Virus record (IMG/VR): IMGVR_UViG_3300025674_000217
Span: 1-31,510 of that record
Reading direction: 5' to 3' (one strand)
DNA length: 31,510 bases
Source of the DNA: a virus
In this document: piece by piece, positions 1 through 31,510 of the stretch
Layout of the letters: each line of letters starts with the position of its first letter
How positions within the stretch are numbered: position 1 is the stretch's first letter
Made by a program: the position numbers and the translations under genes
Notes under the pieces: generated by a model
Told to the model about the DNA's origin: nothing
What the model saw: only the letters and a program-made list of their open reading frames with translations
The model's database searches: none

Positions 1-105
1 GGGGTTCAGGAGGTGCATGAAGACTAGGTCTAACGAGCCTTGCAACAGGGTCCAGAGGTCCATGCGGAGCCTGAAACTAGGGATCAGGGATCCATTTTTA
101 CTTTC

Positions 106-130
106 GGGGGGGGCACTGGGGGAAATCGGG
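106..130 (+). other. Putative G-quadruplex motif
   Basis: An 8-G run (106-113), a 5-G run (118-122) and GGG (128-130) fit the G3+N1-7 pattern four times when the first run is split in two. A further GGGG lies at 145-148. It is the only such cluster noticed in the window and lies in non-coding DNA. Folding is inferred, not shown. Confidence 0.4.
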
Positions 131-375
131 TTCGGAAGACACAAGGGGTCCCTACCTGCGTATAAATTTTTCAAGTTTTGGGAGTTTAGGTGTACAAAGA
201 TACAGTACTATGGGTTCTTTTTTACAATTGACAGACACCATAGACACCTGACAGACACTTTTTTTAAAGAGGTGTCTGTTGTTAACTCTAAGGATTATCA
301 ACGACTTACGTAACGACAGACGCGAAAGACACTTTTTTAGACCCCTAATGAAAAACTTTTTGTTATACCCCTTCG

Positions 376-396
376 TAGGTGTCATAAGTGTCTGTC
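376..396 (+). repeat. 21-bp direct repeat, copy 1
   Basis: This is identical to 462-482, with starts 86 bases apart. It contains both a GGTGTC and a GTGTCTGTC motif of the surrounding repeat family. Confidence 0.85.
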
Positions 397-461
397 CATT
401 CATAAGTCCTTGATTATCTTATATGTTAATAATAGACACTACCCCTTTTTTGGGTGTCTAC

Positions 462-482
462 TAGGTGTCATAAGTGTCTGTC
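462..482 (+). repeat. 21-bp direct repeat, copy 2
   Basis: This is identical to 376-396. It lies immediately upstream of the TTGACA hexamer at 486-491 and of the small terminase gene, so a factor bound here could influence that promoter. Confidence 0.85.
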
Positions 483-485
483 TGC

Positions 486-515
486 TTGACAAACCCTGAC
501 CAATTGTTCATTAAT
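486..515 (+). promoter_or_regulatory. Candidate promoter before the terminase operon
   Basis: TTGACA at 486-491 is a perfect sigma70-type -35 box. With an 18-base spacer, ATTAAT at 510-515 is a 4/6 match to TATAAT. Transcription would start near 522, at the GTG codon at 523, which would make a nearly leaderless message. The -10 match is modest, so this is only a candidate. Confidence 0.3.
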
Positions 516-516
516 T

Positions 517-1068
517 TTGACAGTGCCACGTAAAACAGCTAAGAAAAAAGTGGACCGTCGAACCTACGAGGCGGGAAAACCGAAACAGGTAACCAAGCAA
601 CAGGCAGCGAAGCGAAGCCGTTGTCACCGCAGACGCATGAAAGCAGAAAAGGACATGAAGGAAGCACAGCGCGAACTGGCAAAGGTCGAGAAGGACCTCA
701 GTATCAAGCAGCAGTTTTTGGAAACGATGAGCAAAGCACCTACGCCTGCCGAGCAGCGTAAGGCGTTATTGGCTATGTTTGCCGAGCGGGGTATCAACCC
801 TATTGAGGAGCTGATGCAATTTACCGATGATCCCGACGTAGCAAAGAAGGACAAGATTGCCATTTGGAAGGAGCTTGCGAGCTTCACTCAGCCGAAGTTG
901 AAGAGTGTGGATGTACAGGGGACGATGACGGGTGAGATGAAGATCCTAACGGTTGATTATTCCAAGGTTTCTAAATCTGAGCTTGCCAAAACGGTTGAAG
1001 CGGAGATAGTGGATGAAGAGGATGATTACGACGAATTTTTAAGCGAAGAAGAGAAACATGACACTTGA
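517..1068 (+). CDS. Probable terminase small subunit (TerS)
   Basis: The 183-aa product would recognise phage DNA and load the large terminase. The N-terminus is very basic (Lys/Arg to about residue 50). A coiled-coil-like stretch follows (about 40-70), then a helical middle with PTPAEQRKALLAMFAERGIN-like sequence, PKLKSVDV at about 131-138 (similar in style to TerS proteins), and a strongly acidic tail from about 165. The start is uncertain: TTG at 517 gives the longest frame, while GTG at 523 would give a PRKTAKKK N-terminus and fits the candidate promoter better. No Shine-Dalgarno sequence is visible. The 3' end overlaps the next gene by 11 bases. Position just before TerL is the main support. 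Confidence 0.6.
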   Translation: MTVPRKTAKKKVDRRTYEAGKPKQVTKQQAAKRSRCHRRRMKAEKDMKEAQRELAKVEKDLSIKQQFLETMSKAPTPAEQRKALLAMFAERGINPIEELMQFTDDPDVAKKDKIAIWKELASFTQPKLKSVDVQGTMTGEMKILTVDYSKVSKSELAKTVEAEIVDEEDDYDEFLSEEEKHDT

Positions 1069-1273
1069 TGAGGTAAAGGCGGTTGTATCGGAGCATTTCA
1101 CGAACTATGTGGTCGTGGTGCTGGACGATGAAACTGGCTGTCTCGATTACAGGTTCAACAACGACAAGATTGGTAAGATGCTGCTACAGGAAGCTCGTTC
1201 CGATATTATAAGCTACGAAGTGGACTATGATGTGGAGTGGGACGAGGAAGAAGTAGAGGGCGACGAGTTTTAA
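1058..1273 (+). CDS. Small acidic protein of unknown function
   Basis: I do not recognise this 71-aa protein. It is highly acidic, with a C-terminus made almost only of Asp, Glu and hydrophobics. The middle (NYVVVVLDDETGCLDYRF) looks like a small beta-rich fold. The gene starts inside the end of the small terminase gene and stops one base before the large terminase ATG, so it is translationally linked to the packaging genes. A packaging accessory role is inference from position only. A purine-rich stretch (AAGAAGAG) precedes its ATG. Confidence 0.65.
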   Translation: MTLDEVKAVVSEHFTNYVVVVLDDETGCLDYRFNNDKIGKMLLQEARSDIISYEVDYDVEWDEEEVEGDEF

Positions 1274-1274
1274 T

Positions 1275-2588
1275 ATGGACGTACAGGTTCCTGCACAGGG
1301 ATGGCAGCCGAGACATTATCAGTTGCCGCTGCTGAAGTATATGACACAGAACAAGCGTGGACTACGTGCGGTAGTTGCGTGGCATCGTCGTGCGGGTAAG
1401 GATTTGACCTGTGTGAACATTGTGGCGATCAAGGCACTCCAGCGCGTGGGTACGTATTGGTACGTTTTGCCGTATGGTAATCAGGCGCGTCGTATTGTGT
1501 GGAACGGCATGACTGGCGAGGGCAAGAAGTTCATTGATTATTTTCCGAAGGAGATTGTTGAGCGGAAGAGTGAGCAGGAGATGCGGATTCACTTGAGCAA
1601 TGGTTCGGTGATTCAGTTGATGGGATCGGATGACCCTGACAAGATGGTTGGCGCGAACCCAGTTGGAGTTGTGTTCTCTGAGTATAGTATCTCTGATCCG
1701 TCTGCATGGCAGTTGATCAACCCAATTCTAGCGGAGAATGGTGGCTGGGCATTGTTCAATGGTACACCGCGTGGTGAAAATCACTTTTACAAGATGCTGT
1801 TGAAGGCGCAGTCTGACGGTACTTGGTACAGTAGTCACTTGTCGGTTAAGGATACGAAAGCGATTCCAGCGGAAGAGATACGGAAGGCTCGTGACGAGTT
1901 GAATAACGAGGCACGTTTCCAGTCGGAGTACATGTGCTCGTTTAAGACTCCCGTGGAGGGGAGTTACTACGGAAGTTATATTAGTAAGTTGTACAAGGAG
2001 AAGCAGATCCTTGATACATTGAGTCCAGACCCGTCGTTGCCAGTGCATACGGCATGGGACTTGGGGATGGACGACGCTACGACTATTTGGTTTGTACAGC
2101 TGTTCAAGAATGAGATCCGTGTGGTTTATTATTATGAGAACAGCGGTGAGGGCTTGCCTCACTATGCGCGGGAGCTGAACAGGTTCGCTGTACAGAAGGA
2201 CGTTATTTATGGTAAGCACTATGCGCCCCATGACATTAAGGTTCGTGAATTGGGTACGGGTAAGAGTCGGCTGGAGATAGCACGGAGCATGGGTCTGAAG
2301 TTCACACCAGTAAAGAAGTTGCCGATCATTGACGGCATCGATGCGGTTCGTTCGATCTTGCCGCGCTGCTGGTTTGCACGGAACGATTGCGCTCGTGGTC
2401 TTGAGGCGTTAAAGGGATACCACAAGGAGTTTGATTCCAGTCGCGGTGTGTTTCGTAAGACACCTGTTCACGATTCTAATTCTCACGGCGCGGATGCCTT
2501 TCGAACACTGGCTGTTGGGTTGAAGCAGCCGAAACTGGACAACAAGAAACAGAAAACAACATATGACGTCGCAGCAGTTAGATGGTGA
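1275..2588 (+). CDS. terL: Terminase large subunit
   Basis: This 437-aa packaging motor has an N-terminal ATPase that drives DNA into the prohead and a C-terminal nuclease that cuts concatemers. Visible motifs are a variant Walker A (WHRRAGKD, residues 36-43), a Walker B ending FSEY (134-137) with Glu136 as likely catalytic Glu, and a coupling motif NGTPRG (162-167). RNase H-like nuclease acidic residues follow: Asp262 in TAWDLGMDD, Asp320 in APHD and Asp408 in SHGADAFR. The length is normal for the family. The ATG follows the preceding stop by one base in an AT-rich context (TTTTAATATG). The 3' end overlaps the next gene by 26 bases. Confidence 0.95.
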   Translation: MDVQVPAQGWQPRHYQLPLLKYMTQNKRGLRAVVAWHRRAGKDLTCVNIVAIKALQRVGTYWYVLPYGNQARRIVWNGMTGEGKKFIDYFPKEIVERKSEQEMRIHLSNGSVIQLMGSDDPDKMVGANPVGVVFSEYSISDPSAWQLINPILAENGGWALFNGTPRGENHFYKMLLKAQSDGTWYSSHLSVKDTKAIPAEEIRKARDELNNEARFQSEYMCSFKTPVEGSYYGSYISKLYKEKQILDTLSPDPSLPVHTAWDLGMDDATTIWFVQLFKNEIRVVYYYENSGEGLPHYARELNRFAVQKDVIYGKHYAPHDIKVRELGTGKSRLEIARSMGLKFTPVKKLPIIDGIDAVRSILPRCWFARNDCARGLEALKGYHKEFDSSRGVFRKTPVHDSNSHGADAFRTLAVGLKQPKLDNKKQKTTYDVAAVRW

Positions 2589-2943
2589 TCATCTGTCGAT
2601 GATCGATGAGGCGGTGATTAGATATCACGCAAAGGGCGAGGATTTTATAGCCTTGCTAGACCAGCATTTAAATTTTCGCGCGCCTGAGGAGAAGTACGTG
2701 TACAGCGGACCCGATTGTCTGGTGCTGGCACGAGTCGAGGAGGACGAGGAACATGGTCGATACTGGTACGTGGCGTATGCTGCGTCTAAGAACAAGCAGC
2801 CAATCAAGCAGTTTCTGGAATTAGCACCATACAAGCTTGACAGTGTATGCTTTAGTAGGTATCGAAATATGACAAAGGATTCTCCTGAGATTAATAAATT
2901 TTACAAATGGGATAGATTAGAAAGGTATTTTTATGGGAAGTAG
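2563..2943 (+). CDS. Conserved-looking phage protein of unknown function
   Basis: The 126-aa product lies between terminase and portal genes and overlaps both neighbours (26 bases with TerL, 11 with the polyproline gene). It has a mixed alpha/beta composition. RYWYVAYAASK and VCFSRYRNM are the most distinctive stretches. The region around WYVAY might suggest an acetyltransferase-like (GNAT-type) sheet, as in T7 gp13, but I see no acetyl-CoA loop. Function is therefore unassigned; a head or packaging role is inferred from place alone. Confidence 0.7.
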   Translation: MTSQQLDGDHLSMIDEAVIRYHAKGEDFIALLDQHLNFRAPEEKYVYSGPDCLVLARVEEDEEHGRYWYVAYAASKNKQPIKQFLELAPYKLDSVCFSRYRNMTKDSPEINKFYKWDRLERYFYGK

Positions 2944-3163
2944 ACCAAAAGCACCACCACCTCCTCCACCACCACCTCCACCGCCCCCGCCACCCGCTCC
3001 AGCCCCGAGGCAGCCGATCAAGCAGGCGACTAGACCAACCACAACCAAACCTACCTTCAAGAGCCTTGTAAATAGCGCGATGTTGGCGCGTAGACCTTCT
3101 GCGTTGGAGCAGAAGCGTCGTAGCACTTCAGCGACAGGTATGGGTCTTGGATCTAAGATGTAG
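2933..3163 (+). CDS. Small polyproline protein upstream of the portal
   Basis: The 76-aa protein has 14 consecutive prolines from about residue 8 (codons CCA, CCT, CCG and CCC mixed), then an Ala-Pro stretch, a basic middle and a Gly/Met-rich end (TGMGLGSKM). A run this long should stall ribosomes unless elongation factor P acts. AAAGG sits about 7 bases before the ATG, one of the few plausible Shine-Dalgarno sites here. The stop TAG is directly followed by the portal ATG. Mixed codon use shows the proline tract is kept at the protein level rather than being simple DNA repeat expansion. Function is unknown. Confidence 0.75.
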   Translation: MGSRPKAPPPPPPPPPPPPPPAPAPRQPIKQATRPTTTKPTFKSLVNSAMLARRPSALEQKRRSTSATGMGLGSKM

Positions 3164-4780
3164 ATGGACGCTCTTAAGCAGAGATACGAGGAACTAAAAC
3201 TTTTGCGGTCGAATCTCGACCACATGTTTATTGATGCCCAGCGGTATGTGCGTCCGAACTCAAACGAGTTCGACCACCACCACACAACACGTAAAGACGA
3301 TGACTCGCGAGAGATTTTCGACGACACTGCCGTCTGGTGCAATCAAATGTTTGCTAACGGTCTGGCTTCGAATATTATACCGAAGTCAGATCGTTGGATG
3401 TATCTCCGTGCTAAGGATATCCCAACAGCTGAGTTAAACCCACAGGAACTGACATATCTGCAGAAGGTATCTGATCGTATTCTGCATGAGCTGGCTTTGC
3501 CAGAGTCGCAGTTTTATTCGTCGTCCCATGAGTGCTTCCTAGATATCGGAGCGTACGGTACGTCACCAGTGCAGGTATCTTATCAGGATGGGGTGGTTAA
3601 CTTCCGTACTCGTCCGTTGTCTGACACATTCTTTGATGTGGATTCACACGGACGTGTGGACACTGTATTCTATCGCTGTTACAAAACAGCACGTCAGTTA
3701 CTGCAGATGTTCCCACAGGTCGCGGACATGCAGGGTTTTGACAAGAATCGTGGTATTAGTTCTAAGTATGAGCTAATCTACACCATTGAACCTAGTAAAG
3801 ACAAGCGGGCTAAGAAGGGTGGTCGTGTAGGACCCGAGCGTCCTTACACAGTTACTTATTGGTGTCCATCATTTAAAGAGCCTCTCAAGGTAGACGGCTC
3901 AAGTTATTTTACATTCTTAGTACCTCGGTGGTCTAAGTTAGCGGATGAGGTATACGGACGTGGACCAGCATTTACCTGCTTGTCTCAGATCCGTGTGCTC
4001 AATAAGATGGTCAAGGAAGTCTTGATTTCATCCGAGTATTTGAATTTCCCGACACTGACAGCCGAAGAGGACAGTATTATGCTGCCCATGAAGTACGGCT
4101 CACGTCAGGTGATGTTCCACGAAGCTGGTAGCAATCCGCCGTCGCCGATTATGGCGGGCAACCAGCCACAGTATATGATGGATATGATCCGCATGTATCG
4201 TGAAACAATTAATCGCTCATTCTTTGTTGACCAGATTATCCGTCAGGAGAAGAAGGAGCGTCAGAGTGTAACTGAGATTCAGGACACTCGTGGTCAGATG
4301 CTGAACCAGTTGGCTCCACTCATCAATCGCATGGAGTCTGAGTATATTGGACCAGCAATTGAGATTACGTACGAGATGCTTGATCGTGCTGGTGAGTTAC
4401 CAGATGCACCTGAGTCGATGCAGGGCGTGGAGTTAGAGATTGCGTATGCAAGTCCAGCAGCGCAGGCTCAGTATTCAACACGACTTTCTGACATGAGCGC
4501 ATTTATGCGTGACATCGCGCCGTTGGCACAGGTTAAGCCTGAGTTAATGGAGGCACTTAATGAGCGTGAATTATTTGAGGACTATGCACGTTTCCGCAAC
4601 GTCAAGCCTTCGGTAATTCGCTCTGAACAAGAACTACAGGAAATGAGACAAGGAGCTGCCGAGCAACAACAGATGATGCAGGCAGCACAAGCTGCCCCAC
4701 AGATAGGGGGCGCAATAAAAGATATTGCTCAGGCTAAGTCGATTGACCCAGAGGGGGTTGGTCAACTTCTAAATATATAA
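3164..4780 (+). CDS. Portal (head-to-tail connector) protein
   Basis: The 538-aa product forms the dodecameric ring at one capsid vertex through which DNA enters and leaves. Length and sequence style match T7 gp8 (about 535 aa): an N-terminal helix with RYEELKLLRS, then RYVRP, then the ANGLASNIIPKSDRWM region, a long helical crown or stem around residues 330-390 (RETINRSFFVDQI to QETRGQML-type sequence), and a Gln/Ala-rich C-terminus. Its ATG abuts the previous TAG. It is followed after one base by a small Bbp19-like gene and then the scaffold, the usual podovirus order. Confidence 0.93.
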   Translation: MDALKQRYEELKLLRSNLDHMFIDAQRYVRPNSNEFDHHHTTRKDDDSREIFDDTAVWCNQMFANGLASNIIPKSDRWMYLRAKDIPTAELNPQELTYLQKVSDRILHELALPESQFYSSSHECFLDIGAYGTSPVQVSYQDGVVNFRTRPLSDTFFDVDSHGRVDTVFYRCYKTARQLLQMFPQVADMQGFDKNRGISSKYELIYTIEPSKDKRAKKGGRVGPERPYTVTYWCPSFKEPLKVDGSSYFTFLVPRWSKLADEVYGRGPAFTCLSQIRVLNKMVKEVLISSEYLNFPTLTAEEDSIMLPMKYGSRQVMFHEAGSNPPSPIMAGNQPQYMMDMIRMYRETINRSFFVDQIIRQEKKERQSVTEIQDTRGQMLNQLAPLINRMESEYIGPAIEITYEMLDRAGELPDAPESMQGVELEIAYASPAAQAQYSTRLSDMSAFMRDIAPLAQVKPELMEALNERELFEDYARFRNVKPSVIRSEQELQEMRQGAAEQQQMMQAAQAAPQIGGAIKDIAQAKSIDPEGVGQLLNI

Positions 4781-4781
4781 T

Positions 4782-5060
4782 ATGAATCTACATCTAATGA
4801 ACCTTAAGCGGCTTCGTAAAAAAGCTCAGCTTAGGGAGGATTTGACTCAGATACTCAACACCCCAGAGGGTAAGCGGTTTTTTGCTGTGCTGCTGCGAGA
4901 GTGTCATGTAACCAAGCCAGTGTTTCACAGTGATGAGTCCAAGCTTCGTGAGAGTGAGGGGCGTCGTCGTTTGGCAATGAGCTTTTTGAATCTACTAGCG
5001 GAGGATGATCCTCAGCAGTTAATAAGTAAAATAGAACAGGAAAACCAAAACGATGAGTGA
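4782..5060 (+). CDS. Bbp19-like small head protein
   Basis: The 92-aa protein has an N-terminal basic helix, ILNTPEGKRFFAVLLREC in the middle and ESEGRRRLAMSFLNLL downstream. This pattern (small protein with TPEGR and EGRR boxes) is what I recall for the Bbp19 family found between portal and scaffold or capsid genes of podoviruses. The exact role is not known to me. ATG at 4782 follows the portal stop by one base in a TATAATATG context without a Shine-Dalgarno sequence. A second ATG six codons in is possible. It overlaps the scaffold gene by 8 bases. Confidence 0.75.
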   Translation: MNLHLMNLKRLRKKAQLREDLTQILNTPEGKRFFAVLLRECHVTKPVFHSDESKLRESEGRRRLAMSFLNLLAEDDPQQLISKIEQENQNDE

Positions 5061-5979
5061 AGAAACTACAGAAGGTTTGGGTAGCGGGTTAACAGAGACA
5101 CCCGTCCAGACTGAGAGTAACGTCACAGAGTCTGCACCAAGTGTAGATTTTGGTAGCGAAGATATGTATCGGCAGTTTGTTGATACACTACCAGAGGATG
5201 TACGCGGTGCAAAAGCACTACAAGAGACAAAAGACTTTGCATCTCTTGCAAACCAGATGTTAAACGCTCAAAGTGCTTTGGGTAAGAAACGTCTTGAAGC
5301 ACCACAGGAAGACTGGGGTGATGATCAATGGGAGGAGTTTTATGGAAACTTACGCCCAGAGAATGATGAGTACTCAGTACCCGAAGAGATTCAGCTACCA
5401 GAGGGTTTTGACGGTGTTGAAGCTCCTCAGTTTGACGACGATACAGTCCAAGAACTTGTAGATTTTGCAGGTGAGCTTGGACTAACTCAGCGTCAATTTG
5501 ATCAGCTATACAATCGCTACGGTCAGATGTATGCCGAAGGCAATCAGCAGCTCACTGGTAATCAGGAAGAGACACTGAAAGAGTACAAAGCAGCCTTACA
5601 TGCTGATTGGAAGGATGACTTTGATGTCAATCTTAAGGGAAGTAAGGAGGCATTTTCTGCGCTTTCTCAGGAGATCCCAGAGCTTAATGATCTCATTCAA
5701 GATCCCACAGTTGCAAACCACCCAGCTACATTAAAATTGTTCCATAAATTAGCTGGCACAATGGGTGATACATTACCACCGTCAGGTAGCAACGTACCGT
5801 CTGCTTTTGGCAGTGGCTCAGTTCAGGGTATTCGTGCGCAGATTCAAGATTTGGATGCATCTAATTCCGAGTTGATTTTGTCGAATCCTTCGTCGCTACC
5901 AATGGCTGATCGTGCAAAGCGTCAGCAAATCCTTGACAAACGTGCACAGCTTTATGCTCAGCTGTACGGAGAAGGTTAA
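5053..5979 (+). CDS. Capsid assembly scaffolding protein
   Basis: The 308-aa protein guides capsid assembly and is removed from the mature head. Evidence is its place directly before the major capsid gene, its very acidic N-terminal half (Glu/Asp/Thr rich to about residue 150), a helical Gln-rich middle (LTQRQFDQLYNRYGQMYAEG at about 140-160) and a basic C-terminal helix (RAKRQQILDKRAQLYAQ) that would bind capsid subunits. Length matches T7 gp9 (about 307 aa). AGGA lies about 11 bases before the ATG. A strong terminator follows the gene. Confidence 0.88.
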   Translation: MSEETTEGLGSGLTETPVQTESNVTESAPSVDFGSEDMYRQFVDTLPEDVRGAKALQETKDFASLANQMLNAQSALGKKRLEAPQEDWGDDQWEEFYGNLRPENDEYSVPEEIQLPEGFDGVEAPQFDDDTVQELVDFAGELGLTQRQFDQLYNRYGQMYAEGNQQLTGNQEETLKEYKAALHADWKDDFDVNLKGSKEAFSALSQEIPELNDLIQDPTVANHPATLKLFHKLAGTMGDTLPPSGSNVPSAFGSGSVQGIRAQIQDLDASNSELILSNPSSLPMADRAKRQQILDKRAQLYAQLYGEG

Positions 5980-6004
5980 AAGTACTTGACAACACCAATT
6001 CACT

Positions 6005-6038
6005 GGGCTATCTAGGACATACTGGGTAGCCCTTTTTT
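6005..6038 (+). terminator. Rho-independent terminator after scaffold gene
   Basis: An 11-bp stem (GGGCTATCTAG 6005-6015 with CTGGGTAGCCC 6022-6032, some G-T pairs) with a 6-base loop is followed by TTTTTT (6033-6038). It separates scaffold from capsid and implies that the capsid gene needs its own promoter or relies on readthrough. Confidence 0.85.
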
Positions 6039-6151
6039 GGGTCCAGAGACAGCTTTGGAAAGCCGTTAGTTACGTCATAACTAGAAGAGTCCGTAAGGGT
6101 AGCTCGTCGAAAAACAAACTATCTTAAATTAACTTCTAATTATTATATATT
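6039..6151 (+). promoter_or_regulatory. Structured leader of the major capsid gene
   Basis: These 113 bases between terminator and capsid ATG contain two small hairpins: GCTT/AAGC around 6052-6063, and a 7-bp stem TTAGTTA 6066-6072 with TAACTAG 6078-6084 and a CGTCA loop. A very AT-rich stretch runs to the ATG. The first ten bases, GGGTCCAGAG, recur at 48-57. No confident promoter is visible. A stabilising 5' UTR or a phage-specific promoter is possible. Confidence 0.4.
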
Positions 6152-7195
6152 ATGGCATTATCAGCAGTAGGTTCGCAGGGCTACTCCACAGGAAGTGGTT
6201 CTGCTAACGATTATATTGAAAAAGCATACGTTGCAGCTTTCCGTGAAGGATTCGAACAAGCGTTCCAGCAATCCGAATCGAAGCTTCAACCGTATTTCGA
6301 ACAGGAAACACAGAACGAAGAGTATCAGTACTTTGACCGTATCGGCAAAGCCGAGGACATGTCGGAAGATACTTCTCGTTTTGGTACTAACCCCAATAGC
6401 GAAATCAATCACGACCGTCGTCGCATCGGTCTTAAGGACTACGAACTCGGTAAGTATATCGACGAGAAGGATCTTAAGCGTGTGATCACCGATCCAATGA
6501 ATGCCTACACTCAGGCACTTCTTGCTTCGGGTAAGCGTAAGATTGATGACATCATTATCGACAAGTTCTTTGGCGATGCATACACTGGTAAGAGTGGCGG
6601 TACAACCGTTACCTTCGCAGAAGGTGCTGGTGACGAAGATCGCACTAACATTGTTGTTGGTGCTGTCTCTGCTGGTGACATTACTGCAGCTGGTGATTAT
6701 GTAGTTGCTGGTGGAAACACCGAAGGTTTCTCCGTTGGTGCAAACTTTGGTGGATCAGCTTCTGGTCTTACACTAGCTAAGCTACGTGCAGCACGCCGCA
6801 CAATGCTTCGTCTGCATGCAATTGATCAGGACGAAACCGTCAACTGTTTTGTTACGGCTAAGCAGCTGGATGACCTCTTGGGCATCACAGAAGTTGTTAG
6901 CTCTGACTTCGCAGTTCGCAAAGCTCTTGCCGAAGGTAGCGTAACTACGTTCCTTGGCTTCCGTTTCATCCACTGTGAGCGTCTACCGCTTTCAACGGGT
7001 ACAGGCGGCGACGAGCGTCGTGTGATTGTTGCTACCGACAAGGCACTTAAGATGTCTGTTGGTACAGGACTTAAGGGCGACATGTGGCGCGATCCTTCCA
7101 AGAAAAACATCCCTTACATCTACTTTAAGCTCTGTGCAGATGCTTCTCGTATGTGGGGTGAAGTTTCTGGAGAGATCCGTTGTAACGAATCCTAA
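6152..7195 (+). CDS. Major capsid protein
   Basis: The 347-aa protein, probably with an HK97-type fold like T7 gp10, builds the icosahedral head. Support is its position after the scaffold, its length, the N-terminal Gly/Ser-rich arm followed by an AYVAAFREGFEQAFQQ helix (about 25-40), the DRRRIGLKDYELGKYIDEKDL segment (about 88-110), and a C-terminal domain with MWRDPSKKNIPYIYFKLCADASRMWGE-type sequence. The start context ATTATGGCA, with Ala as second residue, recurs at the other presumed abundant proteins. Terminators on both sides make it an isolated transcription unit, as expected for the most abundant virion protein. Confidence 0.92.
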   Translation: MALSAVGSQGYSTGSGSANDYIEKAYVAAFREGFEQAFQQSESKLQPYFEQETQNEEYQYFDRIGKAEDMSEDTSRFGTNPNSEINHDRRRIGLKDYELGKYIDEKDLKRVITDPMNAYTQALLASGKRKIDDIIIDKFFGDAYTGKSGGTTVTFAEGAGDEDRTNIVVGAVSAGDITAAGDYVVAGGNTEGFSVGANFGGSASGLTLAKLRAARRTMLRLHAIDQDETVNCFVTAKQLDDLLGITEVVSSDFAVRKALAEGSVTTFLGFRFIHCERLPLSTGTGGDERRVIVATDKALKMSVGTGLKGDMWRDPSKKNIPYIYFKLCADASRMWGEVSGEIRCNES

Positions 7196-7203
7196 TCTTA
7201 ACC

Positions 7204-7246
7204 GTAGCCTCCCCTGTAAATTCGGGGGAGGCTACTCCCTTTTTTT
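7204..7246 (+). terminator. Rho-independent terminator after capsid gene
   Basis: An 11-bp GC-rich perfect stem (GTAGCCTCCCC 7204-7214 with GGGGAGGCTAC 7225-7235) is followed by TCCC and seven Ts (7240-7246). The T run ends two bases before the ATG of tail tube A at 7249. Transcripts that read through carry the hairpin right at the next start codon. Confidence 0.9.
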
Positions 7247-7248
7247 AT

Positions 7249-7893
7249 ATGCCAACTACGCCTACAAAGCTAAATATTATGAACGCTGCTCTGCGTAAGG
7301 TGGGCAGTTATTTTCTAGATGCTGATGACACAACCAGCACTACATATCAGATTGTTAATCAGGCATACCTTGATGCAATCCTAGAGATTTTTTCTGAGAA
7401 TGTATTTAGCTACAATACGCGCAGAATTGAGTTATCAGCTGTTAATGCAAACCCGATAACTAATCGACCATATAAGAATTACTTCAATTTACCATCTATT
7501 GCGGAAGGGTCACCCGTATACTTTAATTTTTTAGTACACCTTGAACACCCAACACAGTTTTATAAAGTAACTGATTATGTAATTGAGGGTACTACACTTT
7601 ATTGTAATGAGGATAATCTCAACGTATATTACACATATGTACCTGATCTAGAAGAAGATGCTGAATCTATTCCAGCATACTTGAACAGATTAATTGTTTT
7701 ACACATCGCACAGGCAATTTCTATTGAGCTTTCTGGTTCTGAAAATCGCCACGAGATTTTACACGTACAATATGAGAAAGCATTACGCCGAGCTAAGGTT
7801 GTTGAGGCACGACAAGGACCCGCGCAGACTTTAATTAGTGACGGCACATCCCGAATATTAGGAAGTCATTACTCATATGGCACGATACAGTAA
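7249..7893 (+). CDS. Tail tubular protein A (T7 gp11-like)
   Basis: The 214-aa protein forms the adaptor ring below the portal. The N-terminus is typical of the family: MNAALRKVGSYFL at about 11-23, then NQAYLDAILEIFSENVFSY. T7 gp11 has about 196 aa, so the length fits. The gene begins immediately after the capsid terminator and overlaps the tail tube B gene by 17 bases, the normal A-then-B order. No Shine-Dalgarno sequence is visible. Confidence 0.9.
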   Translation: MPTTPTKLNIMNAALRKVGSYFLDADDTTSTTYQIVNQAYLDAILEIFSENVFSYNTRRIELSAVNANPITNRPYKNYFNLPSIAEGSPVYFNFLVHLEHPTQFYKVTDYVIEGTTLYCNEDNLNVYYTYVPDLEEDAESIPAYLNRLIVLHIAQAISIELSGSENRHEILHVQYEKALRRAKVVEARQGPAQTLISDGTSRILGSHYSYGTIQ

Positions 7894-10800
7894 TGTAACT
7901 ACAAATTTCTCTGGCGGTTTAATTACCGACAATTTAATTGGTCGTACGGATTTACCCCGTACGGCTAATTCGTGTCGTAAGATGGAGAACTTCCTTCCGA
8001 CACTGCAGGGACCAACATCGTTTAGGCAGGGCTTTGAGCAGCATGTAGTCAATGTCGGTGACACAGCTGACAAAATGATCCAAGTTATGCTGACGCTTGG
8101 AACGGTAAATAAGTACCGTGTTGTTTTTACATCACTTGAGGTAAATGTCTATGATTCGGAAGGTGTTTTAAAAACAGCAACACCTATAGCAACACCGTAC
8201 ACAGAAGATCAGCTAAAGGATTTACGATTTAGTGCAGAAACAGACATCCTGTACATAGCACACCCGAGTCACCGACCTCGGTATTTAGTTGCTGATATCA
8301 CGTATGATTTTGCAGATTTACAGTCTACCGAGACAGACTCGTCTAATTTACTACTAGAGGATTTAGCGGGGGAGCAGCTTCGTGCAGCGGTAGCTTTTGC
8401 AGGTGATGACAGTTGGTCGCTTAATGAGATACCGACATACATTGAGCCATTTCTAGAGGACGACGTTACAGGTGAGAAGCTGACATTGTTCCGAGATCAG
8501 GAAGTTGTTAAGCTTGTTAGTACAGCAAATGACTTTACAGGTATCGTAAACGACTACACAGGTGGTACACCAAATACGTTTTCTAAGGATTGGTACGTTG
8601 AGTTCCCAGTAGATGGTGGTATTGCGATAGGCAAGGTTGTTGATTCAGCCACAAACTACCCAGAAGTTGTAGCACCAACAGCAAATACGGTGTATGTAGA
8701 TGCGGTTGATTTTGTTACAGATGTTAAAGACACTGCAGCTAAGTTTTATTTGTTGGATAACAATGAAACAACCGATTCTCTTGACCAAACTAAGCTGGAG
8801 AATGACGATGTTCCAATAGGTGAAGTACACCTTCGTTCAGACACAGCTGTTTTTGGTGTACAGAACATCAATTCGTTTATCAGAGTACCGCAGTCAAGAC
8901 AGTCGGATGAGATACTTGTAGGCTTTACTAGATCAACAGACCGCTGGGTAAAGGTGTCAGAGTATCTGGGTACTGAGTCGCACCCAGTAGAGTTCATACG
9001 TGGAACCGATTGTGGTGATTATACTGAGTATGATTATGGATCAGTCTATCGTTCATACGGTAATGATTCGTTTTATGTTCTTGATGGAACAAACAACACA
9101 AACCAAACAGGTGATGTAGATGTAGGGGGTAATAGGACATTTAGTTGGACTGGTGGTTCTCTTGACGATCAAAGCAATCCAAATAGTCCACATACTTTTA
9201 CTTCAACAAGCGTAATTAGTAATTTATCTACAGCCAAATCAATGGATGTAGTTAAGTGCGACCCAACATTTCGTATTGAGACAGGTTATAATCTTATTAT
9301 ACCAACAGGTGCAGTTACAGCTACAGGTATAGCCAATGATGTAAATGTTATTGCTACAGGTAGTACATTTTTTGACCCAGACAATTCAATTGGTCGCCAT
9401 GTTAAATGTAAGTTTCCTAGCGGTGTGGCTTATTTGGAAATACTTGCATGGAGTAGCGGTTCTTCGGTAAGAGCTAGATTGAACACACCAATCCCAACAA
9501 CGGAGGATGGTGTGTATGAGAATAGCGGTGTAGCCGAAAAATTTGCAATGGGTGCGTGGTATACAGGTAACTATCCGCGAACAGTAGCAAAGTATGAACG
9601 ACGTCGTATCTACGGTGGTACGTATACGCACCCGAACTTCATATTCTTTAGTAAGCTGGGTGATGAGACTGATTTTTCTCCGACTGATGAAGACGGTACA
9701 GTCTTGGATACAAGTGGGTTTTCTTATCCGCTATCAAATGTCAATGCGTCCACTCGATGGATGTTAGCGTCGGAGCATTTAATTATAGGTACAACACAGG
9801 GAATCTTTAAACTGGCAGTTAACCAGTACGAAGTAGCCGTCAGTCCGAAGACTGTTCGCATTGAGCTGGTTGATGATGTAAACTGTAATGGTGAAGCATT
9901 TATGTTGGGTACTTCGGTGTTCTTCCCAGACGAGTCGCGCACTCGCCTAATGGAGTACAAGTATGACCAGAATATTCAGCGGTTCAATGCGAATGACTTG
10001 GCTAAGTTCTTATACCCTACATTCATTACTGATCAGATAAAACGGATTGCCGTACAGGAAGCACCACAAGCTCGCGTATGGGTACTGACAGATTCTGGGC
10101 TGCTATACTCATTGGTGTATCAACGTCAGGAGGATTACTATGCGTGGTCAAAGCACACAACAAATAAGTACAGCGGAGATCTTGCAAAAGTACACGACGT
10201 ATGTGTCGTTAAGGAGGGTTTTTCGTCGGGCTTGGATATGGTAGTGACACCAGTGACCAGAACGCTTGGTAATACCGTGCAGTATGATGTTCTGTCTGAT
10301 GAGTCACCAGAAACTAAGATTCATCTGGACTCAGCGCAGGTGTTCGATATTGCACCTACAGGCGCAAACTATTCGGCAGGGAAAATGTTGATTGATGTCG
10401 CTAGCATCCCTCAACTAGGTTCTTTACAGTCAGTCGCAGTAGTTGTTGATGGCGTGGATATGGGTGACTATACTGAAGACAATGGTTACCTGAGAGTTCC
10501 AATGCAGACAACAACTGCAGAGCTAAAGGTTGTTGTTGGTATTCGTTACACAGGTCGCCTACAGCCGATGTATCCGACATGGAACGGAGCAAATAAGCCT
10601 GCATTTGGTACTGATGAGATACGTGTTATTTCTTCACGTATGTATTTTGTAAACAGCTCGTGTTACAAGTACGGAATTGACGGCAAGTACGAATCGATTG
10701 AGTTGGATGGGTTTGTTTCGGCTGCAAGTAAGACAGCAGACGCGTCCAAGGTTCAGACAAGATACACAGGCTTTAATAAAGAGAAGCCTGTTGCTGGTTC

Positions 10801-10894
10801 GTATTTCGGAGTTGATAAGACACCAGAAATTATACAAGATACTGCAAATGAATTGACTGTAGTCGCTTTAATAACAAAAACAGACTTAAACTAA
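7877..10894 (+). CDS. Tail tubular protein B (T7 gp12-like nozzle)
   Basis: The 1005-aa protein forms the lower tail nozzle. It is longer than T7 gp12 (about 794 aa). The N-terminus carries the familiar GGL...GRTDLPR...ENFLPTLQGP pattern (about 13-50). The C-terminal part has ARVWVLTDSGLLYSLVYQR and a following repeat-like beta region typical of this family. The middle (about residues 150-550) is Thr/Asp/Gly-rich and may hold inserted beta domains, which would explain the extra length. It sits between tail tube A and the ejection proteins. The next ATG follows after one base. Confidence 0.9.
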   Translation: MARYSNVTTNFSGGLITDNLIGRTDLPRTANSCRKMENFLPTLQGPTSFRQGFEQHVVNVGDTADKMIQVMLTLGTVNKYRVVFTSLEVNVYDSEGVLKTATPIATPYTEDQLKDLRFSAETDILYIAHPSHRPRYLVADITYDFADLQSTETDSSNLLLEDLAGEQLRAAVAFAGDDSWSLNEIPTYIEPFLEDDVTGEKLTLFRDQEVVKLVSTANDFTGIVNDYTGGTPNTFSKDWYVEFPVDGGIAIGKVVDSATNYPEVVAPTANTVYVDAVDFVTDVKDTAAKFYLLDNNETTDSLDQTKLENDDVPIGEVHLRSDTAVFGVQNINSFIRVPQSRQSDEILVGFTRSTDRWVKVSEYLGTESHPVEFIRGTDCGDYTEYDYGSVYRSYGNDSFYVLDGTNNTNQTGDVDVGGNRTFSWTGGSLDDQSNPNSPHTFTSTSVISNLSTAKSMDVVKCDPTFRIETGYNLIIPTGAVTATGIANDVNVIATGSTFFDPDNSIGRHVKCKFPSGVAYLEILAWSSGSSVRARLNTPIPTTEDGVYENSGVAEKFAMGAWYTGNYPRTVAKYERRRIYGGTYTHPNFIFFSKLGDETDFSPTDEDGTVLDTSGFSYPLSNVNASTRWMLASEHLIIGTTQGIFKLAVNQYEVAVSPKTVRIELVDDVNCNGEAFMLGTSVFFPDESRTRLMEYKYDQNIQRFNANDLAKFLYPTFITDQIKRIAVQEAPQARVWVLTDSGLLYSLVYQRQEDYYAWSKHTTNKYSGDLAKVHDVCVVKEGFSSGLDMVVTPVTRTLGNTVQYDVLSDESPETKIHLDSAQVFDIAPTGANYSAGKMLIDVASIPQLGSLQSVAVVVDGVDMGDYTEDNGYLRVPMQTTTAELKVVVGIRYTGRLQPMYPTWNGANKPAFGTDEIRVISSRMYFVNSSCYKYGIDGKYESIELDGFVSAASKTADASKVQTRYTGFNKEKPVAGSYFGVDKTPEIIQDTANELTVVALITKTDLN

Positions 10895-10895
10895 G

Positions 10896-11489
10896 ATGGC
10901 AGAGGTAGCAGTAGTAGCTTCATTACTTTCTGGGGCAACCCAGTATATTGGTGCTCAACGTCAAGCTAAGGCGATGGAGTATAATGCTGAGGCTGTGCAG
11001 AATCAGGCAGAGTACAATGCTCAGATTGAACGCAACAATGCGTTGGCGCAGTCCCAGCAGGCGGACTTCGATAAGTCGGTTGTTATTGCAAATAAAAACA
11101 GAGCCATTCAGGAAGCAGAGACTGAGCGACAAATATTACAGAAGAAGGCAAAGACTGAGCTTGCTGCAGTGGATGTTAAGTTTGGATATGGTGGTACATT
11201 CAACTCATACATGGATTCCTTGGAAGATGATGCGTTTGAGCAAGAGCTTGCGTTATCTGCAGGTCTAGCGGACACAACGATGTCTGCATATATGCAGGCT
11301 AACGAGCAAACACGGATGTCTAAGCTGTACCACCAACGCGGTGAGACAGCTGCAAGGAATACGTTGTTCTCTGGTCAGAACCAAGCAAACAACCTTAGAA
11401 ACCAAGCAGGTAACACACGGACTGCAGGATTTGCAAGTATGATGGGTTCCTTCGCTCAGGCTGGAGCATACGCAGGACAGATTGATTAA
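10896..11489 (+). CDS. Internal virion / ejection protein (T7 gp14-like)
   Basis: The 197-aa product matches T7 gp14 in length (196 aa), position and composition. It has a short hydrophobic N-terminus (VAVVASLLSGATQYIGA, about 4-20), a long Gln/Ala/Glu-rich coiled coil (about 25-90) and a Gly/Ala-rich tail (NTRTAGFASMMGSFAQAGAY). Such proteins leave the head first and help form the conduit across the cell envelope. Sequence identity to T7 is not claimed; the call rests on order and composition. Confidence 0.75.
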   Translation: MAEVAVVASLLSGATQYIGAQRQAKAMEYNAEAVQNQAEYNAQIERNNALAQSQQADFDKSVVIANKNRAIQEAETERQILQKKAKTELAAVDVKFGYGGTFNSYMDSLEDDAFEQELALSAGLADTTMSAYMQANEQTRMSKLYHQRGETAARNTLFSGQNQANNLRNQAGNTRTAGFASMMGSFAQAGAYAGQID

Positions 11490-11490
11490 T

Positions 11491-14118
11491 ATGGCTATTA
11501 GAGTAAAAACAGGTATTGTTGAGCAACAGAAGGCAGATGCTTCGGTATTCGGCTATAACCAAGTATACCAGTCATCTGCGTCGGCAGTTGCCAATGCCTT
11601 GGATAGAACTGCTCAGGCTGCAGGAAACATAGCTAATGTTTTTGAGAAGAAGCAGGCTGTTGCGAATAAGCTTGTTGCAGATCAAGCTAACGTAGCATAC
11701 ACCACTGGTCTTACTGCTGCTCAATCACAGCTTAAGGATGCCTATGCTTCTGGTAATTCGGAGCGTATTCAAGAAGCCAGACAAAACTACAATACTTATG
11801 ACCCAAATGCACAGGGTTTCTCCTTTGCTGCGTACCAAGCTGAGGGGTCTAATGTTTCTGATGAAACCTTCTATACAAAGAATGGGTATCTGAACAATGC
11901 TCAACTACTTTGGGGTAGGGCTGAGAATGCTACTAGAAATTACGAGCCACAGTATCAGATAACAAATACAATAAAGTCTCTGCAAAATAACGCGAGTAAG
12001 TCAGTACACAAAGCCTCTCAGCAGTATCTTGGTCAACCAATGCCTCAGATGGTATATGAAGCTACTTTGGCTAATATTATGGCTTATGGTAACAGCGAGG
12101 CGTTTGGTGCATTATCTTCAAAAGATGCGAGAAACACTGGATTGGCACAGGCAAGTAATCTAACTCGTCAACATCTTGAGAATAATTTAAGAAACGCTAG
12201 AAGTGAAAACGAAGTTAAATGGCTTTTAGCTAGTGTTGTTGATAGGTATGACGACCAGTTAAAGTTTGTTACAGATGCTGATCGTGAAAAGATATTTCAT
12301 GCTGCTGAAAGGCGACGTGGTCAGTTAACTGCAGATGGTAACAAGCTGTTAAAAGCACAGAATACAGCTTCGTTTAAAAACGCAGAATCGACAATGATAA
12401 ACTTTGTAAATAATGATGCAAAGGATCTTGTATCGTTACAAAATGCAGCAGCCCAGACAAATGATGTGTTGATGACTGTTGATCGTGAGCATCTCGCGCC
12501 TGAACAACAAGCACAGTATGATTCATTGTCTGCTCTTTCACGGATGTTTATACCAACATCAGTTGTTGTAAGAAATCCTGATGGATCAGAAGAACCAATT
12601 GTAACATCGCTCATAAATCAAGCTGTCTATACAGCAATACGTAATGCAAGAGGAGGTCAAAATCTAGAGTTTACAATACCAGAGGAGTTTCTTTCGGTGC
12701 TTACGAAGGATCATGCTACTCAATTATTAACATTAGGTAATGATATAGCAGATACTGTATTTGAAAATCTTCAGCAAGGAAACACATCTGTACTAACAAT
12801 GTTTACAGATAAACCAGAAGAGATTGCTACCTTGTTAAATTCTTTGGGATACGAGGATATGCCGATTGTAACGGAATCGCAGGAAACTCTTTCGATGTAC
12901 AATCTAGGAGAACCTAATTCTGTACAAGCGTACTTAGTAGATCTGTCTCAAAAAAATACACCTGAAGCTATGGACGCATTGGCAGATACTTTGTACAGAA
13001 GTCCAGTAAGCACTAGCGATGACTTATTAAGGGCGCACCAGATAGAGTTGGTTGCTTCTGGTGCTGATTCAGAGCAAGTAGCTTTTGTGTATTCAAGGAT
13101 GGGTGTAGCAGCAGAAAGATATGAGCCAGAGCAGCATACGCTTATTTCACACATTATTGCTGATGTTGACCCAGAAGCTATAACTGGTAGCTTCGCATTT
13201 ACAGCTGATGCTACAAACAGTGAGCTATTGAATCAGTACAACTTGGCTATTCAGAGTAACGATACAAAGAGAGCAGAAGCTATGATGACTTTGTATCAGG
13301 GAGCACTTGTTAGTGTTGTTGATAGAGTGAGCGCAACATTGGGTGACGTACCACTAAATCTGTCAGATACGAAGCATCTTAACATGATTAAGCATCAGTT
13401 CTTTGAGCAGGAGAATGAGTTGATGCTGCCAAGTATTGGCTTACGGAGAAAATCTGTAGATGGCATCGATGTTTATATGCCACCAGCTGTTCTGGATCAA
13501 ATTAATTTAGAGCATCGAAAACCGTATACTGCGCTTGTTGAAAGTATGCCGTGGTACGCAAATGCTGTGCGTAATGCTACAGAATCAGAGACGTATCAGA
13601 AAATAGGCTCGTTTGTTTCAAGAATACTAAAGGGAACCTATACGATGCTTCCTCAGCACTTTACAGAGCGTTGGTTGGATGTGCTTGTGGATGAAGTTGT
13701 TGATTCAGGTTTTTTGCAGTACGATCCAACAATTGTTGTAAAGTCTAAAAACTTTGACCCTGAGTTACAGGATCTGGTGGAAGACTACAAATTAGACACG
13801 GCGTTAGCACCAGAGGATTTGAGGGAGGTACTTAAAACGACAGTCTCAAGTGGTCGTGGTTCAAAAGTACCCTTGTTCAGTTTTGGTAGAAAAGCTCGTG
13901 GTCAGGGAATTGCTTTGATGTACTATAACAGACGTATTGGTGATTACAGCCCAGTAATAGGCACAGACTTTAATATGATATCTGTGTCTGTTCCAGAAGC
14001 AGTTGACAGACTGAAAGAAGAGGGGTTGTATCCTCGGATGGATCGTTACTTCAGAGGAGTAGACGATAAAAATGAAGTTCCACAACTTCCCTATACTTCT
14101 GAATACTTTGGTAATTAA
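11491..14118 (+). CDS. Internal virion / ejection protein (T7 gp15-like)
   Basis: This large helical protein (about 875 aa from the ATG) lies between the gp14-like and gp16-like genes, as T7 gp15 (747 aa) does. The N-terminal 130 residues are rich in Ala, Gln and Asn. The rest is alternating short helices with no enzyme motif I recognise. ATG at 11491 (context TTAATATGGC, one base after the previous stop) is preferred over the in-frame TTG at 11482, because the same TAATATG context is used by other genes here. It probably forms part of the ejected periplasmic tunnel. Confidence 0.75.
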   Translation: MAIRVKTGIVEQQKADASVFGYNQVYQSSASAVANALDRTAQAAGNIANVFEKKQAVANKLVADQANVAYTTGLTAAQSQLKDAYASGNSERIQEARQNYNTYDPNAQGFSFAAYQAEGSNVSDETFYTKNGYLNNAQLLWGRAENATRNYEPQYQITNTIKSLQNNASKSVHKASQQYLGQPMPQMVYEATLANIMAYGNSEAFGALSSKDARNTGLAQASNLTRQHLENNLRNARSENEVKWLLASVVDRYDDQLKFVTDADREKIFHAAERRRGQLTADGNKLLKAQNTASFKNAESTMINFVNNDAKDLVSLQNAAAQTNDVLMTVDREHLAPEQQAQYDSLSALSRMFIPTSVVVRNPDGSEEPIVTSLINQAVYTAIRNARGGQNLEFTIPEEFLSVLTKDHATQLLTLGNDIADTVFENLQQGNTSVLTMFTDKPEEIATLLNSLGYEDMPIVTESQETLSMYNLGEPNSVQAYLVDLSQKNTPEAMDALADTLYRSPVSTSDDLLRAHQIELVASGADSEQVAFVYSRMGVAAERYEPEQHTLISHIIADVDPEAITGSFAFTADATNSELLNQYNLAIQSNDTKRAEAMMTLYQGALVSVVDRVSATLGDVPLNLSDTKHLNMIKHQFFEQENELMLPSIGLRRKSVDGIDVYMPPAVLDQINLEHRKPYTALVESMPWYANAVRNATESETYQKIGSFVSRILKGTYTMLPQHFTERWLDVLVDEVVDSGFLQYDPTIVVKSKNFDPELQDLVEDYKLDTALAPEDLREVLKTTVSSGRGSKVPLFSFGRKARGQGIALMYYNRRIGDYSPVIGTDFNMISVSVPEAVDRLKEEGLYPRMDRYFRGVDDKNEVPQLPYTSEYFGN

Positions 14119-14121
14119 AGC

Positions 14122-17100
14122 ATGTACGCATACAAACCAAAAAGCTTACGAGTCCCAACAGATCTAAGTAGCGAAATAAGACTTACCAATAGGGGCGAGT
14201 CATTTAAATCATCATTAGAGTATGGTTTGGACACTGCTGTTGGTTGGGTGACAAACACAGCAAAAAACTGGTATGCTGGGGAACAGGATAAAAAGAATGG
14301 TTTGAAGCCTGTAACACAAGAAGATTACGAGGCGTACCAGAAGAACGGTTTACCCATTGAACCAATCGGTAAAGACGAGTATCCGACACAGCTGCACTTA
14401 CGAGCTAAAGAGATTTTTAACAACACACTGCTTCAGCAGAAAATAAACGAGGAGTATCCAGTCACCAATATGGTTGGTATGGTTGCACCGCAGATATTAG
14501 ATCCTGCAAATTTTATCCCATTTGGTTCTGTACTCCGAAGCGGAAGAACACTTTCCAGCGTTGATAAGTTAAATGCTGCAATAATGCAGGGTAATAAATG
14601 GGTTGCTGCAAAGCAGTCTTATAAGAATTATGCAGCAGAGGCATTTGTATCAAACGCTGCTGTATCACCACTGTACTATAAAGATATGCAGTATCGTGGT
14701 GAAAATCCAACTGGTGCTGATGTTCTTTTGGATATTGGACTTGGTACTGGTATAGCCACAGGCTTTTTTGGTTCTATTGCTTCGTATAGAAACTATCAGC
14801 GGGCGGGTAAGAACTTAAACAATGTCCAGACATTTCAGGACATATATAAGTTCATGGAGACTGGCGACTTTGAGCAGGCAACAAATGTCATGTATCAGAG
14901 TAGTCCTGATTTTCGTAAACGGGTAAAATCAGTATCTGAACTTAGTAATGTTGTAGTTAAGTCACTTGAGGATGGTAAGTTGGATTTCTCTACACTTGAT
15001 GATGGTCAGGTGCAGGCTCTTTTGGGTGCGCTGCGTCATCAGTTTGAACGGGGGTTGCATACATCTCTATCAAAAACAATGTCTGAAGAGATTGTTGGTG
15101 ATTTAAGTACAAATGATGATATAGTTATTAACGATTACGCGTACAATCAGCGGAATCGATATGCAACAATCGCTGAAGCAATTGAAGATGGGGATATAAG
15201 TAGGCTAAACGATCGTGATAAAGCGATTGCAGAAACAGTTGTTCGTCGTACGGCTGGTGTGAGTGACTCAATTGAAGAAGGCGATGGGTTCCTACCAACA
15301 GAGTCTACAAAAGGTAAGCTGAATTTTAACTTTGATAATCTAGGCTCTATGGCAGAAGCGCATAAGCGAGCTGGGAATATTGTACGATTGATAAGAGATG
15401 AAGGTGTCTCAAATCTAGAGGATCTTGTTAATAAGGGTGTGATAAGCGAAAAGCAGAGAGAGAAAGCTTTGCGAGAGTTTAATAAAGTATATGAAAAAGC
15501 ATATGCAAGAGAGCTGTCAGTAGCCAACACAGTAATTAATAATATATTTGGTCGTGAGTTTACTTTTGTCAGAATGGCTGAAGAAACTCAAGGTGCTAAA
15601 CGTGCTAAAAGTGGTGTTCTTATGGGCAAAGCTTTTAGAAACGAAGATAAGATTACACTAAACAGAGCTGAAGTTATTTTGGGGATGGGTAAGTCACCGT
15701 TTTCGGTGATGATTCACGAAGCAGTACATATCCTACAAGCTAAAATGCCAGAGGTGTATGCTGAGCTTAACGCAGCTATTAGAAAGCACCCAGACTTTGT
15801 AGAGCAGATTCGGAAGTATAAGGGTCATTACGAAACAGATGCAGTAGAAGGTGAGATACCATCCGTTACTTTGGAGTGGGCTATAACTCAAGAAGCTTTT
15901 TGGAAGCAGTTGCAGAAAACAAACCAGACGCTGTTTGAGCGTTTTGCCGAGGCTCTTGTTGATATAATTAAAAGAACAAAAGAGTTGTTTTCTAAATCAA
16001 AGCTAAACACAGAGTTTTTGGATGATGTTGATAAGTTATTGGTAGACATGACTCCAGAGACGTTTGCTACTCAGTTAGCTGTTATAATAAACAAAGGTCG
16101 TAAACATAATCTGCCCTATAATGAACTACTGGAAGCAAATAAGAGTGTTTCCGATAATGTTGCGAATCTTTTGTATACAGAACCAGTTGATGTTAAGCAA
16201 AAAACACCAGCAGATCGCTTAGTTGATGATTACAAGCCAGAGAAAACAGTGGCTGCGCAAAATGCTAAGTTGCGCGAACACCGCAGACAAACCTTTAATA
16301 GGTTGGCTGCTACAACAATGCCAAATGTCCGTGGGGAAAACGTACAGCGGTTTGTTGAGACACTGACCAATTATATAGACGAGCTAGCTGAGGGTGTTGA
16401 TCCAGATGCACAGGAGTTCATTAGCTTTAACGAATACAGAGGACGTATCCGTGAGTTCACAAGTGAAATTGTTGATGAGGATCTAACACGCGAAGATATT
16501 CTGTCAGCTACAGAGTACAACGAGTTGTACGAGAATCTTCGGATGTATGCAATGAATGTTGTCAACGACAAGTCTTTGCTACGTAATAATGATCTCTATC
16601 GTAAAGTTATTCGCGGCACGGTGGATTTGGAGCAAACATCTGTTCAGTACCGTTCAGCTAAGAATCGTATCGTAAAGGAGTATTACGAGGATAAAGCACA
16701 AACCATTGTTAGCAACGCAATGAAGCGCGCAGCTATTAATGAGCGGTTGCGCAACTTTAAGACAGATGCTCAGAAGCTCGCATATTTACGTACACTTCTT
16801 GACGGTCAGGAGCGTAAGGGTATGCCACGGATCGCAGGTTTGGAGAATGAGATGACTGCTAACTCTCAGAATGCAGCAGTACCTATTCTTGATGTTATTT
16901 ATAAACACGGGCTGGATGAGTTGTTTATGCCAGACAACAGCTTTGGTATCTTTAAGCATGATCGAAGAGACAAGCGTTTTAGTATGTTTGGTAAAAAACG
17001 GAAAGAGCGGTCATATGCCTTCCATCGACAGCTGCATCAAGCGTTGTTAGCTCGTAAGCTTCCAAAAGAGTGGGAAGCGGAACCAGCACTTAAGGAGTTA

Positions 17101-19062
17101 TTTGATGTTATACTTGCAACAGAGGTTCGCTTACTTGAAGAACTAAACGCTGCAGGTCTGGACATCAAGATGCTTTCTGACTTTGGTGGTGTGTCTCAGA
17201 AGTGGGACGGCACTATTATCCATAACATGGGCTTTAAGAAATTTAAGGCTCGTATGTTAGAGGTTATGGACGTAGAAGCCACGTCCAATACACACGCAGG
17301 TGTATTGTTTATTGATGGTAAGGAGCAGCCTTTCACAGTAGATGCTTTCTTAGAGCAGTGGTACGACACATTAAATCCAAGTAAACGAATTGATTCGGAT
17401 GTACAGGTTTTTGACCTAGAAGAAACTTTTGGTGGTCGTATGGTTCGCATTAAGCCTGAGTACGCAACAGACGTGATGCTTGAGTTTAGTGGCTACGATA
17501 ATGTAGGATACTTGATGTTGCAGCAGATACAGCGTCGTTCGGCACTGGCTACAATGGCAAGTTTTGCAGGTACAAAGCCCAATGAAATGTTGTCTGGCTT
17601 GACTCGTGATTTAAGAACAGATCGCGGAAAAAATGCAGTAGACGCAAAATCATACAAAGCAACAGTGGATTCACTTACAGGGATTTTAGATAACCCAGTA
17701 GATTCGACATTAGCTACCTTTGAAAATAAGGTTAAGCAGTACAGCAACTTAGTGTTTTTGTCTGGTTCTGGTATTTCGTCGCTAACCGACATACCAATGG
17801 TTGCGTCGACACTGGAGATGATGGGCATTAAATTTGGTGAGACAAACAAACTATTCCTAGAAGCATACGCAGAAGGAATGCGCCGTCGTTTTGGTAATGA
17901 TAAGGATGGAATGCGTGAGTTTTTCTTAGGACAAGGAGCAGGCTTTGATGCAATTAATAACCAAGTCATTCGTCGCTTATCAGACACCACAACGAATGTG
18001 GGTAAGATGGACAAGCTACACAACTTGTTGTTTAAAGTAAATGGCTTGAATGCGTTAACCACAACACACCAAGAATTGTTTGTTGATGTGCTGACTCAGG
18101 GTATTGCTCGTGAATTTGATAAGCCAGCAATAAGCAGAGAGCTTCGTTCAAACTTGATAGATTTTGGTTTTACAGCAGAAGAAATAAACAGTCTTCGTAA
18201 AGGTGTAACCCAATCACCAGATGGTATATATCGACTGGTTCCAACTGGGATTAGGAGTGCAGAGCTTGCACAGAAGTATCGCCAGTACATTACCAAGTAT
18301 ATGCGTCAGGCGGTCTTTATGCCAGATGCAGGTACAAATGCCCAGATGACCCTTGGTTTCCGAAAGGGTACATTTGCTGGTACATTGACGCGTATTGCTA
18401 CACAGTACCAACCGTTTATGCTTGGCATGACCAAGTTGTTGTATCGTCGTTTTAAAAATGGAGACTTTGGTAAGGGTGACTCTGCGATGATGTACAAGAC
18501 AGCGCATTTGGTGTCTTACATTGGTGGAGCGTTAGCTTTTGGCTATATGGCTACTGTTTTAAAGGACATAGCTAGAGGTGAAAAACCAATATCGTTATTG
18601 GACATGCGAGCATACCAGTGGTCACGAATAGTTCAGCAGTCTGGTATTCTGGGAGTTCTGGAAGTACCTTTGGATATTAAGGACTTTGGGGTACAGGAGG
18701 CGTTGTCTCCATTACCGTCCACAATTTTTGGGTTAGCTGTAGATCTTTCAACAGGTGATTCAAAAGGAGCAATGAAGAACTTGCAGTCCCTTACAGGTAG
18801 TAATGTATTCGGACCTCCTCAGTGGTTTCACGGTCTAATCGGTCAGGTTATGACTGAGTATCTTGCTGAAATTCAACAAGATCTGCTAGAAGATCTTGAC
18901 AATATGTCATTCTCACAGATTAAAAATGCGGTAGATAAGGAAGTTAAGGCTGGTAATATCGCAGTAATCACAGAAAATGGAAAACCTGTAAAACTGATCA
19001 CAAAAGACAAAGAAACTAAAGCCCTAGTAAACGAGTTCAAGGAACGTATTCACCAAAAATAG
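14122..19062 (+). CDS. Giant ejection protein with HExxH motif (T7 gp16-like)
   Basis: The 1646-aa protein occupies the T7 gp16 place (1318 aa in T7) as the last and largest ejection protein. I see no lytic transglycosylase motif at the N-terminus. Instead a zinc-metallopeptidase-like motif IHEAVHILQ sits at about residues 531-539, with His532, Glu533 and His536. A possible third acidic ligand lies 40-50 residues on. The C-terminal third contains LVFLSGSGISSLTDIPMVAS and a hydrophobic segment near 1461-1480 that could meet membrane. The organisation recalls the phage polyvalent proteins with embedded peptidase domains. Ejection function is inferred from order; peptidase activity from the motif alone. 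Confidence 0.75.
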   Translation: MYAYKPKSLRVPTDLSSEIRLTNRGESFKSSLEYGLDTAVGWVTNTAKNWYAGEQDKKNGLKPVTQEDYEAYQKNGLPIEPIGKDEYPTQLHLRAKEIFNNTLLQQKINEEYPVTNMVGMVAPQILDPANFIPFGSVLRSGRTLSSVDKLNAAIMQGNKWVAAKQSYKNYAAEAFVSNAAVSPLYYKDMQYRGENPTGADVLLDIGLGTGIATGFFGSIASYRNYQRAGKNLNNVQTFQDIYKFMETGDFEQATNVMYQSSPDFRKRVKSVSELSNVVVKSLEDGKLDFSTLDDGQVQALLGALRHQFERGLHTSLSKTMSEEIVGDLSTNDDIVINDYAYNQRNRYATIAEAIEDGDISRLNDRDKAIAETVVRRTAGVSDSIEEGDGFLPTESTKGKLNFNFDNLGSMAEAHKRAGNIVRLIRDEGVSNLEDLVNKGVISEKQREKALREFNKVYEKAYARELSVANTVINNIFGREFTFVRMAEETQGAKRAKSGVLMGKAFRNEDKITLNRAEVILGMGKSPFSVMIHEAVHILQAKMPEVYAELNAAIRKHPDFVEQIRKYKGHYETDAVEGEIPSVTLEWAITQEAFWKQLQKTNQTLFERFAEALVDIIKRTKELFSKSKLNTEFLDDVDKLLVDMTPETFATQLAVIINKGRKHNLPYNELLEANKSVSDNVANLLYTEPVDVKQKTPADRLVDDYKPEKTVAAQNAKLREHRRQTFNRLAATTMPNVRGENVQRFVETLTNYIDELAEGVDPDAQEFISFNEYRGRIREFTSEIVDEDLTREDILSATEYNELYENLRMYAMNVVNDKSLLRNNDLYRKVIRGTVDLEQTSVQYRSAKNRIVKEYYEDKAQTIVSNAMKRAAINERLRNFKTDAQKLAYLRTLLDGQERKGMPRIAGLENEMTANSQNAAVPILDVIYKHGLDELFMPDNSFGIFKHDRRDKRFSMFGKKRKERSYAFHRQLHQALLARKLPKEWEAEPALKELFDVILATEVRLLEELNAAGLDIKMLSDFGGVSQKWDGTIIHNMGFKKFKARMLEVMDVEATSNTHAGVLFIDGKEQPFTVDAFLEQWYDTLNPSKRIDSDVQVFDLEETFGGRMVRIKPEYATDVMLEFSGYDNVGYLMLQQIQRRSALATMASFAGTKPNEMLSGLTRDLRTDRGKNAVDAKSYKATVDSLTGILDNPVDSTLATFENKVKQYSNLVFLSGSGISSLTDIPMVASTLEMMGIKFGETNKLFLEAYAEGMRRRFGNDKDGMREFFLGQGAGFDAINNQVIRRLSDTTTNVGKMDKLHNLLFKVNGLNALTTTHQELFVDVLTQGIAREFDKPAISRELRSNLIDFGFTAEEINSLRKGVTQSPDGIYRLVPTGIRSAELAQKYRQYITKYMRQAVFMPDAGTNAQMTLGFRKGTFAGTLTRIATQYQPFMLGMTKLLYRRFKNGDFGKGDSAMMYKTAHLVSYIGGALAFGYMATVLKDIARGEKPISLLDMRAYQWSRIVQQSGILGVLEVPLDIKDFGVQEALSPLPSTIFGLAVDLSTGDSKGAMKNLQSLTGSNVFGPPQWFHGLIGQVMTEYLAEIQQDLLEDLDNMSFSQIKNAVDKEVKAGNIAVITENGKPVKLITKDKETKALVNEFKERIHQK

Positions 19063-19064
19063 TT

Positions 19065-19328
19065 ATGCCAGAACCAACAAAACCAACACCACTTTCTGCC
19101 TTAATACCTATTATGCGAGGAGCAGCTGCCGCAAAAATTGCATATAGGGCATGGAAATCGGGTGCATTAAAAGTCGGCAAAGAAGAGGCTAAGCTCGTAG
19201 GTGAGGCTGGTCTTAAGGTTGTTCGGGGAAAAATGAAAGCAAAAGCACAAGAATTTGTACATCACCGAGAGGATGATAAAAAGAGACAGCTTAAGAAAAT
19301 GGAAACTTCATTGTCAGAAAAGGAATAA
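19065..19328 (+). CDS. Small basic Ala/Lys-rich protein
   Basis: The 87-aa protein is not recognised. It starts with a Pro/Thr segment (PEPTKPTPLSALIP), then an Ala/Gly/Lys helix (MRGAAAAKIAYRAWKSGALKVG, possibly amphipathic), and ends with a highly charged Lys/Glu tail. The gene lies two bases after the giant ejection protein and ends that run of genes, since a promoter-like sequence follows. It could be a minor virion or DNA-associated protein; this is inferred from charge and place only. Confidence 0.65.
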   Translation: MPEPTKPTPLSALIPIMRGAAAAKIAYRAWKSGALKVGKEEAKLVGEAGLKVVRGKMKAKAQEFVHHREDDKKRQLKKMETSLSEKE

Positions 19329-19332
19329 ACAC

Positions 19333-19361
19333 TTGACTCTAATATAATTATTAAATACAAC
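19333..19361 (+). promoter_or_regulatory. Candidate promoter before 19369 gene
   Basis: TTGACT (19333-19338), a 17-base spacer and TACAAC (19356-19361, 4/6 to consensus) would start transcription at about the ATG at 19369. A perfect TATAAT at 19343-19348 lies within the spacer and could serve with a poor -35. This 40-base AT-rich gap is one of the few real gaps in the late operon. Confidence 0.35.
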
Positions 19362-19368
19362 AACAATT

Positions 19369-19851
19369 ATGGCTTTTTTATATGAAACATCCAGAGCTAC
19401 TACGCTCGAAAACAGTGTTCGCAATTCACGCGAAACTGCTCAAGGTACTTATAATGAATATTCAGTACCTTTTAACCACTATTCCTCGGCTCCTCACTTA
19501 ATTGAATCCTTTACCGTATCAGGTGTAACGGAGACAGATGGTGCTGGTGACACACCTAACGGAGAATACACAAAAGGTTTTGGTACTTGGACAGGTCCAA
19601 ATGGTCATTCATTTTCTGCGGTTGTTAGTGGTGCAGGAGAAACCTTTTCTGTTCAGTGGGAGTTTCTAGACAGTGACTATAGCCCTTACTCGCAAAGTAA
19701 TATTAAAGCACACAAGGGTGGTGAAGCAACTGAAGAGTTTTTTCAAAACCGTAAAATATATCCATTTGCAAAGCAGTTTTTGTATACTGATCTTGTTGGT
19801 GACTTTGCATCAGCAGGTACTTTTACACCACCTTCTAAAATAGATTTCTAA
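19369..19851 (+). CDS. Unknown, structural-looking protein
   Basis: The 160-aa protein is rich in Thr, Ser, Gly and aromatics. It has beta-strand-like patterns in the middle (FTVSGVTETDGAG, SFSAVVSGAGETFSVQWEF), no signal peptide and no membrane segment. The N-terminus (MAFLYETSRATTLENSVRNSRETAQG) is helical. It opens a new block behind a promoter-like gap and uses the AATTATGGC start context shared with the capsid and ssDNA-binding genes, which suggests high expression. It may be a tail or tip component; no family is recognised. Confidence 0.65.
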   Translation: MAFLYETSRATTLENSVRNSRETAQGTYNEYSVPFNHYSSAPHLIESFTVSGVTETDGAGDTPNGEYTKGFGTWTGPNGHSFSAVVSGAGETFSVQWEFLDSDYSPYSQSNIKAHKGGEATEEFFQNRKIYPFAKQFLYTDLVGDFASAGTFTPPSKIDF

Positions 19852-19852
19852 A

Positions 19853-20020
19853 GTGGAAGAAGTTATCCAGCGGTCTGTGGTAGGAACAGGTGGTTTTTTA
19901 GCTACTTTGGGACTGTCGGGTGTGAACGATGTGTTAGGTTTTTGCGTAGCAGTTGCAACTATAACGTATATGTCTTTATCTATATACCGCATTATTAAAG
20001 AGATGCGGGAAAAGAAATAA
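19853..20020 (+). CDS. Small membrane protein, possible holin
   Basis: The 55-aa product starts with GTG at 19853, one base after the previous stop, and its TAA overlaps the next ATG (TAATG). The sequence has a short charged N-terminus (VEEVIQRS), a Gly-rich hydrophobic stretch (VVGTGGFLATLGLSG), a second hydrophobic segment (VLGFCVAVATITYMSLSIY) and a basic C-terminus (KEMREKK). One or two membrane passes with a positive end is typical of class II-type holins. It is followed by two more membrane proteins, so a lysis cassette is likely. Confidence 0.7.
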   Translation: MEEVIQRSVVGTGGFLATLGLSGVNDVLGFCVAVATITYMSLSIYRIIKEMREKK

Positions 20021-20337
20021 TGGTTGACCTCAATGACAGCACTAATATCACGATACCTCTACGCAATCTACTTGCGTTGATTTTTGCTGTCGCTGTATCC
20101 GTTACTGGCTACGTCAATTTAATTTCACGCATTACCCACTTAGAACAAACTCAGCACGTCAAGGATATAGAGGTCGGGATGAACTCAGAGTTCCGCATCA
20201 AGTGGCCCCGTGGCGAACTTGGTGCATTGCCTGATGACGCTGAACAAAATTTACGCCTTACCTACGTTGAATCAAATCTCAAAGAAATCAATAATGTAGT
20301 TCGGAAGCTACAGGTCAAAGAAGGGATAACTGAATAA
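20020..20337 (+). CDS. Single-pass membrane protein in lysis cassette
   Basis: The 105-aa protein has an N-terminal membrane segment (LLALIFAVAVSVTGYVNLI, about 17-35) and then a charged helical region with RITHLEQTQHVKD, the distinctive block EFRIKWPRGELGALPDDAEQNLRL and a C-terminal coiled coil (NLKEINNVVRKLQ). One anchor with an extracytoplasmic coil would suit a spanin- or antiholin-like role, but no spanin hallmark is clear. I recall similar WPRGELG proteins in marine phages without known function. It begins in a TAATG overlap with the preceding membrane protein gene. Confidence 0.7.
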   Translation: MVDLNDSTNITIPLRNLLALIFAVAVSVTGYVNLISRITHLEQTQHVKDIEVGMNSEFRIKWPRGELGALPDDAEQNLRLTYVESNLKEINNVVRKLQVKEGITE

Positions 20338-20341
20338 AATT

Positions 20342-20746
20342 ATGACCCCAGAACTTATAGCTATGCTCGGCGGAGGCGTGAGTGGTTTTGTAATGAAACT
20401 GATCGCCGCGCAGATGCAGAACCAAGCAGCACTGTTTGAACAGACCATTAAGAAGCAGGAAGTGGCTGATGCATCGGCTGATGCTGCTGCTAAGCGTGGC
20501 GGTTCCAGTGGTCCATGGGTTCGTCGGTTTATTACTGTGGCGACTATGTTCGCAGTAATAGCAGCTCCCTTTATTGTTGCGTTTACTGACGTAGGAGTAT
20601 CAGTACAAAAGGACACAAGCTTTTTGTTTGGTCTTATTAAAGGAGCCAAGTGGGAGACAATCACTGGCTATGTAATTTTACCAGAAGTTCGGCAGACAGC
20701 ATTGGCTATCGTTGGCTTCTATTTTGGTTCATCTCAAGTTAAATGA
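20342..20746 (+). CDS. Probable 3-TM-type holin
   Basis: The 134-aa protein has an N-terminal hydrophobic stretch (LIAMLGGGVSGFVMKLIAA, about 5-23), a Gln/Ala-rich cytoplasmic helix, a basic link (GPWVRRF), a strong membrane segment (ITVATMFAVIAAPFIVAF, about 64-81) and a C-terminal segment ending YVILPEVRQTALAIVGFYFGSSQVK-like sequence. This matches the layout I recall for three-TM holins of gene-transfer-agent and marine phage type. The last 93 bases of the gene, stop included, are duplicated at 21803-21895 beyond the protease gene. No endolysin gene is adjacent. Confidence 0.72.
   Translation: MTPELIAMLGGGVSGFVMKLIAAQMQNQAALFEQTIKKQEVADASADAAAKRGGSSGPWVRRFITVATMFAVIAAPFIVAFTDVGVSVQKDTSFLFGLIKGAKWETITGYVILPEVRQTALAIVGFYFGSSQVK
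20654..20746 (+). repeat. Left copy of 93-bp imperfect duplication (holin 3' end)
   Basis: This is the intact holin gene end and matches 21803-21895 at 87 of 93 bases (offset 1149). Differences lie at 20656, 20660, 20704, 20713, 20725 and 20745. Five of the six are silent, counting TGA/TAA. Only ATC/GTC (Ile/Val) changes the protein. Confidence 0.95.
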
Positions 20747-20775
20747 ATGATCTTTCATAACAAAAGAAAGAAGTA

Positions 20776-21804
20776 ATGCAGACAAGGTTTTCCAGTGTCT
20801 CCGAGTCTTACCAGTCTGTAGAAAACTCTACTACACGGGCTCTTTTACGAGAGTTTCCTAAATCAGCAAACTGGAGAGATGTGTTGTCCAAAGATGTAGA
20901 CGCTGGAGCTAATGCTACTCTTGACCAGAGAAAACTGTTTACAACTGTAGACCACACTACGCCTTCGTATGTGACAAACACAGACTTTTGGCTGAAGGGA
21001 TATGAACAGGCTTTTACTTGCCGAGCACCTTATAGTGAAGAGGCAGCAGACAACCTTAGACTTACTACTGCCGTTACTCCAAGACACGCTGTTTCGGCTT
21101 GGCACTCTGAGTATACTCCAAACGTGGGTACAAAGGTTCGTTTTGTAACAACTGATAATACAGTTATTGAGAGAACTGTTGTACAACAGAGTAGTCAACT
21201 TACTTGGAATGATCCAGTTAGTGGACCTGTAAATACGGACATTGGAGTAATCTTACTTGACTCTGATTTACCTAGTACAATAACACCATGTAAGATATTT
21301 CCATCTGCCTACAAGAATGTTTTACACGATGTAGATCAAACAAGCAGTAGTTCTTCACGATCTAACATAGTAGATAGAGTTGAAAAACCACGTATAGCCC
21401 TAGTAGCTTGTGATCAAGAACATAAAACACACCCTTTTACTCACGAAACTTTTAGACCAAATCGTAATTTTTACGATAAAATCTGGGCAGTTTTTTATGG
21501 ACTAAATAATGACTCGTTTGACTATCCTCACGATCAAGTTACAGGAAATTATCCTTCTTGGAAAAGAACTTGGGGTAGGTGGTTTGTAAAACCAGAAAGC
21601 ATAGTAACTGGAGATTCTGGTAATCCAATTTTTTGTGCAGTAAACAAAGAACTTTGGCTGGTTAGCCTTTTTTATGGCCCAAACAGTGGTCCTTTCTACG
21701 CTAACCTTATTCCAGAAGTAAATGCAGCAATTGCTGCTCTTGACACAGCCCAAGGAATTGATACAGGTTATACTCTTACAGAAGGAAATTTATTAGACCT
21801 ATGA
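20776..21804 (+). CDS. Trypsin-like serine protease (cargo gene)
   Basis: The 342-aa protein carries a chymotrypsin-type triad in the right order. His104 is in TAVTPRHAVSAWH, Asp155 in NTDIGVILLDSDLP and Ser281 in TGDSGNPIF, the classic GDSG. The C-terminal KELWLVSLFYG could be the strand behind the substrate pocket. There is no signal peptide or membrane segment, so it acts in the cytoplasm, after lysis or in the virion. The gene sits between the holin gene and a repeated fragment of the holin gene, a sign of insertion. A purine-rich AAAGAAAGAAG precedes the ATG, unlike most neighbours. I recall similar trypsin-like proteins in environmental virus and bacterial sequences, without defined role. 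Confidence 0.85.
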   Translation: MQTRFSSVSESYQSVENSTTRALLREFPKSANWRDVLSKDVDAGANATLDQRKLFTTVDHTTPSYVTNTDFWLKGYEQAFTCRAPYSEEAADNLRLTTAVTPRHAVSAWHSEYTPNVGTKVRFVTTDNTVIERTVVQQSSQLTWNDPVSGPVNTDIGVILLDSDLPSTITPCKIFPSAYKNVLHDVDQTSSSSSRSNIVDRVEKPRIALVACDQEHKTHPFTHETFRPNRNFYDKIWAVFYGLNNDSFDYPHDQVTGNYPSWKRTWGRWFVKPESIVTGDSGNPIFCAVNKELWLVSLFYGPNSGPFYANLIPEVNAAIAALDTAQGIDTGYTLTEGNLLDL

Positions 21805-21895
21805 AACAGTCACTGGCTATGTAATTTTACCAGAAGTTCGGCAGACAGCATTAGCTATCGTCGGCTTCTATTTCGGTTCATCTCAAGTTAAATAA
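21803..21895 (+). pseudogene. Holin 3'-end fragment (right copy of duplication)
   Basis: These 93 bases repeat 20654-20746 and would encode the last 30 residues of the holin (ITGYVILPEVRQ-type sequence with Val for Ile) ending in TAA. No in-frame start exists, because upstream codons belong to another frame of the protease gene. The fragment is followed after two bases by ATG, the tight spacing usual here. This suggests the right copy is the original gene junction and the protease was inserted in front of it. Confidence 0.9.
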
Positions 21896-21897
21896 TT

Positions 21898-22011
21898 ATG
21901 CCTAAAGTAAACGGAAAAGAGTACTCGTACACACCTAAAGGAATTGCAATGGCTAAGGCTGCTGCAAAGAAAAAAGGTAAGAAAGTAAAATATAACCGTA
22001 AGCAAAAGTAA
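21898..22011 (+). CDS. Tiny basic protein (37 aa)
   Basis: The product begins PKVNGKEYSYTPKGIAMAKA, continues with alternating Ala and Lys and ends in NRKQK. I recall short MPKVGKK..YT..G..AAK proteins of this kind in many marine phages; their role is not known to me. The high positive charge suggests nucleic-acid binding. The gene follows the holin relic by two bases and precedes the next small gene by two bases. It opens a block of four small basic proteins. Confidence 0.75.
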   Translation: MPKVNGKEYSYTPKGIAMAKAAAKKKGKKVKYNRKQK

Positions 22012-22013
22012 CA

Positions 22014-22154
22014 ATGCCTAAAGATGCTTGCTATAAAAAAGTCAAAGCTAGGTATAGGGTATTCCCCTCTGCTTATGCTTCTGGTGCTATTGCAAAGTGT
22101 CGTAAAGTTGGCGTAAGCAGTTGGGGTAGCAAATCAAAAAAGAAAAAAAAGTAA
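22014..22154 (+). CDS. Small Lys-rich protein with CYKKVKxxY box (46 aa)
   Basis: The sequence contains ACYKKVKARYRVFPSAYASG followed by AIAKCRKVG and ends in a Lys run. This resembles the small CYxKVKxxYxVxPSAYASGAxxxCRKxG proteins I recall from cyanophages and giant viruses (DUF5872-like, name uncertain). Two Cys and many basic residues suggest DNA or metal binding. The stop TAA directly abuts the next ATG in the same frame, so rare readthrough would give a fusion. Confidence 0.78.
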   Translation: MPKDACYKKVKARYRVFPSAYASGAIAKCRKVGVSSWGSKSKKKKK

Positions 22155-22430
22155 ATGGCGGTTCGCAAGACAGCAAAGGGTGCAGCTCTTCGGAGATGGT
22201 TCAAAGAGGACTGGAAAGATGTTCGCTCAGGGAAGCCCTGCGGACGACAAGAGGGCGAAAAGCGCGGAACGCCATATTGCAGACCATCGAAGCGTGTGAG
22301 TTCAAAGACACCTGCGACCTCAAGCGAAATATCCGAAAGTGAAAAACGCACACGGATTTCTGAGAAAAAAAGAATTGGACAACCAGCGGGTAAACCACGT
22401 AAAGTAAAAGCTATTCGTAGAAAAAAATGA
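22155..22430 (+). CDS. Small basic protein with GKPCGRxEGEKR box
   Basis: The 91-aa protein has KGAALRRWFKEDWKDVRSG, then KPCGRQEGEKRGTPYCRPSK (two Cys), then KRVSSKTP and a Lys/Arg-rich tail. I recall this pattern (RWFKExWxDxxxGKPCGRxxGEKRxxPxCRPSxRVSxxTP) from cyanophage and giant-virus proteins related to the preceding one. The role is unknown; the repeated Cys and basic content fit a nucleic-acid-binding or packaged protein. It overlaps the next gene by ATGA. Confidence 0.8.
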   Translation: MAVRKTAKGAALRRWFKEDWKDVRSGKPCGRQEGEKRGTPYCRPSKRVSSKTPATSSEISESEKRTRISEKKRIGQPAGKPRKVKAIRRKK

Positions 22431-22666
22431 GAAAAGAACATAAGAGCAAGACAGGCGGTCTGACCGCAGCGGGACGTCGATACTTTAAAGCCAAGGAAGG
22501 AGCCAACCTAAAGGCTCCTGTAACTGGTAAAGTGAAGCGTGGGTCCAAGGCTGCTAAGCGTCGTAAGTCTTTCTGTGCTCGTATGGGCGGGGTCAAGGGA
22601 CCAATGAAGGACTCTAAGGGACGTCCTACAAGAAAAGCACTGGCACTACGTAAGTGGAAATGTTAA
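22427..22666 (+). CDS. Small basic protein with KSFCARMGG box
   Basis: The 79-aa protein starts MRKEHKSKTGGLTAAGRRYF and has LKAPVTGKVKRGSKAAKRR, KSFCARMGGVKGPMKDSKG and a C-terminal RKALALRKWKC. This strongly resembles a small protein family I recall from marine phages and giant viruses (DUF6321-like; name from memory). The two Cys and dense Lys/Arg suggest DNA contact. It starts inside the end of the previous gene (ATGA) and is followed three bases later by the first fibre gene. Confidence 0.82.
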   Translation: MRKEHKSKTGGLTAAGRRYFKAKEGANLKAPVTGKVKRGSKAAKRRKSFCARMGGVKGPMKDSKGRPTRKALALRKWKC

Positions 22667-22669
22667 CAA

Positions 22670-23302
22670 ATGGCTACTTATAATTTATCACAAACTGCCG
22701 CTGAAATTGATTCAGCTATCGGTAAGGTACACAACGCTGACACAACACCTACGCAGGGCAGTACCAATATGGTGACAAGTGATGGTGTATTTGATGCTGT
22801 TAACAGCATTGGTATTTCTGCACTGCCGATCATAACAGAAGTTGATGGAATCACCAATTACGACAACGATCAATATATTCCAACAAATGCGGCGGTAAAG
22901 GATTACGTGGATAGTAAGACACCATCATTACTTTCCGCCACGAAATCGACACAAACTGTCAATACTGACACCGATGTTAGTGGATACACCCTTAGCGGGT
23001 CAGGTATTTCCGAATCATCTGGAACTGTTACTATTACTGGAGCTGGCGTTTGGATAGTTAGGTTTTACATCAAAGCATCACTGTCGAGCACAAACTACAA
23101 TGCAGCTTACAATGTTGAATTTTATTTAAACAATTCTGTGGCGCACTATAAAAGGTTTAGCAGCACTGCAGAATCAACTTTCAATGATACTCTTTTGGTT
23201 AACTCCACTAATTCTTTTACTGTTAAAATTAGAGCAGATGAGCTTGCAGGAAGTTCAAGTTGCACAATAAACGATGCAACAATCCAAGCGGTTAAACTAT
23301 GA
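22670..23302 (+). CDS. Tail fibre / receptor-binding protein 1
   Basis: The 210-aa protein has two parts. Residues 1 to about 83 (SQTAAEIDSAIGKVHNADT to NAAVKDYVD) are shared with the next gene and resemble a fibre base or spacer unit common in phage tail proteins. Residues about 88-210 form a separate beta-rich tip (VTITGAGVWIVRFYIKASLS, VEFYLNNSVAHYKRF) that looks like a C1q/TNF-type jelly roll. Such tips bind the cell surface. The gene follows the basic protein block and overlaps the second fibre gene by ATGA. Confidence 0.75.
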   Translation: MATYNLSQTAAEIDSAIGKVHNADTTPTQGSTNMVTSDGVFDAVNSIGISALPIITEVDGITNYDNDQYIPTNAAVKDYVDSKTPSLLSATKSTQTVNTDTDVSGYTLSGSGISESSGTVTITGAGVWIVRFYIKASLSSTNYNAAYNVEFYLNNSVAHYKRFSSTAESTFNDTLLVNSTNSFTVKIRADELAGSSSCTINDATIQAVKL

Positions 23303-23820
23303 GTACTTTTTCATTATCACAGACAGGGACTGAGATTAACTCAGCTATCGGTAAGGTACACAATGCCGATACCACACCAACGGAGGGCAGTACCAGTATG
23401 GTGACAAGTGGTGGTGTATACACGGCTGTTAATAATGTTGGTATTTCTGCGTTGCCGATTACAACAGAAGCTGAGGGAATTGCCAATTACGACAATGATG
23501 ACAATGTTCCAACAAATGCCGCTGTTAAGGATTACGTGGATAATTCGGCTGTGCCTAACTATACTGGTGGTGAATCTGCTACTCTTTCTGGTGGGTTAAT
23601 CATAAAATTTGGTTCAGGAACTATAGGTGGGGATACCTCTGAAAATATCTCATTCACAACTGCATTCCCGACAGGTATTAAAACAGTGCACGTAACGCAA
23701 ACAGGCAGCAGTTCTATCCCGAAACATTTTATAGTGTCAAGCAGCTCAACATCGGGTTTTACTTTAAAAAATACAGTAGATGCTGCAGCCAGTTTTATGT
23801 GGACTGCTTTTGGTTACTAA
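23299..23820 (+). CDS. Tail fibre / receptor-binding protein 2
   Basis: The 173-aa paralogue of the preceding gene has about 83 shared N-terminal residues (SAIGKVHNADTTPT, GISALPI, NYDND, PTNAAVKDYVD). The C-terminal tip is different: GLIIKFGSGTIGG, ISFTTAFPTGIKTVHVTQ and FMWTAFGY at the end. That tip resembles the gp53-like C-terminal fibre domain I recall, with its FPTAFP strand and terminal W.A.GY. Two tips on a common base could bind two receptors or form a mixed fibre. It is the last gene of the plus-strand operon. Confidence 0.8.
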   Translation: MSTFSLSQTGTEINSAIGKVHNADTTPTEGSTSMVTSGGVYTAVNNVGISALPITTEAEGIANYDNDDNVPTNAAVKDYVDNSAVPNYTGGESATLSGGLIIKFGSGTIGGDTSENISFTTAFPTGIKTVHVTQTGSSSIPKHFIVSSSSTSGFTLKNTVDAAASFMWTAFGY

Positions 23821-23821
23821 C

Positions 23822-23847
23822 TTAAACCTATGAGTACTTTTTCATAA
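23822..23847 (+). pseudogene. Relic of a third fibre-gene start
   Basis: TTAAAC followed by TATGAGTACTTTTTCAT reproduces the junction between the two fibre genes (23292-23314), with one extra C. Here the frame ends after five codons in TAA. It looks like the left edge of a lost, or template for a gained, further fibre gene, sitting directly before the terminator. Confidence 0.75.
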
Positions 23848-23881
23848 AAAAAGCCCCAGACCTTACGATCTGGGGCTTTTT
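23846..23881. terminator. Two-way terminator between convergent operons
   Basis: An 8-bp stem (GCCCCAGA 23853-23860 with TCTGGGGC 23869-23876) and an 8-base loop are flanked by seven As on the left and five Ts on the right. Either transcript therefore gets a U tract after the hairpin. It closes the plus-strand late operon and the minus-strand replication operon. Confidence 0.93.
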
Positions 23882-23895
23882 GTGTCTTATTGCTT

Positions 23896-24879
23896 TTAAC
23901 GATAAGCTTCACCGTCAATAATACGGTAATTGTTTACCTCAAACTTCTTACCCTTGTGGGTGATCTCAGCGAAGCCCAAGTTCCATTGGTTCACTGGCAT
24001 ATAGTCTGGCTCTAGGTCACACAAGCAACCGACTGACCAGCAGGCGATTGTGTTGTTGTCCATAGACTTGACTGAGTGCTGACTAGTCTTGTGCTTGTGA
24101 CCAGCAATTGTACAGACTCCAGTCTTTACTTGCAGCGTACGTGCAAAGTTTACTGGGTCAAAGGTATTAAAGAACTCGTGTCCGTGAAGTATCCAGAGTC
24201 CGCCAGCCTTACATAGTTGACGACCGCCGATCTCTTGGATGTCCAAGTCTTCAAAGCGTAGAAGTTTCTCAAGCTTAAAGTCTGGTACACCGCAGACTTC
24301 TGGAGCCTTGCGCCACAGGAACTTTTCCCAGCGTTCTTCGTGGTTACCTACTTTGAAATAGATATTGGCTTCTGGGAACCGCTCACGTAGGTGCATCAGG
24401 AACTGGCGACTTGCCTGTAACTCGCCTGCTAGGTCACGACTGTTTGGGTCTGACTCCCAGCGACTGGTTGCATAGAAGTCAACTGTGTCACCATTTAGTA
24501 CGATATTGGTTGGGTCTTTACAGTGGTCGAGCGCACATTCAAGAGCGTCAACATCGTGGAAAGGTAGATGGATGTCCGAAAGTAGCAGCGTTTTACCGTC
24601 TGGTAAGTTGACCACACGTTTCTTGGAAACAAGAGACTTTGGGATCTTGTACTCACCAGCCTTGCCGTTCTTACGGAAATACTTGGTATTGGGACCAGCG
24701 TCCATTCGGTTCTTCTTCCCAGAGTTACCACGAGCGTAGCGTACTGCATTGCGGGCAGCTTCCACGGTTGTGTACAGGTTGGGGTTTTCTTTGATGATTA
24801 ACAGAGCAATTGTACGGTTCCCATGTTCTGGGTACTTACTGATGTACTCTCGGACGAGATCTACCTTTTTACGTTTCAT
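23896..24879 (-). CDS. Calcineurin-like metallophosphoesterase with N-terminal helical domain
   Basis: The 327-aa protein has all metal-binding motifs of the family: SDIHLPFHD (Asp102, His104), NGDTVDF (Asp131), GNHEER (178-183), LHGHE (231-235) and AGHKHKT (259-265). The first 60 residues (EYISKYPEHGNRTIALLIIKE, VEAARNAVRYARG) look like a winged or HTH-type DNA-contact domain. Phage enzymes of this type may be nucleases (Mre11/SbcD-like), phosphatases or nucleotide hydrolases. The replication operon and possible DNA-binding N-terminus favour a nucleic-acid role, which is inference. It ends the minus-strand operon next to the two-way terminator. Confidence 0.88.
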   Translation of the reverse strand: MKRKKVDLVREYISKYPEHGNRTIALLIIKENPNLYTTVEAARNAVRYARGNSGKKNRMDAGPNTKYFRKNGKAGEYKIPKSLVSKKRVVNLPDGKTLLLSDIHLPFHDVDALECALDHCKDPTNIVLNGDTVDFYATSRWESDPNSRDLAGELQASRQFLMHLRERFPEANIYFKVGNHEERWEKFLWRKAPEVCGVPDFKLEKLLRFEDLDIQEIGGRQLCKAGGLWILHGHEFFNTFDPVNFARTLQVKTGVCTIAGHKHKTSQHSVKSMDNNTIACWSVGCLCDLEPDYMPVNQWNLGFAEITHKGKKFEVNNYRIIDGEAYR

Positions 24880-24881
24880 AA

Positions 24882-25070
24882 CTATAGTGTTAAAAGCTTT
24901 TCTTCAAGACGTGCATTCTTAGCCTTGAGTGCCTGTATATCTTTGTTGAGTTGTTTGTTTTGTTCTGTGAGTGCGTCACAGGCTAGTGATAGTGAATGCA
25001 GACCACGTTCCAGTATTCTTTGCTGGTTCTGGTCAAATATTGAGCGGTTGGTTGATGGTATTTTGGTCAT
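24882..25070 (-). CDS. Small coiled-coil protein
   Basis: The 62-aa product has a polar N-terminus (TKIPSTNRSIFDQNQQ) and then heptad-like helix (LHSLSLACDALTEQNKQ, IQALKAKNARLEEKLLTL). Its ATG overlaps the helicase stop (ATGA at 25067-25070) and its stop is two bases from the metallophosphoesterase gene, so it belongs to the operon. It could be an adaptor for the neighbouring helicase or nuclease. No family is recognised. Confidence 0.65.
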   Translation of the reverse strand: MTKIPSTNRSIFDQNQQRILERGLHSLSLACDALTEQNKQLNKDIQALKAKNARLEEKLLTL

Positions 25071-26497
25071 TTTATGATTTCAATTAAGTCGTCTAACACC
25101 ATGTTGGACAGTTCTTTCTTTTCTTGAAGTCGTTTAAGAATCGCGTCGTCTACAGTTTGTGGAACCACAAGGTCAATGTATGTACACTTGTTGTCCTGAC
25201 CGATACGGTGGATGCGGTCTTGGCTCTGGAGTCTGGTTTCAAGGCTGTAGTTATTGGAGTAGTACACCATTGTTGATGCACGGTGTAATGTCAAACCCTT
25301 CGCAGCAGCAGAGGTGGCAAGGAAGAAATCAGCCTGACCATTTTGGAACTGACGAACTCCTTCGTTACGTACCTTGTCACTGACATTGCCAGTGTACTCC
25401 ACGATCTTTTTGCTAGGGAACTTCTTCTCCAGAGCCTCACGGATCTGCTGGATATTAAACTTGTAGGCACAGAACACTACCAGAGGCTGTGTTGTCTCCG
25501 CAATTTGCAGAAGAGCAGCTATCCTGTTGTTTTCAATGGCGTGTTCTGTGCCGTCATCAGCTGTAATAAACCCTGTTAGGATTTGTTGTAGCTTGACGAT
25601 GCGCGTTAGCGCGATAGTGGATGTGACTAGTTCGCCACCTTCTAAAAGTGCAAGGCAGTCGTCTTTCATTGACTTGTAGATCTTGCGTTGTTCCGCAGTC
25701 ATTTCGATGGCTACCTGTGTGAATGTTTTGTCTGGTAAGTCTAAGCAGTCTTTCTTCTCGATACGCAGAGTAAATGGCTCAAGTAACTTGGTCAGGTTCT
25801 CAAGGTTCTGGTAACCGATAATCTTACGGAACGAACGGCTGCCCATTGTCATTGTAGTCTCAATGGCAAATGCGTGTTTGAACGCAGTGTACGTAGTGTA
25901 TGGAATAGCGTTCTTGTTAAGGAACTTGCACTGCGTAAACAAATCAAGCGGGCTTTGTGTGATCGGTGTACCGTTGAGTATCCACTTACGGTCAACTTGT
26001 TCAGCCAGTTTAAGCACACGCTTTGTCTGTATCGCTTTTGGATTCTTGATACAGGTGGACTCGTCAATAATCATATGCCTAAGACCGACGCAGGTAGACA
26101 AGAATTTGTTAGTGGTGTCAAAGCCAGCAGCGGTACGTATAGCCTCTACATTGATTAGGAAGATTCTGCAGACGTCCGTTGTTTTGCAGAATCGGTTGAA
26201 CTCCTGCTGCGCCTTCTTTGATTTGATTGGTCCCTTCCAGCAGTACGTTAGAACTGGTGTGTTGCTACTGGAACCAACGTGCTTGGGGATTTCGTTTACT
26301 TCCCAGTTGTGGTGTAGACCATTGGGAGCGATGACAACAGCTTCGAATAAGTCTGTGGAGTTGCGAACGATGTCGAGTACAATCTTGGTTTTGCCTGTAC
26401 CCATCTCGCAGAACAGCGCACCGTAGGCTTTGTTGGCAAATCGCTCAACTGCTTCGCGCTGGTGTTTTAGTGGTTTTGTTTTGTATACGTAGTTCAT
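25067..26497 (-). CDS. SNF2-like superfamily 2 helicase
   Basis: This 476-aa ATP-dependent DNA translocase has the Q-like N-terminus LKHQREAV, Walker A MGTGKTK (32-38), motif Ia IAPNGLHHNW, Walker B IIDEST (143-148), motif III NGTPI (175-179), a helicase C domain with VVFCAYK (340-346) and motif VI QSQDRIHRIGQ (424-434), diagnostic of SNF2/RapA-type enzymes. It is compact, with no extra chromatin-type domains. It likely acts as a replicative or branch-processing helicase beside the SF1 helicase. Start and stop overlap both neighbours by ATGA, indicating coupled translation. Confidence 0.92.
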   Translation of the reverse strand: MNYVYKTKPLKHQREAVERFANKAYGALFCEMGTGKTKIVLDIVRNSTDLFEAVVIAPNGLHHNWEVNEIPKHVGSSSNTPVLTYCWKGPIKSKKAQQEFNRFCKTTDVCRIFLINVEAIRTAAGFDTTNKFLSTCVGLRHMIIDESTCIKNPKAIQTKRVLKLAEQVDRKWILNGTPITQSPLDLFTQCKFLNKNAIPYTTYTAFKHAFAIETTMTMGSRSFRKIIGYQNLENLTKLLEPFTLRIEKKDCLDLPDKTFTQVAIEMTAEQRKIYKSMKDDCLALLEGGELVTSTIALTRIVKLQQILTGFITADDGTEHAIENNRIAALLQIAETTQPLVVFCAYKFNIQQIREALEKKFPSKKIVEYTGNVSDKVRNEGVRQFQNGQADFFLATSAAAKGLTLHRASTMVYYSNNYSLETRLQSQDRIHRIGQDNKCTYIDLVVPQTVDDAILKRLQEKKELSNMVLDDLIEIIK

Positions 26498-28014
26498 GGT
26501 AACGGATAGAATCGTGTGGTTACTGGGTAGTGCAGATACAGATTTTTCTTGGCGCGTGTGCAGGCGACATAGAATACACGGTGTTCGTTGTCTGGATCTT
26601 TACGGTAGTGTTGGTAGGTAGTCTGTGTCATATCGGGCATAACAACTACGTTGTCAGCCTCTCTACCTTTTGATGCGTGAATGGTATTTACTTCAATGTT
26701 GGCAGCCTTGTCAAACGTACCTTCTTTTTCTGCGTGCAGTAAGATTGACTTAGTTGCGTCTGGCAGACGAAACACTTGATCCCACTTTGCAAGTGTACGC
26801 AGACCGAAGTTGGAAATGAGTTCTTCTTTCTCAAACAAATGATTGTCTGGCATTGTATCGATAAGTGTCTTGGCTCCACGTCCCACGGCTACGCCTGTCG
26901 GTAAGTAGTCGCGATACAGTTCTTTGATGAGCGATGCCTTGAACTTGTAACCAAGACGTAGTTGTTCCCACATCTTGATGAAAAAGATCTGACGTTCTTT
27001 GAACAACGATGTGTCACCGCCTGATACAAACAACAGTTTCTTCTTTAGCAGGTAGCCTTCGAAGATGGACATGAGAACCTTGTTCCGACAGAGCAGGAAC
27101 CAAGTTCCTTGGGTGAAGTCCAGATCGTTAAGCGATCGGATATTGTGTACACAGCCTTCGTCGTTGTGTTCGTACGGTGTAACACTGTACTCCTGTTTCT
27201 CTGTGATCTGATTGGCTACGGTTTCTGCATACGCAAGTACTTTCTTGGGCAGGCGGTACGTTGTGTCCAGAATGATGCGGTCACCTTCCTTTTCAATTAG
27301 TGACTTAGGGTCACCGCCAGAGAACTTAAAGATACTTTGCTTGTCGTCGCCAGCAATGAATACCTGTTTAACTTCATTGGAGATATAATTGATAATGTTC
27401 CACTGAAGCGGTGACAAGTCCTGTGCTTCGTCAACGAATAGATAGTCAACATTTAGTTTTACCTTGTGAGCAAGGAATGCTTCCAGTTGGTCGGTGAAGT
27501 CGTACTTGTTTTTTTCTGCTCTGAACTGGCGGTAGAATTTTGAGAACTCTTCCAGTTCTTCGGGCTTGAATTTTGTATTGACTTGGTCCGCAAGAACCGT
27601 GGCTGCTGGTTGTAGCGTGTTACGCATAAGTGACTCGTACTGTAATAACCTGTCACCCTTACCCAGATTACTGGTAGAGTTGTTGTTGTACAGCGATGCG
27701 GAACCTGTGATTGACAGACCCAGTAACTGACCCAGCAATTTGTAGTCCTGACTGTTCAGCATCTGCTTGTGCGGTACACGTCGGTAGCACAGCGCGTGTA
27801 GTGTACTGAATGCAGAGAAGTCTTTCTCTTCGTAGTCAGGATTCTTTACAAGAGCGCGGTCGATAGCTTCCTGTGCTGCTGCTTTGGTAAAACTGGTAAA
27901 GCAAATCTTATTCGGTTTGGTGTTCTCCAGACAGACAGATAGCCTGTCCATCAGTGTCGTTGTTTTACCTGTACCAGCACTGGCTACATAAATTGTTGTA
28001 TTAGTAGTTGTCAT
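26494..28014 (-). CDS. UvrD/PcrA-like superfamily 1 helicase
   Basis: This 506-aa 3'-5'-type helicase has Walker A ASAGTGKTT (11-19), motif Ia SFTKAAA (41-47), Walker B FVDEAQD (193-199), motif III GDDKQSIFKFSGG (222-234), motif IV near LDTTYRLPK, motif V NTIHASKGREAD (443-454) and motif VI VFYVACTRAKK (480-490). It is shorter than cellular UvrD (about 720 aa), so the 1B/2B domains are reduced. It would unwind phage DNA during replication or recombination. It starts 14 bases inside the primase gene end and overlaps the SF2 helicase gene by ATGA. Confidence 0.95.
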   Translation of the reverse strand: MTTTNTTIYVASAGTGKTTTLMDRLSVCLENTKPNKICFTSFTKAAAQEAIDRALVKNPDYEEKDFSAFSTLHALCYRRVPHKQMLNSQDYKLLGQLLGLSITGSASLYNNNSTSNLGKGDRLLQYESLMRNTLQPAATVLADQVNTKFKPEELEEFSKFYRQFRAEKNKYDFTDQLEAFLAHKVKLNVDYLFVDEAQDLSPLQWNIINYISNEVKQVFIAGDDKQSIFKFSGGDPKSLIEKEGDRIILDTTYRLPKKVLAYAETVANQITEKQEYSVTPYEHNDEGCVHNIRSLNDLDFTQGTWFLLCRNKVLMSIFEGYLLKKKLLFVSGGDTSLFKERQIFFIKMWEQLRLGYKFKASLIKELYRDYLPTGVAVGRGAKTLIDTMPDNHLFEKEELISNFGLRTLAKWDQVFRLPDATKSILLHAEKEGTFDKAANIEVNTIHASKGREADNVVVMPDMTQTTYQHYRKDPDNEHRVFYVACTRAKKNLYLHYPVTTRFYPLP

Positions 28015-29539
28015 CAGTTTCTAGGTTTGGCATTGGCTGCGTTGGGTCGAGGTGTAGGTTGTCACCGTGTACTCGCCAACAACGGATCTGTGAACCACCG
28101 AGTGATACTCGTGTGGTGTCAGCCTTCAGTGTTCGCTTAAGTACGGACAGCAGTTTATTGTCTGCTAGTTCCGAGAACCGCTGCTGGTTTAGGTAATCTT
28201 TTAGGTCAACCATGCGGAAGACGTACCAACTACCAGCTTGTTTGACAGCACCGTTCTTAATGTGGCTGACATCTTCGCTGGCGTTGGCACAGAACGTGGA
28301 CAGATATTCAACAAACTGTCCAACAGGCGTCATCTCAAATGGTACTTCGATGCGCACACAGTTCTTGAGTAGCAGGTTCTGCTGCTTCACCCAGTCTTCT
28401 TGCTTGATTGGCGGGTACTTGAACAGTAACCGCTCCATTACGCGCTGGTTAAACATATTGAAGTTGTCGAACTCAGCGGTTGTTAGCTGTATCTCTTCGT
28501 GGTCAAGAGTCAGGAACCACAGAGGTGGATCACTCTTGAGTTGGATAAGCGAACGGTTGTTTGGCAGGAACTCTTCCTGCCCGATTCCGTGACGACGTTG
28601 TCCGCACATCTTAGCGTCACAGTATCTGCACAGTGGCTCTTGGGCACACTGGTACTTGTAGTCCTTTTTCTCATAGGACTTGATTATGGCGTCTACTTCT
28701 CTGTCAGGTAAAGGATCTGAAAACTTCTTATTGAATTTATGAAGCATTGATTTCCAGTCCGATGGCTCTGCTTTTTTGAGGTACACTGCTACATTGGACA
28801 ATGTTACGTTTCGGTTCTCTGATTCTTTGGTTCTCTTTTCGAATATATAATTCAGGCAAGGTGGACCCTCTGGCAGCAACTCCTCGGTTCCCAACTTGGG
28901 AACTTCAAGGTTGCCAAAATCTTCTAACGATAATCTACGCTTTGTTGCGTACTCAATAAATGCTTCTGGGTTTAGTGCCTGACCTTCTTCGTCAATGGCA
29001 TACTGTAACGTGGGGTTACCGCTGTACGGCATATTGATCCAGTTGCCGTACTTACTGTCGTCTTTGCGGTTACCAATCTTTGGCTGCTTCGGATATATCT
29101 CACAGACGCCTTGACCAAAGAACGCACTGTACGTCTTTAGCTTGTCAATCATATCCTTCGCTGGAACAGGCTCCGACATGAACAGGTAGACGTGCGCACC
29201 GCCAGACTTGGAACGACATATAATAAACGGCAACTTATGCTCGTTGACGCTGGCTCGTAAGTCTTCAATGGTACTGGAATCTTGGTACACGTCGATGTCC
29301 AGTGCGCCCCACATAACTTTGTTGTCTTCAAGGATTGGTGTACAACCAATCAGGCGTTCGCCTTTGATGTGCTCCTCCCACACATCAACAGTTAATTGGG
29401 ACTTTACTAAAAAAGATTTTGAATCTTGCTTACCATCCCTGTCACGAACTTTGCCTGTCAGTTTTGTCTGACCAAAGACGTTAGGGTTGGCTTTGAATAG
29501 TTCGTTAAATTGTGTAGCTAAATGTGTAAGTGGGATCAT
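28001..29539 (-). CDS. Archaeo-eukaryotic-type primase with Cys-rich C-terminal domain
   Basis: The 512-aa protein would make primers for phage replication. AEP motifs are ALDIDVY (Asp81 and Asp83), CRSKSGGAHVYLF (108-120) with the catalytic His, and GNWINMPY (165-172). Next comes PPC (Cys228) and RNVTLSNVAVYL, then CAQEPLCRYCDAKMC (Cys298, 304, 307, 312). Four or five cysteines in this order suggest a zinc site or a PriL-like iron-sulphur domain. The C-terminal 150 residues are of unknown fold. No TOPRIM or T7 gp4-type helicase is fused; helicases are separate downstream genes. The start lies right behind a terminator. Confidence 0.85.
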   Translation of the reverse strand: MIPLTHLATQFNELFKANPNVFGQTKLTGKVRDRDGKQDSKSFLVKSQLTVDVWEEHIKGERLIGCTPILEDNKVMWGALDIDVYQDSSTIEDLRASVNEHKLPFIICRSKSGGAHVYLFMSEPVPAKDMIDKLKTYSAFFGQGVCEIYPKQPKIGNRKDDSKYGNWINMPYSGNPTLQYAIDEEGQALNPEAFIEYATKRRLSLEDFGNLEVPKLGTEELLPEGPPCLNYIFEKRTKESENRNVTLSNVAVYLKKAEPSDWKSMLHKFNKKFSDPLPDREVDAIIKSYEKKDYKYQCAQEPLCRYCDAKMCGQRRHGIGQEEFLPNNRSLIQLKSDPPLWFLTLDHEEIQLTTAEFDNFNMFNQRVMERLLFKYPPIKQEDWVKQQNLLLKNCVRIEVPFEMTPVGQFVEYLSTFCANASEDVSHIKNGAVKQAGSWYVFRMVDLKDYLNQQRFSELADNKLLSVLKRTLKADTTRVSLGGSQIRCWRVHGDNLHLDPTQPMPNLETDDNY

Positions 29540-29542
29540 GGC

Positions 29543-29573
29543 AAAAAAACCTTGGGGGAATAAACCCCCAAGG
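29543..29573 (-). terminator. Terminator between ssDNA-binding protein and primase genes
   Basis: A 9-bp perfect stem (CCTTGGGGG 29550-29558, CCCCCAAGG 29565-29573) with a 6-base loop is followed, on the minus strand, by seven Ts that end three bases before the primase ATG. It would limit transcription of the downstream replication genes relative to the ssDNA-binding protein gene. Confidence 0.9.
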
Positions 29574-29598
29574 CTTACGTGTGGTAACTTAAGATAGT

Positions 29599-30342
29599 TT
29601 AGAACGGAGACGCTGCAATGGCTGAATCAACCAACTGAGGAGTCTCTGAAGTTTGTAACAGAGGAGTATCAGTAGCTGCAGAGTATGTTTCAGCAGCCAA
29701 GGATAACAGATCTTCATCTTTCTCCAAGTCCAGCGGAGTGCTGTTAGTGATGCTGAAGTTATAGTAGTCATCACCATTTTTGTTTGTTTCCAGTGTTGTT
29801 CCCAGTTCCCATTTTTGAGCAAAGAGAGGAGGTACAACACCCTTAAGAGCATCGTCTTCATATCTGAATCGGTTGATGTCGTTTGTGAACTTCCTTGCGA
29901 CACGAAGCTGTGATACCGTGAACGGAATAACAGCTTGTTCCCACTCACCATTGATGTTGAGTAGAACAAAGAAGTATGTTGTGAAACGCAGTTCGTTGTC
30001 ACCAAGCCATTCGTCATACTGACGTTCACGACCCTTCTCATACTTGGGATTGGACGTGATGCTTAGCGGGTGCGTAGCTACATAGCCACCACCACTACTG
30101 CGTGGAACCCATTCTGTGTACACGGATTGTGTAAAGCATGGGATGATTTCAGCAGGTTGTGGTATCACGGTCTTGTTCTTATTAAAGAACAAGTCACCAG
30201 ACTCTGCCCCCTCGATGTATTCTTCTTTTTGTTTCTTCAGTTGAGGAGACATATCCTGTAGGATACGAATAAAAGGCATAGCGGAACCTGAATCCAGATT
30301 CTCTGTGCCCTTGCCTGCTACGGTTGTGATATCGAATGCCAT
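29599..30342 (-). CDS. Probable phage ssDNA-binding protein
   Basis: The 247-aa protein has the pattern I recall for marine-podovirus ssDNA-binding proteins: MPFIRILQDMSPQLKKQ (about 22-38), EYIEGAESGDLFFNK, VIPCFTQ and EW, then a beta-rich core with TTYFFVLLNINGEWEQAVIPF. The C-terminus is acidic, then ends AIAASPF, and a Pro-Phe tip is typical of bacterial SSB proteins that recruit partners. It is isolated by its own upstream repeat array and a downstream terminator, which suits a protein needed in large amounts. Start context is AATTATGGCA. No direct motif proves DNA binding. Confidence 0.65.
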   Translation of the reverse strand: MAFDITTVAGKGTENLDSGSAMPFIRILQDMSPQLKKQKEEYIEGAESGDLFFNKNKTVIPQPAEIIPCFTQSVYTEWVPRSSGGGYVATHPLSITSNPKYEKGRERQYDEWLGDNELRFTTYFFVLLNINGEWEQAVIPFTVSQLRVARKFTNDINRFRYEDDALKGVVPPLFAQKWELGTTLETNKNGDDYYNFSITNSTPLDLEKDEDLLSLAAETYSAATDTPLLQTSETPQLVDSAIAASPF

Positions 30343-30343
30343 A

Positions 30344-30396
30344 ATTACTTTTGGTTACTTGTTTTACTTTTGGTTACTTATGTTACTTTGTTACTT
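30344..30396 (-). repeat. GTTACTT repeat array upstream of ssDNA-binding gene
   Basis: The heptamer GTTACTT (AAGTAAC on the coding strand) occurs at 30354, 30373, 30382 and 30390, with variants at 30344 and 30363. A 16-base perfect direct repeat TTACTTTTGGTTACTT lies at 30345-30360 and 30364-30379. It fills the gap between two genes and runs into the end of the upstream gene. Operator, promoter or translational control site are all possible. Confidence 0.8.
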
Positions 30397-30958
30397 TTGC
30401 TCGCTTACCTTGGTATATACCAAAGGCTTCACGAGGTATAGATGCCGCTAGTTCTGGATCTTCCAGTGCGTCGCGACAAAAGGCTTTGAGCGTTGCATTG
30501 TGGACAGTAATTTTAACGTCTGCATCGATGCCGAACTCTCTTTGTATCGTTTCGACAATTGCTTGAGCTTTACTATCCTCTGTTCGTCCGAGTTGGATTC
30601 TGATTTCATTCTTGATGATTGAGTCATTGTTGGTGTCACGCAGCCAGTTGAATGCTACGTCTGGATTTTGGATACGGGCGTCTACAAACTGTTTGATGGC
30701 AATCTTCTTGCCGTCGCTTAGTTGTAATGTATCCACACCAGCAGTTTCCATAATCATTGGAATGTGTTCTTCTGCCACAGTCTTGCGTACTTGCTTGAGT
30801 TCTGACAGTTCTTTCTCTAGGTCGAGTACGTGCTCGTCCAGTTGAACGAGTTCCTCTGCTTTAGCGGTAAGTTCGCTAAGCGGAACATCTCGTGGTTGTT
30901 CCACTTGGATTTCTCCAATAGGAATGATTTCTGGTTCTTCTAATAATGGATCAGTCAT
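30383..30958 (-). CDS. Conserved-looking coiled-coil protein of replication operon
   Basis: The 191-aa product has an acidic N-terminus, a coiled coil (LDEHVLDLEKELSELKQVRKT, about 41-60), then IPMIMETAGVDTLQLSDGKKI and FNWLRDTNNDSIIKNEIRIQLGR, and a C-terminal HNATLKAFCRDAL segment. I recall similar proteins with the WLR..G...IIKN and H..TLKAF blocks in many podoviruses of marine type, without assigned function. It lies between the DUF6378-like gene and the ssDNA-binding gene. A replisome accessory role is inferred from place. Confidence 0.7.
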   Translation of the reverse strand: MTDPLLEEPEIIPIGEIQVEQPRDVPLSELTAKAEELVQLDEHVLDLEKELSELKQVRKTVAEEHIPMIMETAGVDTLQLSDGKKIAIKQFVDARIQNPDVAFNWLRDTNNDSIIKNEIRIQLGRTEDSKAQAIVETIQREFGIDADVKITVHNATLKAFCRDALEDPELAASIPREAFGIYQGKRAKVTK

Positions 30959-30960
30959 TG

Positions 30961-31221
30961 TTATATTGTGTTAGTTGCGATATGTCCGACTCTTGCATAG
31001 CCAGCGATATCAACCCAGTTATCTCTTTTGTTTGAGTGCATCTGGCGTGTTAGCTTAAGAGCAATCATACCAAGTGCCACTTGATTGGGTGTGATCTCTG
31101 TCTCAAAGAGTACAGACCATATCTTTGCGATACGGTCGAATTCTACTTTGCAGTCGCCGTAGTCTTCTCGTCGGTCTCCATTGGTTATCTGGAGAGCTTC
31201 TTCTAGTATATCTTTTTGCAT
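30961..31221 (-). CDS. DUF6378-like small protein
   Basis: The 86-aa helical protein begins KDILEEALQITNGDRREDYGD and has a middle EFDRIAKIWSVL and the characteristic ITPNQVALGMIALKLTRQ, then DNWVDIAGYA. This is the pattern I recall for DUF6378 proteins, common next to phage replication genes and of MazG-like all-helical appearance. Function is unknown. It sits two bases from its downstream neighbour's ATG and just behind the DNA polymerase gene. Confidence 0.82.
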   Translation of the reverse strand: MQKDILEEALQITNGDRREDYGDCKVEFDRIAKIWSVLFETEITPNQVALGMIALKLTRQMHSNKRDNWVDIAGYARVGHIATNTI

Positions 31222-31227
31222 ATTGTG

Positions 31228-31510
31228 TTAGCACCAAGTTGGTCCGAGATCTATATCGGCAACAACTGGAACTTTGAGTGGTATAGCATTCTCCATGATC
31301 AATTTTAAGTCAAGACTTTCTTGCTCAGAATTGACCATGCAGTTAATTTCATCGTGAACTGGAAGACGTAAATCAAAGCCAGCGCGGTACGCATCAACCA
31401 TAGCTTTCTTTGCTTGGTCTGCTGCAGAGCCTTGAATCAATCGGTTAAGTGCCTTACTGACAAAGGCTCTGTTAAGCTGCTGGTCTGGATACTTCTTCTC
31501 TGCTGCTTCT
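31228..31510 (-). CDS. Family A DNA polymerase (C-terminal part, cut by window edge)
   Basis: Ninety-three codons are present; the gene continues beyond 31510. The sequence contains RAFVSKALNRLIQGSAADQA, matching the O-helix-distal conserved block of PolA-type polymerases, and LRLPVHDEINCMV, motif C with the catalytic His-Asp-Glu. It ends in VADIDLGPTWC-like sequence, typical of polymerase I C-termini (G..W). It would be the replicative polymerase and the first replication gene seen on this strand, upstream of the DUF6378-like gene. Confidence 0.92.
   Translation of the reverse strand, partial: EAAEKKYPDQQLNRAFVSKALNRLIQGSAADQAKKAMVDAYRAGFDLRLPVHDEINCMVNSEQESLDLKLIMENAIPLKVPVVADIDLGPTWC

Follow-up and report, generated by a model that had tools for sequence, protein, structure and literature searches.

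A protease of predicted chymotrypsin fold between two holin ends in a marine phage, and its tail-fibre-linked relatives

Behind the holin-like gene of a marine phage lies an intact gene for a serine protease of predicted chymotrypsin fold, followed by a second copy of the end of the holin-like gene. Here we report that the two holin ends belong to two different gene neighbourhoods, each found intact in relatives, and that the protease is a truncated member of a family otherwise encoded with tail-fibre genes. We consider it fairly probable that the gene is the catalytic domain of one such tail-fibre-linked S1 protease of Verrucomicrobiota phages, freed by recombination between two phage lineages.

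The window—the whole stretch of DNA that was analysed—is a 31,510-base virus record from IMG/VR. Its host is probably a Verrucomicrobiota bacterium, because the holin-like gene is also found in Verrucomicrobia phage P8625 (PMC4642752) and the protease family occurs in Verrucomicrobiota genomes. All genes of the locus lie on the forward strand. An open reading frame for a 105-amino-acid small membrane protein with one hydrophobic segment (20020–20337), continuous with the holin-like gene in relative L022, precedes the complete holin-like gene (20342–20746; 134 amino acids; phrog_38283, function unknown). The holin-like protein has two clear hydrophobic segments, and no match to Pfam holin families was found among the 13 members searched; its identity as a holin is unproven, and we use ‘holin-like’ simply as a label. 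Its gene ends in the left copy of the 93-bp holin end (20654–20746), with a TGA stop codon that overlaps the start of a remnant of the gene tm50 (20743–20776). The 342-amino-acid protease gene (20776–21804), the right copy of the holin end (21803–21895), the gene for a 37-amino-acid basic protein, mpk37 (21898–22011), and a 46-amino-acid gene, mpkd46 (22014–22154), follow.

Other parts of the window encode further proteins of note. A 1,646-amino-acid protein (14122–19062, forward strand), probably internal to the virion and present also in the relative L004, contains, near residue 531, an HExxH motif of the metalloprotease type (MIHEAVHILQAKMPE). Two tandem fibre-like genes (22670–23820, forward strand) have 252-bp 5′ ends that are 80% identical and diverge beyond; the second has a gp53-like tail fibre domain at its end. 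A replication block on the reverse strand (25067–29539) comprises an SNF2 helicase, a UvrD helicase and a primase, the best match of which is the archaeo-eukaryotic primase domain of TOTE conflict systems (PF22548).

Two holin ends from two gene neighbourhoods

The two copies of the holin end align over 93 positions with 6 differences, all of them transitions (GAG/GAA, ATC/GTC, TTG/TTA, GTT/GTC, TTT/TTC and TGA/TAA). Five are silent and one exchanges isoleucine and valine, exactly as counted in the preliminary description of this DNA. With 94% identity over 90 bp (E ~1e-36), the resemblance is not due to chance. The right copy, which ends in TAA, is an untranslated scrap, as its holin frame contains no start codon. 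The excess of silent differences has P = 0.004 when all substitutions are considered and P = 0.024 when only transitions are, the class to which all six belong; taken alone, the argument from silent differences is weak. Polarisation against outgroups gave no signal, as each variant is present in several relatives.

Among 78 distinct holin genes, a second holin end was found only in the window phage and its near twin, L002. As L002 is a separate IMG/VR contig with the same arrangement, a chimeric assembly is unlikely. All substitutions between the two phages in the first 5.8 kb of their overlap (14, plus a 3-base gap) fall at 20173–20536; from 20537 to 25897 the sequences are identical, with no substitution for 5.36 kb, up to 25898. 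The end of this cluster at 20537 implies a recent exchange point between window and L002 inside the holin-like gene. Separately, high identity at the holin 3′ end in L007 and L017 had raised the possibility of a conserved DNA-level boundary there. Synonymous identity across the 78 holin genes is not raised at that end (0.38–0.50, versus 0.42–0.61 elsewhere), and thus we rejected a conserved boundary sequence.

The neighbours of the two ends are more informative. The window sequence after the left end is TGAATGATCTT-TCATAACAAAAGAAAGAAGTAATG. Behind its holin end, L007 has an intact tm50, a membrane gene of 50–51 amino acids that starts ATGAGCGATCTT and ends CATAACAAAAGAAAGAAGTAATG. The window retains the first 4 and the last 7–8 codons of tm50, with around 122 bp lost between them at a CTT microhomology; a 28-bp stretch of the remnant matches L007 at 4533–4560. 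The end of the remnant supplies the protease with a TAATG and a ribosome-binding region, and the protease start codon lies within the same TAATG that starts mpkd46 in L007. An intact tm50 stands 3′ of the holin-like gene in about 12 relatives (L007, L006, L015, L016, L019, L024, L028, L033, L036, L045, L056 and L068).

The right end has a different context. L004 has no protease; its holin-like protein is 100% identical in amino acids to that of the window, and behind its single holin end come TAA-CA-ATG and the 37-amino-acid gene of the window. A relative without the protease and with one holin end, for which the preliminary description had proposed a search, therefore exists. L004 and the window match again from 21803 to 22669, with 94% identity. 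The two sides of the protease differ in their distance from L004, with 8 mismatches in 405 positions (1.98%) over the complete left holin-like gene and 46 in 775 (5.9%) over the right flank (P = 0.002). At the right copy the junction is TAA-TT-ATG, so that the stop-2-ATG spacing remarked on earlier is indeed there, and L004 indicates that this spacing is normal for the mpk37 neighbour. It does not mark the right copy as the original end of the window’s own gene, as had been proposed: both ends are original, the left one to a neighbourhood with tm50 and the right one to a neighbourhood with mpk37.

Thus, the left end (TGA) has the tm50 context and the right end (TAA) the L004-type mpk37 context, and both contexts exist intact and apart from each other in relatives. 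Two ends with different stop codons and separately existing neighbours indicate that two phage lineages recombined. These flanking contexts are the decisive evidence for two parents and much stronger than the silent differences; the earlier conclusion of recombination between related phages, with no recent slip, stands on them and not on the argument first given for it.

The same contexts bear on whether the protease is a cargo gene, or moron, that entered a single holin end in one piece, in which case the 93 bp would be a target-site duplication or a product of slippage that later diverged. The layout does resemble direct repeats around an insert, and L004 provides a relative with an empty site. 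However, the repeats keep the stops and neighbours of two neighbourhoods (TGA-tm50 and TAA-mpk37), five of their six differences are silent despite the right copy being untranslated, the protease has been cut short on either side, where the joints lie, and neither a transposase gene nor the ends of an element were noticed next to it. We regard such an insertion as very improbable, and on the flanking contexts of the two ends we rejected target-site duplication, homing and slippage. The gene neighbourhood around the holin-like gene is heavily reshuffled among relatives.

Fold and catalytic residues of the protease

Searches of the window protein with Pfam, PHROGs and NCBIfam profiles and against PDB sequences returned no trypsin match, and none of the 18 family members was matched by the trypsin models of Pfam or NCBIfam. 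Structure prediction was more revealing. An AlphaFold model (m53214028df3a) built from an 18-sequence alignment has a mean pLDDT of 66.7, a pTM of 0.72 and a core mostly above 80; residues 1–49 and 222–274 are of low confidence. Searched with Foldseek against the PDB, this predicted model matched 687 chains of chymotrypsin fold at E<1e-3, and VIA gave Z 16.0 to chymotrypsin over 194 residues at 3.5 Å, again for the predicted model. The putative chymotrypsin-fold domain spans residues 49–325 (20920–21750; aligned range 48–327, Z of up to 16.0). A full-length relative, L107, was modelled with a pLDDT of 83.9, giving Z 16.6 for residues 155–388; the part ahead of its protease domain is mostly beta strands.

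The predicted catalytic residues His104 (codon 21085–21087), Asp155 (21238–21240) and Ser281 (21616–21618) occur in that order and are invariant in all 18 aligned sequences; the GDSG motif around Ser281 is present in 17 of them. By inspection, the residue six positions before Ser281 is a serine and not the aspartate of trypsin, and a trypsin-like cleavage preference is therefore not indicated: ‘trypsin-like’ refers to the fold and not to specificity. The protein resembles the S1 proteases of the chymotrypsin/trypsin fold, including staphylococcal V8/ESP, in its double beta-barrel (Z 15–16), the order His-Asp-Ser, the GDSG motif and a C-terminal helix; it differs from them in matching no Pfam or NCBIfam model and in an identity of only 7–16% to solved structures. 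On the basis of the model, the window protein is a putative double beta-barrel protease of peptidase family S1, and we file it under the S1 fold, outside any named trypsin subfamily. The complete chymotrypsin-type protease gene first read from the DNA is thus borne out by the intact 342-amino-acid frame, the predicted fold and the invariant triad, and the proposed structure and profile searches gave a match in the first case and none in the second. Neither of the outcomes named beforehand as refuting that reading was found: relatives do not all carry the protease with a duplicated holin end, and a trypsin fold is predicted.

A protease family behind tail-fibre genes

No relative of the window protease was found in the phages collection. 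Phage members of the family comprise 19 further distinct proteins besides that of L002, and the closest of these are only about 42% identical to the window protein. Eighteen phage relatives are not fused to gp15. A fibre-like gene lies directly upstream of the protease in 16 of these, and in the other 2 the contig ends within the upstream gene. The spacing in the 16 is within 5 nt, or the genes overlap by 1–4 nt, apart from L099, in which the called open reading frame gives an overlap of 41 nt. Their upstream genes have a common fibre-like N-terminal motif, and some of the proteins match PHROG tail families.

The relatives are longer at the N terminus, where most have an Ig-like domain, with 411–443 amino acids in total. 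A Big_2 Ig-like domain was matched there in three members, and the N-terminal domain of some also matches phrog_215, ‘structural protein with Ig domain’. Fibre genes and Ig-proteases occur in tandem pairs, up to three, with both partners diverged (L083, 172–6146; L103, 4433–9202; L111, 2103–6828). A more distant member in L110 (1079–2653) has the T4 gp15 tail sheath stabiliser as its first 237 residues and an S1-protease-like domain as its C-terminal half, and is encoded between neck and gp8-like (baseplate) genes; its motif is YDSA instead of GDSG, and thus this protease domain may be inactive.

The family also occurs in bacterial genomes, with matches in 25 of the 289 Verrucomicrobiota genomes that were searched. 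In a prophage member (L138, genome G064), the protease gene is flanked by a tail-fibre gene and a tape-measure gene, at a distance of one small gene. In L139 (genome G257), it lies between an upstream gene that encodes a GDSL esterase domain and, by sequence, apparent lysis genes. Many matches in this phylum are C-terminal domains of long proteins with export-like N termini, or apparent lipoproteins. One chromosomal protein of 1,269 amino acids (L140, 5409–9218) has RCC1 repeats, with the protease domain at its end.

The gene order protease, small membrane gene, holin was found in L070, L077, L085 and L107, with a fibre gene 5′ of it in the latter three and the upstream gene cut in L070. This proximity to holin genes in distant relatives might suggest a homing-like or mobile cassette, in which the protease moves as an element with its own replacement holin end. 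In those phages, however, the protease is upstream of the holin and paired with a fibre gene rather than with a holin end, and a second holin end is absent from every other of the 78 holin loci; a cassette of this kind seems to us scarcely credible.

The family resembles the enzymes of virion tails—depolymerases and esterases on fibres or spikes—in its place behind fibre genes, its Ig-like adaptor and its tandem, swappable modules, and the esterase domain encoded before the protease in L139 belongs to the same comparison. The family differs from them in that its substrate would be protein and not polysaccharide. Tail-fibre enzymes known so far act mostly on polysaccharides, and a search of the open-access literature on trypsin-like tail proteases found nothing directly relevant.

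A virion role for the family is likely, given where its genes lie, the Ig-like domain, the fusion to gp15 and the occurrence of a prophage member in a tail operon. Its likeliest activity would be the cleavage, from the virion, of host surface proteins or of the partner fibre. A rival is a maturation enzyme that would cut the partner fibre, or a chaperone part of it, during assembly instead of host proteins. Strict adjacency and pairing, with one protease per fibre even in tandem arrays, would fit such an enzyme, but the N-terminal Ig-like domain is typical of virion surface parts, no such fibre gene adjoins the window protease and the host homologues resemble exported proteins. As these homologues look exported, cleavage of a host surface protein or receptor is favoured, and we give fibre maturation a small chance.

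Origin and role of the window copy

The window protease and its twin in L002 stand apart from this family. They are encoded outside the tail-fibre module, downstream of the holin-like gene, and adjoin no fibre gene of the relatives’ type. Similarity to the family begins only at around residue 30, so that the Ig-like domain of phage structural proteins, found at the N termini of some relatives, is missing, and with it the adaptor of virion tail enzymes. The family C terminus ...DLSSYxxY is also absent, and the protein ends ...NLLDL instead. The third-position GC content of the gene is 0.25, versus 0.38–0.50 in relatives, which indicates that its donor is not among the sampled phages. The gene had been described as picked-up cargo; the comparison instead identifies a truncated and relocated member of a family that sits behind fibre genes.

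One joint and one deletion would reproduce the window exactly. Lineage A would have carried the 105-amino-acid gene, the holin-like gene and tm50, and lineage B the protease, a membrane gene, a holin-like gene and mpk37. A joint at the TAATG after tm50 of A would have led into the protease gene of B at its Ig/protease boundary, so that the freed domain would acquire a start codon and ribosome-binding site already present there. A later deletion of around 0.5 kb would then have removed the last protease codons, the small membrane gene of B and its holin-like gene except for the last 93 bases. That deletion would also have created the protease stop codon: in the TGA at 21802–21804, the T is from the protease side and the GA from holin codon 104. 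This account holds if B had the order fibre, protease, membrane gene and holin, followed by mpk37. No phage with the order protease, holin, mpk37 was found among the relatives collected, and parent B is therefore hypothetical; the donor order, like the order of the two events and any selective reason for them, is inferred.

Exchange at short, diverged homologies is established in phages, the mosaicism of which arises by relaxed homologous and illegitimate recombination (PMC3945230). The window is alike in having joints at gene ends and in short, diverged homologous stretches; it differs in that a protein domain was captured between a borrowed start and a newly formed stop.

The freed domain might be a fossil, a functionless catalytic domain stranded by recombination and intact because the event was recent. 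The loss of the Ig domain and of the C-terminal motif would accord with this, and the identity of the window to L002 over 5.36 kb means that purifying selection is not measurable. Against it, the frame is open and all catalytic and family-invariant residues are retained as far as Leu339 despite an identity of only about 42% to the closest relatives, and the start codon and ribosome-binding region are in place. A fossil is unlikely in our judgement, and the protease is probably active and released late.

Having lost both the Ig domain and the C-terminal tail that relatives conserve, the window copy may no longer join the virion. It has no membrane segment and no signal-like N terminus, and, as it also lacks the adaptor, our best guess is a soluble enzyme that would be expressed late together with the holin-like protein. 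It would act at lysis or afterwards, or else within the cell on proteins of the virion or the host. Head maturation, listed as an option in the preliminary description, is the least likely role because a gene at 5053–5979 already matches phrog_458, ‘protease’.

The locus is an unusually legible case of domain capture, with a borrowed start, a stop made at the joint and remnants of both parents still present. The family escapes recognition by Pfam, NCBIfam and PHROGs and would therefore be missed by routine annotation. A wider reading is offered tentatively: Verrucomicrobiota phages may duplicate and swap pairs of a fibre and an Ig-protease, one S1 protease per fibre, as units, and the protease domain, also present in an exported protease family of the hosts, would act from the virion to cut protein layers or receptors; in the window, that domain would have been freed at a natural boundary as a soluble late enzyme. 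Verrucomicrobiota are an abundant group with, to our knowledge, very few cultured phages. The recurring pair of a fibre and an S1 protease suggests that these bacteria have barriers or receptors made of protein.
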